DNA of 64,000 bases from a virus. The stretch lies in the IMG/VR virus record IMGVR_UViG_3300047311_000323, positions 1 through 64,000 of that record; one strand, 5' to 3'. Positions 1-64,000 of this stretch are shown here, piece by piece; positions within the stretch are counted from its first letter, which is position 1; each line of letters opens with the position of its first letter. Under the pieces are notes generated by a model that worked only from the letters and a program-made list of their open reading frames with translations, had not been told where the DNA came from and did no database searches. The position numbers and the translations under genes were made by a program.

Positions 1-3000
1 AGTCTTTCGATCTGTTCCTATATTGCCATTAGCAAAATAGTCTTTATCGGTTAAGTCTCCAACAATCTTAACTGTCATTACCTGAAGAATTGGTTGAGAT
101 ACAGATACAATAGATGTTCCTGAAGCCATTGATTCTTCTTGGATGGCATGCTGTGTATCAGTTTCTAATCTACCACCTGCGAAGTAATCAATTTTAGGGT
201 CGCCCGCTGCCAGGGTTACATTTAGAACTCTGGATGCTGGAGCAGAAATTTTAACCGCGACATTGCTTGTGCTAGTTACCGTTTCAGTTACCGCACCAAA
301 AGCATCAAAGTAATATCTGGTATTTGGATCGTTGGAAGTATCGAATAGTGGGCTCATCCAGAATTCAAGAGTTCCTTGCTTTCTTGTATCCAATATTCCA
401 TCGTTAGACATAATGATTGGCTCATCCAAAATTACCATACTCTCGCTGAAGTTATCATTGACAGTAAAGTCTGATTGGAAATGCTTGTGGTCATTGTTAG
501 TGCTAGAATAGAATCTAGCATCATTAGTGAACGGGAAGCTATCAAAATCAATCAACACTAATGTATTGGCATCAATCTTTGGTGGCTTCAAAGAGTTGAA
601 ATCTTTAGTTACAGAGTGTTTGTTGAGAGCAACCACTTCACCAATTCTAGTATCAGTTAACATGATTGAATAGATTGTTAGCTGATCGATGACAGCATTA
701 GCTTGGCTACTTCCTTGGAAGTCACTTCCAATATATAGTTTGGTGTTAAGTGCATCAAACTTTATTCTGGCATAAGTTGAATACTCTAGTTCGTAGAATC
801 CTTGGTCAAGGAAATACTGTTGACTTGGTAGGACGCTGGCCTCTAGAGTAAAATATCCGTTTTGCAAACCGCTACGGTATTGTGTAGTGTTCAATACCTG
901 ATAGATTGCATTAGCAAAATATGGTAATGGAACCGGGAACGACGCTGCGGTTGATTGTATAGTTAGTGAGTGCCTATCTGCTGATAAGCCGGTAATCAAA
1001 TAGAATCCCGCTACACTGGCTGGAGTATGGATAACTAGATAGTTATTGATATCCAATCCGCTGAATGTATTGTTTGGATCGGTAACTACATTATCAACAC
1101 CATTACCAGTCAAGGTATATCCGCCATTGATATGATAGCTGTATCTAATAACGGGGACAAAACCACTGGACTCGCTATGAGTGATTGGGTATTTCTCTTT
1201 CAATTCCAAAGCCAAAGCATTCTTGCTTGTATTGAGTGGCTTAACGTTTACCCAAACATAATTAGTGGAAATGAAAGTGTTGGTAAAATCTAGTGTACCG
1301 TAGTTAGTAAATGTAATTGTCTCATTGACAGTATTGCCTAACTCATTTACACCATTGATAGTTACTTGTACTGGTACGGAGAAATCAACATTGGTGCCAC
1401 TGATAGTAACTTGAATGGTTCTACCGATTTGAGCATTTGATGGCTTGGCGGTTGGCAAATAATTGGATACGAAAACGCCTGCCATTAGTGTAGAATTGGC
1501 CGGGCCAATAGCTACTGTTGGCGTAATGATTCTTGTTATGTTGGCTTCATCCAAATTGATTGGTGGCGGCAACTGGGTCTGTAAGACGTTCTCTACTTGA
1601 GAACTCCATACATAGTATTGCTTTTTAATGTCCTTGAAATTGAGACCTAGAGTTCTAATCAAAATCAAATCGTTTAGGAAAACATCATTTGAGATAGTTA
1701 AGATGTTATTGAAATTTGCATCCTGAGTAATATCATAAGCTGGATTAAGTGCTCTTACACCTGGGATTTCATTTTCAACATTTGAATAAACTTGGAATCC
1801 TGCACCAGATAATGTAAGTGGTGCTGGGTCGGTGATAGTAAGAGCATTTCCATTTACCTGAATTACACTGTATGTTAGGGCAAAGGATGAGTTATCTATT
1901 CTTAGCAAGAAGCCGGGCTTGACGCCTAATACGCCAAAGTCTGTTCCTGCAGATGTTACAACAGCAGAGCCGGCAACCGTATTTAGATCTGTGCCAGAAG
2001 TAAATGCATGAATGGTTGTAACTGCAATATTTGGAGCGATGTTAATCTCTGATGATACAGAGTAATCTGTCTGGTTGATAGAAAACTTACCACCAGTCAT
2101 GGTGATCTGCATTACATCACTTAGAACTAATGACTGACCATTGATTTGTGCAATGGTGTATCCAACTGGAGAGAACCCAGTTTCATTGATATGAATGGTA
2201 TCTCCAATAGAGATATTGAAATCACTAAAGTTGAGGCTAGAAGTAACTATTGTAGATCCGTCTGTTGTAACTAAATCATTAGAACCAACGATATCACGTG
2301 TAGCTAATCCAACTATTTCTTCTGGATTGACAGTTCTGAATTTCTCATGAAGATATGGCTGTAGCTTTTGTCCATACTTGATAATATTTGGAACTTCCAA
2401 ACCATCAATGAACAAATGCATTTCGTCACGGTTGTTTCTAGTATTCAGCTTCCAAGATGCTGCAACCATATGAGGAACGTTATTTCTCCAAGATGAAACG
2501 TCAGCACTGACAGAATACATCTTGTGATCTCTATCATAAACTCGGAAGTTCATGTATCCACTAACGTCTTTGAAAATAGAAAGTCTGTTTGAGTCTTTGG
2601 TCAATCCAAAATCTAAAATGAAGTGATCGACATCTGAGACAAAAGTAATGCCTTCATCAATTCCATAACCATCAAATGTTGGCCTGATGGTAAGACTGAC
2701 TTTGCTGGTACCAGTAAAGGTACTCATATTGGCCGGCTTGATTGGGCTAATAGGCTTTACGTCATAGAATTTACCAGTTGAAGAAATCTGGAACTGATAC
2801 GTATGATTATCAGGAGCTACATAACCATCAATGATCTCAACATACCAACGGAAGAAACTACCAGATACATCTTTATCATAGTAGATAAAGATACCATCTT
2901 TGTTCTTGTTTGGATGACCTGTAATGTTAGAACTCTTGCTTAGTGTAAAGCTATTTGCATCACTGAAGACTGGGTGATATTCTGAACCACCAACAAATAC

Positions 3001-6000
3001 TCTGTATGGGTCAATAGCATAACCATCTCTAGTAATAGTGAATGTTAAAGAGGCGTCGTTATCTATTCCATTCCACTGTGGTACAACCCAGCTTTCAAAT
3101 GTTCCCTCTTCTAGTCTTAGATTCGAATTGACAGGCAATGTAATAGTTTGATCTGGTTGGTCAACTAGAACGCCATTACCATAGTGAGCTGGTAGAAGCT
3201 GGAAGCTTCCAGTAGTATCTACACCAATAGGGAACAGTACGCTACTTCCTAGTGACCATATTTCAAATGCTGATTCGATAATTTCTGGTTCTACGTGAGT
3301 GATTATCTGACCAATGTTTTTAATAGCAGCAACCGTTGGACCTTGGATAAAAGAAGATAGGGCTGCTTGTAGAGCCTCACGGTATCTTTCTCTTTCTAGA
3401 CTCAAATCGAAAGTTGCTAGATCTGGAACATTAACTAACGTTCCAAAATTCTTTAGAAGCGCATCACGGAGAGCACCGACCTTGTAAGAAACATAGTAGT
3501 TGGTTCCAGTAGGTAGTGTTAAGTTTTTACGGAAGTCGATGACGTTATCACCATACTCATAGCTGACTAAGATTTCATCTGCTACATATGTATAGTCAAC
3601 AAAGAAGTCTCCCTTATTGTAATCAACAATGACTCTTTGTAGAGGAACAATGGTGAACGAGTATGTTACGTCACATAGATCACCAACTTGCGGAGCGCCA
3701 ATACCTGGTAGGACTAATTTTAATGGATTGCCTGGGACAATAGTACCAGAACCATTCCACAAAGATTGTGAGTCAGAAATTCTAGTTACACTGAATGTGT
3801 AAATGATTCCCGGTGAGAGATACGGGATATTCTCATTAAGAGTAATGAAATAGTTTGAACCGTCAAACTGAACGCTTTCAAATGACTGCTTGTTAATAGA
3901 TCCGACAGTGATGTTGAAGTTGCTACTAGTACTTACAACTCCAAAATTGATTGGGTTGCTACTGTTGGTTAGGTCATTAAACTCATAAACGCTTCTAACA
4001 AATTTGACAGCATTAGTTACTCCGGCAACGAATGTTGATTGAACAAAAGCACCAACTTGGTTCTGGAAAATTTGGTAAGGTGAAGACTCTACACCATTTA
4101 AGAATGCTTCGTCTGAGATATCTAGACCATCTGGAACAATTTCACCTTCACCGAATGAAGTATAAGAGAATTGCTTGTTCTTAGGGTTCAGAACACTGAT
4201 GCGATAGTAGATATCATCCACGCTAACAACATGTGGGAAATCTGGGACTATGCTGTTTTTCTTGTAGGTAACTGTACCAATATTGTCATCTTGTGTTGCA
4301 GAGACTGCGACATATACAACGCCATGCTGGTAGTCAACAATATACTCTCCAACCGAACTTAATCTATCTACATTGGTTGACGTATTGAATTCCTGATTAA
4401 ACCATATCTCTCTGACAAATATGTTGCCATTAGAGAATACTAAACTAGTGTTAAAGGAAGTTCCTAGACCATCTTGTGAAGAATTGACGACGGTATTATT
4501 TGCAAGAAAAATTGCGAACAATCTCAAATTGCTAGAATTGGCAGTGGTAGTATTGATGCCCAGAAGCTCATTAGTAACTGTGAAAAATGTGGAATTTTCA
4601 CCAGTCTCCTGAAGAACTCTTGGAGGGCTATTAAACCTAAAGTAAACTTGGTTATTGTTCCATCTATCTAATAGGTAGATTTCACCGGATGTCTCATTAA
4701 AAATCTGGAAGACATTAGTGATTGGCGAATTAAGAGTGGTTAATGAATTGAGAGCATTAAGTCTATTTCCAACTCTTTCATTAATAGATTCGATATGCGA
4801 ATCAGCAACATAATCTACGCCTGGGATTAGAACTTGTTCATAGTTGAATGAAATAATGCCTGGTTGGGTTACTAAGTTACCTAGTGGTAGAGCAACCAAC
4901 TCTAATAGGTCACTATCGTAAACATAGTCTATTTCTGGAGTGAATGTAAACTTGTAGTAGTATGTAGCTAATGGTGGTGAAGGGCCAGTACCATCATTAA
5001 GAGAGTCTGCGCCATATACATAGACTGTTCCAGTTGAGTAGTCTATCGAGTATACGCCTGGGAAAGAAGGTGGGGCGCTAAGACTAAATGGAATCTCAGT
5101 AATAAATGCCGGGTGAGGCATTCCAGTTCCAGAATTTGGATCGATAAAAACGACGCCACTAACCAATGGGGTATTGTTGCTAGCATCTGTGATTGGTGCG
5201 TGCTTCAATGCAAATATGTTGATGATAGGTGGGAGCACCTCTCTAACAGATTGTAGAGTCGCGAATGTATTTACAGTAGATGGATCAACTTGAATACCTA
5301 AACCTTTGTATTCGTATTCAACAACGATATGGAAGATTTGGTCTAGCGAAAATTTAGGATCACTTAGAATTACTTCATTGATTTTAACTTGGTTATTCTC
5401 AAGTAGCAAATAGCTAGAAGCAAAATCTTGGTCGAAAGTTGAATTGAGTAGCTGGTATCCTAGTCTGGATATTTCGTATTCAAAAACCGGGTCTGGAGTC
5501 AATAGTGTAAAAGTAATACTATTTACTCTGGTAACCGGATTATTACTTAGGTTGAAAGTTAGGGTATTGATATTGAATGTACCCAGACTATCATTCGAAG
5601 ATGGCTTAATGATCTCTGTAACCAATTGTCTTTGCAGAGTTACTGGATAAGAGGGGAAACTATCAAATACGAACGTAGTTGCAACTGGGGCTGCCGTTGG
5701 ACCAAAACCAACTCTAAATACATCATAGACCGCTTCTTCATATAGTCTTTCAAATGGAGTTTCGCTTTTGGTATGGATTTCATCAGCTACAGTAAAGGAT
5801 AGGTAATTCTCATTGCCGAGCTGTCTAATATCATAGAGTACTCTAGAAAAATTGACAGCAATAGACTGTATGTATTTGTTTACAACTGTGGTGGTATCGG
5901 TGGCGTTGTAAATATTGTTGCGGTAAAATGACTGCAGGTAGTCGTTAACTGGATTGTCTGGTGGAAGTGGTCCAGTAATGAGTAGCCTATTAGAGACCCC

Positions 6001-6288
6001 GTCCTCAGAAATTTTAGCATCCCCATTGAGAGACTCAAATGGGTGAAGTGTGGTAGACTGAAATTGTAGATAGTAGGCCGCGTATGGCGTTAGTGGCTGA
6101 CATGTAATAGACAGCACATTGCCGGTAATCGATACTTGCAGAACTTCTGAGTCGGGAACGTTATTGGTCTGTGAGAGGATAGAGACGTTTGCAGGCACTA
6201 GATCGCCAGTCAATGCTTCTGTAAAAGAAACATCGATACTGGTGCTGTTGTTTATAGCGTTATTAACTATCCTAAGAGTTGCTATCAT
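1..6288 (-). CDS. giant LamG-domain baseplate/tail protein, C-terminus beyond window
   Basis: An open frame runs from an ATG at 6288 to base 1 without a stop, giving at least 2096 residues. The start overlaps the stop of the upstream baseplate-J gene as ATGA, so the two are translationally coupled. Residues ~1-75 look like an Ig-like domain. From about residue 1045 there are concanavalin/LamG-type signatures: EEGTFESWVVPQWNG, then HLFIDGLEV near 1295, and LYIGSDFQG with IDQLTIYS near 1850-1875. A second LamG-like start, GTLEFWMSPLFD, lies near 1960. LamG domains usually bind glycans or pack as jelly rolls. Position next to the wedge genes suggests a baseplate-attached, perhaps receptor-contacting protein. 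The exact role is inferred. Confidence 0.8.
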   Translation of the reverse strand, partial: MIATLRIVNNAINNSTSIDVSFTEALTGDLVPANVSILSQTNNVPDSEVLQVSITGNVLSITCQPLTPYAAYYLQFQSTTLHPFESLNGDAKISEDGVSNRLLITGPLPPDNPVNDYLQSFYRNNIYNATDTTTVVNKYIQSIAVNFSRVLYDIRQLGNENYLSFTVADEIHTKSETPFERLYEEAVYDVFRVGFGPTAAPVATTFVFDSFPSYPVTLQRQLVTEIIKPSSNDSLGTFNINTLTFNLSNNPVTRVNSITFTLLTPDPVFEYEISRLGYQLLNSTFDQDFASSYLLLENNQVKINEVILSDPKFSLDQIFHIVVEYEYKGLGIQVDPSTVNTFATLQSVREVLPPIINIFALKHAPITDASNNTPLVSGVVFIDPNSGTGMPHPAFITEIPFSLSAPPSFPGVYSIDYSTGTVYVYGADSLNDGTGPSPPLATYYYKFTFTPEIDYVYDSDLLELVALPLGNLVTQPGIISFNYEQVLIPGVDYVADSHIESINERVGNRLNALNSLTTLNSPITNVFQIFNETSGEIYLLDRWNNNQVYFRFNSPPRVLQETGENSTFFTVTNELLGINTTTANSSNLRLFAIFLANNTVVNSSQDGLGTSFNTSLVFSNGNIFVREIWFNQEFNTSTNVDRLSSVGEYIVDYQHGVVYVAVSATQDDNIGTVTYKKNSIVPDFPHVVSVDDIYYRISVLNPKNKQFSYTSFGEGEIVPDGLDISDEAFLNGVESSPYQIFQNQVGAFVQSTFVAGVTNAVKFVRSVYEFNDLTNSSNPINFGVVSTSSNFNITVGSINKQSFESVQFDGSNYFITLNENIPYLSPGIIYTFSVTRISDSQSLWNGSGTIVPGNPLKLVLPGIGAPQVGDLCDVTYSFTIVPLQRVIVDYNKGDFFVDYTYVADEILVSYEYGDNVIDFRKNLTLPTGTNYYVSYKVGALRDALLKNFGTLVNVPDLATFDLSLERERYREALQAALSSFIQGPTVAAIKNIGQIITHVEPEIIESAFEIWSLGSSVLFPIGVDTTGSFQLLPAHYGNGVLVDQPDQTITLPVNSNLRLEEGTFESWVVPQWNGIDNDASLTFTITRDGYAIDPYRVFVGGSEYHPVFSDANSFTLSKSSNITGHPNKNKDGIFIYYDKDVSGSFFRWYVEIIDGYVAPDNHTYQFQISSTGKFYDVKPISPIKPANMSTFTGTSKVSLTIRPTFDGYGIDEGITFVSDVDHFILDFGLTKDSNRLSIFKDVSGYMNFRVYDRDHKMYSVSADVSSWRNNVPHMVAASWKLNTRNNRDEMHLFIDGLEVPNIIKYGQKLQPYLHEKFRTVNPEEIVGLATRDIVGSNDLVTTDGSTIVTSSLNFSDFNISIGDTIHINETGFSPVGYTIAQINGQSLVLSDVMQITMTGGKFSINQTDYSVSSEINIAPNIAVTTIHAFTSGTDLNTVAGSAVVTSAGTDFGVLGVKPGFLLRIDNSSFALTYSVIQVNGNALTITDPAPLTLSGAGFQVYSNVENEIPGVRALNPAYDITQDANFNNILTISNDVFLNDLILIRTLGLNFKDIKKQYYVWSSQVENVLQTQLPPPINLDEANITRIITPTVAIGPANSTLMAGVFVSNYLPTAKPSNAQIGRTIQVTISGTNVDFSVPVQVTINGVNELGNTVNETITFTNYGTLDFTNTFISTNYVWVNVKPLNTSKNALALELKEKYPITHSESSGFVPVIRYSYHINGGYTLTGNGVDNVVTDPNNTFSGLDINNYLVIHTPASVAGFYLITGLSADRHSLTIQSTAASFPVPLPYFANAIYQVLNTTQYRSGLQNGYFTLEASVLPSQQYFLDQGFYELEYSTYARIKFDALNTKLYIGSDFQGSSQANAVIDQLTIYSIMLTDTRIGEVVALNKHSVTKDFNSLKPPKIDANTLVLIDFDSFPFTNDARFYSSTNNDHKHFQSDFTVNDNFSESMVILDEPIIMSNDGILDTRKQGTLEFWMSPLFDTSNDPNTRYYFDAFGAVTETVTSTSNVAVKISAPASRVLNVTLAAGDPKIDYFAGGRLETDTQHAIQEESMASGTSIVSVSQPILQVMTVKIVGDLTDKDYFANGNIGTDRKT

Positions 6289-9200
6289 CTGGTTTCAGTG
6301 TTTATATTGATGCTGTTAGGCTGGAAATATTGATCTTCATTGGCGACTATGCTTAGTACTTGACCAGGAAGTCCAGTTACGTTGAAGAAAAGTATTCTAG
6401 CCCTATCTATACCCTGGACGCCCTGAGCTATATTGATTAATGTAATCTGGTCTATTGTTTGACCTAGCTGCGTGGTAGTCAAAGCTGCTACTAGTTGGTT
6501 ACGTAGATTCTGGAGAACCGTAGCAGAGGTGGTTAAGAAGTTCTGATTGACAACTACGTTCATAGTTAGGTCAATTAGAATCAACTTAGCAGATCTGGCT
6601 AGAACGTCCGCATTGATTGGACGGCTATTTTCTATTGTAAAGGTGGTATCTGATATCAACTTATTGTAGTTGTACTGTATCAGGATTCTTTCATTCTGCT
6701 TAGGGGCAAGATAGTTATAGAAGGATGTATATCTGGCACCAATACTTGGTCTGGTAAATGAAGTTGCACTAAACTTAGTAGCTTGAGAAGCCTGGAAACC
6801 GCTGTTTACATAGATTTGGTTAATCAAAGCGAATTTCTTATTTGTATATAACGAGCCAATTCTAGTATATGATAGATTTTCAGAGTCATTATCAACTGTG
6901 TAATAGAAAGTTACCCTAATCAAATCTCCTACAGTTGGTAGGTTATTGGTTGAGCCAGTTAATGTATTATTGGTTGTTGCTGGGAGAACAAAGTCCAGGT
7001 TCGGCAATAGCGGGTTGTAACGCATAGTGTCTGAGAAATACAGGTTAATAGCGATAGTAGTACCAACTACATCAAAAGTGGCCAATACGCTTGTAACAAT
7101 GTCACTTCCGGTGGAGAAGGTTTCTACCTTTTCGGCCTTGACAATCTTAGCAATTTTTATATTGGTCGGAATGCTGGCGGTGGAGCTGAGGCCCAAAGCT
7201 TTGCGCAAAGCTTCTTGTAAATTCTGCTGGAGGCCCGTGCTGGTCGCTGTGAAGATGACATCGCTAGCAAGGGTCATTGAGGTGCCGATAACGGACACTA
7301 CACCTACGTTGACAATCTGATCTACGATAGTTCCTACAATGCGAGTTGGAGCCTTTCGAAGATTTCCAAAGTTGAAGAACATAACATAAACCAAATCACC
7401 AACTGCCGCATTAACGGTTTTAGGAATGATTAGCCTGTTGTTAGCTTGGTCTATAGTACCAGTATAATTCCAAAGCTCTTGACCGTCTAGTACTCTAACT
7501 ACTGAAATCTGGTTAGCTGTAAGATGGTCTAGCGTATTGGTGATAGTGATGTTGTTAGTATTGACATTGTAGCCAATAATATCAAAGTAACCGTCATTAT
7601 TTGGGGCAATGGCGCCTGTAATTTTAATGCGCTTATTGGTTAGATCTGGCAGACTAGAAAAGTTAACTGACAAGCTGTTCAAATTGGCTTGGGTAGCGCT
7701 GATTGGTGTTATGTATCCGTCCAATACATTGAACAGTACAGTATCACTATTGTGCTCTACTACCTCAAAATTTAAACCGCTAGCCTGAGCTGTAAACTCA
7801 ATCAATGGGATAGTGAAGTTCTTGCTAATAGGATCTATTTCTAAATTATCAATACGTGTTCTAATGATTTGATTGCTGAAACTAAATGGCTGAAAGCGTC
7901 TGATATCATCGGCATAGTAAATAACCAATACACGATCGGCGGCAACAGGAACATTGAATCCAGTTAAAATAAGCTGGTAATTACCATCCACGCCCGTAAT
8001 AACTTGGCCTTCATGATCGGCATTCCATAGCTCTTTACCATCTGACAGTCTAACAACAGAAAGAACTTTATCGGCAAATAAGCTGTAATCAGATGCTGAC
8101 AAATCTAGTTCAACGAAAAATTGGTTGCTCAGATTAACTTGAACAATTTGATTTTCTCGTCTTGATACATTCACAACGCTGAAGTTGTTGAATCCACTAT
8201 TGTCAGATAGCGTATATCCATTTCCAGTACGGCTAGTTGGAAGAGAAATGATTGCTGAAGAGAACAAATCATTGACGTTGGCAATATACGTAACTCTTAG
8301 ACTTACTCTATCAGAAGACGATCCAACTAAGATAGATGGAATAGTAACTTGTGTTCCGTTGCTGCTGCCCTGTAAAGTTCCTGATTGGAAAATATTGGCA
8401 CTATTCATATAGACAGATACTCTGTCACCGATCTGAGCCGGGGTATCTGTTGGGAGTATGATGGTAGTTGTAAATACGATGTTGATACCAATAACTCCAG
8501 CTAAATTTGAGAAGGATCCATCGCCCTGTGCAGTCTTGTAAACTTCAGTGCCGTTATTCTTCCAGACGATAGAGTCCACCGATTCGGTAGCAATCTCCAA
8601 ATTGTTAACTACAACAGAAAGTCTGTTAACAAATGCTCCAGATTGAATTAGTTGGACGTAGCCATCTACTTGTAAATAGCTGTCTGTTGATACAATGGTA
8701 TCTACTGGGTGGGTTGTGGTTCCAATATAGAAGTTGTTGCCTGAGCTTAGGGCGAAATCGACCAACTCGGTTTTAATAGCGGATGGATATCCCCAGTCAA
8801 TGCTGTCGGTAACCGTTCTTGGATTTTGGGTGTTTAGCAATCCGTCAAAATCGGAGTACCTATCATAGTCTACTATCCAAGTATAGTCTACCTGTAAAAT
8901 ATCACTAGGTGAAGGTAGGGTGTTACCGGAAACCTTGATTCTTCCAGTATTATTGAATGGAGATGTGGCATCCAAATTTTGATTGGTAATTAGATATCTT
9001 TCACCGGTATTAGTATTGAAAACTCTAGTAACGTTGGTTGCTGGAGTGTGTAGCAATTGAATAATAGTACGGTCACTGGTAACCATACTGTTTTCATTTG
9101 TAACACCCAATTGCTGTTGAACGTCAGTTACTTGTTGTACTTCAGTGAACGTGGTTGGATCCTGGCCGTTGGCCTGGCCCTTGATTAAGTCTTCTTGGAA

Positions 9201-10379
9201 TGAAATCTGATTGTTCTTCCAAACAAACGTATCGAAACCAAATGGGCTACCACCATATACGCTAGTGTCTTTAACTAATAAGTAGTTACCAGAACCTCGA
9301 CCATATTGATCGATAGTGAATGGAATGAAGTTTGAACCGCTGATAGAGCCGGTCACTTGGGTTAGCGAGCTAACTGGTTGGGCTGGCAACTGACCGTTCT
9401 TGATATCCTTTACTCTCTTTTGAGAGATACTGAGGTTAGCATCAGCTACAATCTGTCCCAATACGAAATTGTTTTTGGAGCTGGTAGGATCGTTATTGTT
9501 ACTTTTATCCTGATAGATGAAGGTGTCAGTATTAGAAACATCATTAGTTCCCAGTACCACTACGTCTACCTTGCCTCCAGAACCCTCTGAGACAACCGTT
9601 AGAACGCCATTGATGGTTTCTGTTACCGTGCCATCACGAGTCATTAGCGGGTCGCCTGGCTCAATTACAACGGCATCCTGTACGCCAGTCACACTTAGGG
9701 CTGCGTTTAGGTACCCTAGCTGGGTTCCTACGCTGGAACCACTGAAGGTAGATAGAATACGGTTTCTAAAGGCCGCGTCCGTTTCTTGGTCAGTACCACC
9801 TGCAAAGCTAGCAACGTTAGTTACGTTACTGATGCCAGGAATACTGATTTTAGACAGGGTGTATTGGCCAATGTTACCAGATGAGCCTGGAGAAGATGCA
9901 ATTACTGTAACCTCAACCGCATATTGGTCTGTAATACCGGCAAAGGCTAACTGGGCCGAAAATTTGGTAGCCGTGGAGCGATAGAAATTGATATTGGATG
10001 GTACAATGGAGATACCAGTGGTAACACTAAATCCTAGACCGCCTGAAGTAAAGATTGAGGCGCCTTTGTTAACGTTGATAGTAGCATTCAAAGAAGAGAA
10101 TGTTAGAAGGGCCACTCCAGTAGATGGGGTGGACTGCTTTCTAATTAGTCCGAAGTTCTTTCCCAGTTTATCTAAGTCGGTACCAATAGACAATCTTAGT
10201 GATTGCTTATTGGAGACTCCCTGTAGCTCATCATAAAGAAGAGATAATTGGGATGATGGCCCCTCAATAAACAAATCTCTAGCCACTGTACCTGGTTTGG
10301 TATCCAAGTCTGGTTGAGCCGTTCTGAAAAAGTCTATCAGGTTGGCAATGATTTCATTGACTGACCTTATTGTGACCAT
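6285..10379 (-). CDS. baseplate J-like wedge protein (Mu gp47 / T4 gp6 type), expanded
   Basis: 1364 residues. The N-terminus has the family layout: a helical start (SVNEIIANLIDFF, then KPGTVARDLFIEGPSSQLSLLYDEL), and a core with SSPGSSGNIG and a GGTDQETDAAFRNRIL motif near residues 190-215, typical of baseplate J proteins. Normal family members are 300-650 aa. The extra ~900 residues look like repeated beta-sandwich modules, including two related segments ending in LSVVRLSDGKELW and ISVVRVLDGQELW. The protein should form the wedge ring around the hub that triggers sheath contraction. It lies between the gp25-like gene and the LamG giant, as wedge genes normally do. Ribosome site is TAAGGATA about 6 bases before ATG. 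Confidence 0.88.
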   Translation of the reverse strand: MVTIRSVNEIIANLIDFFRTAQPDLDTKPGTVARDLFIEGPSSQLSLLYDELQGVSNKQSLRLSIGTDLDKLGKNFGLIRKQSTPSTGVALLTFSSLNATINVNKGASIFTSGGLGFSVTTGISIVPSNINFYRSTATKFSAQLAFAGITDQYAVEVTVIASSPGSSGNIGQYTLSKISIPGISNVTNVASFAGGTDQETDAAFRNRILSTFSGSSVGTQLGYLNAALSVTGVQDAVVIEPGDPLMTRDGTVTETINGVLTVVSEGSGGKVDVVVLGTNDVSNTDTFIYQDKSNNNDPTSSKNNFVLGQIVADANLSISQKRVKDIKNGQLPAQPVSSLTQVTGSISGSNFIPFTIDQYGRGSGNYLLVKDTSVYGGSPFGFDTFVWKNNQISFQEDLIKGQANGQDPTTFTEVQQVTDVQQQLGVTNENSMVTSDRTIIQLLHTPATNVTRVFNTNTGERYLITNQNLDATSPFNNTGRIKVSGNTLPSPSDILQVDYTWIVDYDRYSDFDGLLNTQNPRTVTDSIDWGYPSAIKTELVDFALSSGNNFYIGTTTHPVDTIVSTDSYLQVDGYVQLIQSGAFVNRLSVVVNNLEIATESVDSIVWKNNGTEVYKTAQGDGSFSNLAGVIGINIVFTTTIILPTDTPAQIGDRVSVYMNSANIFQSGTLQGSSNGTQVTIPSILVGSSSDRVSLRVTYIANVNDLFSSAIISLPTSRTGNGYTLSDNSGFNNFSVVNVSRRENQIVQVNLSNQFFVELDLSASDYSLFADKVLSVVRLSDGKELWNADHEGQVITGVDGNYQLILTGFNVPVAADRVLVIYYADDIRRFQPFSFSNQIIRTRIDNLEIDPISKNFTIPLIEFTAQASGLNFEVVEHNSDTVLFNVLDGYITPISATQANLNSLSVNFSSLPDLTNKRIKITGAIAPNNDGYFDIIGYNVNTNNITITNTLDHLTANQISVVRVLDGQELWNYTGTIDQANNRLIIPKTVNAAVGDLVYVMFFNFGNLRKAPTRIVGTIVDQIVNVGVVSVIGTSMTLASDVIFTATSTGLQQNLQEALRKALGLSSTASIPTNIKIAKIVKAEKVETFSTGSDIVTSVLATFDVVGTTIAINLYFSDTMRYNPLLPNLDFVLPATTNNTLTGSTNNLPTVGDLIRVTFYYTVDNDSENLSYTRIGSLYTNKKFALINQIYVNSGFQASQATKFSATSFTRPSIGARYTSFYNYLAPKQNERILIQYNYNKLISDTTFTIENSRPINADVLARSAKLILIDLTMNVVVNQNFLTTSATVLQNLRNQLVAALTTTQLGQTIDQITLINIAQGVQGIDRARILFFNVTGLPGQVLSIVANEDQYFQPNSININTETR

Positions 10380-10388
10380 GAGCTATCC

Positions 10389-10820
10389 TTAGATGGTTGA
10401 AATGCTAAAAGCAGTAGTGATTGGTTTGAACCCTTTAGTCACACAACTTATTTTAACGTTGAAGAGTCTTGGATCAAATGCACTTCTCAATACAGATATA
10501 CCTGTTATTGCTGCAAGTTGTTCATCTGCGGTCATTTTTTGTTGAGATTTAACTTGTAGAGTTTGTAAATACTGTAAGTTGGTCAAGCAACTGTTTAATT
10601 GTGATTTGGCTATTTGTACTACTACGCTAGTCTGTTGAGGGTTTCCGATTACTGATCTCGACAAAAAAGAACCATATGACGGATGGATAGGGTTACCACC
10701 TACATCCGTCAGGCAAATCTTGAGAATGTCTTGGATAAGCTTTTCGCTATCCTCTACTTTTTGAAGGTCACCTTGGTTGACTACCAAGTCACCGTTAACG
10801 ATTTTTAGGTCAAAAGACAT
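10389..10820 (-). CDS. gp25-like baseplate wedge protein
   Basis: About 143 residues. The motif order FDLKIVNGDL, then EKLIQDILKICLTDVGGNP and HPSYGSFLSRSVIG, fits the gp25/W family that joins the wedge to the tube and starts sheath assembly. The ATG at 10820 is preferred because AAGGTGGAG sits 5-9 bases upstream. An in-frame TTG at 10856 would add 12 residues but has no clear ribosome site. It lies just before baseplate J, the usual gp25-J order. Family call is strong; the start choice is inference. Confidence 0.85.
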   Translation of the reverse strand: MSFDLKIVNGDLVVNQGDLQKVEDSEKLIQDILKICLTDVGGNPIHPSYGSFLSRSVIGNPQQTSVVVQIAKSQLNSCLTNLQYLQTLQVKSQQKMTADEQLAAITGISVLRSAFDPRLFNVKISCVTKGFKPITTAFSISTI

Positions 10821-10887
10821 GCCGGCTCCACCTTGTAATGCAAAATTATTAGGCAATCCAATGGATTAAAGGTTGGCTCGGGGCCCT

Positions 10888-12759
10888 TCATCCAGAATTG
10901 GCAAGGTTGAGCGCGTTGTTATTCATGTAATCCTGGAAAATCTGGTCCATAATCTGATAGAAACTATTGACTGTATTGCATAAAGAGGTCATAGCTGGAG
11001 TAATTCCTGACCTGACATTCTGCAAAGTACCATCAGGCAATACAAGGATTTCCTCAGCCCTAATAACAGCATCCTCATCCAAAAACCCCAATAAATTACC
11101 AGTACCTTTACTGGCCGGATCGTTGAGCGGCATAACATAGAGAGCGCCCATAATAGCAACAATATCAGCTAAGCCCAATCCACTGAATTCTCCCATAATC
11201 ATTTCAATTATCTGAAGGGCATCACCGGCCTCTTCTAGCATCTTATTTCTTATGCCAGTTAGGTTCTCTTGTGACTTGGCGCTTAGATTTCCTTGAGCAT
11301 CTGAGGTACTTGCATCAAAAGTAAGCTTATAGTTAGAGAAAGCAAAATTTCCTGGGTCAGGAGTTGCTGTGGGCTCAATAATTGAGCCATTAAGATTAGA
11401 CATAACTACGCTAGCTTGCTTAGCAATAATGTCAAAATCGAAGGGTGTAAAAAGTGCAGGATCGATATTCTTACTAAGTGGCACACTACGTATAGAACAG
11501 CCACCTTCAGGCCCCGTAGTATCCGGTATAGGTAGCCAGTAATAGAAGCCCTGTCTAGCATGAACGATTCTCATAGAGTCAACTAGTTTGTATATCATTG
11601 AGCGCATAGTAGATAGGTATTGTGCGAAAGCTTGCTGCTGTGATAGGTTAAATACACTGCCACTAAAAATGTTACCAATAGTAGTGGTACCGATAGTTAT
11701 ACTTTGCAGTGCTTTGTTGCCCTTGATGTAGTCTATAGTGTTTTTTACATCAGCGCCAGCATCATTTACTGTTGGTGTTGAAAGCCTGTCTCTGATTACT
11801 TTTTCTAGTAATGGTCTTTCGGCTCTCGCAGTGCTACTCGTTTTCAAATAGCTGGCGTCATAAACAAATGGGATAGCGATTCTTTTAGATACACCAGTGG
11901 ATGTCTTAGATTCGGCGGCCCAGATGCTAAAGTCAATTCTAGGATCAACCATGAATGGCTTTATGATATGCTGGTGCTGCGATAGGATGTTGTAGCCTGC
12001 CTGATTAGGCTTAAATTGCTTACTAGGGTCTGCATTAATATCTTGAAAATCAGCAAGTCTAACTTCTCTATCTCCAGTTAGTGTATAGGTAGAAGCTATA
12101 TTGCCAGGCACAGAATAAGACTGGTTTTCAACCTTAAAATCAAATGGCTCTGTATTTTTGAATGGTTGGGCAAAAGGGCGTCTATTTACGTTACTACCTT
12201 TACCATAAGTTCCAGAAGTCAAAGATAATACGCCGGCCTCTACTGATTGAGGAACCGAAAAGATTTGAGCGCACTGAGATGCGTACTCTTCTCTTTTCTG
12301 TGATAAGTCTTCAAATTTAGTTCCGATGTTCGTTGCTATTCTTAGCTTTCTTTCCAGAGTAATAGAACGCTCAATATCTTCGCCCATAACAATATCAAAA
12401 CCAGGATTGTAAAAATCACTTTGGTCTGAATTGATTACAGGAAATCCAATAACTCGATAAAAAGCGTGGCATCTACTCTCCTGAGACAATTGAACAGGAG
12501 TAGTCGTGTTAGGAGTTCCAGCAATCGTATTGGCTGCGGGGTCGATGTTTAGCGCTTTAATCAGGTCTGCAGTTTTACTACCAGTTATGGTAATACTAAT
12601 CTGAGCCCTGATATCATCAATACCGATGTTCAAGCCAGGTTCGTTATCATCTGGCGTATGACCACCAGTAACGAAATGCTTGAACATCTTTTTGATATCA
12701 GGGTCAGAGTTCTGACTGCTTTGTGAATTGGCTTGTAGCGTATCATCTGTATCTGCCAT
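10888..12759 (-). CDS. baseplate-associated structural protein, unknown family
   Basis: 623 residues, no family recognised. The N-terminal ~25 residues are polar and probably disordered. The rest is mixed alpha/beta, with helices around LLEKVIRDRL and IRNKMLEEAGDALQIIEMIMGEF near the C-terminus. No signal peptide; one moderately hydrophobic stretch (GLADIVAIMGALYVMPL). Its ATG overlaps the preceding stop as TAATG, so it is co-translated with the membrane-segment protein upstream, and it precedes gp25. Position among hub, spike and wedge genes makes a virion baseplate role likely. No DGY tripeptide occurs in it, unlike most neighbours. Confidence 0.7.
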   Translation of the reverse strand: MADTDDTLQANSQSSQNSDPDIKKMFKHFVTGGHTPDDNEPGLNIGIDDIRAQISITITGSKTADLIKALNIDPAANTIAGTPNTTTPVQLSQESRCHAFYRVIGFPVINSDQSDFYNPGFDIVMGEDIERSITLERKLRIATNIGTKFEDLSQKREEYASQCAQIFSVPQSVEAGVLSLTSGTYGKGSNVNRRPFAQPFKNTEPFDFKVENQSYSVPGNIASTYTLTGDREVRLADFQDINADPSKQFKPNQAGYNILSQHQHIIKPFMVDPRIDFSIWAAESKTSTGVSKRIAIPFVYDASYLKTSSTARAERPLLEKVIRDRLSTPTVNDAGADVKNTIDYIKGNKALQSITIGTTTIGNIFSGSVFNLSQQQAFAQYLSTMRSMIYKLVDSMRIVHARQGFYYWLPIPDTTGPEGGCSIRSVPLSKNIDPALFTPFDFDIIAKQASVVMSNLNGSIIEPTATPDPGNFAFSNYKLTFDASTSDAQGNLSAKSQENLTGIRNKMLEEAGDALQIIEMIMGEFSGLGLADIVAIMGALYVMPLNDPASKGTGNLLGFLDEDAVIRAEEILVLPDGTLQNVRSGITPAMTSLCNTVNSFYQIMDQIFQDYMNNNALNLANSG

Positions 12760-14951
12760 TAGCCGCTATCCTTATCCCTAGATAGGTCGCCAGCATCACG
12801 ACGTGGCTGAGTGCCCGTGGTATCGCCGTCTCCTGTGAGTGGGATGTTGTCTGGTGCGTGTGGCGAGAAGACAAATTCGTAGTTTAGATTCTGTAGTGCA
12901 TGAACTGGAGGAACAGTACCATCAACTGAGCCCAAAGTGTTTGTACATAGGACTTGGTTTTGGAACGAGATGATAATCTCTCCCTGTCCAGGGTCTGTAC
13001 TAGTTAGATTGGCCGTGAATGCCTGATAACCGTCATAAGCAAATGGAGAGACGGTCCCAACAGTAGGTGTTGCTTTGATATTTTTAGCAACATTGGCCGC
13101 AACATCTGCTGGAATACCATTAGTAATTGGCAGCCCATTATTCTCATTAAGGTTGACGGTTATTACGATTGGTTGAGTAGTGAACTGAGAAGTCGGAGAA
13201 ATACTAAATGTACTCTCACAAGGATTGAATCCAATTCCAATGAGTCCGAAGATGGCGTCTTTAGCGTCAAGCTCTAGCTTATGCAAACAAGTAAGACAGG
13301 TTGTCTGGAATTCAGCAACACCAGCCACAGTCATATTAGAACGCAAGTTAGAGACGGCAGTTGTTAGACATTCTTGAGCTTGTGCTGTGTCTGGGAAGAC
13401 TCTGCCATTCCTGCCATGCACCTGGTCCGATAGGGCCGCAGACTGGAATCCTACCTGAGAGAACATAACGGTGTTCAAGAATCCAGAGTTTAGAGCGATG
13501 GCAGGCATACACTTCATGTTAACCAAGTTCTTCTGTAATAGTACGGGAAGGTTTGGTTTGAATGTATACTCCATATTGGAGAATGTGTATCCGTCAGTTG
13601 GCAATAGAACTGGGTTAGCGGAGAACTTCGCTGGCTTATGAATAAAGTTGCCAAGCGTAGCCTGCTTGTCAGTCTGAGATTGGGTGCCATCAGCATTATC
13701 CTGGAATCCGAATAGCTTAGTAGTACCATCATCTTCATAACCTAGGCCACCGCCAAGAGATAATACACCGGTTAAAACAAGTGAGGTCCCATTATTGTAA
13801 GCAAGTAAGTCCTGAGAAGGTACTTTCAAAACGATGCAATCCTTAAATCTAATGAATCTAGGATCGCCAGGTCTATTATCCCACTGCGATGGATTGTAGA
13901 ACAGTCTTAGGTCCATAGTATAGGCAGCCTGTCCCGGAGGAGTATTGGCGTCATACTTGGCATCTGTTGGGAAGAAGATTGGCTTTGGAACAACACTGTT
14001 ATTTACATCGAATGCATTAACAATGTTCTGGAAGGCTTGCTCTTGACTCTGGTTAGCGTCATACAACTGCCAGCTCTCTGTACGAAGATCAGAGGTTAAG
14101 AATAGGCTACCCAACGCTACATTGGTTTGATATCCTGCTTGCGGTAGATATTGGAATGTACCAGTCTTGTTAGTGAAGTTTCCTTGAACGATAGTTGGAC
14201 AGTAAGTAGCTGCGCAGCAACCATCGGTGCTACCTGGACCACCACCCTCACATGGAGGGATAGAGAAGATTAAGCTTAGGATGTCCTTGATGACCTGAAT
14301 AATGATTGTGAACAGAGCTAGTAGAACGAACAAGTTCTGGAAAATACACAACAGGGCGCCTAGCTTTTTAGCGATAGTGAGAACGCTGGTAGCATTAGCT
14401 GAGTTAAATGCTTTTACCAAAGCATTGATGTTTCTAAGAATTGCTTTGATGAGCTTTAGAATTTGATCAATGATGTACAAAATCAAAGCCAGCAATAATA
14501 GCAGCAATGATATGATCATTAAGATCAAAGCAAATATAGGAAATAGATTTAGGAACTCTGGGATACACTGAGTAAACAATCTATTAAGCGCCGAGATAAG
14601 GGCGAAAGGATTCATCAAAGCACATAGAACTTCGATAATACAGATAATAAGATTGAGAATCGGTAAGAAGAATTTATACAACATTAGGAATGGCATGAAC
14701 TGATCTAACAGCTTCATGATTCCGTCGTAAATATCTTTTCCAAAATTAGGATTTAATTGAGGTTTCAATGCTCCAGGAGGAATAAGCATTTGCAGCTTAT
14801 TCATCAAATCTAGCAAATCTTCTGGGAAATTGGTAGGATATGGAATAGTAGGTACTGGCAAAACCGAAGGAATGCCAAATCCCGGGAGGGAAGGACCACT
14901 AGGACCATCTGGAGAAGGGAATGAAACATCATTAGGACTGCAAGGACACAT
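12759..14951 (-). CDS. baseplate-region protein with several membrane segments
   Basis: 730 residues. A Pro/Gly-rich, Cys-containing start (MCPCSPND) leads into a strongly hydrophobic block with likely membrane helices near residues 84-112, 133-161 and 198-222. A Cys-rich linker (PPCEGGG, DGCCAATYC) follows, then a ~480-residue soluble region that looks beta-rich. It lies between the spike gene and a baseplate gene in the same operon, so it is probably a virion component. Membrane helices are expected of tape measures or ejection proteins, not of ordinary baseplate parts. A role in piercing or sealing the host membrane is inference. AAGGATAT precedes the ATG at an unusually long spacing. Confidence 0.75.
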   Translation of the reverse strand: MCPCSPNDVSFPSPDGPSGPSLPGFGIPSVLPVPTIPYPTNFPEDLLDLMNKLQMLIPPGALKPQLNPNFGKDIYDGIMKLLDQFMPFLMLYKFFLPILNLIICIIEVLCALMNPFALISALNRLFTQCIPEFLNLFPIFALILMIISLLLLLLALILYIIDQILKLIKAILRNINALVKAFNSANATSVLTIAKKLGALLCIFQNLFVLLALFTIIIQVIKDILSLIFSIPPCEGGGPGSTDGCCAATYCPTIVQGNFTNKTGTFQYLPQAGYQTNVALGSLFLTSDLRTESWQLYDANQSQEQAFQNIVNAFDVNNSVVPKPIFFPTDAKYDANTPPGQAAYTMDLRLFYNPSQWDNRPGDPRFIRFKDCIVLKVPSQDLLAYNNGTSLVLTGVLSLGGGLGYEDDGTTKLFGFQDNADGTQSQTDKQATLGNFIHKPAKFSANPVLLPTDGYTFSNMEYTFKPNLPVLLQKNLVNMKCMPAIALNSGFLNTVMFSQVGFQSAALSDQVHGRNGRVFPDTAQAQECLTTAVSNLRSNMTVAGVAEFQTTCLTCLHKLELDAKDAIFGLIGIGFNPCESTFSISPTSQFTTQPIVITVNLNENNGLPITNGIPADVAANVAKNIKATPTVGTVSPFAYDGYQAFTANLTSTDPGQGEIIISFQNQVLCTNTLGSVDGTVPPVHALQNLNYEFVFSPHAPDNIPLTGDGDTTGTQPRRDAGDLSRDKDSG

Positions 14952-14970
14952 TGTCTATTTATATATCCTT

Positions 14971-17067
14971 TCAAACAGATGTGGCTGGTAGCAATGCAAC
15001 TAGCCTGTGATTTACATACAGATTATCTGCATCGATGTAAATCGGACCATCACTTTTCATATTGATGCCCTGTGCTCCGTACAAGTTCAAAACTGATGGT
15101 GTCATAATAGTTACACCCTTAGCATCTACTCGGAACATATGAGCATATCCGCCGGCAAAGACTCTTAAGTCCATGGTAGCAATCCAAGTGTCATCTTTGC
15201 CCTTGAACCTTGCATCACTAGCTGCAATACCGAATCCACCTACCTGTACAAAAACATCCCCATCAAAATTTACCATAGCACTTCTATTATTTCGATCTCT
15301 ACCGATATTAGCAACCATCCCGCCAGCAGTATCTAACCAGAGAGACTGTCTGTCAATGGTATTTGCTCCGATGTTCATTTCCAAAGAACCATCTAGATTG
15401 ATAGAGCCGCTACGTCCACCAGCCTTAGCATCTGGACCGGATACCTTAATCTTAGTACTGACCAAATCTGACAAGTCTTTAATATAAGACGTATCAATAG
15501 GATCTTCCATAGTCTGTAACTGATAATTCTCAATTGTCCTACCATCTTGATGCAAAGAGCAGGTCTTCAAGATATCATGATAAGCTGTACCATGTCTAAT
15601 GCTATAGACGCTCTTAGCTACGAATTGGCTAATACGATCATGCGGACCAGCATCATTATTGTTTGTTCCATCTATTAGCTGTATGGATCCATGTAGGAAC
15701 TGTGGCTTACCACCCACATCAGCAGCGCTTGTTTCAAGCATAGGGGCGGCAAATGAATCTACGAAGATATCTTGGCTAACTGGCTGGCCACTCTTAGGGA
15801 ACCATAACTGATTAGGGTTGCTATTATCAGTGGTTGCAAAGGTAGAATAGTTTTCTGGTCTTACCAATAATGGAATGTTACCAGTCTCACTAGAGGCCGG
15901 TACATTTAGTTTGAATTGTCCTTCTTTATCAACATCAAAAGAGAATCTGCTACGTTGCAATTTAGCATTGTAGTTATCATCATTGATGCCTAACGCAGTG
16001 CCTTGATTAGTTGGCTTTGGATCTTTGCGAGAGTTGATCTCAAAATGGAAAGCGACGCTCTTTCTTTCAAGAGCGCGGATATTCAAATATGATTTTTTAG
16101 AATCAGTAGTGGCTACAGTTCCATTAGTTCTTAGTGTAGTGTCAGCAGTAAGGCCAATAGGAAGTGGAAGTCTATTTAGATCAAGGATGTTTCCGAAAAT
16201 GTCTACTACAGTACCTTTAACTTCTTCGATTAGGAAGTTAGGGGCAACTGAGCTTAGACTCATAGTATCGGCACGGCTACTGCGCCTATTGGGCGTACTA
16301 TAAACCTTTGCGGCTTGTGCCGTGGTAGTATACTTATTTGATTCAGAATTCAGATCATCTATATTAGATCCTAGCTGAAATTCATAGACAATTTGACGGT
16401 GTTCGACAAAGGCAGGATTCTTAGTTGGTCCAGTTCTAATGTCATTGGCAGTAGAAGTTGGATCTAAACCAATCACTGAGTAAATTGGATCGTATGCATC
16501 ATCTTCTAGTTTGGTACTTCCGCTGTATGATGCTGCCTGAGGATTTGGTTGTAAATCTCTTTTAACTAATCCGCCAACTTCACGATAGGCTTGCGTAAAA
16601 TGATTTTCGTTTTCAAAGTTGAAAGTAACAAGATTGCTTTTTGGATACTTCTGGCTTCCAGCAAAAACATGAATGTTATTTACATCAGATCCAATCTTGA
16701 TATTACTATCTAAATCAAGTAGTATCTTGGATGAGTCTGAAGAGCGAATAAGCATTTGGCCAGGTAACAACTTAGGAATGATGTTACGATTTTCTGGCTC
16801 GTAATTAACGAAATGGTACTGCCCTCCCAAACTCTGAGCTACTGTAACTGGAGTATTCTTAGCAGGTAGTGAACCGATAAACATACCAGCACTATCTATT
16901 AGAGGGAAAACTCGTGGGATACCCACAGAAGGCGCTTTACCCCTAATAGCATTAACTTCGGTTAACTGAACTCTAAATTCATTACCGGATGAATCGACTA
17001 TAGATCCGGCACGCAGCATGCCTGATGGTGGGTCGAATATGTTAATGCCTGCTTTTATAGTTGTCAT
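14971..17067 (-). CDS. central baseplate spike-like protein
   Basis: 698 residues. The N-terminal region (INIFDPPSGMLRAGSIVDSSG) and the following beta-rich segment resemble an OB/spike platform. The C-terminal ~170 residues have short repeating strands (INLDGSLEMNIG, GGMVANIGRD, VNFDGDVFVQVGG, TPSVLNLYGAQGINMKSDG), like the beta-helical spikes of gp5/VgrG-type proteins. It lies directly downstream of the large hub gene. In contractile tails the spike trimer caps the hub and punctures the outer membrane. No lysozyme domain was recognised, unlike T4 gp5. Function is inferred from the repeats and position. Confidence 0.65.
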   Translation of the reverse strand: MTTIKAGINIFDPPSGMLRAGSIVDSSGNEFRVQLTEVNAIRGKAPSVGIPRVFPLIDSAGMFIGSLPAKNTPVTVAQSLGGQYHFVNYEPENRNIIPKLLPGQMLIRSSDSSKILLDLDSNIKIGSDVNNIHVFAGSQKYPKSNLVTFNFENENHFTQAYREVGGLVKRDLQPNPQAASYSGSTKLEDDAYDPIYSVIGLDPTSTANDIRTGPTKNPAFVEHRQIVYEFQLGSNIDDLNSESNKYTTTAQAAKVYSTPNRRSSRADTMSLSSVAPNFLIEEVKGTVVDIFGNILDLNRLPLPIGLTADTTLRTNGTVATTDSKKSYLNIRALERKSVAFHFEINSRKDPKPTNQGTALGINDDNYNAKLQRSRFSFDVDKEGQFKLNVPASSETGNIPLLVRPENYSTFATTDNSNPNQLWFPKSGQPVSQDIFVDSFAAPMLETSAADVGGKPQFLHGSIQLIDGTNNNDAGPHDRISQFVAKSVYSIRHGTAYHDILKTCSLHQDGRTIENYQLQTMEDPIDTSYIKDLSDLVSTKIKVSGPDAKAGGRSGSINLDGSLEMNIGANTIDRQSLWLDTAGGMVANIGRDRNNRSAMVNFDGDVFVQVGGFGIAASDARFKGKDDTWIATMDLRVFAGGYAHMFRVDAKGVTIMTPSVLNLYGAQGINMKSDGPIYIDADNLYVNHRLVALLPATSV

Positions 17068-17076
17068 TATAGCCTA

Positions 17077-20000
17077 TTACTTTGTTGTTGAATTAGCTAC
17101 AGCGGCGGGAACCTGCTCAAAACTAATCCAGCAATCAATAATATAACTAAAAAGAGCAGTTCTTAGAGCGTTATTGTTAGCTGACATTGCAGCAGCATCA
17201 GTTCCATCATCATTACCAACCGGATTAGAAGAACTTGGAGCGCCAGTATTAGTTGATGTAGTAGCCATTTGATTTCTTGCTGCATCAATAGCCTGTTGAG
17301 ATGGAGAGTGTCTAGATTTTTGATTATCCATATTTACAGGAACTACCTCAACCGATCCCTTTGGTAAACCTTTGTTTTCAACTGGGGCATTTTGGAAGCT
17401 TACAGATTTTGGACCACCACTTGGGTTTATCATCTGTTCAGCTATGCCATTAGCCTGTTGTTTAAGATTTATGCTAAGTGGATTTTTGTTGTCGTAATAG
17501 ATACGTAATTCAATTTTGGCCTTAACGTTATTACCGGCAGACGAATTAGAATTCAAAATGTATTGAGTGTTATACAAGATGTTGTTAAACACCTTGGTGT
17601 TGGTAGTAGTGTTTGGGTCTATTGAATTTGTTGACTCTTGTCCCGTTGAAAGTTGAATAGTGCCACCTTTAGTCTTCAACTGAAACACGCCCAAACTCTC
17701 TTCATTAGCCGAAGACTCTTGTCTGTGGATAACCATATCAGCCACTTCTTGATTCTTGTAAATCAACTTTCCAATGCTATCCATTACGGTTGGAATATAC
17801 TCTCCAATACCATGTCCATAAGTCAACTCTAATGTAGTAGTAAATCCACTACCTAAATCAAGAGAGTGAGAAACTGAGCTAACATAGAACAGCATGTTAC
17901 GGTCTTCCAAGAAGATAACTTCACCAGGCTGCATGTATTCATTGCCAGAGATAGTGAGTGAGCCGCTTAGGACGCTGTGCCTATCACGAGAAAGGATGAT
18001 AGCTGCATATGGGCCGAGCTGTGACGAAGGGTCTGTTAAAAATGGTACGTTGATTGTATACGGTTGTTTGAAACCATAGTTGCGCCACATGTCATAGTCG
18101 ATAGCAATGGCCGTAACCAAAGCGTTGCCGCCACCTGGGAATGTATTCAAACCAGGAGGGCCTCCACCACCTTCATTTTCAGAGAAGAATGGCAAAGTTC
18201 CGTGCACTTCAACGGAAGTATAATTGGGGGCGCGTTCGCCAATTCGTATGCTTCTAATCTGAGAGCGTCTAATAACATATCGGTCACCAGAGCCAGGACC
18301 GTAATCATCATATGACTCATCTTCTATCATATGCTCATACACTTCTGGAATGAAACTCTTCTTGAAATTGCCGGGGTTAAGTAAAGAGTTAGTGGTAGCG
18401 GTGCCATTATCTATTGACTTGAACTCTGTGGCATTTTTAATAGAATGATAGAACAGCTTAACTGCTGACTGCCATTCTTGCACATAGGTAGTTAACTCAT
18501 TGGTGACTTTGAAAATATCAACTGTCTGACCGGTATCTAGCTCAATTGCGGAGTTGGGCCCAGCTTGTGTTAGGTAGTCTTTGCTAGTGATGTATTGTCC
18601 AGACTTTGTCTGAATACGTGTGATTAACGTTTGGAAAACACTCTGCTGAAAAATAGAAGTAGTTGGTGCACTTGAAGTATTGCTACCGCTTTGTTTCAAG
18701 TTCTGCTGCTCTAGAGCCTGATTAAGTATGTAGTATTTTTCTGCACTTGAGAATAGAACTTTATTGGAAGTTCCAGCGCTTTTCACCGCTCCAAAATTAT
18801 CAAGTGATAAATCTGACGCGCTAGCCGCTGTACTTGGATTTGCAGCCAGTATTAGATTCTGATAGTTAGAGATGTTGTCGCTTGAATCAGAGACAAATTG
18901 AAATACAGCTCCATTACCAGCATTTACTGAAGACTCGAATAGAAAGGCCGTAGCCTCTTTGTCGCCCTCAAAATCTGCTGAGCTGTAAGCCCCTAAGATG
19001 GCACAATCTAGCCTTATTAGGTCTTCAAGAACCTCAATACGATTTCTTAGCGAACTTATCTGGTCTTCAAATAGGCTGTTCATAAACTCTGGAAATATCT
19101 GAACTCCTAGCGCGTGTTTCAGATAAATCATTCTATTGTATACTGAGCTTGGCATCCTATTATACTGGGGCGGCCTTACACGAATATGACCCTGTGAGTC
19201 ACAAAACACTTCTAGGTTGAGCAAGTCTGCTACATGTGAAATTTGAGAGGCCACATCGCTATACTCTGTGGAATACATTTCCACACCTTTAGCTAAGGCT
19301 TTATTGAACGCAGCAATATCGTAGTCTATGTCATAGTAATCGTCCACTATGAATAGGTTCTTATCTGAGTTGCCCCTAACATCATAAGACATACGTCTTG
19401 TTAGATAGTTAGTTTGCTTACGTAATTCTTTGCGGCCCGTAGAGTCAGACGGATCATTTTTCCCGTCAACTAGATTATTACTATCCGCTCCTGGTTGTGT
19501 GGTAACCGTACCAAAAAATTGGTTAGAGGCCGATTGAAATTCTCGGATGGTACTATCAATAGAGGCTCTAAGTACTTTAGCTTTACCCTGAAGTTCTGAT
19601 GCTCTAGCTTGTGATACGCTATTAGAAATTTGTCCCGGGATTTTTTCAGAGAAAGCATTGATAGCGCCCAAAGCGACTAGCGATCTTTGAACGTCTGCAA
19701 GTTCCTGTATCTTTTTATCTAGATCAGAATTCTTCTGTGTAATGGTAGATTGAGCCTGCATAGACTGCGCTATAGCGGCATCACTCATAACTAGATTTTT
19801 GAATGGAATGAAATTACCCCATAGAGAATTGGTCTTTGACAAACTAGTTCTCAATGAGTTAATGAAAGAGTAAGATGGGTCTTGTCTACTCTGAGGATCT
19901 CCCGTTATTCCATACAGATTCTGGGTGGTCTTGAAATAAGTTGCGTAGTTGTATGGTATACCAGTAATCAAAAGAGATATGACGTTCATAACATCTAGTC

Positions 20001-22158
20001 CAGCAAATGGCTGCTGATATGGATTGGTAATACCAACTAAATTAGGATCGTTAATGGTATTGATAGAGCCGTTTTGAACGAAAATTCCAATACCTTGTTT
20101 CCACTTATAAGCTAATCCATCAGGAGCATAAAAGACTCTTGTCAACCTTCCAGTAGTTGGGTCTATGCTCTGATCCTGAATGTAATTTCCCTGCGTAGCC
20201 TTCTGTCCAGTTAGCGCGCCTTGCTTATACTTGACTAGAGACTCTTTACCAGTTTGTGATAGCAAATATACGTTCTCATCGAGTAACTGTGGTGAGTGTC
20301 CAGATACGGTCCCATTGGTAGTGACATCATCAAAATTGGATTTGAACGGAGTTAATGGGTCGAAAATCATTCCGTTGAAATTATTAGTTCCCGGTTTGAA
20401 ATTGACTTTACCCTGTCTAAAATACAAAGTGTTATCACTGCCGCTTATGTCAACTGTGAATTTACCACCTGACCAATTGTCCAGTGCCGACTCTACTACT
20501 CCAGCGAAAACATGAGTACCTTCATTTTCAGAAGTAAATTGGCCTCTCATAGTGGCCCATAGATAGTTAGGGAAACTAGGACCAACAAACATATTCTTCT
20601 CTGCTTGTACGGCGGTATTTTTGCTTGGATTGAAAAGAGTACTAAGTTCGTTTTTGAATGCGGTTGCAGTATTATTGATATTTTGTAGAATGCCAAACCC
20701 ACTAAACATCTGAGTTAGCCCTGACAAAATTTTGTGGTCTACTTGGCTCTTGGACTTCATATAGACGTGGACTACGTCCATTGGCTGAACAATCAGTTTA
20801 CCAGAGAAGTTGAAACGCAACTTTCTACGAGCATAGTTGTATGACTTGTTATCAGCAGTGAAGTTACCTGCGGCATTAGATAGTAGTGTTATCTGTGAAT
20901 AGATAGTGGCGATAATTGATTGGAAAGCTTGCAGCTCTGAGTTGCCGTGGCTTTTGCTCTTAGCGTTATTCTTCCAAGGATAACCGGTATATCCTGGGCC
21001 TTTGTCTAGACCATCATAACCAGCAATTTCACCACCTCTTAAGAATTCGGCGGTTACATCAACGCCACCGCTTCCAGTTAGGCTTAAAGCGCCCAATGGA
21101 TTGAAAGTGAACTGAATCTCTACGCCTAGACGATCGATAATGGCTCTTACTCTTTTACCCAACAAGGTGTCAGGTTCTACCTTAAAAGTAATCGGGCTAG
21201 CGTTTCTGGCGCTTCTAATTTTATTCAGTTGGCTTTGTTGGCTGCTTATAACTTGATTAGCGGACTGTGCTCCAAACTGAAATGTCTTGCTATTGTAAAA
21301 CAGGTTGGTTGCATCACTAAGTGCCACTTCGATATCATAATCAGTAATTAGCATTGACTCATAAGGGTCAGAAATGCTAAGACTGAATCTACCAGGAGAC
21401 TTGATATCAGTCGTAGTAGTTGTGCTAATTCTTGTAAAATTAGTTAGCTCAATAGTTCCGGTACCAGATCCGAAGATAGACTGAAATAGATTAGTAGGAT
21501 CGGTTATCCAAGTAGTATACTGGTTAGTATGATTGAATGCTTGTAATGTACGCAGTCTATCTACTGTCTTAATGAAACTAGAAGCATCTTTATCTAATGG
21601 ATTACTTCCGCTACCAAAAGCGCCAAATAAATTGTTACCACCACCAAAAACACCACCTGCGCCACTATTGAATACATTGCCAGTAGCGGTATCGGCCAGC
21701 GTGATAATGAGGGGTAACAACTGTTCATTGACATTGCCAACTGCGGCTGTTACTTGTTGAATTTTGCTTAGCTTCTCAAGTGCAGAGATTTGATGACACT
21801 TATTCTGCATCAAAATTTTGATAGCCTTGTAGTAGAGCCTTTCGTCAGCATCCATAAAATCAGGACGAAAATTTTCTGCTACAGAAGAAAACATTCTCTT
21901 CTTCACTAGAACAGTTGCATTCGGCTCTTGCCATAGGGTATCAAATTGCTTTGGATCAGTATTGTAAGGGTCTCTTCTCAGATATCCCTCTTCAATGTAT
22001 CTTCTTTCAGCAGACTGGTCAAATTGGGACGCAAAATCGCCTAGAGAACCATACTTTACATTTTGGTCGTCAATGACGGCATCCAAAGATGTAGTGGTAT
22101 TTTCTCCCAAATTGAATTGGCTGCTTATCGCATCCCCTAAATCACCTAAAAAACTCAT
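17077..22158 (-). CDS. very large baseplate hub protein
   Basis: 1693 residues; no exact family named. Features consistent with a gp27/gpD-type hub include a segment on placing and using coordinates of the tube end (QPMDVVHVYMKSKSQVDHKI near residue 470) and a C-terminal third with short beta stretches (YMQPGEVIFLEDRNMLFYVSSVSHSLD), typical of hub domains that speak of solution space and velocity of strands. A helical Gln/Ser-rich stretch (ITQKNSDLDKKIQELADVQRSL) may be a coiled coil. Its ATG overlaps the upstream stop (ATGA). At 1693 aa it is several times longer than T4 gp27 (391 aa). Position between the tail-end protein and the spike supports the hub call. Confidence 0.6.
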   Translation of the reverse strand: MSFLGDLGDAISSQFNLGENTTTSLDAVIDDQNVKYGSLGDFASQFDQSAERRYIEEGYLRRDPYNTDPKQFDTLWQEPNATVLVKKRMFSSVAENFRPDFMDADERLYYKAIKILMQNKCHQISALEKLSKIQQVTAAVGNVNEQLLPLIITLADTATGNVFNSGAGGVFGGGNNLFGAFGSGSNPLDKDASSFIKTVDRLRTLQAFNHTNQYTTWITDPTNLFQSIFGSGTGTIELTNFTRISTTTTTDIKSPGRFSLSISDPYESMLITDYDIEVALSDATNLFYNSKTFQFGAQSANQVISSQQSQLNKIRSARNASPITFKVEPDTLLGKRVRAIIDRLGVEIQFTFNPLGALSLTGSGGVDVTAEFLRGGEIAGYDGLDKGPGYTGYPWKNNAKSKSHGNSELQAFQSIIATIYSQITLLSNAAGNFTADNKSYNYARRKLRFNFSGKLIVQPMDVVHVYMKSKSQVDHKILSGLTQMFSGFGILQNINNTATAFKNELSTLFNPSKNTAVQAEKNMFVGPSFPNYLWATMRGQFTSENEGTHVFAGVVESALDNWSGGKFTVDISGSDNTLYFRQGKVNFKPGTNNFNGMIFDPLTPFKSNFDDVTTNGTVSGHSPQLLDENVYLLSQTGKESLVKYKQGALTGQKATQGNYIQDQSIDPTTGRLTRVFYAPDGLAYKWKQGIGIFVQNGSINTINDPNLVGITNPYQQPFAGLDVMNVISLLITGIPYNYATYFKTTQNLYGITGDPQSRQDPSYSFINSLRTSLSKTNSLWGNFIPFKNLVMSDAAIAQSMQAQSTITQKNSDLDKKIQELADVQRSLVALGAINAFSEKIPGQISNSVSQARASELQGKAKVLRASIDSTIREFQSASNQFFGTVTTQPGADSNNLVDGKNDPSDSTGRKELRKQTNYLTRRMSYDVRGNSDKNLFIVDDYYDIDYDIAAFNKALAKGVEMYSTEYSDVASQISHVADLLNLEVFCDSQGHIRVRPPQYNRMPSSVYNRMIYLKHALGVQIFPEFMNSLFEDQISSLRNRIEVLEDLIRLDCAILGAYSSADFEGDKEATAFLFESSVNAGNGAVFQFVSDSSDNISNYQNLILAANPSTAASASDLSLDNFGAVKSAGTSNKVLFSSAEKYYILNQALEQQNLKQSGSNTSSAPTTSIFQQSVFQTLITRIQTKSGQYITSKDYLTQAGPNSAIELDTGQTVDIFKVTNELTTYVQEWQSAVKLFYHSIKNATEFKSIDNGTATTNSLLNPGNFKKSFIPEVYEHMIEDESYDDYGPGSGDRYVIRRSQIRSIRIGERAPNYTSVEVHGTLPFFSENEGGGGPPGLNTFPGGGNALVTAIAIDYDMWRNYGFKQPYTINVPFLTDPSSQLGPYAAIILSRDRHSVLSGSLTISGNEYMQPGEVIFLEDRNMLFYVSSVSHSLDLGSGFTTTLELTYGHGIGEYIPTVMDSIGKLIYKNQEVADMVIHRQESSANEESLGVFQLKTKGGTIQLSTGQESTNSIDPNTTTNTKVFNNILYNTQYILNSNSSAGNNVKAKIELRIYYDNKNPLSINLKQQANGIAEQMINPSGGPKSVSFQNAPVENKGLPKGSVEVVPVNMDNQKSRHSPSQQAIDAARNQMATTSTNTGAPSSSNPVGNDDGTDAAAMSANNNALRTALFSYIIDCWISFEQVPAAVANSTTK

Positions 22159-23126
22159 AGAAGTCCTGACAATGCTCCTACTATACCACCTGCGTTACCA
22201 GGATTTGCGACAACACCAATACTAGTATTAGTATTTATTTGCGTGTCTCCATTGAAAGAACCAGGAGTATTGTATGCACTGGGGCCGCTAGCTGGGCTGT
22301 TGTGCCATGGGAAGTAGTTGGTCCTGTATCCTCTTCTCTGAGTAACCATAAAGATCATGTTGTAATCAAGTAAGAAGTTATCGGCTCTTTCAGTAATAGT
22401 CATGCTATCAAAGAATCCACGATAGACCCAACCATTGTAATACATTTCAACACCAAATGCCAAAGAGGCTAATGATGGAATGTTTCTGGCTGACAAGTTA
22501 TTGTTTGGAGAATCAAGGCCAAGAATACCACCTAGTAATCCTGCGCCTCCAGCGCCGGCTGCTGCTTGATTTTGAGCGCCAAACAAACCACCAACTGCTT
22601 TGCCAATAGCGCTACCAGCACCATTTATTAGATTGTTAGCAAGGTCTGCCGAAGCGTTGTTGGCTGCGAGCGTCAAACCCGTAGCATCGAATGCATACTG
22701 TTCTGCACGGTAAAGTTCATAGAGCATATTGATGCCTTCAATTCCAGAACTACCAGTCGTGCCGCTGATACTAAGTTGGCTTAACTCTTCTCCCCAATAC
22801 TGTAGAGTATATCCTCCCTTAGTTCTATCCTTGTTGATAAGTTTCTTATGTGTATATGTGATGTTCTGTGGGTTAATGAACATTCTGACTGTTCCAAATT
22901 GTGGAACGAACCAGGTGATGATATTTCTACCAATCTTACCAGAGACACCTGGAGTAATCTTTGTATATGGTAATCCGTTTCCATCTGCAGATGGCGTAGA
23001 GGCCACAAGGAATCCATTAGATTCAAAAGCCGCCAGATTACTTTGCGTAAGTGGGTTAGCTCCGTTTAGAGCCGATTGAACTTTATTAATTCCGCCAATA
23101 GCGTCATCGAGAGAGAATTTAGCCAT
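22155..23126 (-). CDS. tail/baseplate adaptor protein next to tape measure
   Basis: 323 residues. A conserved-looking core runs from VPQFGTVRMFINPQNITYTH through YTLQYWGEELSQLSISG to GINMLYELYRAEQ, then a low-complexity Gly/Ala linker (~170-200) and a beta-rich end with VEMYYNGWVYRGFFDSMTIT. This arrangement is common in phage proteins encoded just after the tape measure that connect tube to hub. Its stop overlaps the ATG of the hub gene, supporting assembly together. AAGGATAA precedes the start. The specific T4 counterpart (gp48/gp54/gp53) cannot be decided here. Confidence 0.6.
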   Translation of the reverse strand: MAKFSLDDAIGGINKVQSALNGANPLTQSNLAAFESNGFLVASTPSADGNGLPYTKITPGVSGKIGRNIITWFVPQFGTVRMFINPQNITYTHKKLINKDRTKGGYTLQYWGEELSQLSISGTTGSSGIEGINMLYELYRAEQYAFDATGLTLAANNASADLANNLINGAGSAIGKAVGGLFGAQNQAAAGAGGAGLLGGILGLDSPNNNLSARNIPSLASLAFGVEMYYNGWVYRGFFDSMTITERADNFLLDYNMIFMVTQRRGYRTNYFPWHNSPASGPSAYNTPGSFNGDTQINTNTSIGVVANPGNAGGIVGALSGLL

Positions 23127-23138
23127 TATAGTTTATCC

Positions 23139-25490
23139 TTATGGAGCTTTTACGCCCTGTGAGACTGTCGAGTTAGATGGTGTATGGTTGACTTGTGCTC
23201 CACAGTGTGGACAATTACCAGTGATGTTTACAGTGACTGCAACTGGAGTTGGTTGGCCAGGTGCGCCTTGAGCCGTACCACCTTGTTGTCTTGTTCCGGT
23301 TCCAGTTGGACCACCAGTACCAGTAGCGTTTGATGGTGGTGAGGGAGCAGGAATTTGTTGTCCTTTTCTGAGATAAGGTACAGGGTTTGAAGTGAAATTC
23401 ATTTTCGGCAAACCCGCTGCTGTAGTGGTGGCACTTGATGCCACCGCAGTTTTTGGAGTGCCTTGTGAACTATCCTGTTGTGGACCCGTTTTAACAGCAG
23501 AGAAATTTTGTTGAAGTGTATTAAGTGCTTTTTTCTGTTCATCAGTCATACTGGCTGACTTAGCTTGTTGATCTTTAATAGCGGCCAGCATTTTCTCATT
23601 AGCTGCCTGAGTAGTCTCTTTGTTTCCCGATCCAATAGCTTCTTTGAAACTCTTCCAAGCATCTGAGAAGGTAGCGGGTAAGTTTTTAACAGCTTCAGCA
23701 GTCTGCTTGAATAGCTGCGAGTTAGGATCTGATGTATTAATGGCTCTTTGTGAGGCGGCTAACCTTTCTTGTGAGCCTGGAGAAATTCCTGCTCCAGTAC
23801 CACTTCCACCAGCTATAGAGCTAGCACCGGCTCCAGTGAACATTTGTTGAGTGGTTGCTAAATTAGCATTACCAGCTCTAAAAGACATATTCTGTAAGTT
23901 TTTGTTAATCTCAGTAAGCTGTGTGTATGACCTCTTCTGCCAATCTTCACCACGCTTCATAGTATCGGCCAATACTTCTTCTGGCTTCTTTGCTTCGGTA
24001 GGAAGTTTAGTTCCCTCTTTTAGAGCCCTGATAAGAGAATCTGCTTCACCTGGAGATTTTGCCATGCTACCCAATGGGCCCTGTTGCAAAATCTGCATTT
24101 GACGAACATATTGCTGTGCTCCAGCCTCACTCTTCATACCTTCTTCTCTTGTAATAAGTGGGCCTGATAGTCTCTTGATTGTTGTCTCTACTTCGCCTCT
24201 TATCTTATCAAAATTTCCCTTAGCGATATCTTCTTGGACTTTGAGGGCTCCTCTTAATCCTCCACCACCACCTGACATAGTAGATAAGAATGCTTGCTGG
24301 CCCATGTTCATGTTCTTGATCTGAGTAGAATAGTTTTTGAACATCTCTACTGCATTCTGTGCAGGGACTCCAACTGCAACTAATTCTTGAACATAGTTCT
24401 TCATGGAATCAGCCATCCCTTGTGTCATCTTAGTTGCATCAGCACCGTTGTTGACAAACATCTTGAATTCATCAATGGCTCCATGCAAAGCTGACTGTAC
24501 ATCTTTGAACTGAGCACCCATATCATTCGCTACTTCAGTCATTCTAGCTGAGAATCTAAGAGCATCACCGCCCGAGATACTATACTCAGCCATAGCTTTG
24601 GACATATCAGCAAAAACTTCTTCTTGCTTACGACCAGCACCTACAGCATATTGAATGCTAGCTGTTAAGATGTTGGTTTTTTGGCCTGCGATTTCAAGGG
24701 GCGCAATTATTGCTTTGAATCCTCCGGGCATTCTATTGATTTCGGCCATATACTTAGCCGCTAGTTCTTGGTTGCCACCCAAAGCGTTCGAGCCACTTTC
24801 TAGTACTGTATTGAATTTGGCCATAACGTCGCCAATATTTTGAAATCCTTCACTCATTCCATCAGTTAGTTTATCAATACCTGTAAATAAGTCTTTAGCA
24901 TCTCCTGCCTGCATAGTTAGTTGGAACATAGCATTTTGCAGTCTTAGCGAGTTGTCAGCACTGGTTAACATGGCCATTGCAGATTCTGAAACTACATTAG
25001 TAAAGTCTTTAATCTTATTTTCTGCTGTTGTAATTGCCGCTCTTGCTACGTTAGTAACAGCACCACCCATAGCTGCCGCTGCTTTGGTTGCATCTTCAAG
25101 TTCTTTTTTAAGGATTCTGTAAACTGGACTTTGTTTCAAAGTCTCTTGCATATCCTTTATCTGACCAGTAAAAGTTAATAACCTACTAGTATCAACACTT
25201 GCTAATTGAGTAAAGGCTTCTTTGCTTCCCAAAATAGAAGTGCTTAAGGCGCCAAATCCGGCAGCCTGTTTGCTATTCATTTTATCTAGAGACTCAAATG
25301 AAAGACCTAATTTTTTCAAACCATCATTTAGAGAACCAAATGTTTGCTCCGCCATGTGGGTAAGGCTATTTACTTGGGAGATATTCTCATTAGATTGTTT
25401 AGTGTACTCATTATACTGATCCCACGCTTTCAACTGGTCTTCAGTCGGGGCAGCTATATTAGCACTTGTTGGATCATCAGGACCAGCCAT
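23139..25490 (-). CDS. tape measure protein with C-terminal CPHC motif
   Basis: 783 residues, mostly helical and Ala/Lys/Gln-rich. It follows the two chaperone frames, the usual order for tape measures. Weakly hydrophobic segments occur around AAAAMGGAVTNVARAA and the Gly-rich MSGGGGGLRG. Using the general rule of about 1.5 angstrom per residue, the tail would be near 115 nm. The last ~50 residues are a Gly/Pro-rich linker, a beta strand and NCPHCGAQVNH, a possible metal-binding knuckle, which is unusual for a tape measure. The SD AAAGGAAT lies 6-9 bases before ATG. Confidence 0.85.
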   Translation of the reverse strand: MAGPDDPTSANIAAPTEDQLKAWDQYNEYTKQSNENISQVNSLTHMAEQTFGSLNDGLKKLGLSFESLDKMNSKQAAGFGALSTSILGSKEAFTQLASVDTSRLLTFTGQIKDMQETLKQSPVYRILKKELEDATKAAAAMGGAVTNVARAAITTAENKIKDFTNVVSESAMAMLTSADNSLRLQNAMFQLTMQAGDAKDLFTGIDKLTDGMSEGFQNIGDVMAKFNTVLESGSNALGGNQELAAKYMAEINRMPGGFKAIIAPLEIAGQKTNILTASIQYAVGAGRKQEEVFADMSKAMAEYSISGGDALRFSARMTEVANDMGAQFKDVQSALHGAIDEFKMFVNNGADATKMTQGMADSMKNYVQELVAVGVPAQNAVEMFKNYSTQIKNMNMGQQAFLSTMSGGGGGLRGALKVQEDIAKGNFDKIRGEVETTIKRLSGPLITREEGMKSEAGAQQYVRQMQILQQGPLGSMAKSPGEADSLIRALKEGTKLPTEAKKPEEVLADTMKRGEDWQKRSYTQLTEINKNLQNMSFRAGNANLATTQQMFTGAGASSIAGGSGTGAGISPGSQERLAASQRAINTSDPNSQLFKQTAEAVKNLPATFSDAWKSFKEAIGSGNKETTQAANEKMLAAIKDQQAKSASMTDEQKKALNTLQQNFSAVKTGPQQDSSQGTPKTAVASSATTTAAGLPKMNFTSNPVPYLRKGQQIPAPSPPSNATGTGGPTGTGTRQQGGTAQGAPGQPTPVAVTVNITGNCPHCGAQVNHTPSNSTVSQGVKAP

Positions 25491-25493
25491 TTA

Positions 25494-25814
25494 TCATTCC
25501 TTTAAAGCCGCTCTACGTCTTCTTCTAGGCAGCGGTTTTTCTTGTGGTGCTTCAAATACTCCAGGCAAACCGTCAGTGACCATTCGCATGGATTCTTCCA
25601 TATCTTCATCAGTAGATTCATGAACATTATCATTAAGCATCTGTTGTACTGCTTCCGCATTAAAGAAAGAGCCTAATAGATATGCGTGATTTTTAGCTAG
25701 TTCGGCATCATCTCTGTTATCGCCGAGCCATTGCTCAAAAAGCCACATTTTACGAACCGGGTCCATTTCCGTAATTTCAGGATCACCAATGTCAAGGGTT
25801 CTCTTCATTTTCAT
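25494..25814 (-). CDS. tail assembly chaperone, frameshift-extension part (gpT-like)
   Basis: The separate frame is 106 residues and ends in a basic cluster (PLPRRRRRAALKE). It is in the -1 frame relative to the upstream chaperone, and the sequence between them is open in that frame (IINEPEHRFHWEL joins to MKMKRTL). It is therefore most likely made mainly as the C-terminal part of a fusion, as in lambda gpG-GT. In that family the T part binds tail tube subunits while the G part coats the tape measure. Independent translation from the ATG at 25814 cannot be excluded but has no good ribosome site. Confidence 0.75.
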   Translation of the reverse strand: MKMKRTLDIGDPEITEMDPVRKMWLFEQWLGDNRDDAELAKNHAYLLGSFFNAEAVQQMLNDNVHESTDEDMEESMRMVTDGLPGVFEAPQEKPLPRRRRRAALKE

Positions 25815-25849
25815 AAGCTCCCAATGAAAACGGTGTTCCGGTTCATTTA

Positions 25850-26527
25850 TTATTTTTTTAGATCAGCAATGACCTCCTTGACCTGCTCTTCAGTCTTGGG
25901 ACTATACTTATTCTGAGCTTCCTGGGTCAAAGATACATATTCGCCGTATAATCTATGTAATAGGGCATGGTCAATCAGTTCAATAAACTCTAGTTTGGCC
26001 TCTAATTCATCTGAATTTAGAAACTGGTCAATAGCAACACCAGCTATGACGGTAACAGAGCGGGCAAGAAGCTGCTTTCTATTCTCAAAAATGAACTCGA
26101 CTTTACCATCGAATTCGGCAGTAGCTACGACAGCATCACGCAGTTCTTGGGAAGTCAGCGTCTGTAGTTTATACATTTGTCCACCGACATCTACCTCCCT
26201 GGTGAGCCTAGTCATGCCAATCAGCATTTCTATACGTCGTTTAGCACCATCAGAGAGCCTTTCCTTGCCCTCACGCTTGGCCTTCTTAGCTGCTAAAATG
26301 CCTCTTTCCATTTCAGACATTTCTCTCATAGGGCCTGGTTCTGGGGGCTGCATTTGAGATTGAAAATCTCTCATGGATCTCTCATCAAAAACAGGTGCCG
26401 GCTCACGTGGTTGGCGTGACCTTGGCATAGGTGGTTCTTCATAACCGGTATCATCAGGGATACTAACATCTCTCATAGGTTGACCCTGAAACTGTTTACT
26501 TCCAATTGGACTATCAAATTTTGGCAT
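25850..26527 (-). CDS. tail assembly chaperone (gpG-like)
   Basis: 225 residues. The first ~85 are Pro/Arg/Glu-rich and probably disordered. The rest is helical with the core REVDVGGQMYKLQTLTSQELRDAV and a C-terminal IADLKK ending on the slippery run. It lies between tube and tape measure, the standard position of the tail assembly chaperone. AGGAGT lies 8 bases before ATG. A terminator separates it from the tube gene, so chaperone is probably made at lower levels than tube. Confidence 0.8.
   Translation of the reverse strand: MPKFDSPIGSKQFQGQPMRDVSIPDDTGYEEPPMPRSRQPREPAPVFDERSMRDFQSQMQPPEPGPMREMSEMERGILAAKKAKREGKERLSDGAKRRIEMLIGMTRLTREVDVGGQMYKLQTLTSQELRDAVVATAEFDGKVEFIFENRKQLLARSVTVIAGVAIDQFLNSDELEAKLEFIELIDHALLHRLYGEYVSLTQEAQNKYSPKTEEQVKEVIADLKK
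25853..25859 (-). other. programmed -1 frameshift site (A AAA AAA)
   Basis: On the minus strand the chaperone frame reads CTA AAA AAA TAA. The seven As form a classic A_AAA_AAA slippery heptamer in the zero frame, immediately before the stop. A one-base backward slip gives ATA ATA AAT GAA and stays open into the 106-aa downstream frame, for a fusion of about 344 residues. A downstream stimulatory structure was not modelled. Confidence 0.85.
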
Positions 26528-26560
26528 TGCACAACTCCTAACAAATATATAACAAATGAA

Positions 26561-26590
26561 AAAGCGCTTGACTGTTTAGCCAAGCGCTTT
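26561..26590 (-). terminator. terminator after tail tube gene
   Basis: Inverted repeat AAAGCGCTTG / CAAGCGCTTT. On the minus strand it extends inward with one G-U pair to a 13-bp stem and an AAAC loop, followed by TTTTTCATTTG. It lies 25 bases after the tube stop and before the chaperone gene. Confidence 0.85.
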
Positions 26591-26615
26591 AAGGAGTTGG
26601 GGTTATTAGAAAGGA

Positions 26616-27311
26616 TTAGAAGATGCCAGTAGAACTTGGTGGTCCGTACTGAGAAGTGCCAATGTCGATAAGACCGGCAGCATCCAATGAACCTCTTCTA
26701 CCACCACTACCCATGTCAGTCTGGGTTTCAATCCAGTTTGGATTGTTAGGACCACCGAATGGTTTGACCAAGTTGTTCTGGCCACCAACAGCAGCAGGTC
26801 CACCCTTAACTGTACTATAGATGTGTTCTGCTTCCCAAGTCATTGAGTCAGTAATAACCCAATCGCTTACTTGGTAAGTATAGTCAATACCAGAAATCCA
26901 TACATTCTTGATGATTGTAGTTACTTGAGCATCTGGTTGAAACTTTTGCTTATCGAAGATGATAATATCAAAAGGATAAGCTTGTGCGGCTACATGCAAG
27001 AATCCTCTATCAAAAGCTTCTGCAACTCGTAGTTTCTGGAATCTTACTCTCTGGCAAGTGCCAGTGATGTTTGTTGACTGGTTAGGTACCGAGTCAATGT
27101 GACCATCAGTTCCAACTTCGTCAATCATCTTGATAGCTCTCTTCTCAGAGATTGCCATCGACTGAACAGCACCAATTGGTTGATAACCACTTGGGGTTCT
27201 CACAGCCAATAAGATGTTAGTTGAAATTGCAGTATTAGTACTATTTGTTGTAGTACCATCAGGGTTAACTATTTGTAGTAGAGAACCAGTTTGTGGATAT
27301 CCTGTTGTCAT
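26616..27311 (-). CDS. tail tube protein
   Basis: 231 residues. The conserved run AVQSMAISEKRAIKMIDEVG then TDGHIDSVPNQS and RVRFQKLRVAEAFDRGFLHV is the pattern of myovirus tube proteins encoded next to the sheath, with a beta-rich middle and a flexible Gly/Pro/Asn-rich tail from about residue 175. Tube subunits stack as hexamers inside the sheath. The gene is downstream of the sheath and is followed by a strong terminator, consistent with high-level expression. GGGAG precedes the ATG by about 9 bases. Confidence 0.85.
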   Translation of the reverse strand: MTTGYPQTGSLLQIVNPDGTTTNSTNTAISTNILLAVRTPSGYQPIGAVQSMAISEKRAIKMIDEVGTDGHIDSVPNQSTNITGTCQRVRFQKLRVAEAFDRGFLHVAAQAYPFDIIIFDKQKFQPDAQVTTIIKNVWISGIDYTYQVSDWVITDSMTWEAEHIYSTVKGGPAAVGGQNNLVKPFGGPNNPNWIETQTDMGSGGRRGSLDAAGLIDIGTSQYGPPSSTGIF

Positions 27312-27337
27312 TTATTTATACTCCCTGATTATATATA

Positions 27338-30166
27338 TCAAGCTCCCAAATTAGCTACTGTTACCTTAATATAGATCCAGTTGATTGGATAAACTGGTTG
27401 AACACTTACTGCAACGTTCCACTGACGTGGATCTAATGAGTCTTGCTGAACCGACAATCCCTTGAAGGCAGTAATCAATCCTTGAGAAATCAAGGCGTTG
27501 AGCAAAATGACCGCTTCTGTATTTAGCGAAGTTGAAGTGGTTGCTAGCTGTGGAGTTCCAATGAATCCTGCGAAACCACCACGTAGAACTTTAGCAACTC
27601 TATCTCTGATGAAGACGATAGAAATTTCTTGTTCTTCTGGGAATCCAGACTGGCTGGTTGTGATACCCCATACAACTCTACCACCGCCTGCGACTGGCTG
27701 TAGGGTGGTGACACCTGCTGCTGCCAACTGCTCAAGAACCAATGGAGAGAAGGTCTTGTTTCTCAAGATGGTGAATCCGCTGAATACCTTGTTGGTAAAT
27801 GGATTCTGTAGAGCCAAGTCTGCGTTTGCATATCCGGCTGCTGCCGCTGCGATATAGAATCCGTCTACTAGGACGTTTTCTGCACCCGCTTGAACAACAA
27901 TCTGATCTGGGTAGAAGTATACTGCTCTGAAGGTTGAACCGTAAGAGTTAGATACTGAGTAGTTTGCAAGGTCTTCTACGTTTCCTGCCAAGATGTCAGT
28001 AATGCTATCTCCTTGGATTCCTTCTAGGATACCAATGTCTTCTACGGCTGCTGGTTGAGCGCCAGTCAAGTTGGCTGGGGTCAAACCTTGGATTGCTCCG
28101 ATGAACAACACACGCTCTTTTCTGTTAGCGATATTGCTCATTGCGATACAATGGCTTAAGCAGTTCTGGAAGATAACTGAGATGGTTTGGTTTGGTAGTG
28201 GTACCAAGATATCACATTCAACAGTCTCTAGAACTTCTAGGGCATTGAGCCATCCTGCATCGAAGAAGGATGCGTCTCTAGCGTCAACAATAGTGACTCT
28301 GAGTTGGTTTCCGTTTGGAACGATGTTATGGTTCATTACCAAGTAGGTGCTGACATCAAGAGGGTCAAGAACTTCATATCTTAGGCCGCTCTCGCTTACA
28401 AAGGCCATCTGCAAGGTTAATGTATTGGTGAATGAGTCGTATGCGATGATATCGTATAGACCATTGTTACCAATAGTAGAACCATTGATTTGTAGTCTGT
28501 AGTCAGCAACCAAGTCTGGGATGTTGAAGTTGACAGCGGTGCTGTTTAGGTCGGCAGTAGCAGTGTTCAAGAAAGCAACCAAGGTGCCATCAGTACCAGA
28601 TAGTCCGGCGACTGGTAGTCCTGTTGAAATCTGAATAACTTCAAACGCCACACCAGATCCTTGAGAAACAAAGTCTGGGAAACCAGATGGAGTAGTTTCT
28701 GGAACTGGATCGCCCGGCTCACCGACTAGAATCGTCTGAATGCTTAGTTGACCATTGGATACGCCAGTGATGTCAAAGGTTCCGATGTTAGCTTTGTTAG
28801 TGGAATCGATAACCTTTAGCAACTTACCGATAAAGCTGGAGTCAAAGTGACCACTTTCAGCGCCGAAGACGGCCTGAGTTCCGAAAGCTGGTAGTCTGCC
28901 AATATATCCGTCGAATCCAGTTACCACAGTCTCAAAACTGTTGATAATGCTATAGTCATAGGACCATCCGGAAGGTGGAGCCAAATCGCTGAAGACGAAT
29001 TGACTTACAGTTGGATTACCGGCTGTACCCAAAGTGTAATATGGATACTTGTTTGGCAGCAACTGAGTCTCAACACCAGTGGTTAGATTAGTTACGAACA
29101 CATGGATGTTAGCATTGAAGTCTGGAGCGACACCCAATGGGAACGGGAAGATAAAGTCATCTACATTGGTAGATAGAGAATCAACAGATGGCTCCATTAC
29201 ATAAGATGTTCTTCTTGGTAGTGGAGGGGCTGCTTGAACGGCGAGCATGAAAGATGCGCCGTTGGCGTATAGTAGCTGACCACCCAAGCTTAGATTGTTA
29301 GTCAAGCTGGCTGGACCGCTGAAGTTTGTGATATCGCTAATACCCTGAGTTAGAGTTGGGTTGTTGATGTTAGCGAGTGGAATTTCAGTTGCAGTTAGAG
29401 AGTCACCACGAACTAGAACTCCGCTGTTAACGATAACCGTGAATGCATCACCTTCACGGAATGGAGATACCGTGATGCTGGAGACTTGAGTCTCAGTGAT
29501 GCTAAAGCTGAGGATACCATTGCTGACAACTTGTCCGTTAGCAAGCCAAACGATTGGATTACCATTGGCATCTAGCTTAGCGCCAGAGACAGAACCAAAT
29601 GCCAAGAACTTTGCAGTTCCGGCGATTGGTTGGTTCATCGCAGTTCTTTGAACAGAGACACAACGAACAGTCCAGGTTTCAGGTGGTGAGTTGTTATCTA
29701 CCAATGCCAAGCTGTTGAGGCTACCCAAACCAACGTTAGTGTTGAGTGGGGTGTAAAAAGAGCCGCCCTGATCTTGTAGATGGGCAGACTGCAATAGAAC
29801 ATGACCGGTGGTTGGATCTAACTGATAGTCGTAGTTGAAACTAAAGGTAGTCGTTGGAACAATTGGTCCAAGTTCGAATCCTACTAGTGGAACTCCGTTC
29901 TTAAAAATAGTTGTACGGTTCTGGATTACTGGAAAGTGCGCAAGAGCAAAGTGCCTGCCATCAGAACCCGAATTTGACGTGTACGTATCATTCAGACCGT
30001 CTTGACCACCACCTAGAGCTTGAGAAACCAAAATCTCGCTGGTTGAGCCTTGACCGATCATAGCTACGACACGAGAACCCCCAGGAAGCGCAACACCACT
30101 AGACTGGGTAATTACGTCGGTGAATACTCCTGGTAAGGCATTTGTTGCGCCTGGTATATTTGCCAT
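27338..30166 (-). CDS. tail sheath protein
   Basis: 942 residues. It starts like sheath proteins (NIPGATNALPGVFTDVI) and ends with the conserved sheath C-terminal domain: FTGFTILRNK-like FSGFTILRNKTFSP, a GRVVWGITT strand, ISIVFIRDRVAKVLR, then the terminal WNVAVSVQPVYPINWIYIKV. It is larger than T4 gp18 (659 aa), with extra beta domains (~150-600) that probably decorate the tail surface. Contraction of this sheath drives the tube through the host envelope. AAGGAT lies before ATG. The short gap upstream may hold a 33-aa frame. Confidence 0.92.
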   Translation of the reverse strand: MANIPGATNALPGVFTDVITQSSGVALPGGSRVVAMIGQGSTSEILVSQALGGGQDGLNDTYTSNSGSDGRHFALAHFPVIQNRTTIFKNGVPLVGFELGPIVPTTTFSFNYDYQLDPTTGHVLLQSAHLQDQGGSFYTPLNTNVGLGSLNSLALVDNNSPPETWTVRCVSVQRTAMNQPIAGTAKFLAFGSVSGAKLDANGNPIVWLANGQVVSNGILSFSITETQVSSITVSPFREGDAFTVIVNSGVLVRGDSLTATEIPLANINNPTLTQGISDITNFSGPASLTNNLSLGGQLLYANGASFMLAVQAAPPLPRRTSYVMEPSVDSLSTNVDDFIFPFPLGVAPDFNANIHVFVTNLTTGVETQLLPNKYPYYTLGTAGNPTVSQFVFSDLAPPSGWSYDYSIINSFETVVTGFDGYIGRLPAFGTQAVFGAESGHFDSSFIGKLLKVIDSTNKANIGTFDITGVSNGQLSIQTILVGEPGDPVPETTPSGFPDFVSQGSGVAFEVIQISTGLPVAGLSGTDGTLVAFLNTATADLNSTAVNFNIPDLVADYRLQINGSTIGNNGLYDIIAYDSFTNTLTLQMAFVSESGLRYEVLDPLDVSTYLVMNHNIVPNGNQLRVTIVDARDASFFDAGWLNALEVLETVECDILVPLPNQTISVIFQNCLSHCIAMSNIANRKERVLFIGAIQGLTPANLTGAQPAAVEDIGILEGIQGDSITDILAGNVEDLANYSVSNSYGSTFRAVYFYPDQIVVQAGAENVLVDGFYIAAAAAGYANADLALQNPFTNKVFSGFTILRNKTFSPLVLEQLAAAGVTTLQPVAGGGRVVWGITTSQSGFPEEQEISIVFIRDRVAKVLRGGFAGFIGTPQLATTSTSLNTEAVILLNALISQGLITAFKGLSVQQDSLDPRQWNVAVSVQPVYPINWIYIKVTVANLGA

Positions 30167-30178
30167 GTTAAATCCTTC

Positions 30179-30280
30179 TCACTCGGTTTTGTGGATTGTA
30201 TCACTAAAATGTAGTAATATTGCTATCCTTGGCGCTATATTACCACAATTTGTTGTCTTGCTTGGTCTTAAACGTTTCAT
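30179..30280 (-). CDS. possible 33-aa small protein before sheath
   Basis: A short frame (MKRLRPSKTTNC start, basic and Cys-containing) fills the gap between the tail-terminator-like gene and the sheath. It starts 26 bases after the upstream stop with GGGGC ahead of the ATG, and ends 12 bases before the sheath ATG. No homology recognised. The sequence could equally be a leader or promoter spacer. Confidence 0.3.
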   Translation of the reverse strand: MKRLRPSKTTNCGNIAPRIAILLHFSDTIHKTE

Positions 30281-30305
30281 TTTGCCCCTACTCATCCACA
30301 GTATC

Positions 30306-31130
30306 TTACATTTTTAGTAGCATATCTGCTGTATTAACTTCTGTATTGACAGTCAAGTTGGCTGCCGCTGGGGTCTGTCTCGACAAATCAGCAAAGGACG
30401 CTGTGAAGAGAATGGCATCGATTGTGCTGGCAACCGGTATTTCTCTTCGCCATTCCGTTCTTATCTCTAATGTTAAAGATTGCCTAAATAGCTTATCATT
30501 TCGATCGTCAGTTTCTGACGGGGCACCAATTGAAATAGGTTTGACTATGATTCCTATTTCATGAAGAGTATCAAAATGTATCTCCGTAAAGCACATTCCA
30601 ATCAACTCCACCAAGTCATCTCTAGCCCTTAAACTGCGGCTCATTACGTCAACAACTATCGAGCCTTCCCAGGCTCCTGATGTTACTAAAGCGACTGGCT
30701 TTCTAACGAAAGTCTCATTGCCATATCCATCAACAAATAATACATTATCGTATTTTACTTCACCCTGGTCACGATTGATAGAAATTGGAACATAACGAGA
30801 TCCGCCACTTTTGATTAAAATGGCAGGATAGAAGATACTATCGTATCTAAAATTCTCTCCAATAAAAATACGAGTAGGTAGAACTGGATTAGGGTTCAAT
30901 TCTGGATGAGCGCCTGGACCACGTGGTAAATCTGCACCTGGTGGGAGATCAGTATGATCTGTTGTATTAGGGAAACCCCATTGATCTTTGGAAAAATGGT
31001 AATAACTATCTTTAGAAAAGAAATCACGCAATGTAGCAATGATGATTTCTTTTGGGTATACAATCATCGACGCTTGTACGATATTGTATATTCCGAAAAG
31101 GTCTGATTTAAAGAAGTTATTCGAAGACAT
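30306..31130 (-). CDS. neck/tail terminator-like protein
   Basis: 274 residues. A helical N-terminus (FGIYNIVQASMIVYPKEIIIATLRDFF) precedes a Pro-rich linker and a beta domain with FRYDSIFYPAILIKSGGSRY and VALVTSGAWEGSIVVDVMSRS. The segment LRARDDLVELIGMCF resembles the helix of tail-terminator/minor-tail folds that process tail ends. Immediate position upstream of the sheath is where tail terminator and sheath-capping genes usually lie. Family not proven; alternative is a head-tail joining protein. Confidence 0.5.
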   Translation of the reverse strand: MSSNNFFKSDLFGIYNIVQASMIVYPKEIIIATLRDFFSKDSYYHFSKDQWGFPNTTDHTDLPPGADLPRGPGAHPELNPNPVLPTRIFIGENFRYDSIFYPAILIKSGGSRYVPISINRDQGEVKYDNVLFVDGYGNETFVRKPVALVTSGAWEGSIVVDVMSRSLRARDDLVELIGMCFTEIHFDTLHEIGIIVKPISIGAPSETDDRNDKLFRQSLTLEIRTEWRREIPVASTIDAILFTASFADLSRQTPAAANLTVNTEVNTADMLLKM

Positions 31131-31144
31131 AAGAGAATGTCAGA

Positions 31145-31507
31145 TTATGTGTTGGGTGGAGCGCCAGGTTTTCCAGCAGCTACCCAAGCTAAAAATTGAT
31201 TAAAGAGTTCAGCATTGTTCGGCGTGTTAGCAGGTGGCGCTTCAGCAAAATCAGACGGTAAATGCTCAGCTTCATGCGCTGGCCTTAGTTCTGGCAATGG
31301 AGTACCCGGATCAACAGTGACTATTCCTTTTGCAATCTCTGATGACCTAATAAGGGAAACGTTGTTTTGATACATTATGTTGAATAGTTCAAGTAAAACA
31401 ACACTATAACCCTCTACAACTTCTTGATCTGTTCCAAAATGTTCCGTGATGAAACCATCTGGGAAATTAGGATCATTTTTTGCCACTTTATATGCTACGT
31501 ACTTCAT
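31145..31507 (-). CDS. small protein paired with glycine-rich adhesin
   Basis: 120 residues, starting MKYVAYKVAKNDPNFPDGF, acidic/Pro-rich from residue ~65 to the end. No family recognised. Its ATG follows the stop of the glycine-rich protein directly (TAAATG), so the pair is co-translated. Genes of this size next to adhesins are often fibre-assembly chaperones, but nothing in the sequence proves that. Confidence 0.55.
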   Translation of the reverse strand: MKYVAYKVAKNDPNFPDGFITEHFGTDQEVVEGYSVVLLELFNIMYQNNVSLIRSSEIAKGIVTVDPGTPLPELRPAHEAEHLPSDFAEAPPANTPNNAELFNQFLAWVAAGKPGAPPNT

Positions 31508-32599
31508 TTATGCCACCCATGAAATTTCAATGAAACCGGCTCCGCCCCAACCACCGAGACCGCCTTCATGAGTATTGTTAAAGTCCCAATTTTCACCACC
31601 GCCGCCTCCTCCGCCACCACCACCCCAAGTACCAGAGATGCCGTAGACAGCGAATGGATATCCATCAAACCCTTGAGCGCCTTGACCACCATTACCACCA
31701 GTTGAGATGGGATTGTTAGAGACGCCTCCAGCATGTCCACCGCCTGCTACAGAGTATTGGTTAGCAGCACGGTTAACTGAATGCGCTACGCCTTGTACAT
31801 AACCAGTAGCAAAAAATCCGCCCGGAGTTGCCATTGATTGAACAACTTGTGGGGCTGGGTTTGCTGTACCACTTAGAGCTGCGTTAGAACAGTCGCTTCC
31901 TGTTGCGAAAGACAATGAGTTAATGGAAATTAATCCACCTTCTTTACCGCCTTTACCACCAGGTAATACAAGACTTCCAAATATGCTAGCGGCCCCATCA
32001 GCACCAGGGTTACCCGCTCTAGATCCTCCACCGCTTACGATATTGGCTACACAGTTATTTGTTCCGCCAATACCGCCTTGTCCAACGGAGATGGGATAAG
32101 ATACACCAGGTGTAACAGCTACTACTTGTGTAATAGTAGGTGCAGCCCAACCACCACTACCACCATAAGCAAAATTAGTTTGGCTTCTTCCGCTAGAGCT
32201 TCCACCAGCGCCTCCGCCTCCACCGCCACCACATCCTGTAAGAATTACATATTTGATACCGGCTGGGCAAATCCAACTACCAACAGAAATAGATCCAATA
32301 GCCCCAATTTGGTAACCAGTGAATATGGTATTAGCACCACCAGTACAACCTAGAAACTGAGTGGCATTTGTATTGGTATATGTAACAGTTACGTAGGCAT
32401 AAACACCAAGTGAAGTAAGGGTTTGTACGCCTAGTTGTCCACTAGTTGGAAATCCTGCTGTAGAAACAACATTGATTGTTCCAGTAGGCAACGGTACGTT
32501 GTTAGAACCCGCAGTTATTGTTGTATATTGATTAAAACCCGCTCCAGCAGAAGATGTTGCAGGGGCGAATATTTGTTTGAAAAGTCTAGGGCTACTCAT
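31508..32599 (-). CDS. glycine-rich tail fibre adhesin
   Basis: 363 residues. After a beta-rich N-terminal ~115 residues comes a Gly-rich domain with runs such as GCGGGGGGGAGGSSSG, GGSGGWA, GGQGGIGG-like stretches and GTWGGGGGGGGGGENW, ending EISWVA. This layout resembles glycine-rich fibre tips, including polyglycine-II sandwiches like phage S16 gp38, in which variable loops between Gly strands contact the receptor. It is followed by a small co-translated gene. Host receptor unknown. Confidence 0.7.
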   Translation of the reverse strand: MSSPRLFKQIFAPATSSAGAGFNQYTTITAGSNNVPLPTGTINVVSTAGFPTSGQLGVQTLTSLGVYAYVTVTYTNTNATQFLGCTGGANTIFTGYQIGAIGSISVGSWICPAGIKYVILTGCGGGGGGGAGGSSSGRSQTNFAYGGSGGWAAPTITQVVAVTPGVSYPISVGQGGIGGTNNCVANIVSGGGSRAGNPGADGAASIFGSLVLPGGKGGKEGGLISINSLSFATGSDCSNAALSGTANPAPQVVQSMATPGGFFATGYVQGVAHSVNRAANQYSVAGGGHAGGVSNNPISTGGNGGQGAQGFDGYPFAVYGISGTWGGGGGGGGGGENWDFNNTHEGGLGGWGGAGFIEISWVA

Positions 32600-32608
32600 T
32601 GTTTACCT

Positions 32609-35600
32609 TTATACTATTGACCAGCCGTTTGTTCCAGCTACTAGTGTAACACAGCTAAATGGGGCTATCATAATGTAATCAACTGCAAGTCCATCTATTG
32701 TTTCAGTATTAACCGCTCTATGCAAAGTTACTGGACTTGCATCAAAGACTCCGGTAACATCTTTAATTGTTATTCTTCTGCCAGGCGGAGACAAACTAAT
32801 CTGTGGAAGATTGACTACCATGGCTGCCGATGGGGTGAGAAGAATGATATCATCATCTACGACAACTGTATAAGGTATTAATCCGTTACCAGTTGCTGTT
32901 CTGTTAGTTGGTTGGGTCGCTGGAGTATTTAGATTAGTCCTATATCTCCAAGACAGTGGCATACTCTTAACAAGATTCTGATCAGTGCCGTTGTAAGTAG
33001 AGCTATCAAAGAAGTTACCTAATACATCAACTGAACCAGTGGCCGGAGCTAGAATGTACCCGTTGGTAAGCGTAGTTCCTGACCTAAAGAAGAAGTTGTT
33101 GTTTATGAGTCCGTTGGTTGCATTAACTACTGAAATCATAGAGCTTGGTGCAGAAGTGGCACCACCGATAATGAATCTATTGCCTAGGAAGCTAAAGCTG
33201 TTGGGAGCAGCGCTGCCGGCTGTGATTGGAAGCATTGTTCCGATAGCATTCCAATTGACCGTACAGTTAAGCATGTTTCCAAGCACGCTCCAAGTTGTGC
33301 TAGTTGAGTTTAGATTAAATGTACAGTTGCTTACAGTACCGTTGAAATCAACAGTAATTGTTGCGCCGGTCGCAGCAACGTTAATGGTACAGTCTTTTGC
33401 AATGGTTCCACTGAAATTAATGCTCTCGGTAGCGCCATTCAAATTGATAGTGACATTCTCTAGTCTAGTATTAGCTAGGAACTGTAGTGGACCACCAGTA
33501 CCAGTGACATTGATTGTAGTATTGCTGATTAGCGTATTGAATGTAGTTAGATGTCCACCACCAGTTGGATTGAAATTGATGGTACATCCATTCATTGGAG
33601 AACCGTTGTAATCCAATGTCTGAACATTCAATGTGATGTTATCTAGGCCAACATTCAAAACTGACAAAGCACTGGTTGGACTAAAGGTAGTAGTACCATC
33701 ACCAGCTAATCTGGCTGGGTTGTTGAATGTCAATCCGCCAGCAGGGAAGCTAGTGAATAGACCTTTAACACGAACAGCACTATTGTAGCTGGCATTCAAG
33801 TTGAACCAAGATGCCAAAGCTTCGAAGCTTCTAAATTCTCCATTATTAGCATCTACACATAGGGTGGAAATTTCTCCCCAATCCTTTTTGTAAACAAACT
33901 TTCTTGCATCTTTAGCTGTTAGTGCAATAGTGGCAGAAGGACCAGAACCAGTAACAACAGAAGACACTATGTATAGAACAGTTAGGTCGGGTCTCTTATT
34001 GATTAAATCTGAGAAGAAAACGGCCGGCATGTTGTAGGTGTTTGAGCTAACCACATCAAAAGCCGTGAAAGTTCTAACAACTCCAGGAGTAACCAAAACA
34101 TTATCTGCATCTAACAATGGGATGGCGTCATAATCACCATCTCCGTTAATACATACTGCCCAGTTAATATTCCATAGATTGAAGTTGTAGGATTCTCTTA
34201 TAACAGGGATGTTAATTGAGTCGTTATTTATATCAATTATTTTACCATTGACTAGAACAACTCCACCACTTAGGTTTACAATGCCCTCAAGCCCACTGTA
34301 TACATTGAAGATATCGAATCCACGAATTGGCCCATTAGAGTGTAGTAACTTTTCCGGAATTGCCATGAAGTCAAATACCGAGTCACTCAAGTCCTTTTCG
34401 CTGATGTTTCCGAACTGTCGCCTGTCCACGATTTTGTTAACTGTTTGAGTTGTATCGTTAACTTGGCAAGTTCCAAGCAACATAAGCTCGGTATCTAGCT
34501 GTAGAGTTGGGAACAACTGGAAATCTAGTCTTTGATTTGTAAAATCAGTTAGAACGTTGCTGGAATCAAGAATGACATCAATGTAGTCTATGTTTGTTTC
34601 ATCATAGAATCTAATAATGTCGCCTCTCTTGCCCTGAGTGCGTGGACCGAAGTGTGTAAGGCTGGTGCCATCGTAGGAAGCTAAATATCCGTCGAATAAT
34701 CCCGAAGTGCTGCTGTAGCTGAACATATTCAGAGTGATCTTGTTTACAGATCCGAACTGATATCCTCTTAGCTTTGGAGAGATAGCAACAATATCCAACT
34801 TGGCAAGCTGAACATATCCAAATAGCGTAGTTCCGTTGACGGTAATGTTGTTTCCGCTAACGGTAAATCTTCCTCTTTCATGAGTGAATGTTTTACCAAG
34901 TTGGTTTACATAAACCTCAAAGTGTTTCTTGAATGGAGTGACAACAGTAAAGTCTGTTGCCGACTCAGCATTGAAAGATACAGAGTCCGAGCAGAAGTAA
35001 ACAGCAACAGGCGCGAATGGCTGCAATGTTACAGATGGCGAGAATCCTGCTGCATGTACCGAGTCATATACGGTAATGTCTGTATAAACGTTCGGCGCAC
35101 AATTGAAATTTACCGACTGTATAATGAAGCGTCCAAAATCAATCAAACCGCCAGAGCCAAGCGACTGGACAACAATCGTTTTTCCAACTTTAAGACCAGT
35201 TGTATCTAAATTGAGTGGAATACGATAAGTTGTCTGGACTCTTCCTACTTGAACCTGTACGTTCTGTAGAGTGGCTACCCAGTAACCGTCTCCGTATCCA
35301 TCCAATGCCTGTGAATCCTCAATAGCTAATCTTTCTGTTTCAGAACCATTGACATAGTAGTTGTTTCTTCGAAGAGGAACAAATAGCTTCGTTGGGTTTA
35401 GAGCTGCTGCCGATGAACCATAAGAGGTCATAAATGGCGGGCTGGCCACACCAGATCCGGTTGAACCAAATCCTAACGGATCAGGAGCGACTGTTCCTAC
35501 TACTGGAACTACCGAGATTACGTTGTTAGGGAAGTGAAGACTATTCTCTAGTGTACTGATAGAACCGTCAGGAGCAATTACCGTACTAACGATAGAAAAC

Positions 35601-37153
35601 GCACTGTTGTGGTATGAGTCTGCTAGACAAATACCAAACTCTCCACCTGAATTAAAGGCAGTAAATCTATAGTTGAAACCAACTGCGCGGAAAGCATTGT
35701 TAGTTGATTGAACAATGGATTCAATTGAGTAAAGCCCTGGTGTCTTACCTTGATTTCCAGTTACGTCAATGCCTGGTAAGAAGGTATAACCATCTACAGC
35801 GTGTCCTGTTGGATAGAATGCTAAGTATAACAGATAGTGAGTTTCATCAAACTGATCTGGGTCAAAACCAACACCGGTAGCTTGGGCGCCACGTGGGTTG
35901 TTGACAATTAGGCTTGGTGTGCCGCTAAACTGATTGTTAACTGCGGAAAGTGATAGCTCGCCATACTTATTGTTGTTGGCTAATGGCCTATCGATTCTGG
36001 CAATAGCATTTGGTGAATAAGCTTGGTTTTTACCAGCAATTCTAACCAAGTATTTCTTGCTACCCATGGTTGGGCTGTACTTCTTCTCTTTGATGACGTA
36101 TGGGACTTCAATGTTGTATCCGTCACCATAGTGAACCCTAATGATATCTCCTGGTCTAACAAGAGCGAAGAGAGAGTCGAAGTAGCTGGAGTTTTGATCA
36201 GCTAGAGGTGGGTTAAAGACAACAATGTCATCACCAGAGTTGATATCATCAAACGGGCTGCTGTTGTTTCCAATGTTGAGCAAATAAGCAATAGCTGGAG
36301 TAGGCGGAACAACGAATTGTCCATATCCGTCTACAGTCAGATTGGAAGACTGAGAAACTCTAGAGATACCACTGCTGTACAAGTTTTGAATTCTTGTTCC
36401 TAGCAAGAAGATGCTTTGGCTATCAATGTAGTCAGCAAACAACTGTAGGTTGTCTAACGTTTGTGGGATGTTATTGAATCTGCTAGGGTCGATGAAAATG
36501 CCACTACCAACGTGAGCAAAGTATGTTGAATATACAGAGCCGTTGTTTGTAGTGATGATATTACGGATACCGAATGGAGAGCCATCCGCCCATTGATGAG
36601 CTAGAAGTTCTGCGTTCATATCTGCAACTACAGTGTAAGATTGAGTGTTATCTCTTAGTACACGTAAATTGTTCTTTAGGAATTGGTTGGTGTTATTGCT
36701 AACGTCAATTTGATCCATCGTGTGACGATAGATGGCACCAATTAGATGTGGCTCAAGCTTGATGCCCTCAGTGTTAATCCAACCAAGGACGGTGTTTACA
36801 TCGAGAACTAAATCTCTGGTGTAGTTGAACAAGTCTTGAGTTCTGAAATCTAGACGTAATTTAGATTCTGGGATTCCAGCAGCCTCTGCAATTTGGTCAT
36901 TTCTGATTGGAAGAGTAACTAATCCTAAACTGGTGATGACAGAAGCATTCGGCGTTCCATCTGGGTTAATGAAAACTCCCAAACGAGCGGCCAATGATGG
37001 GGCGCTACCAGCAATGTTAGTTCCCAATGCAGTTTCAATTTGGACAACAGCATCCCTTAAAGCATTGATGGCCTCTCCACCAATCTCTGTAAGATTGTCA
37101 TTAACCGCTGGCAGCGTTGAATCATCATCAATGTTGTTTGGATAGTTACTCAT
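32609..37153 (-). CDS. large fibre/tail structural protein with beta-helix end
   Basis: 1514 residues. The N-terminus (YPNNIDDDSTLPAVNDN, then GGEAINALRDAVVQIETALG) is an anchor module common in large tailed-phage fibre proteins. A helix-rich section is followed by multiple beta domains, and residues ~1180-1400 form a run of alternating strands (TTINVTGTGG, NVTINLNG, DCTINVAATG, NCTFNLNST) typical of a right-handed beta helix. The end (~1440-1514) looks like a small C-terminal sandwich. Six DGY tripeptides, the most in the window. Likely a long tail fibre or collar protein; attachment site unknown. Confidence 0.7.
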   Translation of the reverse strand: MSNYPNNIDDDSTLPAVNDNLTEIGGEAINALRDAVVQIETALGTNIAGSAPSLAARLGVFINPDGTPNASVITSLGLVTLPIRNDQIAEAAGIPESKLRLDFRTQDLFNYTRDLVLDVNTVLGWINTEGIKLEPHLIGAIYRHTMDQIDVSNNTNQFLKNNLRVLRDNTQSYTVVADMNAELLAHQWADGSPFGIRNIITTNNGSVYSTYFAHVGSGIFIDPSRFNNIPQTLDNLQLFADYIDSQSIFLLGTRIQNLYSSGISRVSQSSNLTVDGYGQFVVPPTPAIAYLLNIGNNSSPFDDINSGDDIVVFNPPLADQNSSYFDSLFALVRPGDIIRVHYGDGYNIEVPYVIKEKKYSPTMGSKKYLVRIAGKNQAYSPNAIARIDRPLANNNKYGELSLSAVNNQFSGTPSLIVNNPRGAQATGVGFDPDQFDETHYLLYLAFYPTGHAVDGYTFLPGIDVTGNQGKTPGLYSIESIVQSTNNAFRAVGFNYRFTAFNSGGEFGICLADSYHNSAFSIVSTVIAPDGSISTLENSLHFPNNVISVVPVVGTVAPDPLGFGSTGSGVASPPFMTSYGSSAAALNPTKLFVPLRRNNYYVNGSETERLAIEDSQALDGYGDGYWVATLQNVQVQVGRVQTTYRIPLNLDTTGLKVGKTIVVQSLGSGGLIDFGRFIIQSVNFNCAPNVYTDITVYDSVHAAGFSPSVTLQPFAPVAVYFCSDSVSFNAESATDFTVVTPFKKHFEVYVNQLGKTFTHERGRFTVSGNNITVNGTTLFGYVQLAKLDIVAISPKLRGYQFGSVNKITLNMFSYSSTSGLFDGYLASYDGTSLTHFGPRTQGKRGDIIRFYDETNIDYIDVILDSSNVLTDFTNQRLDFQLFPTLQLDTELMLLGTCQVNDTTQTVNKIVDRRQFGNISEKDLSDSVFDFMAIPEKLLHSNGPIRGFDIFNVYSGLEGIVNLSGGVVLVNGKIIDINNDSINIPVIRESYNFNLWNINWAVCINGDGDYDAIPLLDADNVLVTPGVVRTFTAFDVVSSNTYNMPAVFFSDLINKRPDLTVLYIVSSVVTGSGPSATIALTAKDARKFVYKKDWGEISTLCVDANNGEFRSFEALASWFNLNASYNSAVRVKGLFTSFPAGGLTFNNPARLAGDGTTTFSPTSALSVLNVGLDNITLNVQTLDYNGSPMNGCTINFNPTGGGHLTTFNTLISNTTINVTGTGGPLQFLANTRLENVTINLNGATESINFSGTIAKDCTINVAATGATITVDFNGTVSNCTFNLNSTSTTWSVLGNMLNCTVNWNAIGTMLPITAGSAAPNSFSFLGNRFIIGGATSAPSSMISVVNATNGLINNNFFFRSGTTLTNGYILAPATGSVDVLGNFFDSSTYNGTDQNLVKSMPLSWRYRTNLNTPATQPTNRTATGNGLIPYTVVVDDDIILLTPSAAMVVNLPQISLSPPGRRITIKDVTGVFDASPVTLHRAVNTETIDGLAVDYIMIAPFSCVTLVAGTNGWSIV

Positions 37154-37181
37154 TATTCACCAATTATATAACTAAAAAGTC

Positions 37182-37646
37182 TTAGACTTGTCCTCTAGTT
37201 GGCAAATGTTCTGGCGGTATTTGTTCAGTTGGAACATCTTGATCAGAATTTACATTTGCATTTCTATTTCTATTACCCGAAAATCCTTGAGCAAAATTTG
37301 CAATCTTTTGATAGAACAAAGCCTTGATTGTACGGTACATTAGAGTAGAAAAAGTGCCAGCAACTAATCCAAAAATGATTCTATCTCCTCTTTGGACAAT
37401 TCCGGCGGCATTTGCAGTGAATCCTGGATAAGGAAACGTTTTAAGTAGGATGGCCGCTACCACTCCAAGTACAATTGGCATGATAGGAAGAACTAAGTGA
37501 TTCCATAGATTAGAGGTAGTTAAGTCTTTCTTAGCAACAGTGGCCAAGTACTCGACTATTAGGCGGAAAACGTACATTACCGTAGCTACAGCTAGTCCGA
37601 AGAAGACGAACTGCCAGCTCAGTAGAACTTGCAGAATTGGATCCAT
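37182..37646 (-). CDS. membrane protein, candidate holin
   Basis: 154 residues with three hydrophobic segments, near 11-33, 50-69 and 89-106, then a charged, disordered tail rich in Asn/Gln/Pro (~120-154). Size and three-helix layout fit class I holins, which set the time of lysis by opening holes in the inner membrane. It lies between fibre genes in the late region, and no endolysin is adjacent, so the call rests on topology only. Other phage membrane proteins remain possible. Confidence 0.45.
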   Translation of the reverse strand: MDPILQVLLSWQFVFFGLAVATVMYVFRLIVEYLATVAKKDLTTSNLWNHLVLPIMPIVLGVVAAILLKTFPYPGFTANAAGIVQRGDRIIFGLVAGTFSTLMYRTIKALFYQKIANFAQGFSGNRNRNANVNSDQDVPTEQIPPEHLPTRGQV

Positions 37647-37717
37647 AAAAAACTCCTTGCCGGGAAACCCTTGCAGATATACGAAAGAATTGATATGGGA
37701 AGCGGAAACTTAAGTAT

Positions 37718-39469
37718 TTACTGGGACTTCGAGTCAACCATTAGTCTCCATCTTAGACTGCTGTTATCCCAAACTACTTCGGCCCCATATCCGTCTGCAC
37801 CTACAATGTATTGAGAGTTAGCTGCTCCGAAGAATCTAATTCTATTATTGCTAGTGCTATTAGTATCTTCGTTAGAAATGATCAGCCTAGATGTACTAGT
37901 AGAAAGTAGGGCAATCTTTCTAATAGTTGATGCAGATGAAGGGGCGGCTGGCGCTACAAGGCCGCTGAGTAAAATGTCAGTAGCGGCACCGTCACCAGTA
38001 AATCTGATAACGACTGCTGGATTGCTGCTACCATCTGAGGTTGCTACGTTATTTAGCTGACCTGCTCCAGACTGGTCTATTCTTACTTCAGTAGCAGGTA
38101 GGTTTACAGTGGCCCATTCTAAATCTGTAGCACCAACATTAGTTCTAAGAACCTGTAGAGACGCGCCTCTAGCAAAACGAACGAAATTAGTACCATTGCT
38201 TCTGAGAATATCACCTACGGCAGTGGCAGTATCAGTGATAGTGTTATTAGATGCGTTAATGGTTTTGTTTGTTAGTATATCTGTAGTTCCCTGAGCAACT
38301 AAGGTATCGTTTGCGTTTGGCAAAATAAGAGTCTTGTTGGAGGCAGAGGGGGACCATGATAAGTCTCCAGTAATACCACCGTTTTTGTACTGTATAGATG
38401 CGTCTGTTTGGAATTTACCACCAGTATATCTAATGTTAGCAGTTGCAGCGGCATCAAAGACACCGGCAGTTACCGTTGCGAAACCCGTTCCAGATGGCGT
38501 GCTGCCAGATGGAGTAAAGTAACCCAGCGTACCGGCCGAAACGCCTAGGAACGTACCGTTGGCTCCCTTAGCTAGTCTAGTGAATTTAGTTCCAGAAATT
38601 ATAGCTAGAATATCACCAAGAGCAGCGCTGGTATCAGTAATGGTATTGTTAGTTGCGTTAACAGTCTTGTTGGTTAGTACATCTGTAGTTGTTAGTGTAA
38701 CTAAGGTATCTGTGACATCTGGGAAAGTGATAGTTTTGTTAGTGCCCGTTGGAACCCAATGCAAATTTCCTGTGATAGCACCATTCTTGTATTGAATGTC
38801 TACATCTGTTTGAAACACAGTAGTGTAACGGATGTTGGCAGTGGCTGTAGCGTCATAAGTTCCAGCCGTCAATGTAGCAAAACCAGTACCAGATGGAGAG
38901 CTTGGAATACCGGTTGGCAACCAAGTTGATCCGTTCCAAACTAGTGCTTGTCCAGGGTTTGGGGCGGTAGCGCTAACTGGACGAGTTTGAAGTCCAGTGA
39001 CTACAGGAGAGCTGGCAGTACCACCATTTAGGTCCCCAAGAAGTTTGATGGTTCCAAAAACGGCATTGGTAGCATTAGTAAGAACACCAGGTGCCCAGTT
39101 AGAACCGTTCCATGTCAAAATATTGTTGAGCGTTGGGGTCGTGTTACTGACCGGGAATCCCTGTAAACCACTGACCTTAGGATTTAAAGCAGTAGTTCCT
39201 GTTCCAAATAAGTCTCCGCCTAATTGAATAACACCTTTACTTGCCGTAGTAGCGTCAGGCACAGATGGAACAATGATAGTACCAGCCAAAGCAGCAATAG
39301 CTGTTTGAACATCCGTTATGTTGGTGGAACCAATCAAAATCGGTGGTGATAAATCGATAGAGCCTGCGACATGCCTAAAATCACTGCCCTCGACATGATG
39401 TTGAAAATCATATCGATCTGTGACTAGGTGGCCTACGCCTGGCTTAAAGTTAGGGTTTATTGGACTCAT
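37718..39469 (-). CDS. repeat-containing tail fibre protein
   Basis: 583 residues with two kinds of tandem repeat. A ~50-residue unit occurs at ~77-127 and ~137-187 (GVIQLGGDLFGTGT / GTIKLLGDLNGGTA, each ending NGSxWxPG). A ~130-residue unit occurs at ~192-320 and ~324-445 (FATLTAGTYDATATANIRYT / FATVTAGVFDAAATANIRYT, with LTNKTVNATNNTITDT / LTNKTINASNNTITDT). Such repeats form trimeric fibre shafts. The C-terminal ~100 residues are a different domain, possibly the tip. Likely recognises the host. Confidence 0.75.
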   Translation of the reverse strand: MSPINPNFKPGVGHLVTDRYDFQHHVEGSDFRHVAGSIDLSPPILIGSTNITDVQTAIAALAGTIIVPSVPDATTASKGVIQLGGDLFGTGTTALNPKVSGLQGFPVSNTTPTLNNILTWNGSNWAPGVLTNATNAVFGTIKLLGDLNGGTASSPVVTGLQTRPVSATAPNPGQALVWNGSTWLPTGIPSSPSGTGFATLTAGTYDATATANIRYTTVFQTDVDIQYKNGAITGNLHWVPTGTNKTITFPDVTDTLVTLTTTDVLTNKTVNATNNTITDTSAALGDILAIISGTKFTRLAKGANGTFLGVSAGTLGYFTPSGSTPSGTGFATVTAGVFDAAATANIRYTGGKFQTDASIQYKNGGITGDLSWSPSASNKTLILPNANDTLVAQGTTDILTNKTINASNNTITDTATAVGDILRSNGTNFVRFARGASLQVLRTNVGATDLEWATVNLPATEVRIDQSGAGQLNNVATSDGSSNPAVVIRFTGDGAATDILLSGLVAPAAPSSASTIRKIALLSTSTSRLIISNEDTNSTSNNRIRFFGAANSQYIVGADGYGAEVVWDNSSLRWRLMVDSKSQ

Positions 39470-39509
39470 TTATTCGCCTTAAATTCTAGTAATATGCAAG
39501 CTTATTGCA

Positions 39510-41087
39510 TTACGGCAAGATGATTGTATGAGTATGTCCTAGAACTTCCATTACTTGACCATTTACAATCGGGTGGTTATGACCTTGTGAGAGGGCAGTA
39601 GTTTGATTTATCTGAGAAACTGACAAAACCTTTTCATTTATGACAATCTCGTGGCTGTGTGGCGGGATTCCAGGAGTAAATCCAAGGCTGGTATTGAGCT
39701 TGGATGGGAAATCAGCCGTATTCCTAAAAATACGAATCTGGTAAGCCACATCAGTCTTACGAACTCTAAAGGTCTTAAGATGTTGACCGCCATCCAAACC
39801 ATTGATAGTATTATTCCTTATTACATCAGAAACTTCATATCTAAACTCTTCATTATCATCCTGATCAAATAGAACTAAGATATCTCTAGTCTTAATTGTA
39901 GGAACTGTTAATGTCCATATATCCAATGGGAATTCAGATTCCATTCCAGCTTCATGCATTTTGAGATTTTCAGCAGTTGGACCTGGTCTGACCAAAATTC
40001 TTCCATCAGAATGACGAGGATCAAAGTACTGTTCATATCCAAAGACAAACTTGGTGCCATAGCAGAATGGACAACGGTCATCTGGGTATTCACTAGATGC
40101 TAGATAGCAAGAACAAGTTATACCTGTCTGTACTCTTCTAATCAAAACAGCAGGACGACCTGTTACAGATAAGAGTATGTCTTGACGCTGAGTATTTTGA
40201 TCTTGTAGTGACATTCCACGGAAGATATTGAAATTTCCATAGGCGTCAATACATCCTTGCTCTCCACCAATGTAGCTTCCGACACAAGTGCCATTTAGCA
40301 ATAGAACTGGATCAGTTCTGTGATAACCAGAATAATCATATGGCGGAAAAGTTACGTTAGCAGCATCCGCAGCACTTAAGTCTGTTGACAAGTAATCTTT
40401 AGCAACTTGGTGATATCCATCAAGGATAGTAAATGGGAAATTAGGATATTCAAATCTAGATTGGCAAGCAAAAATCGCATCCCATCCTGAATCTTCTTCA
40501 ATGGCAAATACGCTAACGATTGGACTCCAGGTATTGTATCCATCATAGCCTGATACTGTGTGCAAAGTAATAGGAGTAAAGTTGATTCCTCTACCATTGA
40601 TTGGAACAATCAAATTTTTGTTGACAGGGTCGACTGCTAAGTATTGAATAAGCTCAACACCTACTCTAATGAATCCGTTTCCAGGGAATCCATCGACATC
40701 TACTAACGGAATGATTAGATCAGTAGCTGTAATATCGCTACGCAACATGCTGCTTGGATAGAAGCGAACGTTGTCATGAGAAACCGGAAGGTTCTGTAAA
40801 AAGTTAACAAAAGTTGGGTTGTACTCTACTGGCCTCATAGAGAACCAATAATCTTGGCCTGGAGTTAGATCAATGATGTTAGCTGACGTAGCACCATCAA
40901 CAATAACGAACTTAACCCCTTCGGTAAAGATGGTTCGTCTATCTGTAGAATAATACAGATGATAAGCTATCTTGTTTGTGTACGTGTCGGGCTGTGCAGG
41001 AAACCAAGCCATATTTATGGTATGACCGTCTCCGAGGGACGTAACTGCGTCCAAACCAGACATGATAGGGTTAGAGTAATGAACCAT
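39510..41087 (-). CDS. tail protein with Fn3-like start, Cys4 knuckle and HxH end
   Basis: 525 residues. Residues ~15-100 resemble a fibronectin-type domain (AYHLYYSTDRR, LTPGQDYWFSMRP). Four cysteines at 325, 327, 339 and 342 (CSC then RCPFCYGTKF) form a likely zinc ribbon. The last ~50 residues hold three HxH pairs at 477/479, 503/505 and 518/520 (PHSHEI, GHNHPI, GHTHTI), the type of motif that binds iron or other metal in trimeric phage tips such as T4 gp12. Exact place in the virion unknown; a neck or fibre-base location is inferred. Confidence 0.6.
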   Translation of the reverse strand: MVHYSNPIMSGLDAVTSLGDGHTINMAWFPAQPDTYTNKIAYHLYYSTDRRTIFTEGVKFVIVDGATSANIIDLTPGQDYWFSMRPVEYNPTFVNFLQNLPVSHDNVRFYPSSMLRSDITATDLIIPLVDVDGFPGNGFIRVGVELIQYLAVDPVNKNLIVPINGRGINFTPITLHTVSGYDGYNTWSPIVSVFAIEEDSGWDAIFACQSRFEYPNFPFTILDGYHQVAKDYLSTDLSAADAANVTFPPYDYSGYHRTDPVLLLNGTCVGSYIGGEQGCIDAYGNFNIFRGMSLQDQNTQRQDILLSVTGRPAVLIRRVQTGITCSCYLASSEYPDDRCPFCYGTKFVFGYEQYFDPRHSDGRILVRPGPTAENLKMHEAGMESEFPLDIWTLTVPTIKTRDILVLFDQDDNEEFRYEVSDVIRNNTINGLDGGQHLKTFRVRKTDVAYQIRIFRNTADFPSKLNTSLGFTPGIPPHSHEIVINEKVLSVSQINQTTALSQGHNHPIVNGQVMEVLGHTHTIILP

Positions 41088-41141
41088 GGTACCCTAATTC
41101 GATTTTATTAGCCGACGGCTGGACAAGCTGGCGCGGAATGA

Positions 41142-41666
41142 TTAAACTTTTGCCATCAAGGTCTCTTTCTTTTCTTCGACCTCTTTTTTACTTTCAACTT
41201 CGTGGTGTTCGAGCAAATCATCAACATATTGTTCAGCTTCTTGATCACCAAACTGGTCGGCAATGTACTGTACCTGGTTCTGGAATCCTTCTTGCTCATA
41301 TGGGTTGTCCAAATAGCTTCCGTCATCCGAACTCTTGGTAGCTTTAGTGCCGGTCGTCTGCTGTAGCCAGTGAGTCATCTCATGGACGCCATAGGAAAAG
41401 TCCTTGAACCAATCACCATCCGTCAATAGCTTGTAATTGTAAATAATAACACCATGATCTGTCTTGGCAGATACATCTAAGTTGCCAAACATCATTGGAA
41501 TATAATCGATTTCAGAAATATCCACTTTATACTCGTCAAACATCTTCTGGACTACCTCATTTTGCTTGAGGTACTCGCGCATTTTCTTAATCATCCTATT
41601 TAAAGACTTGTAAGGCAGCTTTTTGATTTGAGAAAGTGGAATTTTCTCTTCACCTTTGGAACTCAT
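41142..41666 (-). CDS. HExxH zincin-type metallopeptidase
   Basis: 174 residues. The motif VHEMTHWLQQ at ~94-103 gives H95, E96 and H99 as metal and catalytic residues, and NPYEQE with Glu near 124-126 could be the third ligand. A basic helical start (KKLPYKSLNRMIKKMREYL) and a Lys/Glu-rich end flank the core. Similar small zincins are seen in several large phages, where the substrate is unknown; processing of a virion protein or a host target are both possible. It diverges from the 2H phosphoesterase. Confidence 0.65.
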   Translation of the reverse strand: MSSKGEEKIPLSQIKKLPYKSLNRMIKKMREYLKQNEVVQKMFDEYKVDISEIDYIPMMFGNLDVSAKTDHGVIIYNYKLLTDGDWFKDFSYGVHEMTHWLQQTTGTKATKSSDDGSYLDNPYEQEGFQNQVQYIADQFGDQEAEQYVDDLLEHHEVESKKEVEEKKETLMAKV

Positions 41667-41703
41667 ACTAGATATGGATAAATATCCATATTATCGAGGA
41701 CAC

Positions 41704-42321
41704 ATGGCTTTTTTGGGAATCAGAATACCACACGAAACGGCACGCTTACTAGCTCAGATTGATGTACCAGGCGAGAAAATCGCTACATCTGAGATGCACA
41801 TCACCCTTTTGCACTTTCAAAGCGAATGGCCTATCTCCGAATTGGCCAAATCATTGGAAGCTACCTACGAGGTGGTTTCTAAGTTCCATCCATTCCTGGC
41901 TAAGATAAATAAGGTTAGCTCGTTCCCTAAAAATCCAGAAGGTGTACTACCCGTTATTGGCAAAGTAGATTCTGATGACTTGATGGAGCTACGTAAAAAG
42001 TTAGCCGAGAATTTTGATGATGAGAACATCGACTTCTCTAAAACGCACAAAGATTTCAAGCCACACGTAACTCTAGCGTACGCAGAAGAAAAACCGGATG
42101 AAGAAAAGTTCCATCCGGTTGAATTCGTGGTTTCAGAGATTGTATTGTGGGGTGGCGACCACGGGGACGATCGAATTTTTGTTACGTTCCCGCTAGCAGG
42201 CCCAAAGATGGATAAGAATGCTATCTTACTCAAGAAGATTGAAATCTTCGAGAAGATTGCCGGCAATCCTTTACAGGATTACTTGACTCCATCTAAAGAG
42301 CGCAGAAAAACTGAGCGTTAA
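41704..42321 (+). CDS. 2H phosphoesterase (LigT/2'-5' RNA ligase superfamily)
   Basis: 205 residues from ATG 41704, chosen because GAGGA lies just upstream; an upstream in-frame ATG at 41656 would overlap the zincin start and has no ribosome site. The two catalytic HxT motifs are visible: MHITLLHF (H32, T34) and KPHVTLAYA (H121, T123). The superfamily opens 2',3'-cyclic or 2'-5' linked phosphates. Phage members include Acb1, which cuts cyclic oligonucleotides of CBASS defence, and RNA-repair enzymes. One of few plus-strand genes here; its stop overlaps the minus-strand gene stop by 4 bases. Confidence 0.8.
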   Translation: MAFLGIRIPHETARLLAQIDVPGEKIATSEMHITLLHFQSEWPISELAKSLEATYEVVSKFHPFLAKINKVSSFPKNPEGVLPVIGKVDSDDLMELRKKLAENFDDENIDFSKTHKDFKPHVTLAYAEEKPDEEKFHPVEFVVSEIVLWGGDHGDDRIFVTFPLAGPKMDKNAILLKKIEIFEKIAGNPLQDYLTPSKERRKTER

Positions 42322-43217
42322 ATCAATCTACGAGCACGCAAATGTCTTAGTCTTGCAAATGCCGGATTGATAGCGCTGGTCATACTGAATACACCCAAAC
42401 CTCTTGGTCCTGGACGCAAGCTGTTCTTAATGTACTTCAGCTTTTCCCAGTAGTGAGCTAGTAGTGTGCTGTATTGCGTTTGCATCAGCTCAGAAACCGT
42501 TGGTGGGTTGAAACTCAATCCGTTATCCGTGATTTGGAATTCACGACCACGTTCGATTAGTGCTTTGGATGATAGCGCGTATAGTGTAGCACCTTCAACT
42601 AGAATTTCACCAAACTGATCCACGAAATCATCATCGTCAAACTTGAAGAAGGTGAAGTAAGGTACTTGGTTGAAATCCCACAGAGCGGTAGCAATAAAAG
42701 TCGTAAGCATTGCGATAGAAAAGATATCGCAGTCAACATAGATGGTGTTACCATAAGCGTCGGCTGATTTCGCTTTACCAGCACTGTTAAGTCTAGCTTT
42801 CAAAGACTTGATTAGCTTGTTGATGTTGATAGTGGCACACTGCGAGTAGCTGAACCCTGGGTCATCTCCTAAATGGACATAACCATCAGAGTTGATGCTT
42901 GGAATCTGTGTATGGTCAACAACGAAGGTAAAAGTAGTTTCTACACGAAATCCGTTGACGTAGCCAACCCAGATATCGTTGAAGGCGCCGTATGGTCCGT
43001 TGATTGGCACGGTAAAGATATAAGAATACTTGCCGGTCGAGATTTGGCTAACTCCCGCTGAGGTCGGTGCTAGGGCCACCAGGCCGCTTGGTTGAACGAT
43101 AGAAATTGTTGGGAACGAATCAGTGTTGACTGGGTTACCCATCATATCCTTAAATTGTACGGTTAAATTGACTTGATCTGTAACGTCAATTAATTCACCG
43201 CGCGCTTTGATCGTCAT
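42318..43217 (-). CDS. structural protein with Ig-like N-terminal domain
   Basis: 299 residues. Residues ~10-105 form an Ig/cadherin-like sandwich (LTVQFKDMMGNPV, GKYSYIFTVP, YVNGFRVETTFTFVV). The second half is helical (INKLIKSLKARLN, ALWDFNQVPYF, LLAHYWEKLKYIKNSL) with an Arg-rich end. Its ATG overlaps the stop of the 121-aa gene upstream. A head or neck protein is plausible because the pair resembles head-completion gene pairs, but no family was named with certainty. Confidence 0.55.
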   Translation of the reverse strand: MTIKARGELIDVTDQVNLTVQFKDMMGNPVNTDSFPTISIVQPSGLVALAPTSAGVSQISTGKYSYIFTVPINGPYGAFNDIWVGYVNGFRVETTFTFVVDHTQIPSINSDGYVHLGDDPGFSYSQCATININKLIKSLKARLNSAGKAKSADAYGNTIYVDCDIFSIAMLTTFIATALWDFNQVPYFTFFKFDDDDFVDQFGEILVEGATLYALSSKALIERGREFQITDNGLSFNPPTVSELMQTQYSTLLAHYWEKLKYIKNSLRPGPRGLGVFSMTSAINPAFARLRHLRARRLI

Positions 43218-43579
43218 GTGGCAGTTCCTACTGTTACTCCGTAATTACCAAACGGAGCAGTTACAATTAGTTGGAAAATCGTTTGATAGAAATTGGGTGT
43301 TCCCGGTCCATTGTAGGTTACGTCTACTAAGTAGCTTCCAACTGAGGCCCCACCTGTTGGTAAAGCAAATTGGAAGTAATAAAGACCCGTATCCAGTCTA
43401 GTCATGGATTGAGGGAATCCAGTAGCCAGCGTCAAATTTGGGAAGATAATTCTGGTGATTTCAGGCGTAGCGTAACCATCATGTGGAAGTCCAGAATCCG
43501 CACGCTGGCCGTAACCGTCCTTAGTTTCTAGGAAAATTGTGGCTTTTTGTCCAGGGAAATAGTAGAGTAAAGTCGTCAT
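43214..43579 (-). CDS. small beta-rich structural protein
   Basis: 121 residues predicted as a single beta-sandwich (ATIFLETKDGYG, TRLDTGLYYFQFALP, GSYLVDVTYNG, QTIFQLIVTAP), resembling the Ig-like start of the next gene, with which it is translationally coupled. Two DGY tripeptides. Probably a small virion protein made with its neighbour. TTAGGATAA precedes ATG, and a TATAAG box lies further upstream. Confidence 0.55.
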   Translation of the reverse strand: MTTLLYYFPGQKATIFLETKDGYGQRADSGLPHDGYATPEITRIIFPNLTLATGFPQSMTRLDTGLYYFQFALPTGGASVGSYLVDVTYNGPGTPNFYQTIFQLIVTAPFGNYGVTVGTAT

Positions 43580-43676
43580 AGTTATCCTAACACTTATACA
43601 GTTCTATGCAGTTCTAATGCTGCAATACCAGAGTCAACTCTAATTTATCAATATGTAAGCATTATGATGTATTACT

Positions 43677-44105
43677 ATGAAAAAAAACACTACCCACTTT
43701 TGGATAACCAACATGTCACCAAGGAATGTTACCTTGGCAGATTTGGCCATGAATATCAGGGCCTTTTCTACAGTTGATCTGTTGGATAAGAGACACTATA
43801 AATACACTCTGGAACAGCTTCTAAAATCTAAGGAATCTGGTTCTTTATTTAAGAAGAGTAATATGATTGTAGTGCGTGAAGTAGCTCCACCTGATCCGGA
43901 AAAGAACAGAATAGCAATTGTATATGGCTCCATCATCCCAGACAGGGTACGCTCTCTCTACAAGGTTAATGAAGAAGAGTACGAAGAGCTGAAAGTCTCA
44001 AATGAAGACCAGAAGAAGCAAGATGAAATCTATGCCGAAGAAAACGCTGATCTAGCTGAGATTGACTTGCAGAGAAGCGTTATCAACCCACCTAAGAAGG
44101 TATAA
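43677..44105 (+). CDS. anchor-domain protein, first gene of plus-strand operon
   Basis: 142 residues. The first ~70 (FWITNMSPRNVTLADL, TVDLLDKRHYKYTLEQLLKS, ESGSLFKKSNMIVVRE) match in layout the N-terminal domain of the two beta-helix spikes and the 231-aa fibre-block protein. The remainder is charged and helical. No ribosome site precedes the ATG, and a TATGAT box ends only 8 bases upstream, so the mRNA may be nearly leaderless. Likely structural or an anchor for the next proteins. Starts divergently from the 121-aa gene. Confidence 0.6.
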   Translation: MKKNTTHFWITNMSPRNVTLADLAMNIRAFSTVDLLDKRHYKYTLEQLLKSKESGSLFKKSNMIVVREVAPPDPEKNRIAIVYGSIIPDRVRSLYKVNEEEYEELKVSNEDQKKQDEIYAEENADLAEIDLQRSVINPPKKV

Positions 44106-44107
44106 CT

Positions 44108-44293
44108 ATGCATTCTCGCAAACGGTTAGCTAACGTTATTGATCAGATTCTAACATCCGAAAAGGAGCAGTTAGAAGAAGTCGAGGCATCCACAGTTGAC
44201 GACTATAAAAAGTTGAACGACAAGTGTGATGAGGTTATTTGTAAGATAAAGAAGAGGAAAGGCAAGTCCAACATCCAACAATCTGGAGAATAA
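44108..44293 (+). CDS. small coiled-coil protein
   Basis: 61 residues, almost entirely charged helix (SEKEQLEEVEASTVDDYKKL), with a basic end. AAGAAGGT lies just before the ATG, 2 bases after the upstream stop. The stop overlaps the next ATG as TAATG, so the three genes form one operon. No family recognised. Confidence 0.55.
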   Translation: MHSRKRLANVIDQILTSEKEQLEEVEASTVDDYKKLNDKCDEVICKIKKRKGKSNIQQSGE

Positions 44294-44604
44294 TGCCTGA
44301 CAACAGGGACAAAGATAGAATAATTCCTCTTATTGACCAAATCAACAAGAGAGATCTAGAAATCATTCTGGAGGTCAACAGAAAAGCTGTTGAAATCGAG
44401 ACGGCGGTTGCCGATCAGAATGAAGAGATCATTACTTTGCTTAATGATAACCAAGAATCACAAGAAAACATTGAGAAGAAACTAGATAAACTTTTAGATC
44501 ATGCCGAAGACACATCTAAAGACCTATTCAAGATTCAAGTGCTATTTGTTTCCGGACTACTAGCTTTAGTAGCTCAGATCATCCAAATTTTTCTGAAGAA
44601 GTAA
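44293..44604 (+). CDS. coiled-coil protein with C-terminal membrane anchor
   Basis: 103 residues. About 75 residues of long charged helix (IDQINKRDLEIILEVNRKAV, ETAVADQNEEI) lead into a single C-terminal hydrophobic helix, VLFVSGLLALVAQIIQIFL, ending KK. That topology (cytoplasmic coil, tail-anchored) is seen in some antiholins, spanin-like and tail-ejection proteins. Function unknown. It ends one base before the stop of the convergent cold-shock gene. Confidence 0.55.
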   Translation: MPDNRDKDRIIPLIDQINKRDLEIILEVNRKAVEIETAVADQNEEIITLLNDNQESQENIEKKLDKLLDHAEDTSKDLFKIQVLFVSGLLALVAQIIQIFLKK

Positions 44605-44838
44605 TCAGTTCTTCATAATTTCGACATTAGTTGCTTTTGGCGTCCCGTGTTTATTAACACCGAGACCAAAGGAAACTTTTTGATGTTTGTAGAGGGTTTT
44701 GAATCCTTCACAAGCGACATCAGAGAAGTGAACAAACATGTCTTTCTGTTTGACACCTTCTTTTTCCCAGCCAATGAATCCAAAACCACGCTTTGGGTCA
44801 AACCACAATACTTCGCCGTAAAACTTTTCGTCGGTCAT
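44605..44838 (-). CDS. cold-shock domain protein
   Basis: 77 residues, one cold-shock domain. RNP-1-like KRGFGFIGW at ~16-24 and RNP-2-like DMFVHFSD at ~33-40 carry the aromatic residues that stack on single-stranded RNA or DNA. Host CspA-type proteins are 65-75 aa, and this one has a slightly longer loop after RNP-1. Likely an RNA chaperone acting on phage or host mRNA. It is in an accessory patch rather than a structural operon. Confidence 0.85.
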   Translation of the reverse strand: MTDEKFYGEVLWFDPKRGFGFIGWEKEGVKQKDMFVHFSDVACEGFKTLYKHQKVSFGLGVNKHGTPKATNVEIMKN

Positions 44839-44840
44839 GT

Positions 44841-45182
44841 TTACTTATCCTTATATACTAACTCGCCATCCACCCAAAGTTCTCCCATATGGGAGTCCAA
44901 ACCTGGAATGACTAAGGTGTTACTTTGCTTCAAAGAAGCGAAGCATTCACCTAACAGTTTGTATACCTCTATTGCGCCGTACTTGCTAATATCCTTCTTC
45001 TTTTCGTCTGTATTAGCCTCGCGCATTAGTTTATCAAATTTTGCAAAAAGAACAAGCATGTCCTTTTCACGTCCCGCCCATTTGGCAACTGTAAGAAACT
45101 TTTTACGGGTTTCTCTTTCACTAGTGACCTTTTCACTCATATCATCTGGATTTGATGTGTCCATTTGAAAATTCTTACTCAT
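44841..45182 (-). CDS. hypothetical protein between HNH and cold-shock genes
   Basis: 113 residues, highly charged helix-rich (SERETRKKFLTVAKWAGREK, FDKLMREANTDEKKK) with a short beta end (ELWVDGELVYKDK). No motif recognised. Start overlaps the end of the HNH gene by 8 bases, so the pair is probably co-transcribed. TAAGGATAA ahead of the cold-shock ATG lies just beyond this gene. Confidence 0.55.
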   Translation of the reverse strand: MSKNFQMDTSNPDDMSEKVTSERETRKKFLTVAKWAGREKDMLVLFAKFDKLMREANTDEKKKDISKYGAIEVYKLLGECFASLKQSNTLVIPGLDSHMGELWVDGELVYKDK

Positions 45183-45498
45183 GACTGGCTCCGATTTTGA
45201 AAGACTTGTTCTTGAATTCTATGTAGGGCTTATCAATGCCCTCAATGTTTCTTTTTCCATCTAGTTCGTAAATAAGAGTGCGCCCATTTGGCGGTTGTGT
45301 GGATGGATATACACCGATGATTTTGAGTCGGCCTGTATGGGTTAATGCATGACAGTTAGCACACAAAATTGCTAGGTTAAAGTCATGGTTGGTAGTGTTT
45401 AATTCTGTTCTTTCTATAATATGATGCAATTCTAGTAGCTTAGGGTCGCAAACATTGCACGATTCAATCTCACATTTATTCTTAACTAACTTACTCAT
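45175..45498 (-). CDS. small HNH endonuclease
   Basis: 107 residues. LELHHIIERTE (H25, H26), HDFNLAILCANCHALTH with Asn near 41, and cysteines C14, C17, C46 and C49 form the HNH/beta-beta-alpha-metal motif with a zinc knuckle. Such small HNH proteins nick or cut DNA and often act as homing enzymes or in DNA packaging. It is far from any terminase in this window, so homing or host DNA attack is more likely than packaging. Confidence 0.8.
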   Translation of the reverse strand: MSKLVKNKCEIESCNVCDPKLLELHHIIERTELNTTNHDFNLAILCANCHALTHTGRLKIIGVYPSTQPPNGRTLIYELDGKRNIEGIDKPYIEFKNKSFKIGASHE

Positions 45499-45515
45499 GC
45501 GCTTTCTATATCAGG

Positions 45516-45857
45516 TTAACGAGTGGCCCAAGCTTCTACACGAACAGTGCCGGTACCGGAAAACCAAATCTTAGTAATCGGTCTATTCTGAAATATTAAC
45601 TCTCTTGGAGCAGTAGCCAAGCTACCATCAAGGGTTCCATGCACATCAGTACCATTAAAAGAGTATTGGATGTTAGTTGCTGCAGCCGGTACCCAAAACA
45701 TTACAGTATAGGTAGGGAAAGTAATGAGAACGTCACAATTGGTTACGAAAGTACCCGGTGTGGCCGAGCCTGGAGTAACAGTCTTGAAATAATTGAAGCT
45801 TTTACCCCATGTAATCGGGGCAAGTGGGTTATTTGTGCGGTCGTAAGGAAATCCCAT
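45516..45857 (-). CDS. small beta-rich structural protein downstream of spike genes
   Basis: 113 residues with alternating strands (CDVLITFPTYTVMFWVP, IQYSFNGTDVHGT, KIWFSGTGTVRVEAW). No family recognised. It follows the terminator of the beta-helix spike gene and has an AGGAGT ribosome site, so it is a separate transcription unit or depends on read-through. Likely a small capsid- or fibre-associated protein. Confidence 0.5.
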   Translation of the reverse strand: MGFPYDRTNNPLAPITWGKSFNYFKTVTPGSATPGTFVTNCDVLITFPTYTVMFWVPAAATNIQYSFNGTDVHGTLDGSLATAPRELIFQNRPITKIWFSGTGTVRVEAWATR

Positions 45858-45900
45858 TGTTATACTCCTACTACTATATAGAATTATTACCTAAAAAGAA

Positions 45901-45923
45901 AAGACCCGCCAAAAGCGGGTCTT
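45901..45923 (-). terminator. terminator after 564-aa spike gene
   Basis: AAGACCCGC and GCGGGTCTT form a 9-bp stem with a 5-base loop. On the minus strand it is followed by TTCTTTTTAGG; runs of A on the other side make it potentially bidirectional. It lies about 25 bases beyond the spike stop. Confidence 0.85.
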
Positions 45924-45947
45924 TTTGAAATTACTTATTGAATCAAG

Positions 45948-47642
45948 TTAGTCAGTTTTTAGAATTGATGCAAAATTAAGTGGGTTAACTGCATTTCCAC
46001 CAAATCCAGTGCCTGCGCCTCGTGCAGCAACTAAATTTGCCCAGGAATTAGTTGTAGGTCCGACATAGGTACCATCACCTACTGGAGCATATGTAGAAGT
46101 TGCGGTTCCAAGAACGAAGTCATTAGTTCCCGGAATAGAACCAGTAATAGATGGAACATAGCCATCACCAACATAAGCGAAAGTGGACCCTGATGCTACT
46201 CCAACGCCACCACCAGCTTGTCCAGATCCCCAAAGTGCCTTAGAAATATTAGGCCCGCCAACCGTGCCTCCACCATTATTTGAGAAAAAAGTAACGCTAG
46301 AAGCACTTGATACCATCAAACCATGACCGGCAAGATTAGAGCCTCCATTACCACCAGCAACACCATCAAATATTGCTGCAGAGAAAAGTCCTAATCTATT
46401 AGATCCAACAATTGATAGTGACGTGCCTTGCCAAAGTACATCAACGGCGAACTGAAGGGCAGAACCAGTTGGTGAAAACCCAGTTGCACCGCCTCCGATA
46501 TATCCACCAGCATAAAATCTAACAAGACTACCACTAAGAGGTCTAATAAGCTGTCCAGTTGGCTGACAACAGTTTTGAAGGTTGTTAAATGTTCCTGATG
46601 CTGGTAATATGGATTTAGAAAACTTGCATTCATATACCGTACCCGATGTGTTTGTAGAAAGTTCAGGACAATAATCACCGGTAAGATCAAGATCTCTAAA
46701 AAATAAAGCTGACCCAAATGGAGGGCCGGCGGAATTAGTGCGTATTTGCATAACCCTAATAGATCCCAACTTAAGAGTATATAGAGTTTGCAATACAAAA
46801 GTATCAGTATTAGCTATTGCAACTTGATTTGCATCAGCAATCAAAGATCCAATAGTTGGTTTAGTACAAGGCTCACTTAGACGCCAAGCATTTGCTGTAA
46901 GGTCTTTAGCTGTCCAGAAATAAGCGCCTACGGTTGAATCAAATATACGTTGAGCAACAGTTACGCCACCAGTTGCAGTAAACTGCCATGGAGTATTAGT
47001 TGCACGGTTTCTTTGGGTAACAGCCGTTACTGTTAATGGGGTAGATACGGCCACTCCGCCAAGGAATAGTAGACGAACGTTACCGTCTAAAACAACATCA
47101 ATATTAAGGGGGTCTGTAGTTGGAGCGTGACCTAACATATTAACAGTAATGGTGACACCTGGAGCGGTATTAGCTCCAGTTGGAGATAGCAAATTTCCTT
47201 TGCCCCAACGAGATGACAACTCTGCAACAGTTTTAATTGCTGTACCGATAGTAGTCCCATCATTAACATCAGATCCATTAGTAGGATCAACATACCAGGA
47301 TGTTTGAGTCAGTGGATTATTGGTAAGAGCAGAGCCAGATGCCCCGCTTGGATTAATACCGATACTTTTTAAGAATCCACTTTGAAGTGGGTCTGATGTA
47401 TTGAAATTAACGGTAGATGCAAGTACCTGTAAAGCGCCACCTGACAGAAGATTTTTAAGTGGGCCTTTGAGAACCGCAACCCTAATATCTTCTTCAGTTA
47501 CTCCAGGAACATCCATAACGTCAAGTTGACCACCAGGGTTTATCTTAGTATTGAATACTTTGATAGACCTATTTATAGAACTATTGTTTTTTACAACGAA
47601 AGTAATAGTCGCGCTGGGATTAAATGCTGACGGTGATGACAT
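45948..47642 (-). CDS. beta-helix tail spike, paralogue A
   Basis: 564 residues. The first ~95 residues (ITFVVKNNSSINRSIKVFN, VMDVPGVTEEDIRVAVLKG) are the shared anchor domain. WYVDPTNGSDVNDGTT near residue 112 is the typical start of a right-handed beta-helix domain of spike depolymerases, followed by long beta-rich stretches. Closely related in both parts to the next gene upstream. Such spikes bind or cut surface glycans. No catalytic residues could be assigned. Confidence 0.7.
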   Translation of the reverse strand: MSSPSAFNPSATITFVVKNNSSINRSIKVFNTKINPGGQLDVMDVPGVTEEDIRVAVLKGPLKNLLSGGALQVLASTVNFNTSDPLQSGFLKSIGINPSGASGSALTNNPLTQTSWYVDPTNGSDVNDGTTIGTAIKTVAELSSRWGKGNLLSPTGANTAPGVTITVNMLGHAPTTDPLNIDVVLDGNVRLLFLGGVAVSTPLTVTAVTQRNRATNTPWQFTATGGVTVAQRIFDSTVGAYFWTAKDLTANAWRLSEPCTKPTIGSLIADANQVAIANTDTFVLQTLYTLKLGSIRVMQIRTNSAGPPFGSALFFRDLDLTGDYCPELSTNTSGTVYECKFSKSILPASGTFNNLQNCCQPTGQLIRPLSGSLVRFYAGGYIGGGATGFSPTGSALQFAVDVLWQGTSLSIVGSNRLGLFSAAIFDGVAGGNGGSNLAGHGLMVSSASSVTFFSNNGGGTVGGPNISKALWGSGQAGGGVGVASGSTFAYVGDGYVPSITGSIPGTNDFVLGTATSTYAPVGDGTYVGPTTNSWANLVAARGAGTGFGGNAVNPLNFASILKTD

Positions 47643-47659
47643 TAATTACTCCTAAAATT

Positions 47660-47671
47660 ACGGTCGACCGT
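47660..47671. promoter_or_regulatory. 12-bp perfect palindrome in spike leader
   Basis: ACGGTCGACCGT equals its own reverse complement. It lies 18 bases before the spike ATG and just after a TATAAT box on the minus strand, so it falls within the likely 5' leader. Possible operator or restriction/modification target; no repeats of it were seen in the window. Confidence 0.35.
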
Positions 47672-47717
47672 GCGACCTATTATAATAAGGGAATATTGCT
47701 AAGTATCTTAAAGCAAA

Positions 47718-47747
47718 ACGGACTTATTCATCATTGAATAAGTCCGT
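47718..47747 (-). terminator. terminator after 591-aa spike gene
   Basis: A 13-bp perfect stem ACGGACTTATTCA / TGAATAAGTCCGT with a TCAT loop. On the minus strand it is followed by TTTTGCTTT. It lies ~20 bases after the spike stop, so the two spike paralogues are separate units. Confidence 0.88.
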
Positions 47748-47767
47748 CCCACCAACTCACATTTTTA

Positions 47768-49543
47768 TTAGAACGTCATATCAGCAGTCAATATGGCGTG
47801 AGCGTTCTTATCAACATTATGGAGACTTCCTGCGGAAAGCAGGTTTGCCCAAGTCGTTGTAACGGCTGCATTATATACTCCAGTTCCAGAATTGTATGAC
47901 TGAGCTGAATTTACTCCACCAAGCGCAAATTCACCCGATGTACCTGTAAGTTTCAGGTTTGCTCCAGCAGTTGAAGCTGGTTGATTAGATGGGTTTCCGT
48001 AACCAAACGTGCAGTTTGAACTGATGAAGACACCGTACCCAGTATTGTTGGCGCCATATAGATTTGTTCCTTGGGCAGCATTTGCGTTAGAAGAGCACCA
48101 GAAAGATCCGTTGAGTCCAACCTGTCGGCCACCAACCAAGATTCCATGGGAAGGTGAATCGAAGATTCCTAGAAGAGAGCATCGAACACTTCCGTGGATG
48201 ACGATAGGGGCGAGACCTCCGACACCTCCATAGGAAAGGAAGGATGTAATGAAACTCGCAGTACTTCCCACTTCAATATAGATAGTTCCATTAAGGTTCA
48301 AACCTGCGGAGAATTGAACGGGCTTAAAGAAACGTGCATTACATCCTGAAGATGCCGCTCCAATAGAGTTAAATGAGCAGTTGATGAAATAATTGATTGC
48401 ATCAAATCCACCAGTGTTTGAGTTAGTAACCTGTGTTCCTGCGTTATCGATAATTGTCGAAGAAAATTTACAGGAGTTAAAAATCGCGAAAACATTTCCG
48501 GCTGAGATGCACACCGCAGCATCATGGGAATTTCCAGTATATCCTGTAAGATCAACGTTCATAACTCCAAGGCGAGATGCTGAAGTCGCATCGGTATCGT
48601 TTCCACCAATCTGTGCTCGAATATCAACGTCACCCCAGACGAGTGTAGGAAGGTCTTCTATAACAAAAGTATCGCCGGGAACAATACTGTTCGTAGGAAT
48701 AGCATTGGTGGCGCCGAATGCTGCGGGATTAAACTGATAACTGTTCGTTCCTGGTTGGCTGATATTACATGGATTTCCTGCTCCATTCGTTTTTGCGACC
48801 CAAAAAACCGCGTTATTGGCCGTACCACTAGTCATACGAAGACGCTTTCCGACATACAAAGACCAATCTGCAACTCCACCAGAGTTGAACGTCGCTTGAA
48901 CGTTATTGGTTTGATCGGATGCAACGAACGTACTAACAGTGCTCGTAAGGAGAGTTGTTGGCGTACCGATAACCGTTATAAATGAACCAATTTTTGTAGT
49001 GACATTTAGGTTCAGTGGATCGGTCTTTGGGATACTTGAAAGAATATTGATCGTTGTGAAATAGGCAATTTGTCCATTCGAGTTAAGGCGGGAGCCAGTG
49101 AGCGTTGGATATCCAGCTCCAATGCGGCGAGTTAATTCAGCCAAAGTTTTGATTGGAACAAGTGATGTGGCGCCACTATTTGTGTCAACGCCATTTACCG
49201 CATCAATATACCAGTTTGCTTGTGTCAGCGCACCAGAAGCAGATGTACCAACAGGTATTCCAATGCTTGTTAAAAAAGCTCCATGAACAGCATCTACGGT
49301 TGTAAAATTAACGGTAGATGATACTACCTGTAAAGAACCTCCTGCTAATAATGCCTTAAGAGAACCTTTAGTAACCTCTGTTCTAATGTCTTCTTCAGTT
49401 ACTCCGGGAACATCCATCAGGTCAAGTGTACCACCTGGATTGATTTTAGTGTTGAAGATTTTAATAGAACGCCCAATTGAACTATTATTTCTGATTATAA
49501 AGCTTATGTCAGTACTTGTATTAAATGCAGATGGTGATGGCAT
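47768..49543 (-). CDS. beta-helix tail spike, paralogue B
   Basis: 591 residues. Same anchor domain as paralogue A (ISFIIRNNSSIGRSIKIFN, DLMDVPGVTEEDIRTEVTKG) and the same beta-helix start (WYIDAVNGVDTNSGAT), but the middle and C-terminal sequence have diverged. This is the pattern of duplicated spikes in which the anchor is kept and the receptor part changes. Ribosome site AGGAGC lies 7 bases before ATG. Confidence 0.7.
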   Translation of the reverse strand: MPSPSAFNTSTDISFIIRNNSSIGRSIKIFNTKINPGGTLDLMDVPGVTEEDIRTEVTKGSLKALLAGGSLQVVSSTVNFTTVDAVHGAFLTSIGIPVGTSASGALTQANWYIDAVNGVDTNSGATSLVPIKTLAELTRRIGAGYPTLTGSRLNSNGQIAYFTTINILSSIPKTDPLNLNVTTKIGSFITVIGTPTTLLTSTVSTFVASDQTNNVQATFNSGGVADWSLYVGKRLRMTSGTANNAVFWVAKTNGAGNPCNISQPGTNSYQFNPAAFGATNAIPTNSIVPGDTFVIEDLPTLVWGDVDIRAQIGGNDTDATSASRLGVMNVDLTGYTGNSHDAAVCISAGNVFAIFNSCKFSSTIIDNAGTQVTNSNTGGFDAINYFINCSFNSIGAASSGCNARFFKPVQFSAGLNLNGTIYIEVGSTASFITSFLSYGGVGGLAPIVIHGSVRCSLLGIFDSPSHGILVGGRQVGLNGSFWCSSNANAAQGTNLYGANNTGYGVFISSNCTFGYGNPSNQPASTAGANLKLTGTSGEFALGGVNSAQSYNSGTGVYNAAVTTTWANLLSAGSLHNVDKNAHAILTADMTF

Positions 49544-49617
49544 TAAATGCTCCTAAAATTTACAACCTTTTGAGGTATCCCATAAATAGGAGATTATTGC
49601 CAATCTACTTAAAATTA

Positions 49618-50478
49618 TTACATTATGTAGTTAGCTACCGCATCTTTGTAGCCCTTTTCCATCATCTCTTGTATTTTCTCCGGCCTAAAGTCCAAAAGGT
49701 CTTCAATCAAATTAGTTTCTGGCCTAATGATGTTCAATTTAACGAGCTTCTTATGAGTCAGCATGTTTTGGGCTAGTATATTGTACATTTCTACCTTCTC
49801 AATATCATTAGCCATGATTTTATCAGTAGATAGGTCAATGCTGCGTTTTAGAATGTCAACAGTGGTCGGATTTTCGATGAATTTTTTGGTTCTAACAGCC
49901 GGATTGGTGATGATGACATCGATAATGTCGGCCCCAAGCTCTACTGCCTTCTTGATTGGCGAGATTTCTTTGATTCCACCGTCAGTCCAGAGCTGACCAA
50001 GGAATTCTACAGGCGTTAGCATGCCTGGGAATGAGGAAGAGGCGATAACAGCATCGATAAAGTGATCTGATGTCTGATCAAAAATGGTATACTTGCCTGA
50101 ACTAAGAGAAACGGTGCCTACATTTACCTGTTTTCCACTTTCCCTAATCTTGGCAAGGTCAATTTCAGATTTTAGAAGGTTATGTAGTGGCGAGCTGTCG
50201 TAAAAGCTCTTTTTCCAGATAGCGTGCCATCGACCAAAGGGAAACCAGCGCTTGTATATCGAGGAATTGTTTAGCTGAGACCACATTTCGGCCAGTTTGT
50301 TCGAAGACTCTATTTCTTGGCCAGATTTGTACATAGCTAGGAAGGCAACGTTGATAGCTCCAACGCTGACACCGCACAAGGCATCATAACTCACTTGTTT
50401 TTCGCCCAAAATGTATTTCAGCGCTCCGGCCTGATAACTACCTTTAGAGCCGCCACCACTCAACACTAGCGCTCTCAT
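49618..50478 (-). CDS. patatin-like phospholipase
   Basis: 286 residues with all hallmark motifs: oxyanion loop LSGGGSKGSYQAG (7-19), nucleophile GVSVG with Ser38, and DGG with Asp166. Patatin enzymes cleave acyl chains from phospholipids by a Ser-Asp dyad. No signal peptide or membrane helix is visible, so it could act in the cytoplasm or be carried in the virion. It stands among fibre genes, unlike phage endolysins. A role in membrane remodelling or lysis is inference. An effector-type immunity function is also possible. Confidence 0.88.
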   Translation of the reverse strand: MRALVLSGGGSKGSYQAGALKYILGEKQVSYDALCGVSVGAINVAFLAMYKSGQEIESSNKLAEMWSQLNNSSIYKRWFPFGRWHAIWKKSFYDSSPLHNLLKSEIDLAKIRESGKQVNVGTVSLSSGKYTIFDQTSDHFIDAVIASSSFPGMLTPVEFLGQLWTDGGIKEISPIKKAVELGADIIDVIITNPAVRTKKFIENPTTVDILKRSIDLSTDKIMANDIEKVEMYNILAQNMLTHKKLVKLNIIRPETNLIEDLLDFRPEKIQEMMEKGYKDAVANYIM

Positions 50479-50536
50479 TTGACCTCTCTGACTTAGGGTC
50501 CTACAATGAATATATCAGTTTAATGAGTGGAAATAA

Positions 50537-50567
50537 CAATGCCCAGCGTTTAAGACACTGGGCATTG
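50537..50567 (-). terminator. terminator after GH18-like gene
   Basis: CAATGCCCAG / CTGGGCATTG 10-bp stem with an 11-base loop. On the minus strand it follows the TIM-barrel gene stop and is followed by TTATTTCC, a modest U tract. Confidence 0.75.
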
Positions 50568-50590
50568 AAGTCTTTCAATTATTTCTATTC

Positions 50591-51499
50591 TTAGGACATT
50601 GCTTTCCAGCCATCATAGCTGTGAACACATTGTCCAACGAAGCTAGAATTACCAGTTACTCTAAATGTATTAGAGATTGTAGTGTGCTCGGTTTCCATTG
50701 CGGTCTTGGTTGCACCGAAATAGGTTACATAACTTGGAGTTACGCTAATGGTTTCAGATCCACACATAAGCGGGATATTCAAACCGGCCTGAGAAGCATA
50801 ATCATACCATGGTTGGAAGAACGTAATCTGTCCAGGGCCATCAGTACCGTTATCGGCTGCGTGGTCACGATAAGCACCAACAACAGTTAGATCGGAGTTG
50901 TCCATAATGTGTTCACCGTCTTGAGCAGACTTTCCATTATAGGTGAAAGATGCGCGGGTGCCGTCGTTGTCCTTAAGGAAGAATCCAGCAAAGCAACCAA
51001 CTGGAACATTCAAAGTGGTTCTAAACATTCTCATTAGATCACAGAAGCCTGCTGCGTTAGTAGCGTTGTCATAGTTTGTGTCAGTCCAGTACTCAGCGTC
51101 AAACATTACACCGTCAAAATTATTAGTGGCAGTAGTGGTTTGATTCTGGAACCAAAGAAGATTCTTTAGAATGTTAGTAGCTACCCAAGAGTGGTTTGAA
51201 CCCCAATCGGTGCTGCCAGCAAGTGCCCAAACTTTAATACCACTTCTGTGAGCGGCATCAATAAATTTGCGTAGAGTAGTTAGCTTAGTAGAAGTCCAGT
51301 TAGAGCCTCCAAGATACTGCCACATATCTAAAAATAGATAGTTGATACCTTGAGTTCCACAGAAGCTTAGCAAGCTGTTCATTTTAGTGTCAGAGCTTAA
51401 TGGATCTTGTGATGAGTTAGAAGTAACCCAAACAAACATTCCTCTTCCTAAATTACTGTTTGGTGGTACTGGTGGCGTAGAAAGTGCGTTTACAACCAT
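50591..51499 (-). CDS. TIM-barrel glycoside hydrolase-like protein (GH18-type motif)
   Basis: 302 residues, beta/alpha repeats typical of a TIM barrel (INYLFLDMWQYLGG, GIKVWALAGSTDWG, VPVGCFAGFFLKDN). FDGVMFDAEYW (128-138) matches the GH18 DGxDxDxE signature in D129, G130, D134 and E136 but has Met at the first inner Asp. Usual GH18 enzymes hydrolyse beta-1,4 GlcNAc polymers. A virion-borne depolymerase or an endolysin-like enzyme is inferred from location among fibre genes. Missing the inner Asp lowers certainty of chitinase-type activity. Confidence 0.65.
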   Translation of the reverse strand: MVVNALSTPPVPPNSNLGRGMFVWVTSNSSQDPLSSDTKMNSLLSFCGTQGINYLFLDMWQYLGGSNWTSTKLTTLRKFIDAAHRSGIKVWALAGSTDWGSNHSWVATNILKNLLWFQNQTTTATNNFDGVMFDAEYWTDTNYDNATNAAGFCDLMRMFRTTLNVPVGCFAGFFLKDNDGTRASFTYNGKSAQDGEHIMDNSDLTVVGAYRDHAADNGTDGPGQITFFQPWYDYASQAGLNIPLMCGSETISVTPSYVTYFGATKTAMETEHTTISNTFRVTGNSSFVGQCVHSYDGWKAMS

Positions 51500-51569
51500 G
51501 TGTTAGTTCCCCTGTTAAAGTTATAACTTTTCCTTACTAACCAATGTTATTTTATTAGTTGTCGGACGA

Positions 51570-52607
51570 TCAGAACTCTAAATAATCGAACGAACCTAAT
51601 GTAGTTGAGGCTGTCACTGCGTCCGGCCTACTGTTGATGAATATAAAGTTGGGTCCTGCAATAGCAATAGGAATTTCCCATTCATAATAAGAGACTACTT
51701 GGTTAGCCGAACCATATCTAATTGATCCACTCAAATTTTTCTGAGCCAAATTTGCTGTTAATGGACTTCCTGTTGCTTGAACAGTAACAGCTCCGTTCGT
51801 AACAGTGGATCCAGCTCTAACAGCCAATAAATAGCATGTTTTGCCAGTTGGAATATAATGGTGCGCCCAGAAAGTAGAGTTGTCAGTAGCTGCAATAGTG
51901 CCTACAGTACCGCCGCCTCCAGCATTGTTTACAAACAATGAAACAGTTCCAACATTAGACCCTGTAGATCCAACTGTAATAACTTCCATCTTCTCAATGA
52001 ATTGGATATCGCTAACAGATGTAGCCACGGCAGTGATACCATTCATAGTTACTGTGGTTGTTTTTGGACCAACCATACTACCATCATAGTAAGTTATCTT
52101 AACTGTACGAGCGCCTGTACCAGCCGAAGTATCGTTAGCGCTGGAAGATGAAACGCTTCTTGTAGCGGCGGCTACTGGTTGAATATAAGTTGTTGCACGC
52201 AATGAAACGGTTGTCGCTGCTGATGTAGGAACATAACCATTTACTGTTCCAGAATTGACTCCTGGAAGAATACCAAATGCAGAGGCGTAACTAATGTCAG
52301 TATAGACGGGATCTCCAAAAGAATCTGTTCTAGAAATTCTTTTGTTTGCGGTAGGCTGATAGTTGGTTGTAAAATCTGTTTTATCGGAGTCGTTTTGTCC
52401 CTGAGAATAACCACCAGTAATAATACTGTCTGGAACTGTTCCTTTCCAAATAGTACATGCATGTACTTCTGGAATATCATAAAAATAAACAGTATAAACG
52501 GTGCCATCATCATCATATTGATAAACACCGCTTTTAGTAGATAAAATTGTTTTCCAATCTGTCCAAGTATAGCTTCTAACAATAAAATTTGCAAACGATA
52601 TAGCCAT
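51570..52607 (-). CDS. fibre paralogue 1 of three (YxYDDDG/WAHHY family)
   Basis: 345 residues. The N-terminal ~95 residues (YQYDDDGTVYTVYFYD, KGTVPDSIITGGYSQG) match paralogue 2. The C-terminal ~200 residues carry the shared block RSVSSSSANDTSAGTGAR, FIEKMEVITVGSTGSN, FWAHHYIPTGK and an end GSFDYLEF. Paralogues 1-3 are adjacent. Likely trimeric short fibres or fibre tips. Confidence 0.65.
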   Translation of the reverse strand: MAISFANFIVRSYTWTDWKTILSTKSGVYQYDDDGTVYTVYFYDIPEVHACTIWKGTVPDSIITGGYSQGQNDSDKTDFTTNYQPTANKRISRTDSFGDPVYTDISYASAFGILPGVNSGTVNGYVPTSAATTVSLRATTYIQPVAAATRSVSSSSANDTSAGTGARTVKITYYDGSMVGPKTTTVTMNGITAVATSVSDIQFIEKMEVITVGSTGSNVGTVSLFVNNAGGGGTVGTIAATDNSTFWAHHYIPTGKTCYLLAVRAGSTVTNGAVTVQATGSPLTANLAQKNLSGSIRYGSANQVVSYYEWEIPIAIAGPNFIFINSRPDAVTASTTLGSFDYLEF

Positions 52608-52615
52608 GTTATTCC

Positions 52616-53857
52616 TTATTGCTCATAGTAGTCGAAAGCGCCACGATATGTCAATGATGTGTTAGCTTCAGTAGTTACGTACATTATAATTCTTCCAGGG
52701 CCCACTAACTGAATTGGAGTTCCATAGTTACGTGTGTTGGTTCCCGACTGTGTAGCAGATCGAACGTAGTCTGAGATCTGAGCTTCAACCGCCGTTGCAA
52801 CTCCAATAGTTTTTCCTTTAAGAAAGAAAAGGGCTCCTCCACCATTGACAACTACGGATTGTGATGTGATGTATAATGTTTTACCAGTAGCAACGTAATG
52901 GTGTGCCCAATAAGTACGATTGTCTCCAACCGCAATAGTTCCAACTGCACCACCACCACCAGCCGTGGCAGCGAAGAGTGTAATTGTGCCAGCGTTAGAA
53001 CCGCCAGATCCAACCGATACAACTTCTATCTTCTCGATGAAACAGATGGTGGTAGAAACGGTATTAACGTTCGCTGTTCCATTGAGATTGATAGTCTCAG
53101 TAGAAGGGCCCGCTCCCGTGCTGTCATAATAAGTGATCTTGATTTGACGTGCGCCAGTACCAGCAGAGTTAGTATCATTAGCACTTGAGGAAGCTACTGA
53201 ACGCTGAGCATTAGCACTCTGCTCAGTATATGTAGTTCTTCTTACAACAGATGTAGTAATAGATGATAAAGCAATATCACCAAACGAGAATCCACTTGTT
53301 GTAGATGCTCCGGCAGGAGCAGTAACAATTCTACCAGAAGAATCTGTTAAAATGGTTTGTGCATTAGTGCCGTCAAAACCACCAATCAAAACAGGATTTC
53401 CAATGGCAGTAGCGCCATCTGCTGCACGCCCCTCTACCTGAGAAGTAGATGAACCAGTAATAGCAACTTGAACACGACCATAACCATCAGTAGCAATAGA
53501 TTGAGCGTTAGTTCCATCTTGCCCGGCCACCAAAACTGGATTGGAAGCAATAGTCTGTCCATCTCGTGATATTTGTAAACCGATAGGCTTATTTGCATTA
53601 GCTTTATAGTTGGTTTCGAAATCTGATTTATCAGCATCATTGGTAGCTTGAGCATAACCCGCAGCAATAACATTGTTAGGTACGGTTCCCTTCCAGATTA
53701 TAGTTACATAAGCTATAGATGGACCATCAAATGCAAATATGCTGTAGACTACTCCATCATCATCATATTGCATAAGTAATAACTTACTTGCAACCGAAGC
53801 TTTAAAAGCGGTCCAAAATCCTGATATGACAGAGGGTGCATTTATATTAAGTGGCAT
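52616..53857 (-). CDS. fibre paralogue 2 of three, with DGTN repeats
   Basis: 413 residues. N-terminal module as paralogue 1 (LMQYDDDGVVYSIFAFDG). A central stretch repeats NPVLVAGQDGTNAQSIATD and NPVLIGGFDGTNAQTILTD. The C-terminal block (RSVASSSANDTNSAGTGAR, FIEKIEVVSVGSGGSN, YWAHHYVATGK, ending AFDYYEQ) is shared with both neighbours. The DGTN repeats link it to paralogue 3. Confidence 0.68.
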   Translation of the reverse strand: MPLNINAPSVISGFWTAFKASVASKLLLMQYDDDGVVYSIFAFDGPSIAYVTIIWKGTVPNNVIAAGYAQATNDADKSDFETNYKANANKPIGLQISRDGQTIASNPVLVAGQDGTNAQSIATDGYGRVQVAITGSSTSQVEGRAADGATAIGNPVLIGGFDGTNAQTILTDSSGRIVTAPAGASTTSGFSFGDIALSSITTSVVRRTTYTEQSANAQRSVASSSANDTNSAGTGARQIKITYYDSTGAGPSTETINLNGTANVNTVSTTICFIEKIEVVSVGSGGSNAGTITLFAATAGGGGAVGTIAVGDNRTYWAHHYVATGKTLYITSQSVVVNGGGALFFLKGKTIGVATAVEAQISDYVRSATQSGTNTRNYGTPIQLVGPGRIIMYVTTEANTSLTYRGAFDYYEQ

Positions 53858-53860
53858 TGT

Positions 53861-56245
53861 TTATAGCTCCCAGAAATTAAAGCCGCCAAAGAAGGGGGTG
53901 TTAGAGCCATTAGGTACTACATACAAAGTAATTCTAGCAGGACCAGGTATTCTTAGGGGCACAACGAAATTACGGACTACAGATGAAGTATTCGCTGAAA
54001 ATACAATAGAGTCAGTAATCATTTTCTCGGCAGAAGTAGTTACCGTAGGATCCACATTCATAATGAATGTAGTAGCTCCTTGATTGGTATTAGTTCCGGC
54101 CATAAAAGATGTTAAGTTCATAGTTATGCCTGATGCAACATAATGATGAGCCCATATAGTCTGATTATCTCCTCTACCATTTGCGATATTATTAATACTG
54201 ATAGTTCCAATCGTACCACCACCTCCACCAGTTGATACGAAAAGTGATATAATTCCAATATTAGAACCATTGGATCCCACACTTACAACTTCCATTTTCT
54301 CAATAAAACAAATGTTGGTGTTGGAAGTATTAACTGGTGTAGTACCATTTAGAGTAACTGTTTCAGTAAATGGTCCAGTCATTGTAACAGTATAATATGT
54401 TATCATTACTTGGCGAGCGCCCGTACCCGCTGAAGTATCGCTGGCATTACCTGAAGAGACAGATCTTTGTGCGTTAGCGCTTTGTTGAGTATAAGTTGTA
54501 GCCCTTACAGCTTGGAGTGTATTGGCTGTACCAATAACACGTCCAAAACTAATGCCTCTCAAAGAATTAGATGGCGCACCATAATCTACTGTATATACAT
54601 TTCCTATAGTATCAGTTGTAATTGACTGTACATTAGTGCCGTCTTGGCCACCCATCAAAACTGGATTGCCAGTTACGGCGGCCCCATCAGCAGCCGCACC
54701 AACTACAATGGCGCGGCCTGATGTATCAGTTAATTTGGTCTGAACATTGGTGCCGTCAAATCCTGCAGTAAGAACTGGATTGCCAGAGACGGCAGCACCA
54801 TCCGCAGCCAAACCTTCTACGGCTACCTTTTGCTCTCCAGCAGTTAAAACAGTAACGGCACTACCATTGATCTGAGTTTGGTTAAATGACCAAGGTGGAG
54901 TTCCCTGTTGAACAGTCCAAGTTCCACTTTGAGAAGCTGGAATGGCTGTTTGATCAGAAGCAATGACCATTGGCACAGAGTTGGCCATTGTTTTTTGACC
55001 AACTGTGGGAGCAGTTGAGCCCAACCAAGCGCCTATGTTAGTATCTAATCTGCCACCAACTAAAGCTCCTGGTAATTGTGTAGAACTTACTGGTTGAGTA
55101 ACTGCACTACCATCTACTTTAAGGGCATTAGAGGCGGTTACAGTTGCTGAATTACCACCCTGACTAATAGTTGTAAGCCAGGGTGTTGTGTTGGCGGTAT
55201 TTCCAGGTTGCACGGTCCAAGTACCAGATTGTGTAGCTAGAATATTAGAATCATTGGATACTGTTACTCTTGGAATACCAGCGCCACTAGTTCCTGTTCC
55301 AGTAACAACATTGCTGCCACCAAACTGAGAAACGTTTTCTACCCAAGGAGAAGTCCCCTGATTGGATGTTACTGTTCCAGAAACTGGTTGTATGGTTGTT
55401 CCAGTTGGATCTACTCTTACAGTACCATCGGTGGCTGTTCTAATTGAGCGTGCATTTGTTCCATCAGAACCCGCTATCAAAACTGGATTGCCGGCCACCG
55501 CAGCGCCATTGGCGGCTGCTCCAATGATGATTTGTCTACCAGATGAATCAGTGAAAAATGGTCGAAGGTTAACGCCATCTGAACCGCCTACTTGAACAGC
55601 AGTAGATGGAATGGCTATTCCGATTGTAGTTTCGGAGGCTAGTTGTGCCCTTAGATTCGAGGCGGTAGGTTGTACTACTGTAAAATCACCAGTACCAGAT
55701 ACCGTCCAAGAACCACCTTGATTAGCAGTTACGGTTCCAGAGATTGGTTGAGTTGTAGTTCCAGTTGGGTCAATTCTGATTGGATCAGAAGAGGTTCCAA
55801 ATTCAACAGAACCTCCACCCGATGCTTTACGTAAACCAACACCCAAAATCCACTGTGTGCCACCACCAGTATCCAAATCAAAAATTCTAGCTGGTCGTAG
55901 ATTAGTACCATCACTTCCGCCAATTAGCGTAGAGAAACCCGGAATAGCTGCATCGTTAGCACTAACAGAAGCATTGGAAGCAGTAATATTTCCAGAAATA
56001 GGAATTGGAGTTCCTAGAGGGTCTCCTTGAATAGTAATAACACCACCATAAGGAACTCCTGGAAATCCGGCACCAACTATAAGTTGGTATCCGTCAGAAG
56101 TAACTTTGATAAATCTAGCATTAGTACCATCAGAACCGGCACTTATTAGTGATGAGGTGGCGGCAGGAATGACGGTGCCATTCTCAACGGCCATTGCATC
56201 GCCATCAATATCATATAGTACTGCTTCTGCGCCTTGTCCTGACAT
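53861..56245 (-). CDS. fibre paralogue 3 of three, long repeat form
   Basis: 794 residues. Repeats of the type AADGAAVxGNPVLxxGxDGTNxQ with TDxxGRxxVxGAAA occupy residues ~200-540, alternating with SGTVTxNQGxxxW units. The C-terminal block (SGNASDTSAGTGAR, CFIEKMEVVSVGSNGSN, WAHHYVASG, ending GFNFWEL) is shared with paralogues 1 and 2. The N-terminal half resembles the start of the 347-aa protein further right. Such beta-repeats build a fibre shaft. Confidence 0.7.
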   Translation of the reverse strand: MSGQGAEAVLYDIDGDAMAVENGTVIPAATSSLISAGSDGTNARFIKVTSDGYQLIVGAGFPGVPYGGVITIQGDPLGTPIPISGNITASNASVSANDAAIPGFSTLIGGSDGTNLRPARIFDLDTGGGTQWILGVGLRKASGGGSVEFGTSSDPIRIDPTGTTTQPISGTVTANQGGSWTVSGTGDFTVVQPTASNLRAQLASETTIGIAIPSTAVQVGGSDGVNLRPFFTDSSGRQIIIGAAANGAAVAGNPVLIAGSDGTNARSIRTATDGTVRVDPTGTTIQPVSGTVTSNQGTSPWVENVSQFGGSNVVTGTGTSGAGIPRVTVSNDSNILATQSGTWTVQPGNTANTTPWLTTISQGGNSATVTASNALKVDGSAVTQPVSSTQLPGALVGGRLDTNIGAWLGSTAPTVGQKTMANSVPMVIASDQTAIPASQSGTWTVQQGTPPWSFNQTQINGSAVTVLTAGEQKVAVEGLAADGAAVSGNPVLTAGFDGTNVQTKLTDTSGRAIVVGAAADGAAVTGNPVLMGGQDGTNVQSITTDTIGNVYTVDYGAPSNSLRGISFGRVIGTANTLQAVRATTYTQQSANAQRSVSSGNASDTSAGTGARQVMITYYTVTMTGPFTETVTLNGTTPVNTSNTNICFIEKMEVVSVGSNGSNIGIISLFVSTGGGGGTIGTISINNIANGRGDNQTIWAHHYVASGITMNLTSFMAGTNTNQGATTFIMNVDPTVTTSAEKMITDSIVFSANTSSVVRNFVVPLRIPGPARITLYVVPNGSNTPFFGGFNFWEL

Positions 56246-56286
56246 GTTTCTCTCTTCTTAGTTTAATGCTGAATTATGAACAAAAT

Positions 56287-56316
56287 AAAAAGCTTGCTAT
56301 TACTAGCAAGCTTTTT
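56287..56316. terminator. bidirectional-type hairpin after 347-aa fibre gene
   Basis: AAAAAGCTTGCTA / TAGCAAGCTTTTT, 13 bp with a TTAC loop and U tracts on both strands. On the minus strand it follows the 347-aa gene; no plus-strand gene leads into it here. Confidence 0.85.
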
Positions 56317-56346
56317 AAATAATTCACTTATTCCCAATCAATCAGA

Positions 56347-57390
56347 TTATGGGGTCAATTCAGTTACAAGCACAGTTCCGACTGTGGCACCTGGTGCGAA
56401 AGCATCGATGTTTCCAGTGTAGTCGTTTGGAACTTCCCAATATGCTTGCTTAAATAGTGGGGTAGTAAAACTAGTAGTGCTTGCAGTAGTACCAAGCTTG
56501 ATGTATAGAGTCTTGTCAGTGTTATTGAAGATAGATACAAATACTCTGGTAGGACTAGATGCGATCAAAGTATTGTTGGCGTTAGGCGTAATAGCTACAG
56601 AAGTAACAGTGGAAGTAGCTGCCTTGTTGGTAGTTACGAATCCTGTGACACGCAAGTTACCAGAAGTATCTAATGATAGTGGGTTAAGCTGTCCAGTGGT
56701 GTATGTTGGAGCGGCTGTAGTTACATAACCACCACTGTTCATTACGTCAGCAGCAGTAGCGTTTGCGGTACCAACTGCATATACACCATCAATTCTCAAA
56801 CCACCAAGAGTAGTTAGAGATAGCGCGCTTAGATTGCCGTTGACAAGTGTTGGTGCAGCAGTAGCTACGATACCACCTACCTGAGTATCAAATCCGAGGG
56901 CGGCAGCGTTGTCGCTTCCTACAGATGGATTGGCCGCAGTGATGTTACCGGTTACATAAATTGGATTAAGTGCAGAACCTTGAATCTGACCATAACCGTC
57001 GGTAATGGTGATTGGCCATGCATTGGCTAGAGTGTTTGGAGTTCCCTGGTTAGAAGTAACTGTACCGCTTACAACCCATGGGGAAGTAGACTGAGTTACA
57101 GCAACTGTGCCAGAGACAGAGCTGACTGCAACCGTACCAGATACAGGAACCGGAGCACCTGCCGGGTCTCCTTGGATAGTAAGTACGCCACCTACTGGAG
57201 TTCCAGCAGTACCGGCGCCAACCATGACAGGACGACCTAGGGAGTCGATTAGAATAGTACGAGTGTTTGTACCGTCATTGCCGGCAAACAAAATACTACG
57301 AGTTCCCGTAATAAACGGGTCCCCGGAGACTACGGCTAATTCATACCCGTCTGAGCTGAATAATACCGATGATGGAGATAGGCTTGACAT
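56347..57390 (-). CDS. fibre protein with repeats and shared C-terminal domain
   Basis: 347 residues. The N-terminal ~85 residues (FAGNDGTNTRTILIDSLGRPV, GGVLTIQGDPAGAPVPVSG) match paralogue 3. The C-terminal ~85 residues (NNTDKTLYIKLGTTASTTSF, YWEVPNDYTGNIDA, TELTP) match the 165-aa protein upstream. A combination of a shaft module and a tip module, suggesting recombination between fibre genes. Confidence 0.68.
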   Translation of the reverse strand: MSSLSPSSVLFSSDGYELAVVSGDPFITGTRSILFAGNDGTNTRTILIDSLGRPVMVGAGTAGTPVGGVLTIQGDPAGAPVPVSGTVAVSSVSGTVAVTQSTSPWVVSGTVTSNQGTPNTLANAWPITITDGYGQIQGSALNPIYVTGNITAANPSVGSDNAAALGFDTQVGGIVATAAPTLVNGNLSALSLTTLGGLRIDGVYAVGTANATAADVMNSGGYVTTAAPTYTTGQLNPLSLDTSGNLRVTGFVTTNKAATSTVTSVAITPNANNTLIASSPTRVFVSIFNNTDKTLYIKLGTTASTTSFTTPLFKQAYWEVPNDYTGNIDAFAPGATVGTVLVTELTP

Positions 57391-57451
57391 AGTTGTTTTC
57401 CTAAGTTAAAATTATAACTTTCTACTACAATATGGGTTTAGTAGTAGTTTA

Positions 57452-57949
57452 TTATGGGGTTAATTCGTCTATTCTTGCAAATCCGTTAGCTGCCGACCAA
57501 ACTGCATCTATTTCTCCAGTATAACCATATGGAACTTCATAATAACTGAGAGGAAATAGTTTGATTGTGAAATCTGTTAAGCTGGCGGTACCACCCAGCT
57601 TAACATAAAGTAAAGCATTAGAGTCATTGTAAACAGTAGCTCCTAATCGAATTCCATTTGAGGGCAATAGAACAACACTAGAAACAGAACCCGCCACACT
57701 AGATGTGACGCTGATAGACGGTTTGGCTGCCGAAACAGTAAAAGAATTGTTTGGAGAAATGGCAACGACCAAAGCTCGGTCGGCTGGCGTGGCAGCAGTA
57801 TTAGATGGCGTAACCGCAACAGGACCATGTCCCGCCGGGTCATTTAATACGCTTTCTGTTTGTAAACGATAGACGTATCCATCGTAGAATACCCCTATGG
57901 GATTGCCAAGCTCGTCAAACAGAATTGCTGCTGGTGATTCATTTGACAT
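57452..57949 (-). CDS. small fibre-tip protein
   Basis: 165 residues, beta-rich. C-terminal domain as in the 347-aa protein: YNDSNALLYVKLGGTASLTDF, YYEVPYGYTGEIDA, then RIDELTP. A short N-terminal domain holds DGYV. Its ATG overlaps the upstream stop as TAATG. Probably a minor fibre or base protein. Confidence 0.62.
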   Translation of the reverse strand: MSNESPAAILFDELGNPIGVFYDGYVYRLQTESVLNDPAGHGPVAVTPSNTAATPADRALVVAISPNNSFTVSAAKPSISVTSSVAGSVSSVVLLPSNGIRLGATVYNDSNALLYVKLGGTASLTDFTIKLFPLSYYEVPYGYTGEIDAVWSAANGFARIDELTP

Positions 57950-58644
57950 TAGATTATCGTCCTTGTTCTTGTAGATTCAAAAGCAGTACTGTAAGTTATT
58001 GCATCGACAACAGTATGAATAATAGTAACTCCATCATAATCATACATGTTCCAATGAATCTGAGTTGGGAAATGGCTAGAGTTATATGTGATGAATTTCT
58101 CAACTAACTTTTTTGTTTTGGCAACATCTAGATACCATGTAATGGAAGAAGGGAATGGACTTCCTGTTGGAAGAACCTCTTTGAAAGCTCCAGACGCAAA
58201 GCCGTCTCCTGGACCTTCATCAATAAAATGAATGAGCTGCCTTAGCGTCTGATGCTCGAATGGTGTAATACCTCCACCACCACCAGAAGCAATTAGACCT
58301 TGAACATATCCATCAAGCTCATCGTATCCAATTGCTACGCCCTCAGAGAATCCATGAGAATACAACCAGGCACGTTGCCTGTCGCTGAACTGCAACAGAT
58401 CAATATTACTGGATACCAATTGAATATCACCATTCAAAAGTTTATGACGTAGAACGCCTTTCAATAGAGACGCCCTAATGTTAGATTCCTCAATTCCAGG
58501 AATCTGCAACAAATCTCTTGTATCACCAAAGTTAATTGGATAGTTGAAAATAGAAATAGTCTTCTTACGATCGGTGCAGGTATTTCTGACGATGAAGTGA
58601 GTATTATACTTTAGGGAATATGCGAAGTTACTTTCACTACTCAT
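57949..58644 (-). CDS. anchor-domain fibre protein
   Basis: 231 residues. The first ~95 residues (FIVRNTCTDRKKTISIFN, LLQIPGIEESNIRASLLKG) are the same anchor module as the beta-helix spikes. The rest has a helical link (FEHQTLRQLIHFID), then a beta end rich in aromatic residues. Gene order suggests it starts the fibre operon. Likely binds fibres to the baseplate or collar. Confidence 0.6.
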   Translation of the reverse strand: MSSESNFAYSLKYNTHFIVRNTCTDRKKTISIFNYPINFGDTRDLLQIPGIEESNIRASLLKGVLRHKLLNGDIQLVSSNIDLLQFSDRQRAWLYSHGFSEGVAIGYDELDGYVQGLIASGGGGGITPFEHQTLRQLIHFIDEGPGDGFASGAFKEVLPTGSPFPSSITWYLDVAKTKKLVEKFITYNSSHFPTQIHWNMYDYDGVTIIHTVVDAITYSTAFESTRTRTII

Positions 58645-58647
58645 AGC

Positions 58648-59358
58648 TTATCCCTCTTTATGAAATCGGTCCCTAATGGTTATCGTGATGGTTCTTTCTA
58701 CATCTGGATTATCAGCGCTTGCTTTACACCCATCAAATAGTTTCTCTATCAACGAGTCATAACCTTTAGTGGCGACATCGCTCTTAGTGATTTCTAAAGC
58801 TTGCTTAACATCTTTACGAGTAAGATCTTCGTCCTTGGCAAGGATAACTCTAGTTAAATCGGTTTCACTCATTCTTGTCAAATCATCGTGAGTTAAACGA
58901 TATCTAACATTCAACAACTCTTCTAAATAATCAAAACTACCAACACCAGGCTGGTTCTGTGCTGCAAACTCTCCGTCATCAATACCGGTACGCATACCCT
59001 TATCAACTGCTGTCAATAGAATGCGAGCATTGCTGTCCTGCCATTCATGTTCTCTACCGTAAACATTCTTGAGGGCATTAAGTGAGTTACGTAATTTGGC
59101 AAAGTTCTTGACTCGTTGTGCTAGTCCCTCAGAAAGAAACATCTCACTACGGTTATAGTTCTGAAGACCCCTACGTGGATTGTATTCAGTTTCCTGATCA
59201 ATACGACGAGTGTCAAAAGCCATTTTGGTAAAACCTTGGCCAGAAGAAACGGATGCCAAAGCAACTTTTCTAAGTTGCCTGGATTGCTTTCTAGAACTCA
59301 CATTCTGTGAACCCCTAGAAATCAGATTGTAAAGCTCGGTAACCTCTAACAAACTCAT
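58648..59358 (-). CDS. hypothetical charged helical protein, first gene of fibre operon
   Basis: 236 residues, basic and helix-rich (SSRKQSRQLRKVALASV, QRVKNFAKLRNSLNALKNVYG, DLTRKDVKQALEIT). No family recognised. GAGGAA lies before ATG, and upstream is an imperfect hairpin TGATAG AACT CTATCA. It faces the CCA-adding enzyme across an 85-base divergent region. Could be a head/neck protein or a regulator; the sequence does not decide. Confidence 0.5.
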   Translation of the reverse strand: MSLLEVTELYNLISRGSQNVSSRKQSRQLRKVALASVSSGQGFTKMAFDTRRIDQETEYNPRRGLQNYNRSEMFLSEGLAQRVKNFAKLRNSLNALKNVYGREHEWQDSNARILLTAVDKGMRTGIDDGEFAAQNQPGVGSFDYLEELLNVRYRLTHDDLTRMSETDLTRVILAKDEDLTRKDVKQALEITKSDVATKGYDSLIEKLFDGCKASADNPDVERTITITIRDRFHKEG

Positions 59359-59417
59359 TTTCCTCTGTCTTTTGATAGAACTCTATCATAATGCCCTTTT
59401 ATTACACACCGCGCGCC

Positions 59418-59445
59418 TTGACACGTAATTTTTAAGTTTTAGAGT
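59418..59445 (+). promoter_or_regulatory. possible promoter of CCA-adding enzyme
   Basis: TTGACA (-35, perfect) at 59418 and TAGAGT (-10, 4/6) at 59440 with 16 bases between. Transcription would begin about 59452, at or next to the ATG. Consistent with an early, host-polymerase promoter, but the -10 box is weak. Confidence 0.45.
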
Positions 59446-59452
59446 GCCCAGC

Positions 59453-60676
59453 ATGGAACATCTACCTATTTCTACACACCTTATTCACCCACAAGCAATT
59501 GAGGTATGTCGAATCCTAAATCAAAACAACTATCAAGCCTTTATTGTGGGCGGATGTGTGCGAGACCTTCTCCTGGGGCAGACGCCCAAGGACTGGGACA
59601 TCACGACCGATGCTTCTCCTCAGAGAATCATGGAGATTTTCCCCAAGACTATTCCAACTGGCCTGCAACATGGTACGGTAACGGTCTGTATGGGCGAAGG
59701 TGTCGAAAACCACTTCGAGGTTACTACGTTCAGAATCGAAGGCGCATATTCAGACGGTCGTAGGCCCGATGAAGTCACTTTCGTAATGAATGTAGAGCAA
59801 GACTTGGCAAGGCGAGACTTAACCATCAATGCCATTGCTTATGACCCGCTTACCAATGTATGTGTAGACCCTTTTCACGGAATTGAAGACCTCCAACAAG
59901 GTCTAATTAGGGCAGTAGGTAATCCTGCTATCCGATTCCAAGAGGACGGCTTGCGCATCATGCGAGTGGCTCGATTTGCGGCTAGATTTGGCTACCAAGT
60001 AGAAGAAGAAACCATAAAGGGCATGTCAGAGAACCTAGAGACCTTGAAAAGGGTCTCAAAGGAGCGAATTCGAGATGAATTATGCAAGACTCTGATGGCT
60101 AGTAACCCAAATATAGGGTTGCGAATTCTATCTTCAACTGGGGCATTAAAAATAGCTGCTCCATCCTTGCGATTTCACCCTGAAGCTCGTGATTTCCCTT
60201 GGGCCGGTGAGTTAGAGACAAGAATAGCTGTTCTTTACCTTCATCGTCTCCAGGAAGTAGAGGCTGAACTAGAAAGTTTGAAATTCTCTAACCGAGAAAT
60301 CAAGAAAGTTTTACTGCTTCAGGAGCTGTTTGGACGCTGGTGGCGAGCGTCGCATTGGGGCGATTCCGAAGCCTATAAGGTGTTTATAAGCATCATCAAG
60401 AACCGATCCATAGACGACTACCCCTCTACCTTACAGCAATTTATAAGGTTGGGAGAGTCGCTTGGTTACCCCGTTCAAGAATGGCTTAATCTTTATCAAA
60501 ATGAAGTCGTTTTTGCTCGTAAAGAGATGCTGATAAATGGTAATGATTTGATGGAGGCCGGCATGCCTGCTGGTCCTAAATTGAAAATAGCTTTGGATAA
60601 GTGCTATAATGAAATTTTGCTTCATCCCGAGCATAATACCAAAGCTTACTTGCTAGAAGTAGCTAAGCGAGCTTAA
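59453..60676 (+). CDS. CCA-adding tRNA nucleotidyltransferase
   Basis: About 407 residues. Class II nucleotidyltransferase motifs are complete: FIVGGCVRDLLLGQTPKDWDITTD (GG, RD and DxD), FRIEGAYSDGRRPDEV, ARRDLTINAIAYD, then FQEDGLRIMRVARFAARFG. These add or restore CCA on tRNA 3' ends; poly(A) polymerases share the fold, and the RRDxTINA motif favours CCA or PcnB-like. The ATG at 59453 is preferred; a GTG 9 bases upstream is an alternative. TTGACA and TAGAGT with 16-base spacing lie so close that the mRNA may be leaderless. The stop overlaps that of the convergent gene by 3-4 bases. Confidence 0.9.
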   Translation: MEHLPISTHLIHPQAIEVCRILNQNNYQAFIVGGCVRDLLLGQTPKDWDITTDASPQRIMEIFPKTIPTGLQHGTVTVCMGEGVENHFEVTTFRIEGAYSDGRRPDEVTFVMNVEQDLARRDLTINAIAYDPLTNVCVDPFHGIEDLQQGLIRAVGNPAIRFQEDGLRIMRVARFAARFGYQVEEETIKGMSENLETLKRVSKERIRDELCKTLMASNPNIGLRILSSTGALKIAAPSLRFHPEARDFPWAGELETRIAVLYLHRLQEVEAELESLKFSNREIKKVLLLQELFGRWWRASHWGDSEAYKVFISIIKNRSIDDYPSTLQQFIRLGESLGYPVQEWLNLYQNEVVFARKEMLINGNDLMEAGMPAGPKLKIALDKCYNEILLHPEHNTKAYLLEVAKRA

Positions 60677-61224
60677 TCGTTCTTTGGGGCCTTGGATTTT
60701 ACATCTAGGGCCTTAAAGAGTTTATTATGAGTGCTTCTCAAAAAGTCTTTCTGAGTATCAGATAGCTTGTCTTTATCATTACGCAGTTGCTCATGAATTT
60801 GATGAGATAGTTCTTGAGAGTCTTTAAAGTCTAATGGCATCAACTGCAATTCGAATTGGACGCCATCAATATCTAGATTAACATCAGTTACTCCAGGATA
60901 TTCAAGTCCGCAATCATTGGTATCCTTTTTTTTAGAGTCTTTTACTTGGCCTTTGAATACTTTCTTAAGCAAGTCCACAACTTCTTTAGGATTGTATTCT
61001 TGAGAGAAGAAAAGCCTACCTCTGGCCAAATCTGGAAGGATGCCGGGATCGGATTCACGATCTCGCAGCATTTTCTTTTTGATGCTGAGGTATGGCTTTA
61101 AGTTGGTTTCCAACAGAAAATCATGTGGTGGCAAGTCTGCAAGCTGAGACTGCACGTGCTGCATAGCCTTGTTCAAACTGGGCATGAGGTGCATGTATTG
61201 CTTTCGAAGTTTCTTGGAGTCCAT
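60673..61224 (-). CDS. RelA/SpoT-like nucleotidyltransferase-fold protein
   Basis: 183 residues from ATG 61224; the frame is open to 61377 but upstream Met codons lie under the HNH gene start. LPDLARGRLFF (64-73) and VQFELQLMP (122-130) match the DxAGxR and EIQ-type catalytic segments of RelA/SpoT synthetase domains, between them EYPGVTDVNLDID like YxGYxSxH. Acidic D65 and E125 are present. No hydrolase or regulatory domains. Small members include alarmone synthetases and toxSAS toxins that pyrophosphorylate tRNA 3' ends. Convergent with the CCA-adding enzyme. Assignment is by motif only. Confidence 0.55.
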   Translation of the reverse strand: MDSKKLRKQYMHLMPSLNKAMQHVQSQLADLPPHDFLLETNLKPYLSIKKKMLRDRESDPGILPDLARGRLFFSQEYNPKEVVDLLKKVFKGQVKDSKKKDTNDCGLEYPGVTDVNLDIDGVQFELQLMPLDFKDSQELSHQIHEQLRNDKDKLSDTQKDFLRSTHNKLFKALDVKSKAPKND

Positions 61225-61258
61225 GATTATATGCGGGGTTATAGACAGGCGAGGTTTC

Positions 61259-61936
61259 ATGACTAAATTACGAGATTTAACGGGCCAAAGATTCGGAAGA
61301 TTAATTGTTTTGGAGCGAGGTGAGAATCTATCACGCCCACCTTGTAAATCACATCCTAATGGAAAATCTAGAATCACATGGGTTTGTCAATGTGATTGCG
61401 GTACGATCAAAACAATTTCTGCTGAAAAGTTGTATCACAAAAAGAGCCCAACACGTTCTTGTGGTTGTTTAAACACTGACACTAATAGGGCTAAAGCTTA
61501 CTTAATGCATAAAGCCAATACTAAGTATCATCCTAGTATTGGAACAGCGCGCGGGATCTGGGCTAAAATATACAAAGATGGCCCCGATGGCCTTTCTTTT
61601 GAAGAGTTCTATGATCTTTCTCAAAAACCATGTCATTACTGTGGCTCTAAACCAAACAATTCTCAAAACAGTCCTATGAGTGATAAGTTAGCCTCAGCCT
61701 TTGCTAAAGAAAATGGCACATTTGTATATAATGGATTAGATAGAATAGATAGCACCAAACATCATACATTAGATAATGTAGTACCATGTTGTAAATGGTG
61801 CAATTATGCAAAAAGAGAGCGTACAACAGAAGAATTCAAAGCTTGGGCTAAACGATTACATGACAATTTGTTCATACAAAAAGAAACGGACTCTAATTGC
61901 TTAGAGTCCGTTTCGGAACTTGCTTTAGTCAGTTAA
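61259..61936 (+). CDS. HNH homing-type endonuclease
   Basis: 225 residues from ATG 61259, chosen because GCGAGGTT lies just upstream and LTGQRFGRLIVLERG begins the family's typical N-terminal domain. That domain has a Cys-rich finger (WVCQCDCG, then RSCGCL) that grips DNA. The nuclease half has CHYCGS (125-128), GLDRIDSTKHHTLDNVVPCC (159-178) with KWCNYAKRERT. Such proteins are mobile and often lie beside essential genes, here the major capsid gene. The last ~18 codons cover the capsid terminator hairpin. Confidence 0.85.
   Translation: MTKLRDLTGQRFGRLIVLERGENLSRPPCKSHPNGKSRITWVCQCDCGTIKTISAEKLYHKKSPTRSCGCLNTDTNRAKAYLMHKANTKYHPSIGTARGIWAKIYKDGPDGLSFEEFYDLSQKPCHYCGSKPNNSQNSPMSDKLASAFAKENGTFVYNGLDRIDSTKHHTLDNVVPCCKWCNYAKRERTTEEFKAWAKRLHDNLFIQKETDSNCLESVSELALVS
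61874..61914 (-). terminator. terminator of major capsid gene, overlapping HNH 3' end
   Basis: GAAACGGACTCTAA / TTAGAGTCCGTTTC at 61883-61896 and 61901-61914, 14 bp with a GCAA loop on the minus strand, followed by TTTCTTTTT. It lies 28 bases beyond the capsid stop and inside the HNH coding end. Confidence 0.88.
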
Positions 61937-61941
61937 GCTTA

Positions 61942-62955
61942 TTAGGCTCCGACGACTACGCTCTTTCTACCAGCGGCACAGCCTCTTGGGTTAACAATGG
62001 CGATACCAATGATTTCGCTAACTACCCAACCCAACTTTAGTTGTTTTGGTTCATCGGCAGGGAGTACTTCAATATCCTGACGGATTGGCATTACTCCTAC
62101 AAATTCTGGATCGGCTACACCGTAGATGGTTCCAGGTGGAACAATCTTGCTGACCATGATGTCAGTACCCCAGATGTGGGCGTATAGACCGGTCTGTAGA
62201 ACTTCTCTCATAGTTACTGGATCGAAGTCACCACCACCAACACCTTGTCCACCACCAGAACCCCACTTGAGGATGTCAGTGAACTCGTTGATGTTCATGA
62301 AGTACTTAGTAGTTACTAAGTCCCAACGATCAATCTGTTGCTTGATTTCGACCAAGTCTCTCTTTAGAAGACCTGCATCGGCGATGTCAGTGAGAGTGTT
62401 CTCAACTGAGGCAGCGGCATCCAAGGCGGCAAAGATGTTTGCATCTTCTTGAGCCATGATTTCCTGACGTGCCTTTTGAACAGCTCTGTCAATGACGTTG
62501 AATCTACGACGCTTGACTTCAGCGATACGAACCGTTGGGTTCGCGTAGATTTCAAACTCTGGAACAACTACACGGTCACCGAATACACGGGACTCTGGAC
62601 CAGTACCGTTGGAAGAGATAACAACTGCGGCAACGTCGATATCTCTATCGTAAGTTGGAATTGCTCCCTGTGGTAGTGGGTCAACAACCAAGGCACGACG
62701 AGCGATACCATGGTAATCGAGGTTTCTACGGATTGGGTTTGCCATAGCCTGAGCTAGAGCAATCTTTCCGTCTTGAGTCATGATTGCGCGAGTGATCAAT
62801 TCATCACGCTTCTCATCGCTCAATGCTGGTTGACCAGCTAGTCCTTGGTTTGCAGGGACATTCTCTTCGAGAATGGCTGCGTACTTTACCAAGGCTTGCA
62901 ATGCATCCTTGAAAGATGAGGCGTTAATTTCGCCCTTGCCGCTAAACATATTCAT
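61942..62955 (-). CDS. major capsid protein, HK97 fold
   Basis: 337 residues. A family signature is clear: NPIRRNLDYHGIARRALVVDP, GAIPTYDRDIDVAA, YANPTVRIAEVKRRRFNVID, then RAVQKARQEIMAQEDANIF (spine-helix region). The end (DIMVSKIVPPGTIYGVADPEF, VGVMPIRQDIEVLP, GWVVSEIIGIAIVNPRG) is the conserved A-domain of this myovirus MCP group. ~40 N-terminal residues could be a scaffold-like part. AGGAG precedes the ATG and a structured leader is upstream. High expression is suggested by the dedicated strong terminator. Confidence 0.9.
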   Translation of the reverse strand: MNMFSGKGEINASSFKDALQALVKYAAILEENVPANQGLAGQPALSDEKRDELITRAIMTQDGKIALAQAMANPIRRNLDYHGIARRALVVDPLPQGAIPTYDRDIDVAAVVISSNGTGPESRVFGDRVVVPEFEIYANPTVRIAEVKRRRFNVIDRAVQKARQEIMAQEDANIFAALDAAASVENTLTDIADAGLLKRDLVEIKQQIDRWDLVTTKYFMNINEFTDILKWGSGGGQGVGGGDFDPVTMREVLQTGLYAHIWGTDIMVSKIVPPGTIYGVADPEFVGVMPIRQDIEVLPADEPKQLKLGWVVSEIIGIAIVNPRGCAAGRKSVVVGA

Positions 62956-63013
62956 AGTTTCTCCTAGAAAAATTTGCCAGTCTTACCAGCTTATATTCTT
63001 ACGTTAAAAGGGT

Positions 63014-63076
63014 GAGAGGGGTCCTTGCGGACTTCGAGAATGACAAGCTTGCGCTTGGCATCTCCCCCAGCCTCTC
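63014..63076 (-). ncRNA. structured leader RNA candidate upstream of capsid gene
   Basis: On the minus strand, CAAGC-GCAA-GCTTG and GTCC-GCAA-GGAC form two hairpins with GNRA-type loops, enclosed by GAGAGG/CCTCTC pairing (three-way junction-like). Richer in GC than its surroundings. The region ends ~58 bases before the capsid ATG. A frame read through it (KLVILEVRKDPSHPFNVRI) lacks a start codon. Confidence 0.4.
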
Positions 63077-63099
63077 GGCCAGAGAAGTTTATTCAGCTA

Positions 63100-63828
63100 T
63101 TAGCCGATTGGTGGTGCAAAGTAGATGGTTGCAAACGTAAAGGCTCTTGGTTGAACCGAGGATACGTTTCCAGATGGGCTATTCAAAGCAGCTACTAAGT
63201 AGTTTGGAGTGGTTACCAAAGAACCGTTGGTGTTGAACTCAACTAGAGAAGCAACGACTGGGGCGCCGGAGAGCTTGTTACCAGCAGCATTTGGAGTCAA
63301 AAGACCCAAACTGGTGAAGCTTAGTGCAGCACCGACTGTGAGGGCAACGTTAGTTGGAATCAAACCGTTAGCGGCAGTGTCTACTGCGTCTAGGGAGACT
63401 GCGTAGAGACCTGGCTTGTCCCAGCAAGTTGTCTTGCCAGAGCCGGTTGAGGTGTGAGGTCCGAGGACGGCTCCACCAGTTACTTGCTGTCCGACAGCTC
63501 CACCAACAACAGATCCAAAGAGAGTTCCGTATCCGGTAATACCGTCATCGGAGAGCATCAATGGACGAGATGCGTTAGTTAGAGAAGTCGATCCATCAAA
63601 CTTACGAGATACTGCTGGACGCTTAAACGTACCAGAGGTATTGACGTAACCGTCAAATACATCGTAAGCTGCTTGATCAAGACCTGCGGTTGTTACACCT
63701 GGTTGACCACTTGTAGTTACTGCGGCGAAAGATACCACTTCACCACCCTTGAGGGTCAAAACATCAGAGTCAAGACCGTCAAACTGACCTAAAGGCTGAG
63801 TGCCTGGTTGCAAAAGTTTTAGAGACAT
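63100..63828 (-). CDS. head-associated structural protein (decoration-like)
   Basis: 242 residues, Gly/Ser/Thr/Val-rich beta structure (LKGGEVVSFAAVTTSGQPG, GTLFGSVVGGAVGQQVTGGA, FTFATIYFAPPIG). No exact family recognised. It lies directly upstream of the major capsid gene, where decoration proteins and head proteases are common; low helix content favours a decoration or tail-like protein over a protease. A DGYV motif near residue 57. AGGATAA before ATG. Confidence 0.6.
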   Translation of the reverse strand: MSLKLLQPGTQPLGQFDGLDSDVLTLKGGEVVSFAAVTTSGQPGVTTAGLDQAAYDVFDGYVNTSGTFKRPAVSRKFDGSTSLTNASRPLMLSDDGITGYGTLFGSVVGGAVGQQVTGGAVLGPHTSTGSGKTTCWDKPGLYAVSLDAVDTAANGLIPTNVALTVGAALSFTSLGLLTPNAAGNKLSGAPVVASLVEFNTNGSLVTTPNYLVAALNSPSGNVSSVQPRAFTFATIYFAPPIG

Positions 63829-63903
63829 GGTTTTATCCTATTTAATCTATCAAATGCCCTTTGGGGCACGGTAACTTACACCTTTAACTTACAAAATTCA
63901 TAA

Positions 63904-63932
63904 AGCATACTCGTTTATTGATATGTTTTCAA
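63904..63932 (-). promoter_or_regulatory. possible sigma70-like promoter before head genes
   Basis: On the minus strand TTGAAA (63927-63932), 17-base spacer, TATGCT (63904-63909). Expected start near 63897, giving a leader of ~70 bases with a small hairpin TGCCC-CAAA-GGGCA near 63855-63868. Two TGTAAGTTA copies lie in the leader. Confidence 0.4.
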
Positions 63933-63976
63933 ATAAAAAGTTGCCTGTATTGCAAAGATATTGGGCTATGCCCAGA

Positions 63977-64000
63977 TTATTTGCCGAAAAGACCACCAAA
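63977..64000 (-). CDS. C-terminal end of upstream gene (partial)
   Basis: The last seven codons FGGLFGK and a TAA stop (63977-63979) of a minus-strand gene that starts beyond the window. Too short to identify. A weak hairpin TGGGC-ATA-GCCCA follows it. Confidence 0.5.
   Translation of the reverse strand, partial: FGGLFGK

Follow-up and report, generated by a model that had tools for sequence, protein, structure and literature searches.

A conserved membrane-type protein encoded beside the candidate spike gene in the contractile-tail modules of huge phages, with a predicted role at the host inner membrane

The window analysed here is a stretch of 64,000 nucleotides (positions 1 to 64,000 of the 198,396 bp IMG/VR virus record IMGVR_UViG_3300047311_000323), and it carries a tail module whose genes run from right to left in the order sheath, candidate tube, two small ORFs, 783-aa candidate tape-measure protein, candidate tube initiator, 1693-aa candidate hub, 698-aa candidate spike (P0003), 730-aa protein (P0001), 623-aa protein (P0002), gp25-like protein, gp6/J-like protein and a giant tail protein (Table 1). 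The sheath gene indicates that the tail is contractile. The sheath, gp25 and J identities are profile matches, while those of the tape measure, hub and spike come mainly from position and weak matches, and it is on such grounds that we infer P0003 to be a candidate central spike. The original prediction had placed the 730-aa gene between spike and wedge genes, and its neighbours, the spike candidate on one side and the 623-aa, gp25-like and gp6/J-like genes on the other, agree with this. Genes of the window have clear AGGA Shine-Dalgarno sites, which are unusual in Bacteroidota, and so a host assignment taken from a Chitinophagales MAG contig was set aside.

Table 1. Coordinates of the tail-module genes, the parts of P0001 and other ORFs noted (positions in the window unless a relative's locus is named)
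Feature	Location	Strand	Remarks
gp6/J-like baseplate wedge protein	6285..10379	-	PF04865
gp25/W-like wedge or sheath-initiator protein	10389..10856	-	
623-aa soluble partner (P0002)	10888..12759	-	start overlaps the 730-aa stop by 1 nt
730-aa baseplate-module protein (P0001)	12759..14951	-	N-terminal hydrophobic block
P0001 residues 1-84	14700..14951	-	Pro/Gly-rich low-confidence N-terminal tail, near-invariant Cys4
P0001 hydrophobic helix 1 (85-113)	14613..14699	-	contains C104-xx-E107-xx-C110
P0001 helix 114-134	14550..14612	-	links hydrophobic helices 1 and 2; invariant P115, C129, P131; mean charge net positive in relatives
P0001 hydrophobic helix 2 (136-162)	14466..14546	-	26-residue run without charge or amide
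P0001 residues 163-197	14361..14465	-	amphipathic helical connector, helices 2 to 3; net +6 in the window
P0001 hydrophobic helix 3 (198-222)	14286..14360	-	
P0001 Cys-rich linker (234-256)	14184..14252	-	C234, C245-C246, C251-P
P0001 soluble part	12867..14183	-	beta domain 257-467, helical 468-576, Ig-like (Big-1/filamin/IPT-type) 577-695
P0001 C-terminal tail (696-730)	12762..12866	-	conserved PRRDxGD motif
698-aa candidate central spike (P0003)	14971..17067	-	position, repeat-like C-terminus, one weak DUF2345 match
1693-aa candidate hub	17077..22158	-	weak match, position
Candidate tail-tube initiator	22155..23126	-	weak matches
783-aa candidate tape-measure protein	23139..25490	-	no hydrophobic helix
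Two small ORFs	25494-25814, 25850-26527	-	precede the tape-measure candidate, where tail-assembly chaperones usually lie
Tail sheath	27338..30166	-	
154-aa ORF	37182-37646	-	hydrophobic segments near N-terminus; weak holin PHROG match (E 0.043); within the structural region
Patatin-like phospholipase	49618-50478	-	PF01734, E 1.7e-29; among late genes
tRNA nucleotidyltransferase	59444-60676	+	PF01743, PF12627, PF13735; opposite strand to the structural genes
Inverted 730/623 pair	L141:5268-9556		inverted relative to spike, gp25 and J
Acidic 116-120-aa ORF	L007:9092-9445, L008:9619-9978		between spike and 730-aa gene; 38 other loci
HNH-like ORFs	L031:8720-9493, L042:9316-9996, L045:8938-9996, L062:9177-10004 and 13703-14398, L012:13872-14648, L017:14035-14775		

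The 730-aa gene is an intact minus-strand ORF with an ATG start, the plus strand across the same interval is filled with stops, and its 1-nt overlap with the 623-aa gene recurs in many relatives. Hydropathy (Kyte-Doolittle, 19-residue windows, with a cut-off of at least 1.6 for segments) gave three segments at residues 85-123 (peak 2.61), 128-172 (peak 3.38) and approximately 193-234 (peaks 2.63 and 2.41), in agreement with the strong helices originally predicted at 84-112, 133-161 and 198-222. Against 20,000 shuffles of the protein's own residues the peak of 3.38 had P = 5e-5, and 70 windows passed 1.6 compared to 12.4 expected. Residues 136-161 contain no charged or amide residue, and the hydrophobic helices have moments of only 0.13-0.22 and no polar face, compared to 0.43 for the charged connector at 163-183. 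P0001 stands apart from the rest of the 41 window ORFs scanned: only two others peaked above 2 (the 154-aa ORF at 37182 with 2.53, a 103-aa ORF at 44293 with 2.43) and no other ORF scanned in 6285-30166 exceeded 1.81.

An AlphaFold2 model of P0001 (mean pLDDT 72) has helices at 92-113, 115-134, 137-183 and 187-229 and, after them, three soluble domains of beta, helical and Ig-like type, although as a monomer model with a pTM of only 0.43 its inter-domain packing is unreliable. The Cys-rich linker and the approximately 480 soluble residues that had been predicted to follow the helices were both recovered, in a protein with 17 cysteines and a cluster from C234 to C251. A fold search with the whole model gave Ig-like domains (Big-1, filamin, IPT) as its top PDB matches and nothing else credible, and we take these to be the predicted C-terminal domain. 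P0002 was modelled with a confident fold (pTM 0.84) which, when compared to the PDB, gave no match and no functional clue.

A single-sequence query of IMG/VR with the 730-aa protein found 34 viral loci and an alignment query 66, and a scan with distant members matched 178 stretches, the best 80 of which went into an alignment. The contigs reach 480 kb, and the carriers are a large clade of huge tailed phages. The family is previously undescribed: INPHARED phages, Pfam, PHROGs and the PDB held no supported match to it, sequence searches of Pfam, PHROG and PDB gave nothing significant, and a tblastn search with three members against 50,697 phage records returned zero matches. Six of 43 members did show similarity to PHROG 305 (tape measure) at E 0.016 or weaker, but this lay over the hydrophobic block and was judged to be hydrophobic composition, so kinship to that group was rejected. 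Bacillus phage G, Tunturi_5 and Eggerthella phage LE2-3, cultured phages among the matches to the J protein of the window, showed nothing like this block among the module genes examined.

Conservation within the protein is highest in the hydrophobic block, with column identities of 0.87, 0.81 and 0.73 in segments 1, 2 and 3 against 0.55-0.59 in the soluble domains, and dN/dS relative to two relatives (L001 and L002; two further comparisons had saturated dS) was 0.028 and 0.006 in the block, compared to 0.059 and 0.051 for the gene as a whole. Each of the three segments retains its hydrophobicity across 87 distinct rows that reach down to 33% identity (lowest peaks 1.99, 2.02 and 1.79), and likewise in the best 80 of the 178 stretches, down to 31% identity (minimum peaks 1.98, 2.75 and 1.85). 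An artefact, a wrong frame or chance hydrophobicity was ruled out by the shuffle test, the dN/dS values and the homologues. Ten cysteines (C4, C104, C110, C129, C202, C234, C245, C246, C251 and C481) are at least 95% conserved in the alignment reaching 31% identity, and an acid, E or D, occupies position 107 in 79 of the 80 rows of the best 80 stretches. Of 166 rows, which include repeats of the same contigs, 162 have C-xx-[E/D]-xx-C and 157 have the C...CC...CP cluster. The median number of cysteines is 15 in this protein and 0 to 5 in the other module proteins.

A homologue search that noted position relative to the spike genes, as had been suggested with the original prediction, found the gene in 189 of 190 loci with both spike and J in the first scan; some of these loci were recruited by the 730-aa gene itself and several per contig were left unmerged, so that they are not independent, and loci were also recruited via the spike and J genes to reduce circularity. 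The exception is L141, in which the 730/623 pair lies at the same place with open frames but inverted, and so L141 was rejected as a phage lacking the gene. Among 79 loci recruited by distant members (from the best 80 of 178 stretches) a spike gene lies alongside in 78 and a J gene in 76. The order spike, (118-aa ORF), 730, 623, gp25, J is constant across the first locus set and, counting the inverted L141, the 730-aa gene lies between spike and gp25/gp6 in every locus holding both, which makes it a fixed part of the baseplate module.

The bracketed member of that order is a strongly acidic ORF of 116-120 aa which is present in 40 of the 66 loci. The window's clade lacks it, and searches of the window's record and of most distant loci did not detect it. 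On the model of Eag proteins it could act as chaperone to the hydrophobic block, although it gave no match to DUF1795, and its non-detection in the window's record means that it cannot be a general requirement there. HNH-type homing endonuclease-like ORFs, recognised by eye, also occur among the baseplate genes in several relatives, where they flank the 730/623 pair on one side or the other.

The original prediction took as its premise that baseplate proteins are normally soluble, and the same hydropathy test was applied to known tails: no protein comparable to the 730-aa one was found in the T4, Mu, P2, Myrna and G baseplates tested, and in T4, Mu, P2 and Myrna the 35 tail proteins other than tape measures peaked at no more than 2.07, in T4 gp7, which is also the highest value when the phage G proteins tested are counted. 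This protein is located in the soluble baseplate wedge and is annotated with a C-terminal ‘predicted integral membrane domain’, its peak lying at 879-907. The tape measure of P2, gpT, has a hydrophobic region of the same kind as that of P0001 at 533-616 (peak 2.49). Mu and Myrna had no such region in the tape measure or elsewhere among the tail proteins tested, and a membrane block is therefore not universal in contractile tails. In the family studied here, the tape-measure homologue had no segment of at least 1.8 in 53 loci (several of the ORFs being partial at the locus end). This pattern, as a comparison of sequences, fits a membrane role that may have moved to a dedicated baseplate protein.

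We propose that the 730-aa protein may be a dedicated membrane-insertion subunit near the spike which forms or lines an inner-membrane conduit after contraction, and to this we give an even chance; its location in the virion, insertion, assembly into an oligomeric pore and timing are all part of what we infer. It would be an obligate structural part of the contractile-tail baseplate, its three-helix N-terminal block being loaded by the central spike or hub and shielded by oligomerisation or partner proteins, and its C-terminal beta, helical and Ig-like domains would anchor it in the baseplate. Once contraction of the sheath has taken the tube past the outer layers, the block would be exposed and would insert into the host inner membrane as an oligomer, forming or lining a conduit for DNA and so doing the same job as that proposed for tape-measure transmembrane segments of Pam3, diffocins and some phages that target Gram-positive bacteria. 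A broader and more tentative suggestion, which we think possible but on balance somewhat doubtful, is that throughout this clade of huge phages the task of penetrating the membrane has passed from the tape measure to a dedicated pore protein of the baseplate, encoded next to the spike, in which a Cys-acid-Cys motif is conserved within the membrane and a Cys-rich hinge possibly responds to the redox state of the compartment.

The conservation of the block shows that it is important, yet suits a packed core as well as a pore. The helices might never meet lipid and might instead pack in a homo-oligomer or in the lumen of the hub or tube, closing the distal tail end or holding the spike and the tape measure; the very high conservation, in which P, C, Y, F and A residues are invariant, points to just such tight and specific packing, T4 gp7 is a precedent for a baseplate protein with a predicted membrane domain in its annotation, and the divergent L141 has charged residues within helix 2. 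We nevertheless consider this rather unlikely, because three helices of approximately 25 residues have no polar face, the hydropathy of the block is far above that of the other baseplate proteins tested, and every homologue keeps the segments hydrophobic.

The host machinery would normally insert polytopic helices as they are made, and the protein could then be an anchor in the inner membrane of the infected cell, supporting baseplate assembly as a platform or chaperone while being dispensable or absent at entry. The 1-nt overlap of the 730 and 623 genes suggests co-assembly and the acidic 118-aa ORF adjoining the gene in many loci could be a soluble assembly factor, but a position in the core baseplate operon, with only virion genes adjacent, is typical of virion components and the large soluble beta and Ig-like domains look structural, which makes this improbable. 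Less probable still, and in our view very much so, is a cargo that enters with the spike and works in the host membrane, for instance by excluding other phages, in the manner of T6SS effectors with transmembrane domains. Its N-terminal helices, a gene that adjoins the spike gene as in VgrG-effector pairs and the small acidic neighbour in many relatives resemble such a system, but there is no PAAR or prePAAR, toxin-like domain or variable C-terminus, and the whole protein is conserved and always present, unlike exchangeable cargo.

The route of T4 DNA through the cell wall to the cytoplasm has been termed ‘essentially unknown’ (PMC11054660) and a study of Mu found, apart from the tape-measure route proposed for T4, no evidence in myophages of the distal tail going through the inner membrane (PMC11915804). 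With its predicted role as a dedicated membrane-insertion subunit, the 730-aa protein is a good candidate for the component by which DNA gets across the host inner membrane, and an always-present, spike-adjacent, membrane-type protein offers one gene with a block of approximately 150 residues that is open to expression, reconstitution and imaging.

One close parallel is with tape-measure proteins, whose transmembrane helices have been proposed as inner-membrane conduits in Pam3, diffocin CD1366, phiCD119, TP901-1 and some phages that target Gram-positive bacteria (PMC10996793). Like the 730-aa protein, some tape measures have a hydrophobic helical block of transmembrane type in a tail protein with a proposed role in crossing the inner membrane, but in the present family a separate protein carries the block, one that is encoded in the spike-gp25 interval and bears large beta and Ig-like domains. 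A tape-measure gene has the tail-assembly chaperones on one side and the tube initiator or hub on the other, a place occupied here by the 783-aa ORF, and no significant sequence relation links the 730-aa protein to tape-measure families, PHROG 305 included. T4 gp7 is likewise a baseplate protein bearing a hydrophobic segment, but it is a wedge protein with one segment (2.07) where the 730-aa protein has three (2.6, 3.4 and 2.6), and PHROGs and Pfam scans detected no relation between the two.

The T6SS prePAAR effectors Tse6 and RhsA share with the 730-aa protein N-terminal hydrophobic helices, a neighbouring spike gene, a contractile machine and, at some loci, a small adjacent gene. The prePAAR motif, AARxxDxxxH, was found in none of the 166 homologue rows, a Pfam scan of 43 members gave no match to a PAAR domain, and the protein has no toxin domain, nor is its small neighbour a DUF1795 protein. 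Transmembrane domains of T6SS effectors need only hydrophobicity and are poorly conserved (PMC7773334), whereas the helices of the 730-aa protein are strongly conserved and not merely hydrophobic. Ejection proteins of podoviruses are virion proteins proposed to enter the envelope and build a DNA conduit (PMC8954989). A DNA conduit through the envelope is also what we propose for the 730-aa protein, which differs from them in being encoded in a contractile baseplate operon. Proteins of this kind, such as T7 gp14/15/16 and P22 gp7/16/20, belong to short-tailed phages and are stored in the capsid.
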